Source: Bryopsis sp. KO-2023 (lineage: Eukaryota > Chlorophyta > Ulvophyceae > Bryopsidales > Bryopsidaceae). Taken from it: 64,000 bases of DNA. The notes beneath the pieces are model-generated. The model did not search any database and had not been told where the DNA came from. It worked only from the letters and a program-made list of their open reading frames with translations. Below are positions 1 through 64,000 of this stretch, piece by piece (position 1 is the stretch's first letter; every line of letters starts with the position of its first letter). The position numbers and the translations under genes were made by a program. The stretch spans positions 2,790,001-2,854,000 of the forward strand of contig BSYQ01000012.1 of NCBI GenBank assembly GCA_030272585.1, in the 5' to 3' direction.

Positions 1-385
1 TTTGCCAAAAAACACAAGCACAGATTTCCTCACTTCAGGAATAGTCACTATCTGTTGCTTGATGCATTGTGCTGACCAGCCACGTCCTGCATGTAAAATT
101 GAAACAAGAAAAGTTTTCCTGAAGTGCTGGTTCTTTGATTTTCCACCTCATTTACCTGTGACCCTTGCTGGTCAATGGCTGCACAGATTCCGAAGGGTTT
201 AAAAAAAAATAAAAAATGGGTACGTGGAAAAGGTTATGACTGCATGCCCCAGGAATTCACGTTTGAATTGGTGTGTCACAAACCACCTTTTATTTTTCGT
301 TCTGTGGCTGATTTTTTTCATTTCTGAGAGATGTCTGTTGATACATTTCAAAAGGTTCACACAATGAGAAAAAATCCAGTGCAGT
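1..385. other. AT-rich spacer, no gene seen
   Basis: Short open frames only. There is no convincing splice-site chain and no recognisable motif. Confidence 0.5.
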
Positions 386-1031
386 CCTACCCACTACGGC
401 CCCATCTGTGATTGCAACGAGCACCACCCAGTCCGGCTCCGAGCCCTCTTCCTCTTAAGGTTTGGGATCGTCTTCTTCTTCTGAAGGGGATTCTTTCACT
501 GGAGGATTGCCGAGTACGCAGGCGTCGTCCATGACCCCTTTTCACCAACGACCTCCAAAGATCTCGTTCCCACGCTTGGACCACGCATGGCAGCGATCCC
601 CCGTCGACCGCATGGCTCTCAGCCTATGGGAGGTCCGCGAGTCCCTCGCGAGGCACTCGATCGAGTGCTGCCTCCCCTTGGCCATTTTCGTTCCACCCCA
701 CACGATAGAGATCTGCGAACTGACATTCGAAACGAGTGTGACAGATCACACCATCCACCGCATTTCGCGATTCGGTGACGTCAACCCTACCCCGCACAGG
801 ACATATCCTCGCACACAACTCTGTGCGGGGCTGACTGTGCGGGGTTGATTTCAGCGGTTTCATCCGTCGCTGACGACTTCGTCAGCGACGGCGTTTTCCG
901 GCCCCAGATCGTCACAGGAATGCCTGGGAGTCGAACCCAGGTATTTCCAACCATTCCCTTTCACTGCCGCGTCGGTTTTCGCGACTTCGATTTTCGGCGG
1001 AAGTCGACGGTGATTTTACTACCCCGCACAG
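386..1031. other. GC-rich, hairpin-rich segment
   Basis: This segment is clearly richer in GC than its surroundings. It holds a perfect 12-bp inverted repeat (864-875 with 880-891) closed by a 4-base loop, a 7-bp hairpin near 985-1010, and the decamer CCCCGCACAG in both orientations (plus at 790 and 1022, minus at 821-830 and 835-844). Open frames exist on both strands but none resembles a known protein. It may be a small mobile or structured-RNA element. It lies directly downstream of the last exon found for the carbonic anhydrase gene. Confidence 0.45.
917..957 (-). ncRNA. tRNA top-half-like minihelix A
   Basis: Read on the minus strand, GGAATG pairs with CATTCC as an acceptor-like stem. 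A 6-bp stem with loop TTCGACT matches the tRNA T-arm and contains a perfect pol III B-box (GGTTCGACTCC). Only about 10 bases separate the 5' acceptor strand from the T-arm, so the D-arm and anticodon arm are absent. It is not an ordinary tRNA. It may be a tRNA-like processing signal, a SINE relic or a degenerate tRNA. Confidence 0.4.
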
Positions 1032-1075
1032 AGCGGGTTTTCCCATAGTGACTGCATGCACTGACGAGGCCCTAC

Positions 1076-2331
1076 CTCCTTTCCAACCTCTGTTGGGAGC
1101 TCCTCCCAGAGAGGGGCCAGAACCTCGTTGTCCTCCTCTGGGTCATCGTACTCATAGTGAACTCCAAGTACAACCAGGCAAGTCTCCTCATCGCAAATAT
1201 CGGATTGGCCCTCAGAGATCTTGCACACAATGTGCACGCACAGAGGAGCCAAGCGGCCTGGACAGAAAAACAAATCCACACACTGTCAGCAACACAGCAC
1301 CAGCAGCATTTTATGCTGGCAAGGAACTGGTGAATACCTAGGTAACGGACACACACCGTTGAAAGCGTTTTCGCTGGGGGAGTGGAAATGGAACTGGATT
1401 GGCTCAGCAGTCAGCCTTTCCACATCTCCTGCCTCCAAAGCTTTGGTTCCGTTCTTGGAGAAGATGGTGTAGATATCGCCATCTGAACACAGCAGCCATG
1501 GGTCAAAATCAGCAACCTCTGAGGTCTTCCTAAAACGGGCAGCAACAGAGAAGGGGTATTCTCACCCTGGGCAGCAACGGTGATGTTTGGCATTCTGGCG
1601 AAGTCCGTCCAAATAACCTCCAAAGCGGCGCCAGTACTGAAAATGCTCAGTCCCTCAACCTCTCCAACATCCTCCACACTAACCTTCAGCTCAGGTTCGT
1701 CCAACTCAACCTCCTCTGTTTCCAAGCAAGAAAATCCAATGCAACTCTCAATCCACACTGTTCATATCGTATAACGCGCGTTACAACGCCTTCACTGCCA
1801 CTTAGACTGGAAGCGCCGCCGGGGTGCGGGACACCAGCACTGTGATCGATATTACCTGAAGTGTCGATATTGATTGGAGATTGTTCCTCGCCGGTTTGGC
1901 AGAGACCTTCCCAGTCGTCTCCATTCCTGTCGTAGTTGAACCCAGACGCATCCTGTCCCGCGAACAAAATCTTAACAACGACCAAAAGAAAACGCCGTCT
2001 AAATCCCAGCACGTCAACAATGGGCCGCCGAAAATTGCAAGCGAAACGGAGCGCATGGTCCGCGAACTGTGGATGATCGAAGCTGTGATTCTCTGGAAGG
2101 AAATGCCGACAATCTTCGAGACCGTATCGACGGCGGGAGGCAAGAGCATCGGGAAATGGTTAGAGGAAGGACATCCCTGAGTGTGGCACGAGAAAAAGGC
2201 CGGATACCTGCCCTTTTGCTGATAAAGATGTAGTGAACTGGGGGGTACTTCACCTCAACGAACTCGGCTGCGAACGCAGCAGCGAGAAGGGTGGCTACGA
2301 GAGCGAGACGGAAAACAGAGGTGGACGACAT
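1076..2331 (-). CDS. Secreted alpha-carbonic anhydrase (3' end not found)
   Basis: This would be a zinc enzyme for CO2/bicarbonate interconversion, exported by a signal peptide. Five phase-compatible exons join: 2331-2254, 1952-1856, 1715-1566, 1518-1357 and 1257-1076. Exon 1 encodes a typical signal peptide (MSSTSVFRLALVATLLAAAF). Exon 2 has the family motif EEQSPINID. Exon 4 has QFHFHSPSE, giving two zinc histidines, and exon 5 has LCVHIVCK, giving the third, followed by LVVLGVHYE. The joined part is about 223 residues against a usual 260-300. The C-terminal part with the conserved TTPP segment was not found downstream, where the GC-rich hairpin segment lies, so the gene may be interrupted or have a distant last exon. 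The fold assignment is firm; completeness is not. Confidence 0.82.
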
Positions 2332-2339
2332 GGTACTCA

Positions 2340-5205
2340 GCTGCTCTACAACGGAAGATCTAACCTGCACTTGCATTCTGCTAGACGCTGGTGATTCGGT
2401 TTTGTAGCATGGCAAGTGTGGAACGGGATGCGACTAGACCTTGGAGCGATCTCGGAACTATACTTGTGATTGGTTGGTCGTCTGAAAGCTCCTGTGTGGT
2501 GTGCGTCAGAAAAGAGAAAAAGTTAAGATCTCTTAATGAAACATTCATTGCATTACACGTGTGCAGGTGTCGCACTGATGGTGGAGCTGATAGAAAACAC
2601 ACCATGAAACAACATGAGGTTGTAAATTGCTTTCGAATCGAAGATATAAGGTCTTTTGCCCCCTGTTTAGATATTGCTTCTGGCGGCAGTTCTTTAACAG
2701 GATTCCAAGAGTTGATTTTGGCTCTTTAAGCAAGGTGTGCAGAGAATCTTGTGGTTTTGTCAATGATGATTCATCATGTCGGACTGTTGGGTGTTCAACA
2801 TGGGTGTTTCGCTTTCTTGTCAATTTTTCTTTCGTGAGAAATTATGCTTTTTTGCACTTTCTATATGTGTTTTTTTGGAGTGATGGCCCCCTTTTGGTGT
2901 ATTGAAACAAATCGTACTGATTGGTATTTTTTGAGCAGCATGGTGTGGTAATAAGCCACAACTCTGAAGGCTGAGCAAATGCTTTTCGACCGACCGCCAT
3001 CACCACTTGCAGCCCACTGGGGCAGTAATCAAAAATACATCTGTGTTTGTGGCTGAAACTCAATTGCATCATGCCACACTTATGCTCCAAAACCAAAACA
3101 CCGGCAAAAACCTCATTTTTGATTTTCCTGATTCCTCCAAGACTTCTTTCCCAAGTCGAAAAGAAATCCAACCACCAAAGAAACCAACAAACAAAAACGT
3201 GAGGGCATCAGCGTCCAAAAAAATCAATCCTGATCCTGGTATGTTCAGTGACACCTAATTTTTCTGTTTCTCAAATTTCCTCAGAACAAAACTAAAGGCT
3301 CGCGTTTGGCTAAAGGTACCAGGAACACACTCGCAGCATTTTCTCGTTTCCCACACAACCTCAATTCCCCAGCACAGAATTCCCACCTTTCAAGCCAGGC
3401 TCTAGTCATCTCAATGAAACGCGTGGCTTCCTGTATTTTGATTGTTGGAAAAAAAGTCAGGCAAAGAAAAAAAGGGGCAAAAAAATTCGAATCAAAATGT
3501 ACTTTCAAAAAAAAAAAATCAAGGAACGCAAAAAATGGCGAGCGTGCTAGTTCAATCCTTTTTCACGACTGGATGAAGTGGAGCGATCTCCTCTTGTGTC
3601 GTTGCAACAGGAAAATTTTTTTTCAGAGAGCATGTGGAGGGCATATAAGTAATCCAGGTAGGATCTCGCGTAGATAGATCTCCATATGTTTATTTATCAG
3701 CCCATTGGATGTCCAGAGCTCCGTGCTCATCAGAGGTTTTTTTTTTTGAAAGTTTTGATAAGTGATGCCGTGCTCCCAACAGAAATCTATTCCAACATCA
3801 AGTAAGCAAAGAAAAAACGGATGAAATGTTATTATTGGTCAATGCTGACTGCAGTTTACATATCAAATGTTGTGCTTGAAAAATTCAGTTTGTTCCAGTA
3901 TTCTAAGGGAAGTGGAGTCAGTGAAAGTATGGTGAGTAGGGTGGTAACACCAGCCGATCTGAAAGGGCAACTTGCCCTAGTGGATTGAATCCACTAGGGC
4001 TGGAAGCATCATGCGATTTCAGGTACACACCAGCAATATCAATTTTGTTTTCGTATTTCACCAGTGTTTGAATCGTGGTGGCCAGGGGATTATCGTACGT
4101 CAATAATAACTTTGTCCCTGGTTTCGAAATTCGTTTGGCCGCTGATGGCCAAAAGGATTGAATTTTGAGCCTCCATCGTTTTCCTTTTCTCCATTTTCTC
4201 GTTTTCTTTCTTGTGTTTAATATGAAATATGCATACCAATTTTCATTACAACATGAAATTTATGTATTTTTTACAGCTGCGATTGAAAAAAGGTTCCTTT
4301 GGCTGGAGGTGTTCCTGAAAGCATCTCCATTCGCATTTTGATTTTTTTCCCTGTTGGTTAAGAAACATGTTGATTAAGCTCGTGGTTGTGATGGACACAA
4401 TCATTGCCTCTCTGGGTGTGTTTTTTTTCTTAATTTGAAGTTCAGGAGAGTGTCTCTATCGTTCCAAGAAAAAATAAATAAATTCAGTATCTTGGGGACA
4501 TTGTTACTTGGATTGCATCACAAGTAATATTAGGTGCATAATAGTTTGCATAATATTCCTTTTAGATTTCTCTGATGTGTGTAGGGAAAAAGGTTTGTTT
4601 GTTTTTTTCCGGTTTTGGTGATGGCTGGTCATCCCATATATGTACAGATAATATTGTGGGGATTCAAGAAAGTAGCCAGCCTCATGGAAATGCAAATGAG
4701 TGTTTTGAGCTTCCTCGAAATCACAATCAAATCCCAACTCTTGGATACAGGATACATGCAAAATAAAGAAACCAAAATTTGCAAAAGCAGTCTCATTACG
4801 ACCGTGGCGGTCACACCTCTGCGAGCCTGTTATTTTATTTTAAATAAAAACGAACGAGGTCCTTCCCAAGGAACTTTTCGTCAAAAGAAAAGTGTGACGG
4901 GCGAAAAAAAACGAGCGTGCTGGACCAATCGCACGCTTGGCACGGAAAGAAACAAACTGCACTTGATCACCAAGTCCATTTACCTCTAATGATGATGAAT
5001 TTTGTGATCCGTCCGTTGGAAATCAAAACAAATTTCTCGATTCGAGAGGATCATGTTTTTCATTTGCTATTTTTTATTTTACTTTACTTTTCTTTATTTT
5101 ATTTTATTTAATTAATTTTTTAAATTTAAACCTATTATTTTTTTATTCATCTTCCTTATTATTATTTTTTACCTTTATATATATATATATTTATAAAAAG
5201 AGATA
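2340..5205. other. AT-rich spacer, no gene seen
   Basis: Long T and A runs and short open frames on both strands. I see no exon chain. The first 100 bases or so presumably hold the promoter of the carbonic anhydrase gene, but no motif could be assigned. Confidence 0.45.
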
Positions 5206-5221
5206 AGTGAAAAAAAGAGAA

Positions 5222-5270
5222 GGCAATTAGAGGATTCGAACCTCTAAATTTGTTCCGAAAACAAATTGCC
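5222..5270 (-). ncRNA. tRNA top-half-like minihelix B
   Basis: On the minus strand a perfect 7-bp acceptor-like stem (GGCAATT/AATTGCC) encloses an 18-base insert that folds as a hairpin, and a perfect 5-bp T-arm stem (AGAGG/CCTCT) with the canonical loop TTCGAAT. GGTTCGAATCC is an exact pol III B-box, and a run of seven T follows within about 15 bases, as for a pol III terminator. D-arm and anticodon arm are missing. It could be the 3' end of a longer structured RNA that includes the GC-rich block at 5276-5570. Confidence 0.45.
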
Positions 5271-5275
5271 TTTTT

Positions 5276-5570
5276 TTACGAGAGAACCCGAAGGAAAAAA
5301 CTCTCGGAACTCTAGGTAGCAACCGTCCTAGCCGGTCGACACCAAGGCCTCCCCCGGAGATGGTCATCCAACCCCTCGACGGCAACGCGCCGAAGGTTCC
5401 CCTCGCCCAAGAGAGCTCGAGTGGATGCCAAATCTAGGATTGGCCCGACTAGGGGTCCCTAAGCCGTGTGATCCGACACCTCCCCCGAACATAGGTGGGC
5501 GCTAATCCGGTGCACTAGGCTCCCGGACGTCGGACACACGACTTGGGATGAACCCTTGTCGTTTAGAGAT
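5276..5570 (-). ncRNA. Candidate structured GC-rich RNA block
   Basis: About 300 bases of GC-rich, hairpin-capable sequence sit abruptly inside AT-rich DNA. Visible pairs include CGAGAG/CTCTCG near 5279-5306 and CGGC/GCCG near 5379-5391. It has no long open frame and I could not match it to 5S, SRP, RNase P or MRP RNA. On the minus strand it would lie just upstream of minihelix B and the T-run. Strand and function are inferred only from that arrangement. Confidence 0.3.
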
Positions 5571-6512
5571 GATTTTTAGAATTTCTTAAAATCCTTTCTA
5601 TAATAAAATGTCTTACCTCCTTTAAGTTTTGGGGACTTTCTTCCCATTCAATGTCACATCAACATGTTCCAGGTGATTGACGCTATTTTCATAGTAGCAT
5701 GACGGACCAGTTCTACACGACACATCGCAGCGTTCCGCGCGCAGCTGTCGCGAGTCGCGCCCGTCTTCCTTTCTGCGTGAGGTCGAAACGACCATAATGG
5801 GGAGCTCCCAGCTCTTTCTTGCGGCTGGTCACGATGGTCGCGGGACTTGTTGAATGCGACTAAGCCGATCTGTGATGCCTGTGGTGACATTAGCGCAGCT
5901 GCGTTTGCCCCACCATGTTCCTTTGAAGTATTGTACGGAAATAGGGGGACGGTTTTCTTCATACCATATCGAATGACGGCGATCCAGGGTAAGACGCGCG
6001 TTGTGAGAACGAGAACCTCGTCCCACTCTGTCCATTTCATTCTTGTAATCGGATGGACTAACCGTAAGGACGGTGTCCTCTTTCTTTCAGAAAAAAAAAA
6101 ACACATCCAAACGCCTCTGGGGGATTGGAGAGTTTTGTTTGACGGACGCTTTCATATTTCTGAAGGGCTTGGGTCGTTCCAGGTGAGTGCAGTACTTCAA
6201 CGAAAGTGTTTTGGATTCTCGGCGGCGGTCGATGGGTTTCTACGCGCGCGTCGGGACGATCACGTGCCCATTAGAACGAATCGCGGACTGTCCTGGACAA
6301 GAGAATCTGCAGATTCCGCTTGAACATTCGACAGGAAATCGAGGAGACCTACTGGATTTCCTGCACTTACTCTCGGTCAAATTAAACGTCATGTCGATCT
6401 GTGTGGACACACCAGGGCAAATAATTTGCATTTTTTGCTGCAGATCTGGGAGGGATTCGTCTCTCTTGAAGGAACCCACAACAAAAAGGGGAGAATGAAA
6501 AAAAAGTAAGAC
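5571..6512. other. Upstream region of the TKL kinase, no assigned exon
   Basis: Overlapping open frames of about 150 codons occur on both strands (5654-6106 minus, 5847-6323 plus). Neither resembles a known family. Part may be the promoter and 5' exon of the kinase gene. Confidence 0.35.
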
Positions 6513-8120
6513 ATGCGGTCTCTTCGAGATTTTTCCTTGGGGTATCGATCCAATGACTCATCGGCAGCTAGTGCCAGCGTAGCCAGGTCCCTGTCCAAAG
6601 CTGGAACCCCCATCATCCCCAGCAGTGACATCACACTCGTTGATTACGAAAACCCACTGGGGACGGGCAGTTTCGGGGTGGTTTTTCGAGGGATTGCTTA
6701 CATGGAGGATGTGGCCGTCAAACTCCTGTTCGAAAAGCCTGACAACTTTGCATCCCCCGAGAACTCCACCAGGTTCATGAAATCTCTCTGCGATGAAGTC
6801 ACCATGCTGGCAGAATTGCATCATGCCAACGTGATTTCCTTCAGGGGGGTTTGCTTGGATCCTCCCTGCATTTTGACGGAGTATTGCCCCAGGGGTTCCC
6901 TGTACGATGTGCTGAAAATTTTCAGGGGGCCGGTGTGGGATGATGATTCCTTGGGCCAATCGCAGTCACCACAAGCTCCCCGACATAAGAAGAAAAAAAT
7001 GAAGTTTGACCAGAAACTGAAAATCGCACTGGGGATCGCAAAGGGGATGTACTTTTTGCATAAGCGATACAAGCCGGTGCTGCATCGTGACTTGAAATCG
7101 CCCAATGTGGTTTTGAGAGAGGATTGGACCGCTGTTGTGACTGATTTTGGGATGGCCAGGTAATGCATCAGCAGCAGGAGATTCCTTTTTCAAGTCCTTG
7201 ATTAATTTATTATTTTTTTGATTTTTTTCTTCAAATAGAGTTGTTGATTCAACTGAGGCATTGAGAACTTTTTTTTTCCTTGGAAAAAGGAGGGCAACAT
7301 TGCTTTTGACAGTCTGGCCATGGAGGGGTATTCTTCAACCTACAGGAACGAATCTGATTCAAAAAAAAAAAACTTTCCTTCTATTTAACACTGTCTTGAA
7401 CTTTTTGTGAAATTCTGGTGTGTGTGTTTCCCATTATTGTGAAAAGGTACAAACCCACGAGGTTAGACTTTGCAGTGAACCCCATATGGCTGTCCCCCGA
7501 GATGATGAACAATGAGGAGCCTTGTAAAAAGAGTGACGTGTTTTCTTTTGCAATAATCATGTGGGAGCTCCTGACTGGGAATTATCCATGGGATGGTCGA
7601 CGACACGAACAGATTCTTTACGCTGTGTTGATTCGAATGAAGAGGCCGGAAATTCCACAAGAAACGGTGAATTCTGATGCTGCCCGGGCCTATGTTGAGC
7701 TGATGGAGCAATGCTGGGCTCAGGAGAGGCAAGATAGGCCAGATTTTTATGAAATCGTGCAGCAGCTCCAGCATATCTACCAGGAGTTGAATCCGAATTT
7801 GGCCATGAATGCACAATCCCCTCTGATGCCCTTGTCAAGATTAACGGTGTGCAAATGGGACTCTTCTATATTGTGTGTGGGTGTGTGGGTGTGTTTTTTA
7901 CCTATGTTGTTTTTTTGGCTGCTGGAAGGGAATTATAACATTTATGCATAGATTCCCTATTGTGTGTAAGCTTGCTGTGTGGATTTTCGAATGATCGGTT
8001 TATCTCATGATTTTCTTTCAGGGACCTTGCTCACCTCATGGAAATCAAGAACACATCCGTCCCGCTTCTCCATGTCTGTCATGGAATTCCTCGCCGCCGC
8101 TCAACGACTCCACTGTATAA
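6513..8120 (+). CDS. TKL-family protein kinase
   Basis: Likely a cytosolic serine/threonine or dual-specificity kinase of the tyrosine-kinase-like group. Exons are 6513-7159, 7447-7846 and 8022-8120 and keep one frame. Exon 1 carries the glycine loop (GTGSFGVVF, about residue 50), the lysine strand DVAVKLLF, the catalytic loop HRDLKSPN (about residue 192) and DFGMAR at its end. Exon 2 has the WLSPEMM activation-segment end, SDVFSFAIIMWELLTG and the subdomain XI arginine in ERQDRPDF. Exon 3 is a Ser/Pro-rich tail ending at TAA. All catalytic residues are present, so it is probably active. A basic insert (HKKKKMKF) lies between subdomains V and VI. The start is the first in-frame ATG after an upstream stop; an additional 5' exon is possible. 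Confidence 0.85.
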
Positions 8121-8441
8121 CCATGTTCTTGAAACAGTGTTTTTTCCCCCCAAGCTATATATAGATAACTATATAGCTATGTTTGGTCATAAATGAAATC
8201 AACTGATGAATGAAAACGATTCATACAGTTCAGTGCTTTTCGTCATTTGAGAATTTTTTTTTCCGGCTCGTGCTTGCCTCATGGGAGCAGCCATTGGATA
8301 GGATCCATTCCGTTTCATTTTTATACCCCAATTTCCTTGCATCTCCCTGCATGTCTTTTTTTTTATATGATTCATCATATATCCCACATGAATTCTATGG
8401 TTTCCTCGTGTGTTTATTAGGAAGTTCCACCAGACAGCTTA

Positions 8442-9932
8442 TTGCGGAGGGTGATGATCGATTGCTTGTCTTTCACAACTTGCGTGGCTTCCTTCCCTTG
8501 CGATTTATGCTGCGCTTGCATACATGAACCTTGTTGCTTTTGTTGTTTCCCTAGTACGCCTCCTTGCAAAAGTGATCCTTTTACAGCTGTAACGTGGGCT
8601 GCATCCAGCCTTGGGGAGCTCGACACTCCGCAGCGTGAGCACTCACAGTCATCGCTACAAGCTAGCCTCCAGGAGCTCGCTCTTTCGCAGTTTGGGCGTT
8701 CTCAAGCCGTGACAGAAATATCGAAAGTGGGTCATCAGAGCACTGGGACTGTGTACCAAATGGCGCCACCAGACCAGAGCCGCCGCCCCAGTACCACCGA
8801 GAGTACTCAATCATCGGTCAAGCTTGAGCGCCGATGGGGCGCCCTTAAGGGATCCATCGGCACTGCATCGACCTGTAAAAAGGAGGAAGAGAGCACAGTT
8901 GCGACTGTCGCACATAAAGGCGTACAACCAACATCCACACCCCAGGATGGAAACTCAGGCGATGCCGTAGAGAACACGCCCAAGGGGAGTGCATCCCTTG
9001 CCGATGAGTTGGGGGAATCTGGAGAGGAGGAAATCGACCTACCACAATCTTGCGTTGACACGCTTTTTACTCTTCCAGTGCCGAAGGATGGCGATGAACC
9101 AACCGGGACGAGACCTGGCGGCGGCGGAACAACAGTCGACACTCCACATGGGCGTTTCAAATTCAGGAGACCAGAGGATGTAATTGCTGACGTATATGAT
9201 AGGGAGAGGTCTTCCACACGAGCCTCTGGCAGGAACGCTGGTGTTGGCAATGTTTCAAAGGCTTCCCTTGGGGTAAGATTGCCTATGAACACACCAGACA
9301 TATCCATTACAGTTGTCAGCTGGTTGTGTTTTTCGAAGGATGTGTGGTGAAATCCTTGTTGCTGCAAATCATTCGGTCCGGACAATCTCTATCCACAACA
9401 ATGAGTTTGATTGCACTATACGTTGCGTTATTTCCCCCCCAGAGATATTGAATCCATCTCTAGATTGACTGTCACAACCATCGAGCAGACCGGAGCTTTA
9501 GAATGGTATGGAGCCCTGCTGTGGTTGTTGCAGGTCGTTGGGACAGCCATTCCAGCTAGAGAAACCCTTCAAGCAATCTATGACTACATCACAGAAACAG
9601 TGGTGAGGGATGTGACGAGGGGTGCCATCTGGGAAGAGGTCATCAAGTTTGCTCAGGGCTGGAAGCTGAACGGTGCTGAACCAGTCGACGATGCGGGGTG
9701 GCGGGGATTTCTGGCTGTGGTTTTTGGAAACTGTGGAGGTGACAAGAGTCAGGTCAGGAGCTTCCGTAAGAGCGCGCATTGGAAAGTGCTGCGAAGGCAT
9801 CTGGTTGAGGATTTGATTCCTGAACCTGTGCTGGATTCACTGCCAAGGGAATTTTCCATGGCATCCTTGAGTTTTGATGGAGAGGTGGTGGAGAGGGCCG
9901 GAGCGCATGGTTATGGACGCCCCTGCACCTGA
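8442..9932 (+). CDS. Unrecognised protein, probably two or more exons
   Basis: I do not recognise this protein. A long open stretch from 8442 (better-looking coding from about 8550) to a GTAAGA donor at 9272 encodes a Ser/Thr/Gln-rich, probably disordered region with acidic and glycine-rich patches. A second open stretch from about 9443 to 9932 follows a polypyrimidine-AG acceptor and encodes a mainly helical segment (for example TVTTIEQTGALEWYGALLWL). The phases of that donor and acceptor do not match exactly, so an exon or alternative site is missing from my model. An AATAAA signal lies at 10193-10198. Its position just behind the kinase on the same strand leaves open an alternative 3' part of the kinase gene. 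Confidence 0.4.
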
Positions 9933-10204
9933 AATTCTCTCTTCGAAAGTTCTCCCTCATACGGAGCCCCGCCCCCGATATACTGGGTGGTGTGGTGGTG
10001 TCGGAACAGGTACCTGTTGGACCAGTCCAATTGGAAATGCCTGGTTTAGATTCATTAGGTTGTAACTGTAGGTGTTCAGTTTTGTTTTGTTTTCTTTTTT
10101 TTTGTGGAGGGTGGAGGAGTTTGTTCAAATCCGGTGACCTTGACGGGCTGTCTCCATTCATTTTTTTTCCTTCTGGATTTCCCTGTTGATTCAATAAATG
10201 CACA

Positions 10205-12260
10205 TATTCGAATATATATTCAGATTTGCATTTTTATGAAACTGAGCAATATTTTTGTATGCAGTACTTTACTGGATCTTTTTTGGGCATCTCACTCATC
10301 CAATTTAAATTCAAAATTTCCAAACTAAACGTTTAGTTGAGGTAAACTTAAGCAACAAGGCAAAATGATCCAGAGATCATGCAAATCGACACAAGCATAG
10401 TCTGACTGGGAGTTACAGTGGAGGTCAGGGAGCTTGTGATTGAAGAATGAATTTTATGTTTAATGCTCTCCCCATAATATTGTAATGTAACGTGCCATGG
10501 AAGTTTGATGGATATTTTCGGTGTTGGGGACAGTCTTGGGCGTGATTGGGTTGTGTGCTGCCTGAGCCTCCACCATTTTCTCTTGTCAAGTTGAGCTTGC
10601 GGAAAAGTAGGCTTCGAAACTTGAAGGAAATAATTGAAAGCTGAAAAGATTCCACGATTGAGTCGAAATCAAGGGACGTATAGGCATAGGAGCAAAGTGC
10701 TTTTGTCCCGAGCTCCCATACAAAGGGCTTTCGTTCCACAAATAATTATTTATAATTGCTTAGAGGCAATTCTAATCGCTAGAATGAGCAGGAGAGTTCC
10801 CCTTGCCGTCTGTCAAAATCATGAATATTTCATATTGATTGTCAAAGCAAGTGGCTGGGGTGACACTTAAAAGCTGATGTGTTTTTTTTCACTGGGTTTG
10901 TGTTTTCCCAGTGCTCTTCTGTTCTTGATTTCAATGGTGATGTGACGAGAAAAAGATGATTTGGCCCTGTATAAAAACCTCCTAACTTAACCATCAACTT
11001 GAATTGAATTCTGAGAAAACGAAGCACCAGCCAACCCATTCGCACAGTTTGTTGTGGAGATGCTGGTAAGCCTAACCCACATCCTATTCGGCGTTTGAGT
11101 GGCACGACTACTGGGGAAGCTGATAAAAAACAACTGTGAAAACCAACAGAATAAACATCAACAGTGAAAACCAAGACATATCCCGGATGGACCATCACCA
11201 AATAACCCACCAGGCTGCCGCTTTGGACAAACAAACATCGAAAATAAAATCAAATCTTTCCTTCCGAAAATTGATTTAAAAAACGCAAGTGCAAAATGAT
11301 TTTTGCTTCTGGTGGTGCTACTTTTCGCCAGAACTCAATCCGGGTATTATATTCGGGGAATACGTATGAGGAAAACAGAGAAAAAGAGTAAAACAAGACA
11401 GCGAGGTAAATGTTGCTCCATTCTTGACGATACAATGAGTCAAAAATAGCACACAACAACAAACCCAATGGTCCGATGCTTTACAGCCTTCCGTACTGCC
11501 CTTCTATACAATACCACCTCTCGTATCTTTCGTTCTTTTCCACTGAACTTCTTTACAAGCCCTTTACGACATCGCTCCACCACCCTTCTCTTGTTCCTTA
11601 TGCTCGCCCAATTGAGCGTTGCAAAACCCCCACCATTCGTTTTTTTCAACAGTTTTACAGTATAAGACAACGAATAACGCTCGCGAGACAAGTGTTTTGA
11701 ATCTGTTTGCACGGATACAAAGATGCTTATGAGCAGGAAACTGTTTGGTTGGGGTTTTCAGTACGTTTTGTTTTCTTTTGCTATGTTTCTCAGTGATGGC
11801 TTTTTCCGAAGGGAAGGGGTCGAAACAACGACACAGTCGATAGAATACTTTGATCGCGATGCACCGCTTCAGTTATTCTCGTGAAGCCTTCTGTTGATGT
11901 TATTTTGTGTATCGCCCCGCCGCAGTACAGACAATACACAATCGAAGGTTCCGTTAAAATCGGGCCGGCTCAACCAAACAATCGAGGCTTTTTTCCGCAG
12001 CCAAAAGGGTGAAACTCTCCCAGGCAACCACTCTCCCCCTGCGGGGGGAAACCGGGCCGCCGGCGGCGGCGCTGGCGTGCAAGAAACCGGTGTGTATATG
12101 TATGTGTGTGTTTTCACTTCATGTGATTCGAACTCCGCAATCATGTTGGCTGCGTTTCTACCCCCTCGATTTTCTGTTTCTTCCGCTGTTCCTTGTTCGA
12201 TATTTGGGGTGGGGATCGATGTGAAACAACTGCCGTTTTCAATCATATTTTTTGCAATCG
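10205..12260. other. Spacer, no supported gene
   Basis: The region 11869-12342 has long open frames on both strands and a GC-rich core near 12040-12080, but no family match. The rest is AT-rich with short frames. Confidence 0.4.
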
Positions 12261-12264
12261 CAGG

Positions 12265-13052
12265 TTGGGCGGCGTTGGGACCTCCGCGATCGCCCACGAG
12301 AGGGTGGACGGGCGGATTAAGCCAGGCAAATAAAGGAATCACAGTCTACAGTGCGTACGAGTGCGGGGACGGGACAAGAAGGATCCTTGCTCCTGGATTT
12401 GGCGGGGGGTGAGTCGGTTGGCGCCTCTGTCGTTGTAGCTCCAGCATTACATGGTGTCACGTCTTTCACACGAGACAATTTGTTGTTCTTTTGTCACCAG
12501 GGTCAGCCGCGCTCCGCCACTGATTCTTGGAGGTGTTGATTGCATCGACAGGTTTCACTGAATGTTCCCAGTAAATAATACCCTGTACCCCCCCCTCCCT
12601 CGTGCATCATTGTCACAGAACTTCTGATTGAACCCAGCTTTCTTGGGAAGGAGGGGAAACATAATTGTCTCTAGATGGAAGCAAATACATCACGATCTTT
12701 TTTTTCCTTTCTTCCTCATCTGACATCGCAGCCAACTGTGAATGAGTGGCACCACTGAGTTTGAAAAGTGAAAACAACTCAGCTAAAAGTGATAATCCAG
12801 ACCTGGGGTGATTTTTCCCCTGTTGCTCTCCTTTGATCGGTGCATTCGTTGAACCACGAATTCTCAGTTTTTTTTGGCATTTATGTTTTTCCCCAGATCG
12901 AGCAGTTCATCGATGAACATGGGATGCGTTGCATGCGGATGCACATCTTTTTCGAGGATGAACTGGAGACCTGGCTGTGAAACGAATGCCATATGCCATC
13001 AGTGTGCCAGTCATGGTGGAAAAAAAAAACTCACCGAAAGACGGATGATTTA
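12265..13052 (+). CDS. Possible GATAD1-like zinc-finger protein
   Basis: The last exon, from a CCCCAG acceptor to TAA at about 13052, encodes a zinc finger of the spacing C-x2-C...W..G...C-x2-C. The visible core runs MGCVACGC, then MNWRPG, then AICHQCASHGG, which resembles the single GATA-type finger of GATAD1 (a chromatin-associated reader partner). Two upstream exons (about 12265-12408 and 12502-12552) join in matching phase, but their sequence is not recognisable. The ATG at 12913 or 12919 could equally be a start, placing the finger at the N-terminus as in GATAD1. A second frame of the same exon is also open, so the call is tentative. Confidence 0.35.
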
Positions 13053-13059
13053 AGTTTTA

Positions 13060-14270
13060 ACAGAATTTAGCACTGGAGGAAACGATAGGTGCCCCGCCAA
13101 TGCAGGTTGTCCAATTTTCGGTAGAAGCAAGAGAGCAAAGATTTTTTAGAGCAAAAGTTTAGTGTGGTTAAAAAAAAAAAAAAATCAAAAAGAGAGAAAG
13201 AGAGAGATGCAGTCCTAGCAGTAGCAGGGAATAGCACATTTACCCTAGAAAACAAAAACCAAAAAAATCCAAATGGAGTTCTTGAAAAAAAAAAAAATGT
13301 ACACACACCAAATGGGATTATCAATAGGTGTCAGTAGTTTGAATTTGTTATTTATAGTGATATCTAATGAATAGAATATGTGTGATATATTCTAGTTTTG
13401 AAAAAAAAAGGGAAAAACATGGATTGAGTGCTTCTTCGCAATAAAACACCTCACCCCCTTCTTTCTCAAAGAAAGAGCTCTGCCAAAGGAAAAAAAAATT
13501 GTAAATAAAAAAAAATAGATATCTAGAGGAAAACACACACCTTCCACCGGCGTAGGATCTTACTTTAAAAAAATTGACAATTTCGTTTTGCCAAGCCAAT
13601 TTCGTTTTGAATTGTGCGAATGGCTTGGATCTATTTTTAGAATTCATGTATCTCCTGCGATCCAATAAAAAAAAAGATTTGTTTCAATTCTTTTAGTGTT
13701 TTTTTTTTTTTCGTTAGTGTTGAAAAAAATCTTGGGGGCTGTTTTTTTTATTTATTTAAAAAAAATAAATTAAAAATCTGTTGTGTTGAAAGGACAAGAT
13801 ACTGGTTGTTGACGTCGTCAAGTCCTGCTTCAGTTTGATTTTGATTTTTGATAGGGAAAGAGGAGGATGACTAATCCCTTTAGTATAGGGGTGGGGCTGT
13901 GACCTGTGATAAAGCTCAGAATGAATGTAGGCATCAAGGGTAGACCAGGACAGCCAAAAAGTCTCTTGCTGAGGTTTTTTAATGAAAATTTGATTTGGAG
14001 GAGGGGGATGGTGGATTGTAATCCAAGAGTCAACATGGTGATATATGGTTCTGTCTGTGGCGATGTGGGGTTCCTCCATTGATTAAAAAAACGAAAAAAA
14101 GAAAAAAAACGAAAAAAAACTTAGTCTTCACTGGCTGGAGTGATTTTGGGGTTGCTTTGAATTTCAATGAAAGAATGGAGAAAAAACACTCTTGGGCATA
14201 GTTTGTTTTTGCGATTTCTGGACCTGAGTATGTTCAGCAGTGAAATAACAAATCGTTCAATCTTATGGAA
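13060..14270. other. Homopolymer-rich spacer
   Basis: Poly-A and poly-T runs with short frames only. No exon is recognisable. Confidence 0.5.
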
Positions 14271-14274
14271 CATA

Positions 14275-14553
14275 CTGTAATACGCAAATCTTTTCGCGCT
14301 GCTTTATTTTCGCGCGCGGACCAAAGCACGAAAAATAAGGTAGGCGAAAAAAGAGCAGGAACGAAAATAAAGCAGGCGGAAAAACCAAGGCTATTCAGGT
14401 ACGCAAGTTTGTAACTACAGATTATACCCAATCACGCGTTTGCTTTATTTTCGCACTGCTTTATTTTCGTGCCCATCTGTGGAGACGAAAATAAGGTAGG
14501 CGAAAAAAAAGACGAGCGATCCTAAAGCAGCGCGAAAGATTTGCGTATTACAG
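14275..14553. mobile_element. TA-flanked MITE (pogo/Tc1-like superfamily)
   Basis: A 279-bp non-coding element has long terminal inverted repeats. The left end reads CTGTAATACGCAAATC and the right end is its reverse complement, with pairing extending about 28 bases with minor mismatch. It is flanked on both sides by TA (14273-14274 and 14554-14555), the target duplication of Tc1/mariner/pogo elements. Inside are repeated CTTTATTTTCGC and GAAAATAAGGTAGGCG blocks in inverted orientation. It carries no transposase and would need a partner element. Confidence 0.8.
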
Positions 14554-14555
14554 TA

Positions 14556-15097
14556 ATCCCAAATGCATCTTCATCCATGCAAAAATCAAACCAAATAAAT
14601 CAGCCTACTCACAAATCAACAGAAATTTGTGGAATCGGTCCACCACCCTCGATTCTCAAGCTCAAGAAAATCGCTCAGAAATATTTCTCAACTTTTGTTC
14701 GTTGACTCATCAGTCCGTCATCGAAGCCAAAGCAAAAAATCACTGGATTCCACTTCAAAAAATTGAAGGATTGACGACCGCCGATTTTTTCTTTTTTTTT
14801 TCCGATTGATGGCAGCTTCCACTCGGCTACCCCTCCATTTTCCCTCCTCCGCAAACGCCTTCTTTTTAAACAGCGCCCCCCCACAACAGAAACTTTATTT
14901 CTAGCCAGCGAGCGCCAGAAACGACCTACCAGACAAGCCAACTTTGAGTCGCTGTCAGCCGAGCAACGCATATATCCCTCAAAAAAACGCACCAGCTTGT
15001 TCGTTGCGGTCAAGTTTTCTGCAATTTTAAATTCTTTTGAGGGCTGGTGACCTTTCTCTTTCTTTGACGGGGTGCGTTTTCTTAAAAAAAAAAAAAG
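14556..15097. other. Spacer, no supported gene
   Basis: Open frames exist on both strands (14627-14809 plus, 14675-15013 minus) without recognisable features. The part next to 15098 may be the promoter of the following gene. Confidence 0.35.
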
Positions 15098-16310
15098 ATG
15101 TCGACTTTTAACCGATCGAACAAGACCGTGTACGCTGCCCCTCGAAGGCTGAATCGAGTGGAGAGGGAGGCCATCCAGCAGGCGTGCCAGGGCGAGGGGA
15201 TGGTAGAACTACAACAATGCGAAAAAGGCGTCTGCTGATGCTACCGTCAGTAATCACCGTTGCTGCGCAGGTAAAAAACGAATCACCGTTCGCCATCCAC
15301 ACAGAACCCTTGGTTTATGTTTCTTTCCGAATTTTGGTGCCCCGCCGCTTTAACGAATGGGTCAGGGATCGCGCACCCAACCTTTCCAAACTTTTCTAGA
15401 ACACTCCCAGAAAAGTATTTCTCAGCAGGGGTTGGTAGTCAAACTCGTTTACCGACCGCATGCAGCAACTCTTGCGGGTCTGTGAATGTTTCTTGTTTAG
15501 AAACAAGATCCAGGCTTTTCTTGGCACACCTCCCAGTGCAGCTAGTTTCTGATACTCTAACTCAGAACTGATTTATCAAGAGAGTTGGAGGATTAGTTCT
15601 GAGGCCAGGGGCATCTTCCCCATTTCCCCCTCCTACCAACCCCCCAAAAAAGAACGAAGGATATATTTCTTGAGCATTATACTTTTATCTAGGTAGTTAT
15701 TCACTCGTATGCATTTTCTCCAAGCCAGCAGCGTTCCTTTTTCATCCTTTTTCAATGTATTAATATATGTTATATACATATATATATGTGTGTGTGTGTC
15801 TGTCTGTCTGAGAATATCATTTGTTTGGTGCTCCTCAAACGTATTCTTGGTTTATTTCTTCAAAAATATATAAATATTTATGTTTATATATATATATTCA
15901 CCTGTTGGTTTTTTGAACAAAAGCAAAACTTCACTCAGTTGCATTGTTTTCTTGCCCCTCCAGAGAGGCGACTTCTGCAATCCAAAGTGGAGGATGCCCG
16001 TCGGCACGGTGTTAAGAGTCATAAGGTGGTGTGCTGGGTTAGGAGGAAGCTGGGGTCTGACATGGTGGTTTGGAGGTTGGTGGATGGGGGGAAAGTTGCG
16101 TGCGCCTCTCCCTGCGTAATGTGCCAGCGAGAATTGATCCGATTTGACATTAGGGTGCATTGCCAGCTGAGAGACGGAACTTGGTTTAGCGGAAGATTGA
16201 ACGAGGAGGGGGCCCCCGAGGCGGTTTTGACGTCGGGTCAAAGAAGAAACATATGTGGAAAGAAAGAAAGAGAAAGGGAGGAGCAACTGCTACAACAACA
16301 ACACCGTTGA
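15098..16310 (+). CDS. PCxxC zinc-motif protein, possibly deaminase-like
   Basis: Two exons, 15098-15202 and 15966-16310, join in phase 0 and give a basic protein of about 149 residues. The second exon contains GGKVACASPCVMCQREL followed by an alternating strand (IRFDIRVHCQLRDGTWF). This PCxxC-helix-strand layout resembles the second half of the zinc site of cytidine-deaminase-fold proteins. I do not see the matching HxE or CxE motif upstream, so catalysis is doubtful unless an exon is missing from the 760-bp intron. The acceptor is CCAGAG, of which the second AG is used by phase. The C-terminus is a charged tail ending in polyglutamine. Function is not assigned. Confidence 0.45.
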
Positions 16311-17190
16311 GAAAGCGACAGACAGAGAGAGAAACAAAAAAATGAAAGTCGGAAGAAGAAAAAAAAGAAAAAAAAAAATGTGCCGACGTGGTGGTGATTT
16401 GTTTGCGTGTGTCGTGTAGGATTCAGAGAAGGTGGTGGTGGAGTGTTGGTTTGTCGATGTGTGTGTTTTTTTTGTTTTCTCTGTATTTTTTTTTTCCTTT
16501 TTTTTTGTTTTGGCTGTGGGGTGAAAGCGAAGTGATATTATTTGGTGGGATCAATTCATGGAGAAACGAAGAGGTGGGGGGGAAAAGAGACGTTTCTATG
16601 CCAGGATTGTCAATGGGTGAAATGGAGGTAGAGGTGGGGAGGGGGGGGGTTGAAATGTTAAAAATATCTAAACAGAGTGAGAAACAAGCGTCTGACCTGG
16701 AACCCCTCCTGGATTTGGGGAGAGAAAACATTATCGTCCGAACCTTGATTACATAATGGATCTGCCTTCCGGAGGGGTGTCTCAGTAGACTTCACTCCAC
16801 CCGGCTGAATTCTGACCCTATCAACACATAACCCACTCCCCCAACCCAATCTGGCCCCACCGTTGGCTGCCCTGGTGTTGATGGAGCAACTCCACTTCCA
16901 GACAACCAAAGATTGATCAACCAATGTGAAATGTGTGATGGGGGGAGGGGTTTCGTTTTCTGTGGCCCAATTTCGAATCAGTGCGTCAACTAAAAATATC
17001 CGTGAAGGTCTGGTGTGGATCGAGATGACTGGGCTGCCCCGTCATCGTTCTCTTTCGAAAGGCGGAATTTCGTGTTCACGAGGAATGTGCACCTGGGATC
17101 AGCAACAGAGAACGCTCACGTGGCCGCGGTGAGGACACGATAACAACCCTGGCCCCCACCGTCGCGAAAACGGCAAACCAAGAGAACAAC
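16311..17190. other. Spacer, no supported gene
   Basis: Purine-rich low-complexity DNA; open frames on both strands look non-coding. The last 100 bases probably contain the promoter of the next gene. Confidence 0.4.
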
Positions 17191-17194
17191 GAAC

Positions 17195-18754
17195 ATGTCG
17201 TCCACGATGGAAGACTCCGCCAAGAGGCTGTGCGCACCCGTGGTGGTGAGTCAAGCACTTTTTCCTTGTTTTTCATCGTGAAAAAGTGTGGGAAAGAACG
17301 CAGCAGCAAGCGATACGCGCCCAGTGTCTCAGAAGATTGCGGTCGGTGCGTTGACAAGTCGATTTTGATCCGTGTGGCACGCTTTTCGTGTGTGTAGCCA
17401 TTGATTTTTCTGATGATCAGGGTGTCTCTGTGTCAAGGGCAAATTCTTCCACACATCCAAGGTTGGTCATCATCGGCTTTCGCAATCGTTCTACGCCCCC
17501 AGTTTCAGTGACGACAGTGTGTCGCTGTGGGATGGGGTGCGCCAACCCAAACCAGCGTTATGGCGCTCGAACGAGGTTTTCCAGGATTCGCTGGAATGCG
17601 GTCTGGAAGAGAAAACCCTGGAGCTGGACGCCAAGTGTGCATACTTCGCGAAAAACATCGAAGAAGTCAGGGGGTCGCGCGTTTTCTTGTACATGACTTT
17701 CGCGGTCGTGAAATCCCTGGCCATCCGTGGACGTCACAATGCTGAAACGGCCTACTGCGACGTCGTGAGGAGTTTGATCGTGTGGTTGAACGATACGGAG
17801 GCGTCCAAAGAGAGCATCGAGGAGCTGTTCGGTTTGTTGGACGTGGGGCTGCTCACAGTGGATGAACTCGAATCGTTACGAAGTATGAAAGAGGTGCAAG
17901 CAAATTCCGCGATTGCATCCTGTGTTGTTCGCAATGTGGATCCCAAGCCAGCGGGGTCTAAGAAACGAGGGCGCGACGATGACGACTCTGGCCCGGCTCT
18001 CCTGGTGCTCGAAGGTGGGGTCTGGCACGAATGGAGCGTCCCAAACAGTGGCTGGTACGTGATCGCTGGGGAAGGGGGAAAGGGAGGTGACGACTCCTCC
18101 AGAGACAATGGCGGCCGCGGTGTGACGATCGGAGGCTCGTTTTGGCTGGGACACGGCGATCGACTGAAAGTCTTGGTCGGACGGAAGAAATCGAAATTGG
18201 TCAGAGGGGGTGGCGGCTGCTGCGTGGCGAAAATCACAGCAGGGATGAGTGATGGTGCACTGTTGCTTGCAGCTGGCGGGGGTGGGGAGTCCCACCAGGA
18301 GCACAATGGCCAGGATGCCGAGCTGTGCGATGATCTGGACAACTGCAAGCCTCTGCCGACGCACCCCATCAAAGGTCGCGCACATGATGGGAGGGGATGC
18401 GGTGTGTTTTTTGGGCTGAAAGCATCTGCGAGGGAGGAATTCTTGAACGGGCCTTGTGGATGGTGTGACGGTGGTAAGGTTACCAGCAAAAAAGGCGGCA
18501 GTGGGGGTGGGGGGTTCTATGGAGGAGCCGGAGGGTCTCGATCGAAAGGGGGTTCAGGAGGCACCAGCTTCATTGATCCTTCATCAGAAAATGCCTTCCA
18601 GATGAAAAACAACGGGCCGGAAGCTAGAGTTTGTGTGTGGAATGGTAGAGAGCCCAGGACGCTTCCTGATGCTGCTGATTCACAGCACAGCTCAGCGTCT
18701 ATTTTCGAACTGGGTGATGATTTGGACGAGGTCACCAGCCGTTTACGTACCTAG
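17195..18754 (+). CDS. Glycine-rich (ALK-type domain) protein with helical N-terminus
   Basis: Exon 1 is 17195-17245 (ends before GTGAGT). Exon 2 most simply starts at 17438 after a TCAAG acceptor and runs to TAG at 18754, giving about 455 residues. The first 200 residues are helical and could be BACK-like (for example NEVFQDSLECGLEEKTLELD). The C-terminal half is a glycine-rich domain of the type seen in the ALK/LTK ectodomain: EWSVPNSGWYVIAGEGG, then GHGDRLKVLVG, GGGGCCVAK, LLLAAGGGG and GGGGFYGGAGG. It is a paralogue, in that half, of the BTB protein at 52147-50889. No signal peptide is seen, so it is probably intracellular. The position of the first splice is the weakest part of the model. 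Confidence 0.65.
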
Positions 18755-20740
18755 CCACTGACCAGATGGCGTCTCGCCTCTGCACACACACACACACACC
18801 AGATTGTGGAATTTCAATCATATGTTCCAGAGAAATTTTGTTAAATGGGTGAGAGAAAAAAAACACAAAAACACGGTTAAATATATGGTTCACTAGTAAG
18901 TGAACAGGATTCGTTTGGTATTTATTTTTGGGTATCTTTTTATCCTTTTTTTTTTCAGTTTTTTTTTTTTTTTTTGAAATGGCGTGCTGTGTCAGTGTGG
19001 TTGAAAACAACACCTTGGAGATTCCATGATGGGTATTTGTCTCAGCAAAAAAAATTTGCTCACGTGGAGGGCTTTTCTTATACCTTGATTTTATTGCTTT
19101 TTTTTTTAGTTCAAGGGGTAAACTCATTAGATCCATAGATCGGTGATTACCGGTAGCATCTCCAAAGGGGTAACAACTAGACAAATAAAACTCGGAATGG
19201 TCTTTTTTTTTTGGGCTTGTTTTTTCGTTCTGTTTTCCTTTTTTTTGCCCCAGAGCATCGAATACTTGGGCTCCCCACATGTTATGGGTGAGGTAAGGGG
19301 CTGAAGGGCAGGGTCGCAGATCCCCTTTTTTTTGTGAGTATGGAATAAATGTAGATAATCGAATCTCCAAAATTTACAATAAGTGCAGAATAAATCGATT
19401 TTTGTGAAAATGTGATGGAAGCTGCTCTCTTGGTGCTTTTGTTTTCCTGTTGCTCTGAGCCGGGAATATTTTCCCAAAAAGAATTTGATGAAGCTTGTGT
19501 GCAAACTTCTGACTGTGGCAAATTTGAAGAAGCGGGTGCTTCCATAGTCCAGTCTCAGAGGAAATTGGAACCCTTCCCGAATTCGAGTCTTTTTTCTTTT
19601 TTTGCCGACCTCGAGGTTCGGAAAAAATTTGACTGCCCCACCTTGTGGTGCAAAAGAATAGCATGCCCACCAGTCATTCACAGTTCGAACCAAACTGACA
19701 GCATGAACACCACCACCAGCACCAACGAATTCTTCATGTGCCATTTTTTTTTCTTTTTTTGGGGGGGGAGTGGCTTCGGGTTCTTTCAGAATCATGCTAG
19801 AAGGTCAAAAACAAAAAGATCTGAACCACAAAGCAACGGCCATGCTCCCCCCTTTCTGGTTTTCTCTGATTATCCAATTTTGATTCATCCATGCATATGC
19901 ACTAACTCAGTTACTATCGTAGTGCTAGCTTTTTTTCTGTTCAGTACTTGCTGGATTTGCCCAAAAGCTTTGCTACGAAAACCTTTTCCTTACTGACTTT
20001 CAGACAGTGGGTTCAGTTTCTTATGGCTGGACCGTCAGATTCCCTTTCACCTCAAACAACATTCAATCGCCTTCATGGCGGCCATCTGAGTTTTTTTTTA
20101 TCCCCTGCATGTTGGATATTTCAGAGACAAAACAATTGCACAGCTTGGCCCCTTTGCTGACTGGGGGTTCGGAGGGTTAAAATAAATCGCAAAACATCAA
20201 GATAGATAATCAAATCTAGGATTTCTTCAGTCTGACTATGGGCATTACACTTTATATTGAACATGGAAATCGTTCCAAATACCTACCTCAAAGGTACCAC
20301 ATTGCATATATCGTTCAGTGAATGAAATTATTTTGGAATTAAGGGGTCCCTGGGTTTGGAGTGGAGAGGTTATCCGGCAAAGATTAGCTGACCTTTTTTT
20401 CTTTATTTATTTTGATGCTATACACATGTTCATGGGGACAACCATGTATAAGAAACCCTTTTTTTGACCCCCGAAAAGGAGCACATGATCATCAAGGTCT
20501 GGAATATCTCCTCCTGACGGTATCCTGCTTTCGAGTTTCCAGATCCTGGAAATATACAACTGTTTTATTTTATATTTCTAATGGCTTAAAAAGAAATAAA
20601 TACTAATAATAATAATAACAATGTATTTCGAGAAAAGCTCTCCTGACAAGCGCTACGAAAATCTATCTTTACAAGCTAGCTTCTACCCAAGAGTTTCACA
20701 CCAACAGGTGGACCCGTATTCCCCCCCCCCCCCCCCTAAA
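18755..20740. other. AT-rich spacer, no gene seen
   Basis: Contains a (CA)n run at about 18785-18799, several T and A runs and a run of about 14 C at 20721-20734. Long frames on the minus strand (18732-19795) consist mostly of lysine and phenylalanine runs from homopolymers and are not credible genes. Confidence 0.5.
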
Positions 20741-20744
20741 TTGA

Positions 20745-23138
20745 TCATATCAACGTGAAATGGTTCTGTAGCTGCTTCAGCAGATCCTTCGAGTCAATAT
20801 GCTCTGGGTAAACCTCCAGCGCGCTGTTCACTTGTTCAAAACTTCCCTGAAATTCGCCTTTTCTGAAGCACAACAGGGCTCCATTGTAACACGGTTCGAA
20901 GAGATGACCAGCCAGTTTCTGGGCCATGGCAAATGAGGCTTTGGCGGCGGCGTCGTCTCCCTTTTTCCCTTCCAGGACCCCCAGATTATTGAACGACTCC
21001 GCGTGGGTGTTGTCAATGGATATCGCAACCTTGTATGCTTGATACGCCAGCCCCAGGTCTCCGATTCCAGTAGCAACCTGGCCTATGTTGTACCAGATGT
21101 CCGCCAATATATCGTCGCCGCCAAGCAGCAGAGCCCGATCGAAACAGTTCAACGTGAGGTCGTACTGCGAAGAGTAAAAGCAACAGAGGCCCAGGTTGTT
21201 CCAAATCTCGGCATTGTTCACCCCCATCTGCAGCAGCCGCCGGTAGAATCGCAGAGCTACTTCTGGCTGATCAGTGTAGAAATGGTGGGCTCCCAAGCAA
21301 GATATCGCCTCGACGTTGGACCCATCATAGCTCAGCACTTCTTTGTAGATAGGTATTGCGGTCTCCATATCATTCAAGGCGTCGTGCAGCCTGGCTTGTG
21401 CGAGAAGGATACTGATGTTGGCTGGATATTTGGCACGGTATTTCTTCAAGGTTTCCAGGGCGGTGTTGGGCTGATCAAGCCTGATGTACACCTTGCAAAG
21501 CTCCAGAAGCGCCACCACCATTTCCTGATTGTTGAGGGAGCTCTGGAATTGCTTTTCGGCGTCTCGAAACAAACCAAGCTGGTAGTAGCACTTCCCGAGT
21601 CTCGACTTCCACCACCAGTCGCCAAACTCTGTTCAGAAACGAAGAAACGAGTGAATACACCTCATTTCTCACCAAACTAGGCACCGAAAATAACTGCTGC
21701 TGGATGAACCTCTGGCAGTCGAAATGAAAACACGAATCTCCAGAGTGCGTTCAGATCACCACGATTTATTCAACCTTGCCTGTGCTTTTGGTTGCTAGAG
21801 CGCACAACTCGAGGGCTTTCTTCGGGTTATGATCGTGGTAAAGAATGTAGTCGCACAGCACCCGAGCTAGGTTTGGCCTGGCAGAGTACTTTCTCAAGTC
21901 CAATCGATCCACGTTTATAAACGGCCCACCGGGTTGGCTCAACAGCGATGCAGTCCCCAGCCTGACGAACCTGTCCAAACACCAACTTGATAATCAAAGA
22001 CCTCTCCCCGAGACCATACCAAAAGCAAAGACTAGACAGGAGCACTGTGTCGTTCAGAAGCTTGCCTTCCTGAAGATGTTACTGGTCTGGTTGTCCCAGG
22101 TCTTCCACCCTTGAGAACGGCCTCTACTGAAGCAGTGCCAGTCCTGGAGCCTGGGCGATTCGATGTGCCTGGGCGATTGCCCGTCCCAGGACGGACGAAC
22201 CCCGTAAGGGGTCGCCCACTGTTCGTCATCGGCCTCACGGCTTGACTCGGGGCACCCTGAAATTAAAACCATTTCAGAAGTGCTTCTCTGAGCCACGCCA
22301 GAATCACAGAATCCTTCTGGCCTCCATCTCAAATTCATTCACCAGGACCTCATAATGCACTTTCAGAACTCGATTCGGCAAGAAAGCAACGTTCGACGTC
22401 ATAACTGAGATGTCCTGCCCACTTCCTCCTATTGTTTGCGTCGAGTGATTCTCACCGATCCATTTGCTGAGGTTAGCGGCCTTGCTAACGACGTGCCTGG
22501 TCGAGCAACCTGAGCTATTGCATTCTCATCCAACAAAATGTCTGCAGCACCCTGAACATATATTCACAGCAAGAGTTTTGCTGAAAGAAAACTGCAGTGA
22601 ACCTTGCCAGCAACGAATAACACACCCAACAAATGACCAACTCATGGGGCGGTTTGCCTCGATGTAACACATTTGAAAAAAAAAAATGACCAACTCATTC
22701 AAACAGTTTCGGTGGAGTGTAGCAAATAAGAACAAGAGATGCCACCTCCTCTTCGATTTCAGTATCTTCAATCCAGTTCTTGAGCGTCAGGGCGCGGCAT
22801 TTCAGGTACCAAACTGCCTATCAACCATGAATGACATACAAGCATTGATCACAAAAGTGAAGTTGATGCTGAGCCTCCTGAAGCTGGTTTCTAGCCAAAA
22901 TATGGATGGTCTAGGTTTCCAAGAATCCTTCTGGCTCAAACTGTACGTACAAACATTCATGCATTGTGTTGAAAGTATGCAGGAAGCTGTCACCCCTCCA
23001 CACCTGATCGTATGGAGTTTTGGCGAGAACTTGTCCGCACAGTTCTATACTCTCATCAAATCGACGACGCCTCAGTCGGCTGTGGGCAAGCCACACGGGA
23101 TCCAAGTCATTGGCTGCCAGCGCCAGTGGTGCGGCCAT
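20745..23138 (-). CDS. TTC8: BBSome subunit TTC8/BBS8
   Basis: A TPR-repeat subunit of the BBSome, the coat that moves membrane proteins in and out of cilia. Six exons join without a phase conflict: 23138-23004, 22817-22746, 22551-22456, 22256-22066, 21970-21775 and 21626-20745, giving 523 residues (human about 540). Diagnostic stretches are AVWYLKCRALT, ILLDENAIAQVARPGTSL, a Gly/Arg/Pro-rich linker with RPLTGFVRPGT, RFVRLGTAS, DWWWKSRLGKCYYQLG, then TPRs with ALRFYRRLLQMG, WNNLGLCCFYSSQYDLTL, DIWYNIGQVA and HAESFNNLGVLE. The C-terminus LLKQLQNHFTLI matches the family's usual end. Intron 4 begins with GC (AAG|GCAAG), fixed by both phase and protein continuity. Intron 5 uses the second AG of an AGAG acceptor. 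It looks intact. Confidence 0.96.
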
Positions 23139-23199
23139 ATCTCATCCAGCCCCTGACAACCAACCCACGTCCATCGATCACAATAGACGTCAGAAGCTG

Positions 23200-26100
23200 A
23201 GCAATTGATGGATATCCCGTAGGCGACGATTGAAACCCGTTTGAATCAGGGGAGAGAGAGTGTGAGTTGCGGAGGGTGGATTGTACCGTTGGCGAACTGC
23301 GGTGAAGTCTCTGCGTCGTCTTAGAAAAGCCTCGTGCTCGACGGTGTTCATGTTTACCAATTCACTAAATCAAAAGATTGCGATTGCGACGGTTGTGCCA
23401 CGCCCTCCCGTCATCCCCAGACGTCTTACAGAAAAAAAAAAATAAAAATAGGGAGATCTCTTACGAATTTGGGAGGAGCGGAGAAACGGGGAGGAAAACC
23501 GTGTATAGGATATGGGGTGGGGGAATTCGGAAGTCGGTTGACGATGAATTTAGGTCGGCTTTCACAGCACAGGAAAGGGCAGGCGAAACGACGCTTTATC
23601 GCTTCCTTCCTCCCTCATATGTGTGTTTTTTAATCACGCAATAAGTGCGGCAAAAAAGCATCCGCTCTACTGATTACAACATTGGACTTTCTGATTGGCT
23701 TTCTCACTTATCGTCCCCCCGCACGAAAGGAAGACGCCCACATACAAAAAAAAGCATTCTGCAGAATTCCCCTCTTCCCCCCCCCCCCAAAAAAAAAAAA
23801 AAAAAAAAAAGAAACAAGAAAAAAGAAAAAACAAAGAGAACAAAACACGATATTCCCAAAATTTCTTAGGTTTCTTAGGCACCCCCTCTCCCCCCCCCCT
23901 TCTCCTTTCACTCTCTCTTTTTTCTATCCTTCTCGCTTTTCCTTCATTTGAATCTTTCTTTTGCTATTCATATTCCTCCATCAAAAAAAAAAAAAGAAAT
24001 CATGACACATACAATCCACCCCCCCCTCCTACAAACCTCAAAAAAAAAAGAGACAAGGAAAAAAAAGGAAGGGATTCCATTGATTTATTATTGTTGATTT
24101 TTCGATTTTCCATGGAGGGCAAAAGAACCCAAAAATGCTAATGAGAATAAAACCATACAACAAAGCAAGATTGAGGAGCTTCTCGAGCAAAGCAAATTTT
24201 TTCTCTCTCCTCCTTTTTGGATAAAACCCATCCCCCCTTTCCACAGCACTGAAAAAAAAAACATGGGGGCAGAAGAAAAGCTTCTCAAAGGGTGACTAAT
24301 TCTATCTCACACTTCCTCTCAGCCTTCCCACCAGGTTCTTTTTTTTCCCCTACCCCCACCCCCCTCTCTCTCACACAAACGCACTCTAAATAAACTCATT
24401 TAGTCAAAAAAAAAGAAAAAATCTAATGTCTTTCTTTCGGATGGAAAAGAAACTGGTGTTTGGACCTGTTTTTTTTTTCTTTTTCCCTTTGGTTTGTTTA
24501 TTTAATGGACACGGTGAGAATGAAAATCAAACCAATAAAAAAACCTGATGTATCGACACGTCTAGGTGGGATGACCCCCTCCTCCCCCATCCTCCACCAA
24601 AAACGACACCTTGATTGATATTTGGGAAATACAGACATTCTCTCTTGCTGCAGTTGGTCCTTCAGTCCATAGCTACCAACTAATTAAAAAAAAAAAAGAA
24701 GCGATGTTGTGGATGACTCATCTCCCTATCATTTCCAACCCACCCCCTCTCTTCCCCATTCTTTGCTTCCTTTTTTTTTCTTCTTTTCCATAGTGCATCT
24801 TTTTTTTCCCCTGGTAAACAATCACTTCTTTGTTTTTTTTGTGTTTAATATATTTTTTTTCTTCCGACCATCCCCTGATGAGGCAAAAAAAAAAAAAAAG
24901 AGAGCGAGAGAGAAAAAAAGACAGAAAATGAAAAAAAAGATAAAAAGCATCCCTTTTGAACGACTACATCTACCCATGTCGAAATTGAATCATCTCGATT
25001 TTTGCTCCTCTTCTTTTCATTTTTTTTGAATCGATTTTTTCCTTATTGCTGACGCCTAGGCATTTCTTTTTTTTCTTTTCTGCGGGTAAAAGGAGAAAAA
25101 AAAAAAAAACAAAAAAAAAACGAGAATAAAATTTACACAAATCCCCTAGCGTTTTGTATCTTTCCATTTGTTCACCATTTTTCTCTTTTCTCTTTTCCTT
25201 GTTTTTTTTTTTTTTTTTTCCTTGCTTTCGTTTTGTTTTCCTTCTCTTCTCCACCTTTTTCTTTTCCCAAAAACTTTTTTCGCCCCCTCCTAGAGGGACC
25301 AGTTCATTTCGAAGAAAAAAGAAAGAAGATAATATTCTCAGCAAGAGGAATTCCATGTCAGACCACCCAAAAAAAAAGAAAAATAGAGGGAAACAAAGAA
25401 CACATCAGAGGATCCACACAAACAAGGAAAAGAAGGGAGTTCGTTCTCAAAAGAAGAAAGAAAAAAGAAGATAACTTTTCCTAGGTTTTCTTTTTAAGAA
25501 ATATCAGAAGCAGGAGAACTAAGGGAGAAAAAAAAAGGAAGAGGGTTTTCTTTAAAAGAAAAATAATAATAAGGAAACTGTTGATGAAGTCACTCTCTTC
25601 GCATCGGTCCCTTTTCTTTCTCACTCTTTTTTTTTCCTTTGGACACTCGTTTTCTTTCACTTTCTCTTCCTAATAATAAAAAAAGGGGAAATAATTTTCT
25701 TAAAAAAAAGAACAAAAGAAAATCCACATCATCTTCCCTCTCTTCTTTTCAACTAGCCCATCCTTTTGTACAATGCCAAAAAGGGGGGGGGGGAGAAAAC
25801 CAAAATGAAAAAAACAAGAATCTATATTTTTTTAAATTGACCTTCAGGGTCAAATTTCTCTCATCATCTCAAAAGGGACCCAAAAAAAAAAGGAAAAAAA
25901 AAAAAAAAGAAACACTTCCCACCAGAAAACAAAGCCAAGAAAAAGCAAAAAAAAAGCAAGAGAGAGAGAAAAAAAAAGCCGCCAAAAAAACACACACTCC
26001 AGTATTGATTTTCCTTTTCTCGAAACTTTTTCACAAGTACATATGTGAAGATGATACAATTTTACCTCTCCATTTTTTCTTCCTGACCCTTCTTTTTTTT

Positions 26101-26690
26101 TCTGTGTTGTTGGGATGATAGAGGGAAAGGAAACAGGGGGGGGGGGGGGGTTTTAATCAATATCCTCAATACCCCACCACCACCACTTGTATCCAGCCCA
26201 TCCTTTCCCTCCTGCTTTTCAATTCTACCCAAAAAAAGCTGTTGGGGTCGCCCCTTTTCATATATATTCATATGAACACATGCATCGATATATCACCCAC
26301 CCACTCTCGATTGTATTTACTCCAGGTTTTGTAAATTTTTTCTTTCCAAAATGCTCCGATGAGTAGAAAATCTGATCTATGTTAATTTTACAATCCCCGA
26401 TTCATCTCTTTTCTCGCTCCCCTTCTTTAAACAAAACAAAAAAACCCATCCCTTCCCTCCGTTTTTTCTTTTTTTCCTCTTTTTTCGTTCGGATATATTC
26501 CAAAACAATTCTCCCTCTCGAAATGCCCCCGACCCCTCCCCCCCACAATTTTTTTTTTCTGTTTAAAATTGTAGCCAATGTGTTCAGGAAAGGGTAAAAC
26601 AGAAAAGAAAAAAAAGAAAAGGAGAGATAAAGTGGGAGGGGCAAATTGAAAAAAATGAAAAAGAGAGAGAGAACAAAAAAGAGAAAAGAG
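23200..26690. repeat. Homopolymer and polypurine/polypyrimidine-rich region
   Basis: About 3.5 kb dense in A, T, C and G runs, with alternating purine and pyrimidine tracts. Examples are a C-run next to an A-run at 23779-23810 and a G-run at 26138-26151. Frames on both strands encode only Lys, Phe, Pro and Ser runs. No gene is seen. Confidence 0.6.
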
Positions 26691-26698
26691 AAAAAGAA

Positions 26699-29167
26699 CT
26701 ACCTTAACTCATATTCGGCGAAGCCGAATCCATGATGACATCGGCTCCGTGCGTTCAGTTCTAATTCTTGATGTGGTTGGCTGTCTGGATCGTAGTAGTA
26801 GCCCCAGATATGCCCTAAATAAAAAACAAAGATATTTTATTTTCAAAATCACAAGCCCCAGATATGCCCTAATTTAAACACAAGAAAAAATATTTTTTAT
26901 TCTTAAATCATAAGACCCACCATATGCCCTAATTCGAACCATAAGGAAAAAAAAAGTTTTCTTGTTTCTTTTTTTTTAAATCATGAGCTACTTCCATCAT
27001 ACTTTTTTTTTTCAAAGTCCACTTTTTGAAGATTTTGAAAAAAAAAAAGTAATGAGACACCGACCGGAAGAAAAAAAAAATACTGGGAACACGATGGAAA
27101 CCACAACTCCCTGGCGTTTGGAAAAAAAATATTTTCTACAAATAAATTAATACAAAAAGGGATGATCCAATATCAAATATCCCAAAGAGGGATATTTTAG
27201 TTCTGAAAGCAGCAAGTTTTTTAGTTTCATTTTGTGTTTTGAAAAAGAGAGTAACTCACCATCTTGGCGAGACATGCAAACATAGTAGAATCCTTGGATG
27301 GTGAGTTGGCTGTTCTCTTGCTGGCTGACGAAAAATTTCTCCTGCAAAAAGAAATAAAATCAAAATAATCATTCCAAACACCCCAACAAAAAAAAAAAGA
27401 TCAAAACGAACTCTCCAACGACGACAATCAGCAACAACCCAGCAACATTTCCCTTTTTTATTTTTATTTTTACAAGAAAAGGTACAATTTCTCAATGTTT
27501 TTTAATTGATTATTACATGAACTGACCTTCCATCTCATGAACACGTATGGGTACTCCGTCAATTGGCCGCACTGCCCCCCTTTTTTCAAGACGGCGTTTT
27601 TCAATTGCTGGAAGGGTCGGAATTTCGACCAGTTGTCCAAATCTGTCGCTTGATTGGCTTGCCACTTGTTAGTCATGAATGTGAAATTTTCGTTATCCAC
27701 GATCTCCCCCTCCCAAAAGGTCACCACCGGAGAGTCGGGCGAAACGTTTGCCTCCATTATTCCACAAATGTATCCAGCTTCGGGCTCGTAACACTGCAAT
27801 ACGAAAAAAATGAGAAAAAAATGAGAAAAAAAAGAGAAAAAAAAGAGAAAAAAAAGAGAAAAAAAACATATATCAAAGAGCAGCAGGGGGGATACTTGCA
27901 TTTGTGTGGATTTAATTGTTTCATTTTGGTAGGGTTTTTTCAGTTTTTTTGTTGGAATATATGTGGAAAAACAAAAGGAGGAAAGACAGATTGTATCAAG
28001 GGGCGCCATGCCAGTTGGAGCACCCCAGAGAGTCGAATACTTTATTTCCTACTGTTTATTTTTATTTTCGTGGAAAAAAAAGCACAATTCAATGATCATT
28101 TTCAAAATTCATGAATTATTTCTTTTCCTGCTCCCCTCAATCCCCCCCCCCAAAAAAAAAAGAAGTAAAATGAAAAAAAATGGAAAAAAAGATAGTCAAC
28201 TGAAAAATCATATAATGTCCTTGTCAATACTGCCACCAACATGTTTCTGAACTCACACAAAACTACTTGAAAACATTCACCACAAAATGCTCACCTGGAT
28301 TTGAACGCTGACTTTCCAATCCCCTGCATCATTAGCAACAGCATGCACTCGGCTGTCTTTGGTGCACCTCTGCACTCCACGGAATTCTCGGCCAGCCGTC
28401 AAAAAACTACACGAGTGGGGTGCGGCATAATCCTGAAATTCAAAAGGCAGACATGCACGCGGTAAAAAAAAATATATGTGTTTTGTATTCCCATCGACAT
28501 TGAAACCCCTGGGTTAACTTGATAAGAAAAAAGGAATTTTTTTGCTCACCCAATCTATTTTGTTCGATTAAAAAAATACAAATACAAAAAGGGATCGAAG
28601 TAAAAATTGCAAAAAATGTTCTGCCACAGTAACCTCCGTGTTTTTGCTTAGTTAATGAGGGGACACATCCGGAGTTTCAAAATCTACCACTGCTTCCTCC
28701 TCTATTTCGTTAAACTCAACAGCCATCAATCAAACACTGTGAGGCGGAAAAAAAAAATCCTGACAAGAAAACTCCACTATTTCGGCTTGGAGAAATCAAC
28801 ACACACACCACCACCACCAAACAATAAATAAATTGACAATAAGAATAAGAATAATAAACACCACCACAGCATTTAATAGTAAAAATAACAGCAAAAATCA
28901 CCGTACCTCCATTTCGATGTCTCTAATGGCTGCTTCCCCATCAGACGTCGTCCCTGGGGTGGTTTCTCGCTCCATGCTGTAAGAATAGGGGCCATAGGGG
29001 CAGGGCCCAGTTCCCAGAAAGGTGGGCCCAGGGGCACTCCCTGCAAGGAGAGGAGGCGGGGATTGATTCTGGATGGAATCTGGTTGACCAGGGTCCAACA
29101 GCGGCGGAATCAATCCATGCAAAGGCCCCAACGACCAGTCTCTGTGGCGAGAAGACAATTCACGTTG
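26699..29167 (-). CDS. GID4: GID4/Vid24-type substrate receptor of the GID/CTLH ubiquitin ligase
   Basis: The substrate-recognition subunit that binds N-degrons for the GID/CTLH E3 complex. Exons are 29167-28907, 28432-28295, 27793-27527, 27341-27260 and 26814-26699, all phase-compatible, giving 287 residues without the 5' exon(s). The first piece is Pro/Gly-rich and probably disordered. The core beta-barrel has LTAGREFRGVQRC, WKVSVQIQCYEPEAGYICG, VTFWEGEIV, KWQANQATDLDNWSKFRPF, YPYVFMRWK, EKFFVSQQE, IQGFYYVCM and HIWGYYYDPDS, matching the GID4 series (FFEGEI, DRKHWGKF, YVFMRWKE, FAGFYYICF, GYYYH). A TTGCAG acceptor at 29168-29173 shows that at least one upstream exon is missing from the model; none was identified in 29.2-31 kb. 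Confidence 0.92.
26801..26935 (-). repeat. Triplicated 3' splice-site segment of GID4 exon 5
   Basis: The acceptor junction of the last GID4 exon (minus strand TTAG|GGCATATCTGGGG) is followed upstream in the intron by two further copies, at about 26855-26872 and 26914-26934. Spacing is roughly 54 and 59 bases, and each copy has a T-rich tract and TTAGGGCATAT. The nearer copy matches best and the farther one is degenerate. Confidence 0.75.
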
Positions 29168-29174
29168 CTGCAAG

Positions 29175-31205
29175 AAAAAAATACAAAAAAAAAAGAGTCA
29201 GATTCCAAGCATTAGGTCAGCAATGCTGTTTTTAGTATAAGGGGATAGCTTGGTTGGGGGTGAACAATTAAAAAAAAAAACAGAAAATGGGTCATTGTGG
29301 GGAAACGCTGGTGTGTGTGTCAGTTTTTCTTTTTTCCACTTTTTTTTTCCTTTCAAGTTTCGATTATGCACCCATCGAAAAAAAATGTGGGAGCCAAATT
29401 TTCCAACTAATAAATCGAGTTGGCTTTAAATTTTTGAAAAACGGGTTGCGTCGGCATGCTTCCCTAACAAATATAAATCCGGAGATCCCCTGGAGTCCCT
29501 ATTTGAGTTGGAAATTAAATGTCGAGTTAAAACTAATATAGACTAAAAACAAACAAACATGCAATGCAATGCATGAGAATTGATCAACATGGATGGAAGT
29601 CTCCAAAGGCTGTCGCCAGTGCCAGTGCCAGTTCCACCATTCAAAATATTTCTTTCTGTTTTGAAATTAAATAAGTGTGTTTTTTTATTATGGGTACCAC
29701 CATACAGGAGTTACACTGAGACGTCTTTTATGATAAAAATAGGGTGGCCTATTCTCCATTGAAAAACAAAGTTTAGCTATATACTCTAGTGTTTCAACCC
29801 AGAAATTTCTTGCTTTTGTTCTGGGGAAAAATAAATAAAAAAATAAAGTCCCGACCAAAGAAAATAGCTGACCTTCGGACGGAAAACGAAATCCCAACTC
29901 GTCGCTTGGGGGAAGAAAAGGGGAAAAAGAGCAAAAAAGCTAGTACTTCACGAAACGAACGCTGCCCTGCCCGGGAATCTGATTCAGCGCCCGTGCCCTT
30001 ATTATAATCCTGCGATATTAGAGGATTCCTCTTCCCCCCCCCACTCCCACCTAACCACTTGCGCGGAAAGAAGCGCATCCGGAAGCATATTTAAAAATAA
30101 AAAAAAGCTACGGGGGAAAAAACAACCAAGCCTTGACGGATTCCCCCACCAGTAATCGCAGGTGCTCGTGAACGAATCCGGACGCAGAGGATGACCTCGA
30201 CACGTCTGAAATCTCAGCCAAGAGCCACTCAGTTACCAGCGGCTCCGAGGACGACGGTGTTCTGTTTGGTCGACCAGAAACAGGCATTCTGCCAACGCTT
30301 CGGAAAATCTTCTGGGTTCGTGTGTCTTTTTTCCCCGTCCCTTTCTGTTTTTACTCTCGCCCGACCAAAAAGATTTCGTGCGTCTTGTCTCCGTCCCCCT
30401 TGCTGTTTTTTTTCCCTCTGCCGCTCGTTGAAGAAGAAAACTCCCCAGCGAACAAAACGCTTCGAGAAAAATTGGACGGAAGCCGATGAGGGCGGTGGCG
30501 TTGCGGTTCGCTCCACTTTCTCGCTACCCAAAATCCCTCGCGCAAACCTCGCGAGAATTCCTTTTTTCACCACCAGAAAAGCCCAAACGCGATCGAAGAT
30601 GGAGAGAAAAAAAGCACGGAATGATTTTCCAGGTCGAGTGCGCCGACCGCGGTTGGCTTCAACGAGAAAACTACACGAAACGAGCGCGTTGGGAGTCGGA
30701 AGCAAGCGTACGAAGTGTCGACCGTGCGAGCAGGGAGAAAAAAAGGTGCCCCGTCGCAATCCGTCCGTCATGAGGACTTGATAGGTAAATTTGGCATTCG
30801 ATTTTTTTTGTTTCGATTTTGGGTTCCACTTTCGAATCCCCCTTCGATTGGATCTCGGTCAAAAGAAAAATTCCCTGAAGGTGTGTGGTGTTCTGACTTG
30901 AGAATGTCTCTCCTACACAGTGTAATTATTGTTTGTTTGTTCTGACTTCAATTAACTCATCCTTGCAAGACGAAGAAAATGCCAGAATCTCTCTTGGTCG
31001 TTCACAATGCCCAACTAGCTCCACCCCAATCAACACCTTCGCTCAACTTAATTTTCATAACAACAGTGGCTGATCAGCCTCCAGAGTGATTAAAAAAAAA
31101 TCACAAAAATTAAAATGGAGAAAAAGGAAGAATTCGAAGCAATCCAGCCTCAGGAAATGGGAATTCCAATCAGCTTGCAAATTGTGGTGGTGATGGAAGT
31201 GGTCA
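29175..31205. other. Spacer, probably holding 5' parts of GID4
   Basis: The stretch 30190-30780 is GC-rich and open on both strands, but the encoded proteins are Arg/Lys/Phe-rich and match nothing I know. It may be a promoter or first exon of a neighbouring gene. Confidence 0.35.
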
Positions 31206-31207
31206 GA

Positions 31208-31271
31208 TTTTGTTTGTTTGTTTGTTTGTTTGTTTGTTTGTTTGTTTGTTTGTTTGTTTGTTTGTTTGTTT
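31208..31271. repeat. (TTTG)n microsatellite
   Basis: About 15 uninterrupted TTTG units followed by a T-run. A shorter (TTTG)n lies at 31538-31553. Confidence 0.95.
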
Positions 31272-31486
31272 TTTTTTTTGTCGATTGTGGCTCAGTCGAC
31301 AATGTCGATATTGGATAGAACCCTCGTGTTACTTCGGTCGTGCAACAAATAGCATATCGAAGCTTACAGAAAGACCTGGATACAACCAAGAAGAAGACTA
31401 TATCCTTGCAACCAAGATTCGATCTGTACTATAAATAATCTCATTCAATTGGGTCTGACACAACAATTGTTTAAAAATCGATCTGA

Positions 31487-31575
31487 ATGAATCCATGGTG
31501 CACACACTGTGGCTGGTGGGTTCGAATCCAAAATGATGTTTGTTTGTTTGTTTGGGTTCGAATCCCACGATTCAT
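31487..31575 (+). ncRNA. tRNA top-half-like minihelix C, split by a microsatellite
   Basis: On the plus strand ATGAATC (31487-31493) pairs with GATTCAT (31569-31575). A T-arm GTGGG-TTCGAAT-CCCAC carries a perfect B-box (GGTTCGAATCC). The segment GGGTTCGAATCC occurs twice, at 31518 and 31554, flanking a short (TTTG)n block, so the T-arm appears duplicated by a local insertion. About 22 bases separate the acceptor strand from the T-arm and contain CACACACTGTG, a small hairpin. No D-arm or normal anticodon arm is seen. Confidence 0.35.
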
Positions 31576-31799
31576 TATGCATAATGGACGTGGCGCTGTT
31601 TTCTTCAAGCCGTTTCCACAAGCACATTTATCAATCAGTCTAAATTGGCGGCGCTCTCCAACTCTGTTGTTTCTGTCGACCTCAGTTTCTGTCATCCCCC
31701 ACTTAACGGCGAGTCTCGCCAATAAATCTTCGACGTGGGGTCGCGACTGTTTTTGACTCGCCAACACGTCGCTGAGATCATCGGGAGTGTGCCGAAATC

Positions 31800-32142
31800 A
31801 TGTTTCGCTCGCTCCTGATAACTGGAGTCACACTGCTTTCCGTGTCGGGCGTCAAGAGGCTGGCGCAGTTCCTTGGAGACAGACATACCAACCGGGAGCA
31901 GAACAGACAACAGCCAATACTATACATCGCGTGGCAGCCACCGCGTGAGTCGCTCAACTCCGCTAAAAAAAACTCATTAATGAATATTCCAACACCTGTT
32001 CTCAATGTTGTCTGACTTGTGCTTTCACTTTCCCACAGGTGAGAGGCCAGCAGCAGGTCAATATCTGCATGGAAATAGGAAACTTCGAGCCCCCATAACA
32101 CTGCCCTTCCAGGGACAAACATTGCAAACAATACAAGAATGA
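31800..32142 (+). CDS. Possible small secreted or membrane-targeted protein
   Basis: Two exons, 31800-31944 and 32039-32142, join at a strong GTGAGT donor and a TTCCCACAG acceptor in phase 1, giving 82 residues. The start MFRSLLITGVTLLSVSG looks like a signal peptide; the rest is Gln/Arg-rich. It is not recognised. The opposite strand (32320-31778) encodes two adjacent hydrophobic stretches (WIVCFFAAVVLGIW and IVILVLFAMFVPG) that could be an alternative membrane-protein gene. Only one of the two is likely to be real. Confidence 0.3.
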
Positions 32143-32835
32143 CAATAGAACCTGAAGGACGGGGGGTGAGTGTTTCATTGATGTTGTGTATTAACCAGAT
32201 TCCTAATACAACTGCTGCAAAGAAACACACAATCCATGTGGATCGGTGAACAAGAGGTGGTGGCTCTCTTTTGCTGTGTTGGTTTGTTTGTTTGTTTGCT
32301 TGCTTGCTGTGGGTAATCATTATCGTTATTATTTGCTGCAGGTTTCAATTATAATTGAATATCAAAAACAATAATTATTGATTGATTGATTGATTGAAGG
32401 AGGGCTGGACTGCCAGAAAAACAAAAACAATGATTACACACTGGACTGTCAGAAAACAGATTCATTGGCTCTCTGGAAAAAGGAAAAAACCCTTGTGGTT
32501 GGGATTTGATGTTAGCGTTTCAACGGCCGTTCATGGTGGGCTCCACGTCTGTCTGAGAACGCCGCCTGACAACGCGGCCCCTGCCCAATAAAACTGTCAG
32601 AATTCCGATTGCAAATTCGGTCAGAAAATATTTCGGGTTGGTACGTTCTTTGAAATTTCCGCGTTTGGAAAGGGGACAGGGGGCCCCCTGAAAGACGCTC
32701 AGCTGTTTTTTCTCTTCAAAGATTGCTCAGCCTTCGATTAACTCAGTGCTGCCCCCGCAAAGTGTTTATTTCGTGACTACGGCCGGTTTTCCCACTCCAG
32801 CCCACGAAGGGAAATAAAACATTCGAGGGCAGAAA

Positions 32836-35800
32836 ATGTCTCGATTTTTTGGGGGGCTGATATGGGCAACGTTTATGCTGGCGGGAGCGTGTGACGCTCG
32901 ATCGGCGGGTGCGTTTCCAGCCCGATTTCAAAACTCCGGCGTATAGAAATTCTCTCCCGCTGGACGTATAGTTGATTCTTTAATCAGCCACCATCGAAAT
33001 TCTCTCCCGCTGGCCGTAAAGTTGATTCTTTAACCAGCCACCGTGGGTCGCCGCGAAAAGCTTACTTGGTCGAAATGGAGTGGAGATCGTGACGGGCGTC
33101 TGTTTTTTTGTATAGGTTTGTCTGATTCGAGCATAAGGGGAGGCTTATTTCGACGCAGTCTCCACGAGTCTAAAAACACCGCCAAATCGCAAACGTCCAT
33201 CTCGGTCGTGGTGGAGGAAGGGTCCGCTTCGGCCGCCGCGAAATCCTCTTCCCAGGTAACCACGCTGTAACTCCGAATTCGACCAATTTCACGACACAGC
33301 ATCGATCGAGCCAACCAGCCGCCGTATTGACTTGCGTCCGTTTATAACAGGGCTTTGCGCTGGAAGAAACTGGGATCGTGAACAGGGTGATCGAAGCTGT
33401 TTCCCGAGCGAAAGCTGGGGGAAACGTGACTGCCGAATCTGAGCTAGCCGCCAGCGCGATCGGCGACGCCGTGGCCACAGCGATAACCGAGTCGGAAGTT
33501 TTCGTCAACGTTACTGGAGATGGGTCCGCCAAGGCTGAATCGTCTGGAGGGGCCCAAGCTATCGCTTTCACAACCGCGAAATCGATTTTGCTGGGGGTGA
33601 CCGAAGCGTCGAACGACGATGGACTGGCCGTATCTCTGGTGAGGGGAATAAAGCATTCGGTTTCGTGCATTGGGGAGCGCAGACAGCCGCCGTTTTGAAC
33701 TGCTGAAAATGAGGGGGGGGGGTGTGGTTTCCAGGTGAACATGACCGCGCTTTCCGAAGAGATTGCGAAAGCCGTCGTGGACGTTTCTCTGAGCGTGAAT
33801 TCGACTGGTGGCCCGAAAAAGGACTTCAAACGAAGGGTCGCCATCGCTGCAGCGAAACCCATCGCAGAGATTATCACCGACGTCCTGGTGGCGATCAACA
33901 ATGGTGAGCGGGAGGATTCTTATTCCCCCATTAGGTGTCTTTCTGAATGAAAGATTTACTTTTTTCTTTGTCTCCATTTTTCTCTTTTTATTTCTTTTTC
34001 CTGTATGATAAAGCCTTCGTTGGATCGGTGAAGTGTGGCTGTTTCTCAGGTACTGCTCAAATCAGGAATGAATTCGAAGTGCAGAGCCATAAAGGCGACG
34101 TCCCGGTCGCAGAGACGTCGATTCGTGACGATCCTGCAATCGTCGTTTTCAAAATCGAAGACCCGGAAGAGGTATTTTCCCACCTAAGCCCCAAATCTTG
34201 ACTTTTTGGGGGCTTTTCCAGGATGAATTCCTCATGCAACCCGTCCAAAACCGTGTGCGTCTGTGTGTGTTTTTTCTTGGACTTAGAAAAGCAATGGACC
34301 CAGGTGCAATCCCTGAGACCGACATATGTTTTGCTACAGGTAGGTCAAAAAATCGAGGCTGCAGTTACGGAAGCGATCGGGGATGCGCTCAACAAAACGA
34401 GGCAAGACGGGGAGTCCAATTCCACCGAATCTGGGAAAGCTTTCGCCTTCGCGTTCGCTTTTGCAGGTGTTGGCGTTACCGTTTCGGGTGAGGGGTATGC
34501 TTCCAGCTCTGGATTTGGCAAGGCCCAAGAGATCGCGAACATCACTGCCAAGGCAATCGCGCTGGCGTTAGCTGGCGTCGCGAACAACGACACTGGATCG
34601 GTGGCAGAGGTGCGATCCCTGATCGTTTTGATCGTAACGCTCGTGTATGGACAGCGACCCCCGTAGTTTAGTTGTAACGCAAATAAACAGCATCCGAGGT
34701 TGAATTGGACGTTGATGTGGGGGGTTTCTAGGTGAAGGTAACGGTAATGGGTGACTCTGCAAATCACACCAGTGCTCAGCAAGAAACAGAAGCTGAAGCA
34801 TCCGTGGAGCCCGTCGCGCAAGTTGTGGCAAATGTGGTGTCGGCTGTTGAAAATGGTAATGCTGTCATTTAGCATAAGACATGCAAATGCATGCAACACG
34901 ATCATTTCTTGGCAACACAATATATACAGTCTATATCGAACTGCTGGGATGTCCTCTTGGATGAATAGCAGTGAACTGCAGGGAGCAATCTCTTGGGTGG
35001 ATGCATGCACTTGATTTCCACTCCACCAGAAGATGATGATGATTGCCCACAGAATTCACCCTAGCTAGCATACCAGATTTTGCATGGCTCCCGGCTGCTG
35101 TGTTCTTTCCTTGTTTTTTTTGGGGGAAAGGGGGAAGAGTGAAATGCATGGTTTGAGAAAAGCTGTGTATATATCGCCTCAGGTGTTGCTCGCTCAAGAA
35201 CGTCAGCCGGTGGGTCCGGATCATCGGAGTCCCCGCCACAGAGCTCTCCAACTGACAGAGAAGAAAAGGACCACAGGGCTGCCTCTTCAGATGCAATCAT
35301 TGCAGAAAACTACGATGATGAAAATCGAAACGATGCACCACAGGAAGAAGCTCCAACTGACATTGGTAGCGATCCTGAGAAACTCCCAACAGAAGGGTCG
35401 AATCAAAAGAGTGAGAATGAGGGGGCGAATCAGAAGAGTGAGAGTGAGGATTCAAATGGGAATGCGGTGCCAAGTCTTGAACAAGAGGAAAGCACCAGAA
35501 TCGATGACTCAACTCAGGACATCGTGCCAAGTGTTGAACAAGAGGAAGCCAATGTGGAGGAGAGCGTGGGCACTCCAGGCATTGTCGTGATTGCAGGTCC
35601 AACCATTGCAGAAGGGTTTTCTGGGAACAGAAGCGTAAATCAAGATTTTGCTCCAAACCTTGGCATTGGGGATCAGGATCGAATCCCCAGCTCTGGAAGT
35701 CCAGATGCTGAAGGGGAGGCTGCCATTCAAACTGAGGCAGAAAACACAGCAGCCGCAAAATCAAGTGCTGTGGGTGAACAAATTGACATCGGTGCTGAGC

Positions 35801-38374
35801 CAGCTGATGCAAGCATCAGGGGAGAGGTTGAAAATGTCTCTGACGGCTGGGAGCAAGAAGCTGTTATGAGGACTTCCCCCACGGAACAGTCTGACAGCTC
35901 AGCGCCACCAAGAATTGGAGGCACTGGAGTTGAAGAAGCTGGGGAGCAGTTAGCCGTCAGTCCTCCCACCACTGGTGAAGAAGCTGCATCTATTGGGTGT
36001 GACTCTCAGAATTCAACCGAAAGCACTACTGGAAATGAAAACAGGGAAAGGCATGGATCCGATGAGAAAGCTTCCAGCCCCACTGGTGGGGTTGCACAAC
36101 CAAACACAGGAGGAGCCTCTTTATCTGGTGGGGAAAATGATAAAAGGATGTCTTCCGAGGGCAGCAAGAATTGTTGTTATTACGCTGTGAGGAGCAGCCC
36201 CTTTCCGGTTTGTGGGCAGCACTGCGATCCTAGAGTTTGCAACAGAGGTAATATGCTCTGGCTGGCTGGTCTGTTTTTACTGCTGTTATTTTTCTGAAAC
36301 ATACAAGCAGCTTTTGACCTTCAGGAAGAACAGGAGAAATATTAGTTCAGTTGCTGGGAATCCCACTTACTTGGAAGCTGTATATCTGGACGTTTATTAA
36401 TGGTGACCACGCCTAGTTAGCAGATCAGTTGGTGCTTGATTTTTGCTCCGATTGGTTTTGAATGTGTTAATCATCATTGAAACATTATTGTACGTCAGTT
36501 TTTAGTTTTTAATTACGTAATTTTAGGAGTTTTCAATTAAACAATTTTGTACCAAATTGTCACCATTGTTAAATTTTTTTTTCTTTGATTTTTCATAAAC
36601 AAAGAAAATGTGATCCCGATCGAATCGAGGATTTCATGCATGTCTGACATGGTGGTGCCTCTGTTTCTCCAGGTTATGCAGTCTACTCTTCGATGGATGC
36701 TTGCTGTAAGAAAGGTGGAGCGTTCAGAAACGGGTGCAGACCGCCTCCAGAAAAATGCTATGTTGTGGAAAAGCATGGGCATGTATGCAGGGAAGATCAA
36801 ACCAAGTGTCTACAGGGTAAGACTGACCATTTTGAACAAAAAAACACGGTTGAAACTAATGTTCAATTTATATTGAGGAATAATTCAAAGAAATATCTGA
36901 ACAAAAAAATACGGTTGGAATAATTCAAAGAAATATCTGAACAAAAAAATACGGTTTAGATGAAGCCTCAATTTAAATTCAGGATTGATTCGGATAATAT
37001 CTGGACCGATTTAATGCTTTTGCATCTCCGAGGCGGTGGGTGTGTTTCAGCTTGATATCATTTTCCATTTCTTTTTTTGGGGGAGTTAATTGGTTTTGCT
37101 GTTTTCCATATAAATTTGATCAGGGTCCAACATGTGGGGTTCAATGGAAGAATGCTGCCGCCCAGGGAATGGATTCGGCAAAGGTAAGACCTGCAATTCA
37201 GTTCTTATTTCTTTATTTTGAAAATAAATTTCTCGTGATCTATTTTGTTATATGATCATATTTCTCATCCTGTTTTTTTTTTTCATGTTGACATTATATG
37301 TACTTTCGTCTTTTGTTCATAGCATCAATTTTATATGCAAATTTCGTTTGCTGGTGATTTTTCCTAGCCCCTGTTAGTTCACGTAATGTTTTATTTATTT
37401 ATTTTTCTTTTGCATGATTTTTTTTGTTATTAATTTTTATTCAGGTTGTAAGAAACTGGATGGAACAGAAGAAAAATGTTGGATTCCAGGGATTTTCCAC
37501 CCAGTCAAAGAATGCATCGAAACCAATGGAAATGTTTGTAAGAGAGGTAATTATTTTTTTCATTAGTACTCTTTTTCAAAAAAAACAATAAAAAAAAAAT
37601 AAGCAAATAAATTTAAGATGTTTCAGAAAGTCGTATTTTCACAACTTTGTAACAAAACTCCTTTGGCAATCTGCATGGTTTCAAGAAGCATTTATTTTTG
37701 AAAAATTTCTTTCCTCGAAGTGCACCGAAAAAACAAAAAAAAAATTCAAAAAATGCAGGAGTTCGTTTTTGTTAATGGTTATTTTGGATGTAGGGTGGGG
37801 TGTGTGGAAATCAAAAGAAAAATGCTGCGAGAAAGGGAATGCATTCGGTGGAGGATGTGGGAAGCCTTTGCCCACACCTTGCTGGGTGAGGGGTGTCCAC
37901 AGGCCAGTCAGACTGTGCAGGAAAGAAGAATCCAAAGCAGCATGTTATAGAGGTAAAAATAGCAGATATATGATTATTGCAATCAGTTGTGAAGTCCATT
38001 GAAATACTGTGGGGCCATATCACTCAGATGCATTGTCCAAGGGCTGCAGTTTTCAGTTTTCAGTTTTCAGCCTCGATGTAATGCATGTTCCCAAAAAAAA
38101 AAGAAATATAAAAAAAATATAAAAACATACATCATGACTGGTGGTGTCAACAACCCATTTTTTTTCTTCATTCCTGTTTGATTTTCAGATTTTTGAGAAG
38201 GGGGGGGGGGGGCAAATTCTAAATATGAAATTGATATGACACAAGAAAAATAAATAAATAAATAAAGTTAAAAATTCAAGTTGAATTCCACATGCAGGAT
38301 GGGGAACATATGCGACGGAGCAGAAGTGCTGTTCCAAAAACGCGGCTTTCAAAGACGGGTGTTCGGAGTCATAA
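32836..38374 (+). CDS. Large secreted protein with alanine-rich repeats and phase-1 cysteine modules
   Basis: Thirteen exons join with perfect phase: 32836-32908, 33116-33255, 33351-33638, 33735-33903, 34050-34171, 34340-34609, 34732-34855, 35183-36247, 36673-36816, 37124-37183, 37445-37546, 37794-37952 and 38298-38374, giving 930 residues. Exon 1 is a signal peptide (MSRFFGGLIWATFMLAGA). Exons 2-7 hold alanine-rich units of helix, beta segment with VTGDGSAKAES or VSGEGYASSS, and helix (AIGDAVATAITESE, EIANITAKAIALALAGVAN). Exon 8 is a long acidic, Ser/Glu-rich, probably unstructured linker ending in cysteines (NCCYYAVRSS). Exons 9-13 encode small cysteine modules, several with CC-x-(K/P)-(G/N)-x-(A/G)F-x2-GC. 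Introns 7-12 are all phase 1. It is probably an extracellular matrix or coat protein; no family name can be given. Confidence 0.8.
32946..33045. repeat. 50-bp tandem duplication in intron 1
   Basis: Two imperfect copies of a 50-bp unit starting GAAATTCTCTCCCGCTGG lie in the first intron of the alanine-rich gene. A few substitutions separate them. Confidence 0.85.
36879..36958. repeat. 40-bp tandem duplication in intron 9
   Basis: Two near-identical copies of a 40-bp unit beginning AATAATTCAAAGAAATATCT lie in the intron between two cysteine modules. A third, partial match (AACAAAAAAACACGGTTG) precedes them. Confidence 0.85.
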
Positions 38375-40520
38375 TGGGATTTCCATTTAAAAAGAAGTTT
38401 TATAAAGGGGAAAAAACACAAAGTATCTATAATTATTTTTTTGGGAAAAAACAACTGAATTCATTTCTTCCTTTTAACAAAAGAAAGAAAAAGGGAAAAT
38501 ATAGAGCACACGAAAAGATTTTCCGAGGCGTGTGCAAACATTTTTTTTCGGCAGGAACCCAATTCGTGCAACACATAGACCTGCACATAGGGATAGTGAA
38601 AATATCAAGTAGTTAATTCTATTCAAAGAAAATGGAGGGTTTTGGGGGGCAAGTGAGTCGTTTGCTCGTAAGGCTTGGATTTCAGGTATTTCTATGGTGG
38701 AGTTTTGGGTATGTATTATTCTATGGGAATTGCGCAAAAAGAATTTCTTCTAGAAAAAAAAAGGGAAAAAGGAGGCAGAGAGATGTTTCTTTTTAAACAA
38801 TGGGAAAAAGAAGCAAATCTTTTTTTTAAAGAAATGGGAAAAAGAGGCAAATATTTCTTTTTGGAGAATGGGGAAAAGAGAAATACGTAGCATGTGAGAT
38901 ATTTACTGAAAGTAGTAACAGTCGATAGTTTTTTCCATCCTGAGGCACAAATTTGATTCTTTTTTTTTTAAAAGAAAAGGTGGGGATATCGAGGAGGAAC
39001 GGGGGATAGGAGTACCAACCCAGGAGAATAAATTTGGCTTGTTCGGGTTAAAACCAGATTTCAGCAATATTGTGCTTTGGCTTGTTCGGGTTAAAACCAG
39101 ATTTCAGCAATATTGTGCTAAGTGTGTTTTTTTTTAAGTACAAACTGTTGAATACAAATTAACAAACAAACAAAAACTACATACAAATGAAGGTTTTGGC
39201 TTTTCTCCTTCACAATCAAACATAATTAAATGTGCACATGCCGCCTGGAATCTATTGTATTCTCGGAACAAAAAAAGTTGATTTTCTACTTCACAATGCC
39301 AGCAGGCTGATTTGATTTTATGTGAAAATGAAGCTTTCCTCCTGTTACGAAATCCATCACTCCAAACCCATAGCCATCAAGACCGACTTCCCCGTTCCTT
39401 TTATACTAATAAAAGAGCTTAATATATTACCGGCACCTCCTGCTCGAAAAAAACATGCCCCGAATGTACTGGCATTACAACTGTTAGGCGGGCGCCGACC
39501 GACCGTAAACGCTCTTACCCGCTAGAGGATCCACGCCGGGCAAAGGGAGCTATCAGTGAAAAGTTGCCAGTGGCAACAACAACAACAACAACAACAATTA
39601 CATATTGCCTGAGAGGCCACTCGCCCCTACCGCAACCAATGTTCCAAACGATTACTCCAATCAAAAAGTTGCCAACCGCCCCAATTATTTTATCGGTTCA
39701 TGGTTTCAAGAGGGGGGGGTGCCAGTTGAATTGGGGTGGTGCAAGGTCGAGTAGATCGTGGCGACTCAGCTTGACGCTGCAAAAGCACTGGTAGCCCTGG
39801 CACCAGTAACCAAATTACTGATTAGTCATCAGCTGCGTAAATACGGCTGTTGGAGTGTTTCTTTTGTAATTGATGTTTGTTTTGTCTTTTGGGAGCAATT
39901 TGTGGCTTGGGTTGTTTTGGCACGCGATCACGAGATGGAGAATATTCTTGCACTTCATTTGTGCTTTTCTGGCATCGGGGGAGGAGGAGGAGTCTGTCAC
40001 TGAATGACTGGATGCGTGGGGATTCTCGTGGAATTGCATGAGATTTAAATAAATTTGTGATACGCCCCTTTGCTCCACTTTTTTGCCTCCAAGACCAGAA
40101 GTCAGCTGGCTGCGGCCCCATAAACCAAACCAAAAATTACATGCGCAGAAGCCCGGCCCCATATCTTTCGCACAAGTTGTCTCGTCAGCTGATCTGTGCC
40201 GCCAGTGAAAAAACAAAGGCAACAGTCACCAAGCGCAGCGCGCTGCCAATGTTGCTCATGACATTAAATAATGACTCCACACGAAAAAGGTCATGAAATT
40301 AGAATCAAAATGCAAGGATTGCAACTCTTCTTCACCCCACACAACCTCCTAATACCCTTACTGATACAGATAGAAATCAAAGGGCACGCCAACCCTGCCA
40401 CCTGCGGATGCATTTGGGATGATTGATCGCCAGATAGGTGCCAGATCGCCCCTCTCCGCCCCAGTAAAACAGCAGCTCCAGGGTGGTTCTTGCGCCGGTG
40501 TTGGCAGCCTTTCGTTGTGA
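38375..40520. other. Spacer with repeats, no gene seen
   Basis: AT-rich DNA with a 43-bp tandem duplication (39033-39118), a short (CAA)n near 39575 and low-complexity frames. A GC-rich spot at 39485-39545 was checked for a tRNA and rejected. Confidence 0.5.
39033..39118. repeat. 43-bp exact tandem duplication
   Basis: Two copies of a 43-bp unit beginning TTTGGCTTGTTCGGGTTAAA are identical by eye and directly adjacent. Confidence 0.9.
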
Positions 40521-40522
40521 CG

Positions 40523-43500
40523 ATGGGTATTCGAGATCTGGGTATTGCATTGGGCGTTGCGTTCGGCCTGCTCCTGGTGTGCGCCACCTCAGGTAGAACT
40601 GGAATAACACAACAATCTACCAGACGCTGCGAATTTCACGGATACAGGAGCGGCAAGCAAGGGTCTATGACGCACTAATATGTGGGCATATGGCCGCGCA
40701 CCTCCGCGCGAAGGGCGATTCGCGTACGGTGTCCACGCGCGAAAGGTTGGCGCACCTTTCTGGATGCGTTACTTTGAGCAGGGTCTTGTGGGCGTGGCTC
40801 CGTTCGAACGGCACTTTTCTCCAGATCAGGAAAAGCTTCGGTTTAGTGTCCCCGGTCCAATAGACTGATCGCGGTTAGATCGGTGGTACCAAACTGAAAC
40901 TCTAGGTTGAACGAACCTCCACCCTTGAGCAGGGGCGGCCTGTGACGCGCGCTGAGCTTAGCCGTGCACTTTCTCTTTCCTTTACTTGCGCAGTGCTTTT
41001 TCAATCGTAGTGCGCGAACCATTCTTGCCACTGCTGACAGAAAGTGTCGCTTGTTTCTTGCCGCTTTTTGACTGTGACTGCTTTAGCTTTGAATCATGAA
41101 TATTTGTGTTCTTGCTTTTGAATCCACTTAGCTTTTCGCTCTGTCACGTGATATATGGAAACTCACACCGCCCTTCGACTGTTCCGTCTGACATAGTGTA
41201 TATTGCGCAGGTGCGCCCGAGGTAAGGTGCGACTTCTTTAAGACGTCTGGAGGATTCCTTCGAGCCAGCGGCGGTGCTTCTGGTAACCTGAGATGTGGAC
41301 AGTGGCCATCCTTCGAAGCAGCGAAACAGGAATGCTGGACGAACCGTGAGTGCGATGGTATGTCGTGGGGTCGATGGGGCAAAGGAACCGGAGGATGCCT
41401 GAAGAAGAACAGGGATGGTGGTTTTAAGCGCTCGAAGAGGTTCTCTGGTTTCCACAAGACGACTATGGGTTGCTGCAGCGGAGATCATTTCGAGCCCGGT
41501 CAGTGCAAACCCCGGCAGGAGGCGTTGGTATCTCTCCACAAGCCGGCTAAACAGTCATCTACAGCTTACGGCGGTGATGCCGGGAGGGCAGTGGACGGGA
41601 ACGTTAATACCAATTTTGGCTCCAGGTCGTGCACACACACCAAGAGCACGAAGAGTCCTTGGTGGCAGGTGGATTTGGGCAAGTCCTTCAAGATCACGAG
41701 GATAGTCATCACCAACCGGGGAGATTGTTGCTGGAAGCGACTGACGGGCTTCAACCTGTACGTCGGTGACAAGCAGCCATTCACCTCAAATCCTACCTGT
41801 GTCACCAATGGGAAGCAAGGAAAGGGCGAGGCAAGGGAATGGCATTGTCCTCTCACTGGAAGATTTGTTACCATTAGTCTGAAGGGCTCTGGATACCTCA
41901 CACTCTGCGAGGTCCAGGTATTTGCATCTGTAACTGACGGAGGGTCAGCAGGCCCCTCATTCACACCTGGCGGATCTGGAAGCCCTACCTCGATCGGTGG
42001 ATCCGGTGGTGTTGAGGTGCCATACCCTGGTGGTGGGTCCCCACTCCCTGTCACGACCCCAAGCCCCAGTTCAGTTGAGATTCCAGTGGCTGTTGAGCCA
42101 CCAGTGCATGCTGAGCCGACACTGTCTGGAATCCCTTTCACAGAGCCTCTTGCGGAAGACGAGCGAGAGGATATCATCTCCTTTGGCAAGAATGCTAGAC
42201 AATCCTCTACTTCCTACGATGGAGTCGCTTCGAGAGGAAATGATGGCGATCAGAACAGTGTGTGGGGTATGAACTCCTGTACTGCAACCACTAATGAGAA
42301 GACCCCTTGGTGGGAGGTTGATTTGGGACAAAGTTATCAGGTTACCAAGGTGGTGATCACCAACAGGGGTGACTGCTGTTGGGACAGATTGGATTCGATG
42401 GAGATATCCGTGGGAGACCAACAGCCCTACTCCATGAATCCCTCATGCGTGACTGGGGCGTCACAGGGCCAAGGAGAGACAGTGGCGTGGGATTGTGCCC
42501 TTGTGGGGCAGTATGTCACTGTGAGTCTCCAGACCACAACTATCCTGACCCTTTGTGAGGTCCAAGTTTATGGGGTTGTCACCACTGACCCTCCTGCAGA
42601 CTTTCTGGTATCCCCCGGCAAAAATGTGAGGCAATCCTCCACTTCCTACGGAGGAGTTGCACAGAGGGGAAATGATGGCAATATCAACAGCCAATGGTCT
42701 GGAGGCAGTTGTACCGCCACAAACTCGGAGAATACTCCATGGTGGGAGATTGACTTGGGTGAAACCTACGAATTGACTAAAGTGAAGGTCACTAACCGTG
42801 GGGACGTTTTTTTCAGCCGCCTGTCCAAAATGAAAATCAGTGTGGGTGACAACCAACCCTACACCCTCAATTCTGCGTGCGTGACCAATGCTCAAGTGCC
42901 AGAAGGTGCTACCATGGAATGGAACTGCCCATTGATCGGGAGATACCTGACCATCAGTCTTGACCAGACCAATATACTTACCCTTTGCGAGGTGCAAGTA
43001 TATGCATTGAAGAAATCAGGAGAGTCTCCTGCATCTGCATCAATCCCTGCTTCTATTGGATCTGGTGGTGGACCAGCAGCCGTGAATGAAACTACTACCG
43101 AGCCCACCCAGCCAGTGTCTGAGGCTTCGCCAGAACCTGAACCATTTGCCGTGCCATCACCAGAATCTGAACCAGTTGCTGTGCCTTCACCAGAACCTGA
43201 ACCAGTGGCCGTGTCTCCGCCAGTCCCACATCCTGCTATCGGTGGGACCCGTGAGGATATTGTGTCATTTGGCAAGAATGTCAGGCAATCCACCACTGCC
43301 TTCGGAGGAGTTGCACAGAGGGGAAATGATGGCAATCAGAACAGTGTGTGGGGTATGAACTCCTGCACTCACACTTCCTTCATGAAGAACCCCTGGTGGG
43401 AGGTTGATTTGGGAAGGACCTATAAGGTTACCAAGGTGGTGGTCACCAACAGGGGCGACTGCTGCTGGGACAGATTGAAGTTTATGGAGATTTCTGTGGG

Positions 43501-46075
43501 GGACAAGCAACCCTACACCTTCAACCCCTCATGTGTAACTGGAGGTGAAGAGGGCAGGGGAGAGGCAAAATCATGGAAATGCGCCCTGACGGGAAGGTAT
43601 GTCACTGTGAGCCTCCATGCCACCAACTACCTGACTCTTTGCGAGGTCCAGGTTTATGCCTTGGTGAACACTCCTCCTCCCGCCGACATGCTGGTGTCCC
43701 CTGGCAAGAATGTGATCCAGTCTTCCACTGCATTCGGTGGAGTGGCACAGCGCGGAATAGATGGCAAAATCAACAGCCAATGGACTGAGGGTAGCTGTAC
43801 CCACACCACTTTGATGAGCCATCCATACTGGCAGGTTGACTTGGGCAAAATCTTCCAAGTCACCAGAGTCAAGATCACGAATCGTGGGGACTGCTGCTGG
43901 GATCGTCTGTCCAAGATGAAGATCAGTGTTGGAAACAAGCAACCCTACTCCCTGAATCCCGCCTGTGTTGTGAATGGTGCTCAAGTGCGAGGAGAGACCA
44001 AGGACTGGGAATGTCAAATGAAGGGACGATATGTGACCATCAGTTTGGAGAAGACAGACTACTTGACGCTTTGCGAGGTGCAGGTCTTTGCGTTGCGCAC
44101 ACAAGTCCAGCCTCCGACTCCTCCTCCACCCGGTGGTCTGCTCGTGGAGACATTGTTGTCGAACAAGAAGCACTGCCGCCAGTCCTCCACAGGATATGGT
44201 GGTGTGTGTGGCAGGGCTGTTGATGGGAACAGAAACAGTGTCTATGGGGCTGGCTCTTGCACTCACACCTCTTTGATGGTAAAACCATGGTGGGAAGTGG
44301 ACTTGGGGCGGTCTTACAAATTGACCAAGGTGGTGATTACCAACCGAGGAGATTGTTGCTGGGATCGCCTGAACGGCATGAGAATCAGTGTGGGAGATAA
44401 ACAGCCTTATGGACTGAACCCCTCCTGTGTGACTGGTGGAAAACAAGGCAAGGGAGAAACTCGCAGCTGGAAGTGTACATTGAGCGGAAGATACGTGACC
44501 GTCAGTCTCGACAGCACAAACTTCCTCACATTGTGCGAGGTTCAGGTGTTTGGATTGGCAAAGGGCACCCAACCATCCCCACCCCCACCCACTCCAGGCA
44601 AGCTTCAGCTGGTGTCGAAGGGCAAGCCATGCAGACAAATCTCCACTGCCTTTGGAGGAGTGGCTGCCAGGGCTGTTGACGGGAACAAGAATGTGATCTG
44701 GGCAGGAAAGTCATGCACACACACCAATTTCGTCGCAAAACCATGGTGGGAGGTCGATCTGGGCAAATCATTCAACGTGGTGAAGGTGGTCATCACTAAC
44801 CGTGGAGACTGCTGCTGGGATCGACTGAAGAACTTCAAGATCTCAGTGGGTGACAAGCAGCCATATGGCCTCAACCCCGCGTGCGTCATCAACGGTGCAC
44901 AGGGTATGGGAGAAACCAAGGCATGGAAGTGCCCCCTGAAGGGACGATATGTGACTGTGAGCCTCCAGGGTAGCAACTACTTGACCCTTTGCGAGGTCCA
45001 GGTGTATGCTAATGTGCCAGGGCCAGTTCCACCCCCAAAGGATTTCCTTGTTTCCCTCAGAAAGACTGTGAGACAATCCTCCACCGCTTATGGAGGCATC
45101 GCACAGCGGGCCGTGGATGGGAATGCGAACAGCATATGGGCTGCGAAAACATGTACACACACAGGGCTTGCGCCCAAACCAGTCTGGTGGCAGGTCGATT
45201 TGGGCAAAGCATTCAAGCTGACCAGGGTGAAGATCACCAACCGTGGGGATTGCTGCTGGGACCGCTTGAGGGATTTCAGCATATCTGTGGGTGACACTCC
45301 AGCATATGCGGGGAGCCCACGATGTGTCAGCAGTGGCAGACAGGGTAGGGGTGAGACGAAGGAGTGGCCATGCAAGCTGAGCGGAAGATATGTGACAATC
45401 AGCATTCAACGAGCGGAATACCTGACCCTCTGTGAGGTGCAAGTGTTTGCCTCTGGTGCGGGTACTGGACCACCACCCGCTCCCATTCGCGAACAGTTGG
45501 TGTCATTCAAGAAGCCCACCAAGCAATCATCTGTTGGGTGGGGAGGAGTTCCAGCGAGGGCTGTGGATGGTAACAGGAACAGCGTCTACGGGGCTGGTTC
45601 ATGCACCCATACCACATTCATGGCTAAACCTTGGTGGCAGGTGGATCTGCTGAAGTCACTCCATGTGACCAGGGTGGTGATCACCAACAGGGGTGATTGC
45701 TGCTGGGACCGATTGAACTGGTTCAAGGTTCAAGTGGGGGAAGCCCCGGACGGAGGGGAGAACGACGTGTGCGTGCAGAAGGGTATCCAGGGACGCGGAG
45801 AGACCAAGTCGTGGAATTGCCCATTGAAGGGAAGATATGTAAGAGTCACCCTCCCAGGCACTCAGTACCTCACCCTCTGCGAGGTGCAAGTTTTCGCTAA
45901 TGTGCGGGTTGGAAACGATGGCCTTCGCCAAGAGCCAAAGATGCTGGCTTCCCCTGATGAGGTCGGCTCAGTAGAAAGCTCTGATGAGGTTGATTCAGTG
46001 GAGGACTCTGATGAGGGCACCTCGCCAGACGAGCTGGAGTCAAGTGTGGATACAGGCAGCAAGGAGGTGCTCTAA
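40523..46075 (+). CDS. Secreted protein with nine tandem fucolectin-type (FTP/F5-8C-like) domains
   Basis: Exon 1 (40523-40592) is a signal peptide ending at a phase-1 intron. Exon 2 (41211-46075) is one 4.9-kb exon; the protein is 1,644 residues. After a cysteine-containing, PAN-like N-terminal domain (about residues 25-125, with AAKQECWTNRECDGMSWG) come nine repeats at about residues 127, 342, 486, 704, 849, 1000, 1155, 1300 and 1451, each near 138 long. Each repeat has K..RQSST.(Y/F)GG, R(A/G).DGN.NS, SCTHT, PWW(E/Q)VDLG, ITNRGDCCWDRL, SVGD.QPY, GRYVTVSL and LTLCEVQV, as in eel fucolectin and tachylectin-4 relatives, where the His, Arg and double Cys form the fucose site. Proline/Glu linkers separate some repeats and the C-terminus is acidic. 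It probably cross-links or binds fucosylated glycans outside the cell. No membrane anchor is seen. Confidence 0.95.
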
Positions 46076-47812
46076 AGGTAAGCGTAGTATGAAATGGGAC
46101 ATGAGGATTGGTCAGAAAACACCCTACAGTGGATATGTTGATTTGTGGCAAAGATATGTCCATTGGGGAACAATTTCTTTGAGTGAGGCTGACCCTCATC
46201 CCATGGTGCTACAGGTGGATCTGGTATGTTTCTATGTCTTACAATGGAGGCGTTCATTCATCCTCTTCTGTGTTTGTGTCGTAGATTCGTGGAGTGGTGG
46301 TTAACACCATACGGACTAAGCAGCAATCAATTTGACAAGTTTTTTTTTGTTGTTGATGGAAGTGACGCTGGGAAAGTGTCAAATTTTGAATGGATGATAT
46401 ATATATATGGAAAGCATTGTAGATGAAGAGTAATTGCATTTAATTTAAAATGCCTCAGTTGCGTTGGATGTTTGTATGTGTCGATTTATCGTTCAGTGTT
46501 CCGTCTGAAACTGTTTGATATTTCAATCCCATTGATGGAAGAATCTTCACAAAACAGCACAAGCGATTTAACATTTCTCTTGAAACTGGTCAAACAGTGT
46601 GAAGCAACATCAAACACTTAACAAAGCTTTACCGTCTATTCACTTGCAAAAAAATTGTGTTTATCAGTCATTGGAACAAAATTCACTATCTTTCAAATTT
46701 TTTTTTAAACCTTATGGTGTATTTTGGCCTGTAAATACATTCTATTTGCTTGTTTAGGTAAATTTAATTCAATTCTGAGCCATATTTGTATTTTACCGAT
46801 TTCCTGACCACATTTGTAAATTTAAAGCTGATTAAATTTTAATCATCACTATCCCTCCGCCGCTATGCCGCACGGCACATCATTTGAAGCCCAGAGAAAT
46901 ATTTATGGTTGTGCGACTGTTTCTCAGGGATTTTTAGAGTCTTGATGGAACCAGTTTGGGAAGGTGAGAAAACTCGAAGATCCAACTGGGATGGACACAC
47001 TGCTCCACGATATGATAACCAACAGTCGACAGGGAAATGTCCACCCCCCCCCACCCCCCTCGCCGCATTGTGATAACTCCTTGAATACACAAACAGGTCA
47101 GCTAATCCAGACGCACATAGGCGATCGCTGAACACCAGGAGAGCCGCCGTTTTGATAAAGACGTCATGACGTCCAATATGTGACGTTTTTGGCGACCCAC
47201 TGTTGTGAGCGAAGTCCCGGATCGATCCCTGAACCAACACCCCCTGCAGGGACCTCTCTGCGACACACAAAACATGGGTCAACTCGCTCCCATACAGAAG
47301 ACATTCGGCTGAAAACGACACAAGCTTGGTGTCTTCTTTCGAGCGTGTCCAACATCGGTACGACCTTGGGCACGGCGCCAACAGGGATCACAGCACGTGC
47401 TGCGTGGAGTGCACCTCTTGGCCTTCAGCCGTCATGCCATCGTCAATTCATCTTTGCATATGAGGGTTGTCGAGGTTGAGTCAGCTCAGCTCAGTGCTGC
47501 AGTGATGGCAGCCCGAAGGCTCCAGTCGAACAAACCAGCAACAGCAAGACTCCAGATTCTCAGCCGTATTGCTACGTCGCTGTCATAACATCCTCACCGT
47601 GTGGGGACCAGACATTCCCCCCACCCCCAAAAAAGCCTGTCGCATGTTTATTTTTGTATGAAAACGCGAGGAGGGTGGCACGGAAGCCCAAAGCTTCGCC
47701 AAATCGGAAAACGTGCCCCTTCACCGACTCGATCGATCGATCCTCCACAGCAGCCCAAATAATTCGAACGGAATCCGTTCCACTTTTGTTGATTCTTGAA
47801 GCACCGCCGTTT
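46076..47812. other. AT-rich spacer, no gene seen
   Basis: Presumed 3' end of the lectin gene, then AT-rich DNA. A minus-strand frame at 47381-46863 was considered and not supported. The last few hundred bases probably include the promoter of the next gene. Confidence 0.45.
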
Positions 47813-48645
47813 ATGGTTCGGTCGAGTTTGGCGAGGGCACTGTTTATTTCCTTCGTGGCGTTATTATGCGCGGCGCGAAAAGCATCTGGCACGCCGCCTG
47901 ACAAACTTGATGGTGAGTTTCGTATCGCAACACTGGCTGTCGGCCAGCACAGAGCTCAAGTCTGGGCTAGGCCGAAGCGGCGGCGCGATCCACCATGATT
48001 ATCCGTCGGGATGTTTCGCGGGTTACGCGAGGGGTTGCTTTTTATCGGCTGTGTGTTGGATTCTTGCAGGGCTTAAAGCTGACGGCTATGGCACAGCTCG
48101 GGATTTCAGTGTTAATTTTTTCGATGATCATTCTTACCACATCCATGATGGCCAGAATGATCACCATGATGGTGCCGCCAATCAACCCAAATCGGCAGAA
48201 ACAGGCAAGTGCTTCATGAAATAAAATAATATTATATATTTTTTTCTTTCTTTTCTTGTTTTAAGACAGGGTGAATTCACGAAATCGCAAAAAGACATAT
48301 ATGGGATTTTTTGAGTAAACGATGCTTTTGTCAACCACAATGGTGGAGCATTTCTTGTTTCAAAGCTTTACCAGATGTGTTTTTTTTTTTTTTTTTCCCC
48401 GAAATGCAGCGCCTTTATCGGAATCCGAATCTGGATCTACCGGCCAACCCACAGGCCAGGCAGTCACATTGATGGGCACCGAATTCACCCAGGCCACCAA
48501 CCCCAGCACGATTTCTGTTGCTCCGATACGGAATAATAATTCTACTACCCGCTCGAATCCCCCACCAAAGCCGAAATCTACTTCCAGGTACAAGACGAGC
48601 ACCCCCCCAATCATTCATTTCCCTGCGAACTCGACTACTGGATGA
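47813..48645 (+). CDS. Small secreted His- and Ser/Thr/Pro-rich protein
   Basis: Three exons, 47813-47912, 48070-48204 and 48410-48645, join in phase 1 at both introns to give 156 residues. Exon 1 is a clear signal peptide (MVRSSLARALFISFVALLCA). Exon 2 contains a histidine/aspartate cluster (FFDDHSYHIHDGQNDHHDG) that could bind metal. Exon 3 is Ser/Thr/Pro/Asn-rich, suitable for O-glycosylation, and ends with NSTTG before TGA. The second intron starts with GC (ACAG|GCAAGT), supported by phase continuity; the alternative is read-through to a stop six codons later. The protein is not recognised. Its architecture (signal exon, phase-1 intron) matches the neighbouring secreted genes. Confidence 0.6.
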
Positions 48646-50885
48646 TGCATCCAGGTAAAAATCCTCGGAATTTCGCTTGAAAGAGGAAAGCGTAGCGCGA
48701 TCTGAGGCGATTTTGCTGGATTTTGGCTGTGCATGGGTTAATGATGCCCAGTGTGGCTGGGCTGCACTAACTGGGTGAGCAGGGGGGGGGGATATCCAAG
48801 ATAAAGTTCCTGTTGTTTGATGAACTAATCGTCTTGCAACAGGTAGCAGTGAAGTTTTGATCAAGGCATAAATCGATACTGCGGTGAGAATAATTTGTTG
48901 TTGTTTTTTTCCTTTTCAACTTTTCGGGGAGCAACTATGTTGTTTTTCACCTTTTTTTTTCGGGGAGGGGGGAGCACCGGTTTTTTTCTGGTGTGGTTTT
49001 GATCAGCCGATAAGATCTTAAATTCCCTGCAAGATCAAGTCTATTATATTTTCGAAAATATTCCTGGTGGTGAAATTATTATCTTGAAATGTCCAGAATA
49101 AGTCCCGTGGGGTTTTTTTTGCCCATTTTGCGTTTTTTTTCTGTTTTTTTTTTCTTTTCGAGGGGGGATTTTCTCAACTTGCTGCATTGATGGCAGATTC
49201 CTAAATTACGTATCAGGGTTGTATCTTTTCTTCTCTGATATGGATCTACGTGATCAGAATTTGAAATCTTAAAGAGGTCGAGTTTTGGCACGTTAGAATA
49301 AACGAACCCAATATTGTCTTATCTTTCAGTTTTGGGGTGGGAAATGTTGAAATACTTAGTTGGAGCTCAAGCTCGCTTAACTTTTTTCTTTCCTTTTTTT
49401 ATTTTTGGTGTGGGGAAAGGGGGGGGGGGGGGGTACAGTTTCAGGAAATATATCCTTTTTCTTTTTTTTGCTCGCAGCTTAGTGGATAAAACTACTTTTT
49501 TTTTCTGGAGTCCTATTGTTCAAAATGTTGTGATTTGACCCAGTTGGAGTTATTTTCTGTGAGAAAATTTTATATGGGGAAAAGAACAGTGAAAAAGGTG
49601 CTGATTTCCTGGAGCGGTTTTTTTTGAAGGGGAGGGGGAAAAAAGGGGGGGAGGGGGGAAAGGGAATAATTGAATTAGTGAAATAATGGTTGAACTAAAA
49701 ACTTACTTCAAAAAACACTCCGAGTCTCGCTGTGGAGGTCGACTTGGGAGGAAAAGAAAAAAAAAAAAGATTGTGTGAAAAGAGAGAGACAAAAGAAAAA
49801 TTGAACTTCATAAGAAACATAAAACTTAATCGAACCCTGGCATGGGCTCTATGAGGTTTGGATCAAACTTCGTACATTCATTGTCCCTGTTGCTGATTTT
49901 TTTTTGTTTTTTGCCTTGAAAATTTATTGTTGATTGAACCTGAGATGGAATAATTGGAAACTTGTTTTTCGAGAGAAATTTCCCTTTAAAAGGGAAAGTG
50001 GGATAAAAAGAAAGAAAGAACGTCCTGGGAAAGGATGCTGTGCGATCTTATCCGTATCAAATCAAAAACAAAAAAAAGAAAAAAGGAAATGCTTTGCTAA
50101 TTGTTGAGAGGGGGGAAGAGTTTTGGAGCCCATGTTGATGTAAAATATGCTTTTGCTGAATTATTGCTTCGCCACCAATATCGAGAAATTTCTCCCCGTT
50201 GTGCGTTGTGCACCCAGGGTATTTATTTCAACACAAATCATAGCAGACCAAGTCAAGTAAGGGAAGGGAGACCACTTCTTTACATTTTTTTTTTTACCTT
50301 TCTTTTTTTCTCATAAAATTTAAGAGATGGCACGTTCGGTATGGTCCCTCTAGACACCTGCTTCCAAGGATTTTTTTTTCAACTTGTATCGACTGATGTC
50401 AAACTTCTGGAAGTGAACTTTCTTCAAGAAAAAAAAAATAATTTTTTTGAGGCTCCAAACTAGTAGCAATGTCTGCCACTTCCAACCAGAACTTACAATG
50501 TTTTTTTTTTTTTCCCGTTTTCTTGTTTTTCTCTTTTTATTTATTTTTTGCATTGTCGAGACCCTGCACATTCTGCGGATCTGTCTATATGTACAGCAGA
50601 GTCTTCAACGTCTGACATTTTCATCTCACATTTACCTTCATTACATTACATTACTACAGTTTGAATCTCCCAGCTAGGAGATGCCAGTGTATCGGTATTG
50701 AAAAAAAAAACACCAGCAGGATGTCCAAAAAAAAAAGCCAAAAAAAAGCCAAAAAGAGAGCCAAAAAAAATTTCCCTCCTTGTGTTTGATCAAATATTTT
50801 CCCACAATGGAAGGAAACTACCCCATCCTGGATTTCCCCCCTTGCAATTGATTCATCACCAAGGTTTGCTTTATTCAACACAAGG
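48646..50885. other. AT-rich spacer, no gene seen
   Basis: Homopolymer runs (for example a G-run of about 14 at 49420-49433) and short frames. No exon chain is seen on either strand. Confidence 0.5.
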
Positions 50886-50888
50886 TGT

Positions 50889-52147
50889 TCAGTCCAAAAC
50901 TTCCCAACAGTGAATGAGCTCCTCATCGTTTTGGCTTTCCTCACCAGTATCCCCAACATGATTCTTGAAGAAGCTTTCTTCAGAAGGAACCTTTTTGCCC
51001 TTCCAAATAAAAACCTTGCCGTGACTATAGTTCCCTAACTTTTTCCAGCTGTTTTCAGCCTCAGGTGCAGCATAGCTGCCGCCACCCCCACCCCCACTGT
51101 ACTGATAACCAGCACTCCCACCAGAATAGCCAGCACCTCCACCACAAATATCTCCTCCTCCACCAAAACCTCCAGTATTGTCCAAGGCAGAACCTTTTGG
51201 CCGAGCCAGTGCTACGGGTCCTGCCTTCCATCCAAGACCACCCTTATGAGGTCCATTGTTTCCTCCATTCCCTCCGTTTTTTCCACCGATACATTTTGCA
51301 TCTGCACCGATTCCATCTTCACTCAAGCTGGCATCAGTACCAGAGGATCTGCTATTGATGCTGCCTCCACCCCCTGCCGCCAACAGCAAGGTCAGCTCCT
51401 TTTTTCTGAGAGCCACAAAGGTCCCTCCCCCACCACCGGTATGGTCATTGGGATACTTCGTACTAACCCACAACCTTGACTTTCCCCCCGTCAATATTTG
51501 GACAACATCACCAGCGTTGAATTCAAATGATCCGGCTATGATCGCCCCCTCCCCACCTTTCGACTTGTACAGCCGAGAATCAGGGCGTGCATCAGCAGCT
51601 TTTGCCCCCATGGCAACGATGTGATACCAGCCCGAGTCAGGGACCTTCCATTCCTGCCATTTTTCGTTCTCCTTGGAGTACTCAAAGGTCGCAACCGGGC
51701 CAGCTTTGTCTTCTTTCAAGTACTTCATGCAAGCCTTTTCCACCCAATCCATTTCGAACAATTTCGCGGCCAGCAGAACGCTCACAACATTATCGTCGTT
51801 CAAATCGCCATCCGCGGTGTAACACGACCTTAAAATCCACTTCAACGCAGCAGGATCCACGTCTTTCGCCGCCACGAATTTTTTCGAATCTCCGCCGCGA
51901 GAGAAGAGATTTTTGAAATATGGACTGGCGACTTCCAATACGAATTTCTCGCAATGAAACGTCTGGCCATCTTTGGCTTCGAAAACTACATCGCTCCGTT
52001 TCGGGTCGTCGAAGCATTTGGCCCAGTTTTGGTGATGGGCTGCGTAGTTCTCCACCAACACCTGTCGTTGAACGCACAATCAAACAATTGGCGGACAAGC
52101 ACTTTCAACGGACCAGCACTCGCAGCAGCACTCTTTTTTCTCACCAT
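50889..52147 (-). CDS. BTB/POZ protein with C-terminal glycine-rich ALK-type domain
   Basis: The coding part most simply starts at ATG 52147-52145, directly before a GTGAGA donor, and continues from 52061 to 50889 as one exon, giving about 391 residues. The N-terminal 110 residues form a BTB domain: SDVVFEAKDGQTFHCEKFVL, EVASPYFKNLFS, then ALKWILRSCYTAD and AAKLFEMDWVEKACMKYL. The C-terminal domain has WQEWKVPDSGWYHIVAMGA, GEGAIIAGSFEFNAGDVVQI, GGGGGTFVALRKKELTLLLA, AAGGGG and repeated glycine runs, ending GKVFIWKG. BTB domains usually dimerise or dock on Cullin-3; the glycine-rich domain otherwise occurs in the ALK/LTK ectodomain. No signal peptide is seen, so it is intracellular. It shares the glycine-rich half with the gene at 17195-18754. 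Confidence 0.85.
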
Positions 52148-52507
52148 GGTTCAACGGCTGGTGCAGGAAATTTGTGCAGTACTCACGAACGGCGCGAAAG
52201 CATATTTTGATTTGTGGCGAGCGTCCTTTTTAGATTTCCCCTTTTCTTGGAATTCAGGAAGCTGTTTGAGGGGGTTCTGTACGCTATATTCGTGTCCGTC
52301 TGCCGGTTGATATTTGATTGATTGCCATCTTGTATACAAGTACGTACTGATTGGTTGCCAGACGCCAAGGGTCCAGGGTGTCGAGCAGTTGACAGCATGG
52401 CCAGTGACGAGAGAGAGAATAAATATCAACACCTTTGCAGTTCCCCACACCCAGTGCTGTGGCCTGCTCGATTCGTATCTTTGCACGCTTGCCAGTGTTC
52501 GATCACG
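52148..52507. promoter_or_regulatory. Putative bidirectional promoter region
   Basis: Only about 360 bases separate the start of the minus-strand BTB gene from the start of the plus-strand H-type lectin. Both promoters must lie here unless 5' exons were missed. No specific element could be assigned. Confidence 0.35.
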
Positions 52508-52909
52508 ATGAGTGCTGTCAAGCTCCTTGTTGCGCTGGTGTTGGCGATCCTCACCGCCGGTGCATACGCCAGGTCCGGGGTGGTCGAAGTGAAAGCCCTG
52601 GGCGACACGAGCTCTTGCCCAGTGAGGCCTTGGAGCAAAAAGCAAACTGCTGTTCGAGAGAAGACGATTTCGATCAAGTTTGGCTTCTCCTACACCACGC
52701 CGCCTCTGGTGGCCGTCTTTCTTTCCGGAATCGACGCCAATAAGAAACGGAATTTGAGGGTCCGGCTCGAGGCGGAGGACGTTACGGTAGAAGGGTTTAC
52801 GCTGAGAGCGGGCGTCTGGTGCAATACCTTCGTGTACTGGGCTCGAGCGTCGTGGGTGTCGATTCCTGATGTGTACCACACTGGTGAGAGCGCTTTTATG
52901 CTCTACTGA
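52508..52909 (+). CDS. Secreted H-type lectin
   Basis: A single-exon gene of 133 residues. A signal peptide (MSAVKLLVALVLAILTAGAYA) precedes one H-type lectin domain, the six-stranded fold of Helix pomatia agglutinin and the discoidin C-terminal domain, which binds GalNAc/Gal as trimers. Visible features are ISIKFGFSYTTPPLVAVFLS, then GIDANKKRNLRVRLEAEDVT, VEGFTLRAGVWCNTFVYWA and ASWVSIP, which follow the family pattern F..P.V.V...D....RV.V.A..VT..GF.L...W......A.W.A. The protein ends shortly after the domain (SAFMLY). The ATG at 52508 is the first that gives a signal peptide. It is divergently arranged with the BTB gene. Confidence 0.88.
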   Translation: MSAVKLLVALVLAILTAGAYARSGVVEVKALGDTSSCPVRPWSKKQTAVREKTISIKFGFSYTTPPLVAVFLSGIDANKKRNLRVRLEAEDVTVEGFTLRAGVWCNTFVYWARASWVSIPDVYHTGESAFMLY

Positions 52910-52949
52910 GTTTGGATCGACAGCAGCGGTGCTTTTTTTGGGGGGGGGA

Positions 52950-52975
52950 TGGCGGCGGCGGCGGCGGCGGCGGCG
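52950..52975. repeat. (GGC)n microsatellite
   Basis: Eight to nine GGC units, preceded by a G-run, in the 3' flank of the H-type lectin gene. Confidence 0.9.
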
Positions 52976-52979
52976 TAGT

Positions 52980-53790
52980 GCCTCTGGCTGCTTGTGGGAA
53001 GCAATGATTCTTGTGCAGATTTTGGATTCTGGATTTTTTGATCGCCTTTGCTTTCTGAGGCCCTTATGAGCAGCTCACTGGGTATCAGAATCTTGGGGGT
53101 TTTTTTTTCTCATGAAATAGATATGTTTTGAAATTTTGAGTTCGTCTTTTTTGGGGAAATACTTTGGAGAGGATACATACGATGAGGCGAGCTGATACAA
53201 ATGATCAGCTTCTTTAAATTTTGTTTTATGCTTTTTTTTTTCTTTGCTTAAGATTAAAATCCATGAAGCGGGGCATCATAAAAAGATGCTGTCAAATTTT
53301 TAAATGTATAAATGTATATATGTAAAAGGCCTTGACCGAGTGAAAGAAGCTTCTCTTAAGAGGAGAAACAACGGGGGGGGGGTTCGGTATGGGTGCAACA
53401 ACAGAACAGTCATTTTTTATACTGTTTTGCTGGCAGGATCGTCCAGTGTAAATCATCAACGAACCCTGTCAATCAAACCAGAAAAATTACAGACTTAACA
53501 AAAACCTGTAATCTGTATTTTTTTATACAGATTATTTTGGTTTCACTTCTTTGGCTGTCTCCGTCATCTTCTCTTCTCTTCATGAGTAGTTATGACAGAC
53601 AATAGAACCCGTTGAAAAAAATACTCACATAATTAGCATACAGAATCTAAAAGTACAAGTCTCTGGTTTGCTCATTGAAATTGCCTCGACTATGCCGAGG
53701 TTTAATAAAATCGAAGAAGAAAGCAAATCTCATCTAACAAAACAAACAAACCCACAACTGCGGGAACTTCACGTTGAGAAGATATTTTTT
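52980..53790. other. Spacer, no gene seen
   Basis: AT-rich region between two convergent genes, presumably containing both 3' untranslated regions. Nothing else is visible. Confidence 0.5.
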
Positions 53791-53791
53791 C

Positions 53792-54984
53792 CTAGTTGCA
53801 GAAGCACTCCTGATTTCTTTTGTTCTCGAAGATCATCTTGCCGTCCTCGGTCAGCTCCTCCTTCTTCACCCAGGGACCATCATCGCAGCCCTTACAACGG
53901 CACAAAGTCCTCTTGAAATCAGAAGCGCAACACTGTTCTTTGCCTTTTCCCGAGCAAGCGATGAGCTGACCGGCGCCGCCGCAGTCGTCCCCGCTCTTGA
54001 GAATTTTGCTTTTTGTTTGAGAAATGGAGCCGCTCCTGCAAAGACTCTCGGCGACCGCTGTGTCTCCATCTGAAGTCCGACATACGAACTCGTCAGACAA
54101 TTCATCAGATCCCTGCACAGGGGGAAGACTTTGACGAGAGAGTGGGGACTCACTGTCGCACGCATTGGTGGATGCTGCGGCGAACGCATTGGCGATGGTT
54201 TCGCTGACGGCCTTTACGTAGGAGCTCTCGAAGTCTTCTTTCGTCCCCGAGTCATTCACGCAGATGTCTGACTGCGCCGACGCTACCCCCTCGGCCAGCG
54301 CGACAGAAACGGAGCGGACATCGGCGTAGCAGAAGTCACTGGCGACATCGATGTTGTTGATATCACCCTCCAAAGCTTCGGCTTGAGCGAGGGATTCGGC
54401 CAAGTTGAATGCGAAGGTGTCACCACTGGAGATAGACCAGCCGCATGCGAACCCCTGGCCGTCGCACGTCACCTTGGCGGCCGCGTTCGACCAAACTTTG
54501 GCGATCGCGGTGGCCACTGCGGTGGCGGCGGCCTCGATCTTGCCATCCTCGCAAGCATTCTTTCTGTCGCCCCACCAGTCGGCGTATGCCTCCTTGAACT
54601 TGTTCTGAGAGCTAGTCACCACCTTCCGACCAAAGGAATAACACCAAAGTCGATTCGATTTTCTAACAAAAACGCCCAAGTGAAACGCAACGGAGATTTC
54701 GCAACAAAGATCACCTCGCAATCGGCGCCGGCTTCGCCATTGCAGTTATCAGCAGTCATTGAAATTTGCAGCGCAGCGAAACCATTACAGCTGGGATCGG
54801 GAGGTCCAGGGCAATCCACAGCGACGCCGCTTTCTGTGAGAAATCGAGCAGCCGAGAAGATCCGATCATTACGTTCAATCAGTGCGAAGTTGCTCCCTCC
54901 AGAGGGAGATCGGCCATAGTCCGCTAGCTACCCACCACACAGGAGCGCCACCAAAGCGATACAAAAACCCGACTTCTTAATCAT
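53792..54984 (-). CDS. Secreted alanine-rich protein with cysteine-rich C-terminus
   Basis: Three exons, 54984-54936, 54833-54715 and 54622-53792, join in phases 1 and 0 to give about 332 residues. Exon 1 is a signal peptide (MIKKSGFCIALVALLCG). Exon 2 is a small cysteine segment (DCPGPPDPSCNGFAALQIS). Exon 3 has alanine-rich units, helix-strand-helix, with EAAATAVATAIAKVWSNAAA, KVTCDGQGFACGWSISSGDT, FAFNLAESLAQA and AVSETIANAFAAASTNACD. The C-terminus holds closely spaced cysteines (DDCGGAGQLIACSGKGKEQC, then LCRCKGCDDG) and ends ECFCN. The alanine-rich units resemble exons 3-7 of the gene at 32836-38374, so both belong to one undescribed-looking family. It is extracellular by signal peptide; function is unknown. 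The gene is probably intact. Confidence 0.75.
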
Positions 54985-55409
54985 TTTTGTTTTGAAATAT
55001 CAAAGAAAAAAGTGAGCAAACGTACCCAGTTCGCTTCTACCTTCCACTGGGCGCTTCTTATAGCTTCCGATTTACCCAACATGGGAAAAGACATTTCCTG
55101 GGGGAGCACAGGCTTGAAACCGTGTCGCTTACCAAAACTGTATTGATTGCTGTGTGGATCCCAATTTCAACCCACCATGAAAATCAATCAATCAATCAAT
55201 CAACCAATGAATACAAACAAACAAACAAACAAACAAACAAACATCAATTACATGTTGACTGACACTAGTAAAAAAACGTCTCTTAGAAAACAAACACACA
55301 TTTTTAAAATGTGTTTTCATATTGAAGAACTGTGTTTTATTGTATATATTTCTTTTTCATGAGAAGAAATAGAAAGAGACCATATTTCAATGATGGACAG
55401 CTTCTCGTT
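54985..55409. other. Upstream region with AATC and ACAA microsatellites
   Basis: Promoter side of the alanine-rich gene. Short (CAAT)n at about 55183-55204 and (CAAA)n at about 55213-55241. Nothing else is seen. Confidence 0.6.
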
Positions 55410-55415
55410 GTTGGA

Positions 55416-55903
55416 TGTAACCCCAAACCACGTCGCCTTAACCGATTTGGTCACCTCCACGGGAGGAGTGCTGCCACAGAACTGAGACTGTGGCAGCAGT
55501 GCAGTAATGATTGTGGTGAAGGAGCAGTCCTGCCACAGCAGGGTTTTTTATAATAATTTGTCAAGGTTTCTAAGGGCAGTTGGGTAGTAGTTAGACCGTC
55601 CATTTGTTAGGTTCAATAAGGGTTAGTAAGGGTTATTATAGGTCAAAGAGGTAGCTAGGTTGTAGCTGAAGTCCATTGGGGCTGAAGCTACAGTTTTTGT
55701 ATTTATAAAGCACCTCTGAACATATTCGATGTAAGCTCTCTTTTTGTTCGAGTGTTTGTCTTCTCCTATCCGACCTTTGCACACTACCACGTTCAACCAC
55801 GAGCCCTTAGGCTCTTTTCCGTTCTCCCCACGATCAGTCCCTCCGCAGGGGTGACCCAATAGGGAGAGACGACGTCATTTGTTGGTTTCGGAGCCAGGTT
55901 ACA
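55416..55903 (+). repeat. 5' LTR
   Basis: Direct repeat of the segment at 59482-59955, with terminal TGTAACC and GGTTACA. The stretch TGGTTTCGGAGCC near its inner end resembles a tRNA primer-binding site of the initiator-methionine type, so the exact inner boundary is uncertain. Confidence 0.85.
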
Positions 55904-57921
55904 GCGTTCTGGAGAACTTAAGTTTTCGTGGGAGACTACTCCAAAGACTACAAGGAAGAATGGCGGGGATACCATCACCATCTCTGGATAAGATATGTCG
56001 ATATGAGACTATCACTTCCAGAAATTTTCGGTATGCGTTTCAGCGCTCAAGGATCTACGCGACATATCAGCAGTTCTGCGCATCAGTGGTGGACCACTAT
56101 GTCCCAGAAGGACCCGGAGAGAATATTTTGGCAATACTGTACGAAGTTAACAATGTTCTGATGGCCGACTTCGACGCAGCGTATCCTCCAGGATCACACG
56201 GGAGGCCCGCAGCTTCTCCAGCAGCAGTGGCTGGAAATATTGATGCGTTAAAGATGAACGTGGCAGGATTTCTCGTAACGGAAAGAGCTATCTTGGAGAG
56301 TCCTTCAGAAAAGGAAGCAGTCCTTCGCAAATGTGTCAAGAAAAAGGGGCAAACGTGGCTGCAGTGGATCGAGCAGTTTCGCCAAGAAGCAATGGCAGTG
56401 GAACAGGATGTGGATGATGCGAAAATAAAAGAAATTTTCTTCAAACTACTTCCAAAGGATTGCAGAGTCGGAACGGCAGCAATGGTGACCGCCACATACG
56501 TAGACGCTATCGCAAACGCAAAGGAATGGATCATCAACGTGTTTCGCCTCGAAGATACAACAGCGAAACTCCAAGGGGACGCAATGGACATTGGAGCGGT
56601 AGGCGAGACTACAGCACCTGCAGAAAAGGAATCGCCGGTGAGACAAGGAGAACTTCCGCAGACCGATTGGCAACAAAAGCTGAAAGAGGTACCGTTTGGC
56701 TCTCTCAAGTTTTTCATCACTCAATTGAGTAAGAGAGATCGAAGATTCAAAGGGTTTTTGAGCTGGTTGGCAAAGAGCGGCGGCGGCGGAAGCGGAGGCA
56801 ACGGCGGATTCAGGAACAACGGAGGTGGATTCAGAAGAGGAGGAACGCCGTATCGTGGAATGCCTACGAGAACCGTTCAATTCGATGAACCCCAATTCGA
56901 AGACAACAACGAGTTTGAAGGATTGGAAGAAGAAGATCTCTATCAGCCCGAGACAAACTATGTCGGGACCATTTCTGCCGTGCCTGTGGCAAAAGTGCCG
57001 ACGAGGAAATGGAAGAAGTCCGAGAGAACCCAGTACCGCCGTGGGAACCCAACCAGTGGACCAAAGCAAACAAGGAGTTCCAAGAGTCCTGAAACCGGAG
57101 GGATTTTGAAGACCAAAACTTACAAGGAAGTTTTGACTGTGGGAAAATCAGCAGGACTCCTGACAACCAAGATGTCTCTCGTGTCTACAGCCGCAGAAAG
57201 TGTGGAAGAATTCGCTATTATCGACACGGGAGCAGCCGTCAATGTGATTTCCACGGATCTGGCAAAAAGATTGGGGGTGTCGCCAAAGCAAGAAGGAGCA
57301 CCCAGTAAAATTCGAACGGCTGATGGCAGGACTGTGGACACTGAAGGCAGCATTTCTTCCATCAAGATAGGAACCGAGGGGAAGAAGGTTTCCGCGGATT
57401 TTTACGTGATGAAGGAGCCCGGATACGAGCTGTTGGTCGGCATGCCTATTCTCAACTCGTTGAACGCCGTGATCGATGTTCGAAGGAAGAAGATCCACAT
57501 AGGATCTGGAAAAACTCTCCAATGCATGGTCACAAGATTGCCTGAGGAAGTAGTGCTTCCAGAAAGGGAGAAAACGGACGAAGAGAGTGTGGAGCTGACT
57601 TCTGCCAAACGACATCTCAAGATTGTCAACGTTGCAAAGGATCGCTATTCTGTACCTCTGGGGAGAAACTTGGTGCTCAAGCCGCATTCACTCTCCACGA
57701 TTTGGATACCGATCAAGACATCCAAGGAGATCGAGCTCAGTCCAGTCGTTCCGAATGGCAGTATCGCCATTCATGCAGGATTGAATTATAAGGGTCAGTA
57801 CCTCCGCGTCCAAATCAGCAATTGGAATGACCTGCCCGTCCAATTGCCGAGCAATTACAAGGTTGCGACTTTCGTGCACGAGGGACCCGTCAAGTTCAAT
57901 GACCGGGAGGTATCAAACTAG
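55879..57921 (+). CDS. gag-like region with aspartic protease
   Basis: A 680-codon frame of the retrotransposon. The first half is capsid-like, helical and without enzymatic motifs, followed by a glycine/arginine-rich stretch (about residues 300-335) that may bind RNA. The second half has the retropepsin-like signature IDTGAAVNVIS, with ELLVGMPIL further on. No CCHC zinc knuckle was seen. Confidence 0.8.
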   Translation: MLVSEPGYSVLENLSFRGRLLQRLQGRMAGIPSPSLDKICRYETITSRNFRYAFQRSRIYATYQQFCASVVDHYVPEGPGENILAILYEVNNVLMADFDAAYPPGSHGRPAASPAAVAGNIDALKMNVAGFLVTERAILESPSEKEAVLRKCVKKKGQTWLQWIEQFRQEAMAVEQDVDDAKIKEIFFKLLPKDCRVGTAAMVTATYVDAIANAKEWIINVFRLEDTTAKLQGDAMDIGAVGETTAPAEKESPVRQGELPQTDWQQKLKEVPFGSLKFFITQLSKRDRRFKGFLSWLAKSGGGGSGGNGGFRNNGGGFRRGGTPYRGMPTRTVQFDEPQFEDNNEFEGLEEEDLYQPETNYVGTISAVPVAKVPTRKWKKSERTQYRRGNPTSGPKQTRSSKSPETGGILKTKTYKEVLTVGKSAGLLTTKMSLVSTAAESVEEFAIIDTGAAVNVISTDLAKRLGVSPKQEGAPSKIRTADGRTVDTEGSISSIKIGTEGKKVSADFYVMKEPGYELLVGMPILNSLNAVIDVRRKKIHIGSGKTLQCMVTRLPEEVVLPEREKTDEESVELTSAKRHLKIVNVAKDRYSVPLGRNLVLKPHSLSTIWIPIKTSKEIELSPVVPNGSIAIHAGLNYKGQYLRVQISNWNDLPVQLPSNYKVATFVHEGPVKFNDREVSN

Positions 57922-57983
57922 AAAGGCCCGTCGAAAGGGGACTTCGGACGGGCCTAACTAGATCCGAACAAGACAAAGAAGCC

Positions 57984-59486
57984 ATGGCAGAAGCACTAAA
58001 GGATATGGTGAGGAAACACCCGGAGGTATTCGGCCCGATCATACCTCCGCAGCAAACGAAAATGGAGGAACTAGCGGTATCGATGGAGGAGTGCGGCTAT
58101 AGGAGAGAGCCGCCAAAGTCGAACGTCCCCCAAAGGAGCATCCAAGACCAGAGATTGTCCGAGGAACAAGTGAAGGAGTGGTTAAAGGAACAGGTGGAAC
58201 TCGGGTTCATAGAACCTTTGCAACGGAAGGACTATCCTCGCGGCGTATACTGGAATCCATCCCAGATAAGCTACTGCGAAAGGAGAAAGGGACCGAGGCC
58301 GATAATAGACTTCAGGAAGCTCAACACCTACGGCAGCGATGAGCACCAACCGGGCATTCAAGACGCAAGAAGACTGGTGCGATCTATCCCGGGCAAGTGG
58401 AAGTACTTCATCGTCGTGGACATAGCCAAGGCATACAATAAAGTGCCGATCAAGAAGGAGGTCAAGGCATTGACGGCGTTCAAAGTGGGGAGCAAAGAGT
58501 TTGTCAACAGCACCATTCCCCACGGCACTTCGTGGTCCGTGAGGGTATTCAACGACAAGATGTGCCGGGTATTCGAAGGTTTGGAGGAGTTCCGCCGCTA
58601 CATGGATGATCTGCTCATTGGCGGCGCTACTGTGGAGGAGTGCTTCCAGAACTTCGGTAGAATAGTTTCTCGATGCAAGGAATACGGACTTCAAATCAAC
58701 CAAAGGAAAATCGTCAGTGGAACTGAGGTGAAGTTTCTCGGATTCCACATTCAACAAGGAAAGTTTCATCCGGATATACCTTGGGAAAAAGTGAATGAAA
58801 CTATTGCTAAACTGGTTGGAACGGCGGAAATGAGGGAAATTCAGCAGCTCCGCGGTCTGCTGAACGCCTTCAAGAACTCGACTCTGGAATGGGACATGCA
58901 ACATTTGCTATCCAGGATGGAAGCCAATCAAGTACCGCCACAGGAGATAAAGGCGGAACTACAAAGTAAGGTATCGCAATGGCTGAGTCGTTGCTATTGC
59001 CGTGCATTTTCTGCCGGCGATACTCAACGGAAGTTGTTTGTTGATTGGGCTTCTATTGATACATCAGAGTATTTTGGATATATTTTGACAGATGGATCGG
59101 GGAGGATTTTATACCTCGGACACGGAAAAATAAGTGGACAACATTCAAGTTTCTTGGGGGAAGTATTGGCAGCTATGAGCGCCGTTAAGGAAATACCCAC
59201 AGATTTGTGGAGGGGAACTGCCGTTCAGATTTTTTCCGATAATTGGGCGGCAGTGAAAAGTCTATGGGCTCACCTCACCCAAGAGGGGAAAGAAGCAGCA
59301 CCTATTAAGGATTTGAGAACTTTGAGAGCGGTAACGGGAATCAAAGAAATTTTGCAGTTCAGCGGTTGTTCGAGTATCTCCGTACAACACATAGATGGGA
59401 AAGCCAATTTTGTGGCTGATCATTTGAGTAGATGGTATGAAATTCGGAGTACTTCACAGTGGAAACGAAGTGGGTTACAGCTGTAA
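57984..59486 (+). CDS. Reverse transcriptase-RNase H region
   Basis: A 500-codon frame of the retrotransposon. Reverse transcriptase motifs include PIIDFRKLN, VVDIAKAYNKVP, the active-site YMDDLLIGG and FLGFHIQQGKFHPD. RNase H motifs include LFVDWASID, SFLGEVLAAMSAV, IFSDNWAAVKSL and HIDGKANFVADHLSRW. The frame ends at the 3' LTR boundary. Confidence 0.9.
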   Translation: MAEALKDMVRKHPEVFGPIIPPQQTKMEELAVSMEECGYRREPPKSNVPQRSIQDQRLSEEQVKEWLKEQVELGFIEPLQRKDYPRGVYWNPSQISYCERRKGPRPIIDFRKLNTYGSDEHQPGIQDARRLVRSIPGKWKYFIVVDIAKAYNKVPIKKEVKALTAFKVGSKEFVNSTIPHGTSWSVRVFNDKMCRVFEGLEEFRRYMDDLLIGGATVEECFQNFGRIVSRCKEYGLQINQRKIVSGTEVKFLGFHIQQGKFHPDIPWEKVNETIAKLVGTAEMREIQQLRGLLNAFKNSTLEWDMQHLLSRMEANQVPPQEIKAELQSKVSQWLSRCYCRAFSAGDTQRKLFVDWASIDTSEYFGYILTDGSGRILYLGHGKISGQHSSFLGEVLAAMSAVKEIPTDLWRGTAVQIFSDNWAAVKSLWAHLTQEGKEAAPIKDLRTLRAVTGIKEILQFSGCSSISVQHIDGKANFVADHLSRWYEIRSTSQWKRSGLQL

Positions 59487-59955
59487 CCCCAAACCACGTC
59501 GCCTTAACCGATTTGGTCACCTCCACGGGAGGAGTGCTGCCACAGAACTGAGACTGTGGCAGCAGTGCAGTAATGATTGTGGTGAAGGAGCAGTCCTGCC
59601 ACAGCAGGGTTTTTTATAATAATTTGTCAAGGTTTCTAAGGGCAGTTGGGTAGTAGTTAGACCGTCCATTTGTTAGGTTCAATAAGGGTTAGTAAGGGTT
59701 ATTATAGGTCAAAGAGGTAGCTAGGTTGTAGCTGAAGTCCATTGGGGCTGAAGCTACAGTTTTTGTATTTATAAAGCACCTCTGAACATATTCGATGTAA
59801 GCTCTCTTTTTGTTCGAGTGTTTGTCTTCTCCTATCCGACCTTTGCACACTACCACGTTCAACCACGAGCCCTTAGGCTCTTTTCCGTTCTCCCCACGAT
59901 CAGTCCCTCCGCAGGGGTGACCCAATAGGGAGAGACGACGTCATTTGTGGTTACA
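59482..59955 (+). repeat. 3' LTR
   Basis: Direct repeat of 55416-55903, near-identical by eye, followed by the second copy of GTTGGA. At its left edge the sequence GGGTTACAGCTGTAACCC is a perfect 18-base palindrome across the internal/LTR junction. Confidence 0.9.
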
Positions 59956-59961
59956 GTTGGA

Positions 59962-62900
59962 TTGTCTTTGCTGGCATGTTGACACATTTCATTGATTATT
60001 TCCCGATCCATAATGTTTTGCTGTGTTTTTTGGGGCGAAACAGGAAGGGGGTTGCTTGAAGGTTGACGAGTACTATTTTTGATTCCCGATATTCTGTTCA
60101 ACTCTGAGTGTTTCTTTAGTTTTTCCCCATAGACTTGCTGACTGGATGGTTTTGTCTATTTCCTGTCTCTCTTTCCCCAGTTTAGCTTTTTCAAATTCTG
60201 AATTACAGCCATTAAGTAGATCTGAGAGTGACGCAAGTATGCAATGGCGGCAAAATCTGTGCGAAAATGAAACATCCCCCCGGTCATTCCTTTTTCTGTA
60301 TCTTTTTCTTCTTCTCTCTGTTTCGAGTTATTTCCTAACGATTCTTTTTCTGTTTTTTTTTCTTCCAGCAACCCTTTTTTTTTTAATTTCCGTTGGAACA
60401 TTTTGTCGATGAAACTCCATTTGAAAAAAAGGATCATGAGAATGAAAAAAACAGCAACCAAGAACAGCAGGGTTTTTCCCACCAACCTTCAAAAAGACAC
60501 ATTTAAATTTTTTGAAAGCATAACATGCAAAGCTTCAAGAAAAATCAATGCCCTAATAAAAAAATCCTACAGAAAGACCGAACAAACAAAAAGGACGATT
60601 TGAAACTGAAATCAATTCAGACCTTATTTCTTTCTGTCTAAAGGAAATCCCAACACATTAGAAAAAGAAAACACAAAGCTATGACCAACCATATTGATTG
60701 TGATTGTGATTGTTATGTTTTTTTGTTTTTTTTGCCATTTCAAAAGCCAAACTACATCTGTGCAGATCTTGCAGACTAAATTGGAAAACCCATTGCAAGG
60801 CACAACAGCAAATCTCCATCCTCAAATTTCCTTCTGAAAAAAATTGCCCCGTTTCTACTCCTTGGGTGTTCAACCTTCATTGAACCGGTGGTTTCCAGGA
60901 AAGCATACCCCTCAGCATGAACCTGTCCCTACAAGAGCATCAGGTTCTTTTCCTTTCGAGTCGCTTGGATGTGTTTGACCCTCCCATCCTCCCAGTGTTC
61001 TAGGAAATGGGACAAGGCCTTTACTTTATCCTTTGTTTAAAAAGCGTCAGATCGTGAGGTATCGACCCCTTTCAGAAATGTGTTGTTGTAAATCTTGTGT
61101 GGAAAGGAGTGAATCAGTTGGGTAGTTGCTGTGCATTTTGTACAGTTAGGACTCTGGGTTGTGGTACTGGAAGGGACTTTGGTTGAAACAGGGGTTGTAC
61201 TTTTTACTGTAAGAATGTGAATTCAACCCCTGTCCAAAGAGTCACATTGAAATCAAGCGAAAAACTCATTTTTTTTTAGCTGTTTTTTCGTAAGGCAAGG
61301 AGTACTAAAGAAATATCTAAATACTTTCTGAGACACGTTTTTGTTCGTTTTCTTACAATAACTTCTTGTCCAGAATCTAACGCTCATCCCTCCTTCCCCC
61401 CAGAAGCACCCGCTCCGTTCATTTAACAAACCGCCCAGGAATTCAAGCCCAATCTTGTTTTTTCCCCAACTCATGATACGAAAAAGAAAGCTATATCTTT
61501 TTCTTCATTTAACTGAAACAGCAAAGCTACCTTGCTCAGGGATGGATGCTTAAACGCACTTCTCAACCCCCCCCCCCCCCCTTAACCCCCCAATGCCAAT
61601 TCCTAACATTCGAAGCCATTTTCCAACCCAAAAACAGAAAATGGCATCCACCGAGGAGAACCTTCCCCCCCAAAAAAAAACAAAACAAAACAACACCTTA
61701 CTCGAAATCAAATGGGGTCTAATTTCATGGTCACTCTGAGGAGAACCCTAAGAGTAACACTCACTCTCTCTCACTCTTTTTTTTTCCTATTCCTTGCAAA
61801 AATAAAACAATTGTTTCATTGTTTACTTTCCTAAGCTTGCAGCGGTGTTCTAGGCACTTGCCCAGACTCACACATATATATGTATATATATATATATATT
61901 TTGTTTGAAAATATAATAAATGTTTAAGAAAAAATGCACACAGTGGAGTGGGAACACTCACCATCATACCCCTGGCACCTTTAGTCATACGCATTTTTAG
62001 ATACTTCAAAAACATTCAACCACAGAAAGGTGGCGGGCATCTTTTTTCCGACTCTTTTCCAGAATAGCCCCTTATTTTTTTTTCGTTTCCTCTGGGGACT
62101 GCCACCCATACGAACTCCTAATAAAAAACCCTTCTTATTATATTTGAGAAGCTTGGATAATTCCAGAAACAAAAAGGAAAAGAGTTTGTTTTTTTTGATG
62201 CCGATTTTTTTTTTTTTTTGGAACTTTTTTATCTTGTAATGGTTTGCTGTAAAGTATGTTTCGACACCCTCCATCGAAAATTGCTGAAAAGGATGAAAAC
62301 AAAGCATGTCAAATCAAAAAGCTTGAAGTACCCCTCCCTCTCCCTATCTAATGCCAGAAAATTTTAAAAAAGAAAAAGCAAAGTATGGCGCATTCGTTTG
62401 GACAAAAAACCTCAACCCTAAATTCTTTTAGCATGTTTCATAACAAATTCGGCACTCTTTCATCGAGGCATTCTTTCTAGCCCTGATTCCCCCCCCCCCA
62501 CCAATGTCTTTTGATCAACTCACTTTCTTTTTTTTTTCCCTTACTGCAAAGCCCCTCTGAAAAATATATTCAGAAGCGTTTCATGGAAAAAACGAAACAA
62601 GTCACCCTCCTGGTTCCTCCCCCACTTTCCAATTTTCATCTTTTTTGAAAAAAAAAACATTCACAGCTAGTGCCCTGAGGTATTCTTACAATTGGATCAA
62701 TTCTATCGCTCAAATTCCAACCCTCTTTTTATCGATATTTTCACTTGTGAATCGTGGATGTTTTTTTTGTTTTTTTTTGTTTCTGCAAACCCGTCAAATT
62801 AATTTTCTTTCCCTATGATATTTTTCGTTGGCAGTCGGGACAATTTTCATAAAAGGAGGTTGAACCACCCACACCCCCCCCCAAAAAAAATGCGTATCAC

Positions 62901-63070
62901 ACAAAACCGTCACACTTTTTCTCACTCTTTTTTTTTCCCGCTTCCTAGTTCACACTTCCCCACTGTCTATAAAAATAGCGGCGATCTCACCGCCCTACTG
63001 TTTTTTTTTGTACAAAAATAAAAAAGAAACGTCATATTTCAAAAAGAAAAAACAAAGCCAGCCCCGCATG
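59962..63070. other. Homopolymer-rich spacer, no gene seen
   Basis: AT-rich DNA with C, A and T runs (a C-run of about 14 near 61566-61580, an (AT)n near 61875-61900). Short low-complexity frames only. Confidence 0.55.
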
Positions 63071-63076
63071 ACACAC

Positions 63077-63541
63077 TCATGTCGTTTGGGGCATCGTCGA
63101 AGAAGACAATTCAGCATCGTTGGCACTCAAAATTTCCTCGTCGTTCAACCCACACAAATCGGGGGCCGATCCAAACGCCTTTATGAAAATACTCTTCTGA
63201 CACACCCCTCCGTTCGTCGACAAATCCCCTTCGCTATAATTAGGCGTCGAAGGGCCCCCGACTGCCCCATCGAAACTGGTGAACCCCCGATGAGCCGTCA
63301 ACCTCGCCTTCAGCAAATCCAGGTTTCGTTTCCATTTCGCCTTGGCTCGCTTCTCGTGCATGTTGTGGATGACTAATCGATCCTGGTCAGTCATCTCTGG
63401 GACGTCAGCCAGAGCCACCTCTTTGTGCAACAGCTCCAGTTTGTGTAAATTGTCGGAAGACATGGAGGCTGACAGCGTTTTTTGGATGCTGAGAGTGGTG
63501 GAGGGGACGCTGGTGCCCACCATCCAAGGATGTTTCAAAAC
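63077..63541 (-). CDS. Last exon of a CaMK-like protein kinase (5' part not in window)
   Basis: An exon of 465 bases starts after a GGCGCAG acceptor and ends at a stop at 63077. Its first residues, VLKHPWMVG, are the kinase subdomain XI end typical of CaMK/CDPK-type kinases (consensus LxHPWx). A regulatory tail of about 145 residues follows: Ser/Thr-rich (TLSIQKTLSASMSSD), then a basic helix (NMHEKRAKAKWKRNLDLLKA) that could be an autoinhibitory or calmodulin-binding segment, then an acidic Ser-rich end. The catalytic exons lie beyond the right edge or were not recognised. No EF-hands are seen. Confidence 0.6.
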   Translation of the reverse strand, partial: VLKHPWMVGTSVPSTTLSIQKTLSASMSSDNLHKLELLHKEVALADVPEMTDQDRLVIHNMHEKRAKAKWKRNLDLLKARLTAHRGFTSFDGAVGGPSTPNYSEGDLSTNGGVCQKSIFIKAFGSAPDLCGLNDEEILSANDAELSSSTMPQTT

Positions 63542-63544
63542 CTG

Positions 63545-63935
63545 CGCCGTTAGCATGGCAAAAAACCAATCATCAATAATAATAGTAATTTCCCCAGCGA
63601 TGTACATAATTTTTGACCAGATTTTTCTGAATGTGGCAATCGTACTAAACATAAATTTTGAAATTATTTGACACAAAGGCCAAAAGGCCGGGTGCAGCCC
63701 GTGTCATAGTCTGACTCAGAAAGAAACAAGAAAAGCACCGTATCGTCACGATGCCCAGATCTAGCTAGCTCTCTACCCCAAAAGGAGAATAAAAAAGAAA
63801 CTGGGTTGAGAACCTCCAGAAAAAACGCTGACCAGAATTGCATGGGCAATCCCAGAAAAAAATCACTTTCCGAATCACTTATCCAACCAAACATAGTTTA
63901 AAAAATATAATAAAAAAAAAAAAAATATATATATA
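63545..63935. other. Probable intron of the kinase gene
   Basis: Sequence between the kinase exon and the transposon end. No further exon is recognised. Confidence 0.35.
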
Positions 63936-64000
63936 CAGTAGACGCCGCTTTATTAACCCCATTCGGGCCACGCCTTTTCGGGCTAATAAAGCGATTGGTT
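63936..64000. mobile_element. End of a pogo/Tigger-like DNA transposon (cut by window)
   Basis: The sequence CAGTAGACGCCGCTTTATTA directly follows a TA dinucleotide and has the CAGT start typical of pogo/Tigger inverted repeats. A 14-base subterminal inverted repeat (CGCTTTATTAACCC against GGGCTAATAAAGCG) lies within the next 45 bases. The element continues beyond the window, so size and coding content are unknown. Confidence 0.55.

What the first reader, a model, noticed from the sequence alone, without database searches (positions are those of the whole stretch)
40523..46075. Nine tandem FTP lectin domains in one secreted protein from a single 4.9-kb exon
Fucolectin-type domains usually occur in one or a few copies. 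Here nine copies of about 138 residues, eight with the conserved NRGDCC sugar-site motif, follow a signal peptide and a cysteine-containing N-terminal domain. It would be a highly multivalent fucose-binding protein, possibly for adhesion, prey or bacteria capture, or coat assembly. The huge single exon contrasts with the split neighbouring genes.
Basis: partly seen in the sequence, partly recalled or inferred. Interest (0 to 1): 0.75.

Follow-up and report, generated by a model that had tools for sequence, protein, structure and literature searches.

The report
Secreted nine-domain fucose-binding lectin chain
A gene of an unidentified eukaryote appears to encode a secreted protein carrying a chain of nine fucose-lectin modules, seven of which keep the full set of key sugar-site residues; it is a larger variant of a known lectin family rather than a new kind of system.

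Summary
One open frame (41211-46075) follows a predicted signal-peptide exon (40523-40592), together 1644 residues, with nine F-type lectin (FTP, fucolectin) domains of 135-136 residues. Pfam PF22633 and PF00754 each match nine stretches; sequence and fold comparison give striped-bass FBP32 and eel agglutinin first. D2-D3 is a duplicate of the D4-D5 block, and the pair then changed partly in parallel. The N-terminal 8-Cys domain matches nothing in Pfam or PDB sequences. No membrane segment is indicated. Best reading: a soluble, multivalent fucose-binding agglutinin or matrix cross-linker; binding, ligand and role are inferred. The host is an intron-bearing eukaryote with a BBS8 gene nearby; I could not name it. 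Tandem F-type lectins are well known; the parts of a review that I read give up to five domains per chain, so this is a larger variant of a known kind.

The parts
40523..40592 (+). coding exon 1: predicted signal peptide (MGIRDLGIALGVAFGLLLVCATS...)
   Evidence: in-frame ATG; the 8 most hydrophobic windows of the protein all start at residues 1-8; GT donor at 40593; no transcript
40593..41210 (+). 618-base phase-1 GT-AG intron (predicted)
   Evidence: GTAGAA...GCGCAG; joins the exons in frame
41211..46075 (+). coding exon 2, 4865 bases, holds the whole lectin array
   Evidence: open frame to the stop
41213..41524 (+). N-terminal domain with 8 cysteines, unclassified
   Evidence: 0 Pfam families and 0 PDB chains at E up to 10; model of low confidence
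41525..41929 (+). F-type lectin domain D1, full triad
41930..42172 (+). 81-residue Gly/Ser/Pro-rich linker
42173..42577 (+). F-type lectin domain D2, NRGDCC kept, triad His replaced by Ala
42605..43009 (+). F-type lectin domain D3, triad His replaced by Ala and Cys-Cys by Val-Phe
43010..43258 (+). 83-residue Pro/Glu/Ser-rich linker with a 30-base tandem repeat
43259..43663 (+). F-type lectin domain D4, full triad
43691..44095 (+). F-type lectin domain D5, full triad
44153..44557 (+). F-type lectin domain D6, full triad, two extra Cys
44609..45013 (+). F-type lectin domain D7, full triad, one extra Cys
45047..45454 (+). F-type lectin domain D8, full triad, one-residue insertion between His and Arg
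45497..45901 (+). F-type lectin domain D9, full triad
45902..46075 (+). 57-residue acidic Ser-rich tail (17 Asp/Glu, 10 Ser) and stop codon
   Evidence: no Pfam family at E up to 0.5

Best explanation
The gene encodes a soluble, secreted F-type lectin that works as a long multivalent fucose binder. A signal peptide sends it out; an N-terminal Cys-rich domain precedes nine F-type lectin modules with kept calcium-site residues, strung on proline-rich linkers. Seven modules carry the canonical His-Arg-Arg pocket for alpha-L-fucose; two (D2, D3) carry a modified pocket without the His. Many sites on one flexible chain would give high avidity and cross-link fucose-bearing polymers or cells. I think the likeliest use is cross-linking of fucosylated glycans in the organism's own extracellular matrix or mucilage, followed by agglutination of microbes; the tools do not separate these. 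Shown: domain identity, kept residues, open frame, block duplication. Inferred: splicing, secretion, fucose binding, cross-linking, role.
For: Nine Pfam matches. The 6 PDB sequences matched at E up to 0.001 are all fucose-binding lectins or fucolectin-related modules: FBP32 3cqo, eel agglutinin 1k12, lectinolysin lectin domain (2 sequences), streptococcal fucolectin-related modules (2) (same 6 with the profile). The model of D6 (mean pLDDT 69.3, pTM 0.72) matches 3cqo (E 1.7e-10) and 1k12 (E 8.4e-10) best. Eel-agglutinin His52 is kept in 7 of 9; Arg79, Asp81 and Arg86 in 9 of 9; calcium-site Asp38 and the Cys-Glu of LTLCEVQV in 9 of 9; an aromatic at position 45 in 9 of 9. Signal peptide; 0 of 1596 windows after residue 30 reach a mean hydropathy of 1.6, the best is 1.15, so no membrane segment is indicated. 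dN/dS is 0.24 and 0.25 in the two least saturated pairs, which fits purifying selection. A distant bacterial relative (37% identity) is separated by one hypothetical gene from a GH95 glycoside hydrolase; that GH95 is a fucosidase family is recalled.
Against: No transcript, protein or binding data. Some site positions beyond the triad differ from eel agglutinin (position 46 is Tyr there and Gly, Ser, Thr or Ala here), so ligand preference may differ. 2 of 9 domains lack the His. The host, and so the presence of fucose in its own matrix, is unknown. The D6 model is poor in residues 1-32. Scans of viral and prokaryote contigs with the nine-domain alignment confirmed no relative, so no comparison with close relatives was possible.
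Confidence: 0.72

Rival explanations
1. A gamete- or self-recognition lectin, like oyster sperm bindin: tandem F-type domains whose pockets diversify to recognise partner glycans.
For: Oyster bindins have one to five tandem F-type domains that diversified at the pocket, and some isoforms lack the basic triad (PMC5712786, passages). D2 and D3 have modified pockets and share four identical derived residues, more than a rough simulation expects (P about 0.0006).
Against: The other seven triads are kept, and dN/dS is well below 1 in the two pairs that are least saturated. No polymorphism data. The simulation is post hoc.
Confidence: 0.12
2. A defence or feeding lectin that agglutinates fucosylated microbes or prey.
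For: Immune recognition is reported for some F-type lectins (PMC5712786, passages); the chain is predicted to be soluble and multivalent.
Against: Nothing among the neighbours that I scanned points to defence or feeding: a kinase, BBS8, a BTB protein and a retroelement.
Confidence: 0.3
3. A mainly structural matrix protein in which the repeats no longer bind sugar.
For: Pro-rich linkers with one SPPPP motif, and an acidic Ser-rich tail; two domains lack the His.
Against: Seven complete triads are kept although 34 of 36 domain pairs have dS of 1.38 or more or are saturated.
Confidence: 0.12
4. An artefact: several genes or pseudogenes joined by chance or by assembly.
For: No transcript is available here and no genome of the source is held.
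Against: 1627 open codons against at most 249 in 50 shuffles, one frame through all linkers, kept site residues, dN/dS below 1 in the two least saturated pairs.
Confidence: 0.03

Closest known systems
MsaFBP32 of striped bass (PDB 3cqo), two tandem F-type domains
   Same: best sequence and fold match; tandem domains; one of its domains has lost the Cys-Cys pair, as D3 has (PMC5712786 section 8)
   Different: two domains, not nine; its lectin domains are split by introns (section 8), while here the whole array is in one open frame; its domain without Cys-Cys keeps the triad, D3 does not
Eel agglutinin AAA/AAL (PDB 1k12)
   Same: 41% identity in the fold alignment with the D6 model; same layout of His, 26 residues, then Arg-Gly-Asp-Cys-Cys-x-x-Arg
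   Different: single domain; gains valence by forming trimers and hexamers (PMC5712786 section 13)
Oyster bindins and Xenopus pentraxin-fusion F-type lectins
   Same: tandem arrays; oyster domains diversify at the pocket (PMC5712786 passages)
   Different: up to five domains in the parts of the review that I read; sperm acrosomal or joined to a pentraxin; their sequences were not compared here
Streptococcal fucolectin-related modules (2j1r, 2j22) and lectinolysin lectin domain (3le0)
   Same: sequence and fold matches; basic triad kept (PMC5712786 section 16 part 1)
   Different: bacterial, weaker matches, part of other proteins; three tandem domains in SP2159

Membership tests
F-type lectin (FTP, fucolectin) | significant match to the family profile and to solved members | tested here: met
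   PF22633 and PF00754, nine stretches each (both profiles also cover other discoidin-like domains, recalled); 3cqo and 1k12 best in the PDB
F-type lectin (FTP, fucolectin) | jelly-roll F-type fold | tested here: met
   D6 model, pTM 0.72; first 11 Foldseek rows are F-type lectins, 3cqo and 1k12 top with TM 0.75 by query. 1 of 9 domains was modelled from the alignment; its first 32 residues are of low confidence
F-type lectin (FTP, fucolectin) | basic triad His ... Arg-x-Asp-x4-Arg | tested here: met
   7 of 9 domains complete; D2 and D3 lack the His, so for these two it is not met. Spacing is 26 residues (27 in D8), as between His52 and Arg79 of eel agglutinin; the review prints HX24RXDX4(R/K), which would not fit that numbering
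F-type lectin (FTP, fucolectin) | calcium motif h2-Asp-Gly-x | tested here: met
   Asp-Gly in 9 of 9; preceded by Ala-Val in D1, D6, D7, D8, D9 (5 of 9), by Gly-Asn or Gly-Ile in D2-D5, so the strict motif is met in part; x is Asn in 7 of 9, Asp in D2, Lys in D5
F-type lectin (FTP, fucolectin) | binds L-fucose | not testable with these tools
   needs a binding assay
Oyster-type bindin | sperm acrosomal gamete-recognition F-type lectin | not testable with these tools
   no expression data, host unknown

The most novel reading that the evidence does not exclude
A lectin chain with two kinds of site: seven canonical fucose pockets as a general anchor plus a specialised two-domain module (D2-D3), born by block duplication and remodelled in parallel (His to Ala at the triad in both) to read a second sugar, with an unclassified 8-Cys domain and an odd cysteine that link chains together.
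Probability: 0.15. Interest if true: 0.55.

Novelty: new variant of a known kind. Interest (0 to 1): 0.4.

Why it matters
If the chain is expressed as read, it holds more F-type lectin domains than the five that were the most I saw in the review parts I read. It also contains a natural experiment: a two-domain block was copied and in one copy both sugar sites lost the same residue. That makes it a test of how a multivalent lectin might gain a second specificity, and a possible source of a high-avidity fucose reagent. The N-terminal domain may belong to an undescribed domain family.

Tried and rejected
Relatives in viral contigs with the nine-domain alignment: 16 stretches matched a pattern, 0 confirmed. 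In genome contigs: 48 stretches, 0 confirmed. These patterns are strict, so distant F-type lectins there are not excluded. Phages by tblastn with D6: no match. Plasmids: 2 records, 37.4% and 36.6% identity. N-terminal domain: no Pfam or PDB match; the model of it with D1 is of low confidence (mean pLDDT 44.5), and its best Foldseek rows are F-type lectins, as D1 would give, so nothing is claimed from it. A second copy in the window: tblastn of the whole protein with 41101-46100 masked gave the gene's own signal exon (E 2e-9) and 2 weak matches (E 0.39 and 1.7); the N-terminal domain alone gave 7 weak matches, best E 0.087. Naming the host: not possible; tRNA and Rfam (gathering threshold) searches gave nothing and no genome is held. 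Recent gene conversion between D2 and D3: of six positions where they agree against D4 and D5 (columns 14, 38, 42, 44, 97, 125), 4 use different synonymous codons and 2 the same codon, so a recent conversion is unlikely and an old one is not excluded. One search lists a seventh such position, column 15, which I left out of the codon check. Faster change of D2 and D3: they have more unique changes than D4 and D5 in 10 of 10 outgroup comparisons, but only 2 of 10 exceed chi-square 3.84, and the outgroups are not independent; I do not rest on it.
Full report
What is there. The long open frame at 41211-46075 (+) encodes nine tandem repeats of 135-136 residues. Pfam PF22633 (NedA-like galactose-binding domain) and PF00754 (F5/8 type C) each match nine stretches (E 2.1e-176 and 1.8e-120). 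Sequence search of the PDB with one repeat gives six distinct sequences at E up to 0.001, all fucose-binding lectins or fucolectin-related modules, striped-bass FBP32 (3cqo) and eel agglutinin (1k12) first; a profile of the nine gives the same six at E up to 0.0001. A model of D6 from the nine-row alignment (mean pLDDT 69.3, pTM 0.72; residues 1-32 below 50) has 3cqo and 1k12 as its best PDB matches, followed by the other F-type lectins and then by CBM32-type, galactose-oxidase and other discoidin-like domains (50 rows shown of 1222 at E up to 10). The repeats are 46-72% identical to each other in protein. The stop-free stretch is 1627 codons; the longest in 50 shuffles of the exon's bases is 249.

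Gene model. An ATG at 40523 starts a hydrophobic signal peptide; the GT at 40593 and the AG at 41209-41210 bound a 618-base phase-1 intron that joins it in frame to the long exon, for 1644 residues. The eight most hydrophobic 19-residue windows start at residues 1-8; after residue 30 the best of 1596 windows has a mean of 1.15 and none reaches 1.6, so no membrane segment is indicated. There is no transcript evidence here.

Anatomy. After the signal peptide comes a domain with 8 cysteines that finds no Pfam family and no PDB chain at E up to 10. Then D1, an 81-residue Gly/Ser/Pro linker, D2, a 9-residue linker, D3, an 83-residue Pro/Glu/Ser linker, D4, a 9-residue linker, D5, and then D6-D9 after linkers of 19, 17, 11 and 14 residues rich in proline, ending in a 57-residue acidic tail (composition of the tail). 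The chain after the signal peptide has 63 cysteines, an odd number; four cysteines per domain are invariant (C36, C92, C108, C128); D6 has two more than the usual six and D7 one more. If the others pair, one cysteine is free and could link chains; this is inference.

Sugar and calcium sites. Numbered by eel agglutinin from the PDB alignment: His52 is kept in 7 of 9 domains and is Ala in D2 and D3; Arg79, Asp81 and Arg86 are kept in 9 of 9; Cys82-Cys83 in 8 of 9 (Val-Phe in D3); an aromatic stands at position 45 in 9 of 9; Asp38 in 9 of 9; Ser49 in 8 of 9 (Thr in D8); the Cys-Glu of LTLCEVQV in 9 of 9. Which residues bind the calcium, beyond what PMC5712786 section 8 says, is recalled, as is the role of position 45. 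The review (section 8; section 16 part 1) says that His52, Arg79 and Arg86 contact the fucose C4 hydroxyl, that departures from the motif may mean other specificities or loss of binding, that FBP32 has one domain without the Cys-Cys pair, and that viral F-type domains have Phe there, one of them with only Arg-Arg of the triad.

History. D2 groups with D4 and D3 with D5 (support 0.999 and 0.993 on DNA, 0.934 and 0.947 on protein), and the blocks holding D2-D3 and D4-D5 align at 74% identity over 853 columns. dS is 0.80 and 1.09 for these two pairs; the other 34 of 36 pairs are at 1.38 or more, or saturated. So the array is old and the D2-D3/D4-D5 duplication is the most recent one in it. Taking D6-D8 as a guide to the older state, D2 has 14 and D3 20 derived changes among 97 variable columns; six columns (14, 38, 84, 97, 105, 125) are hit in both, four of them (14, 38, 97, 125) with the same residue, including the triad His to Ala. 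Overlap in position alone has P 0.037; a rough simulation of 20,000 draws gives about 0.0006 for four or more identical changes. The control pair D4/D5 has 7 and 10 changes with one column in common, P 0.55. The test was devised after seeing the data. It fits parallel remodelling of the pair or an old gene conversion.

Surroundings. The window holds a tyrosine-kinase-like kinase domain split over two open stretches (6510-7160, 7400-7948; CTR1 the best solved match of the first), a 295-codon stretch of TTC8/BBS8 (20748-21632, minus; 149 of 294 aligned positions identical to chain 6vbu_8), a BTB protein with a glycine-rich domain, and a retroelement with aspartic protease and reverse transcriptase. 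I gave Pfam 18 stretches outside the lectin, picked from the open stretches, so the window is not fully annotated. No tRNA and no Rfam match. The source is thus an intron-bearing eukaryote with a BBSome gene; I could not name it. The SPPPP motif in one linker recalls algal wall proteins but shows nothing.

Mechanism. Most likely a soluble multivalent lectin whose seven canonical modules bind alpha-L-fucose and whose spacing on flexible linkers lets one chain bridge many glycans. Domain identity, residues and the open frame are shown; splicing, secretion, binding, cross-linking and role are inferred. A matrix or mucilage cross-linker and a microbe agglutinin are both open; gamete recognition is possible by analogy with oyster bindins.

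Known or new. F-type lectins and their tandem arrays are well known. The review gives one to five domains in oyster bindins and five beside a pentraxin in Xenopus (PMC5712786: 12 of 27 passages, sections 8 and 13 whole and part 1 of 2 of section 16). Rotifer lectins with three domains, the third not canonical, are reported in PMC8878817 (passages). I also saw passages of PMC6362431 (12 of 20 places; the one naming fucolectin was not among them), PMC11766507, PMC7778903 and PMC3500998, and otherwise only search listings. None of what I saw showed an array of nine. The main survey of the family (Bishnoi and others, cited in the review) is not held, so I do not claim that nine is a record or unreported.

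Noticed in passing
window 20748-21632 (-): Part of TTC8/BBS8 (to its C-terminal end) in one 295-codon open stretch, about half identical to the solved BBS8 chain 6vbu_8: the host has a BBSome gene.
   Followed up: partly
window 6510-7948 (+): Tyrosine-kinase-like kinase domain split over two open stretches; CTR1 is the best solved match of the first.
   Followed up: partly
window 17417-18751 (+) and 50892-52079 (-): Two stretches coding for a similar glycine-rich domain; the second matches BTB and ALK/LTK glycine-rich profiles, the first was compared by eye only.
   Followed up: no
window 55855-59483 (+): Retroelement with gag-type aspartic protease and reverse transcriptase in two overlapping frames.
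   Followed up: no
window 33348-34663 (+) and 53795-54745 (-): Open stretches rich in alanine (such as AFAFAFAFA) with no Pfam family at E up to 0.1.
   Followed up: no
window 46073-46084 (+): A donor-like AAAGGTAAGC directly at and after the lectin's stop codon, so an intron in the 3' untranslated region is possible.
   Followed up: no
L001 1019-3526: Persicobacter plasmid protein with a 37%-identical F-type domain; one hypothetical gene lies between it and a GH95 glycoside hydrolase.
   Followed up: partly
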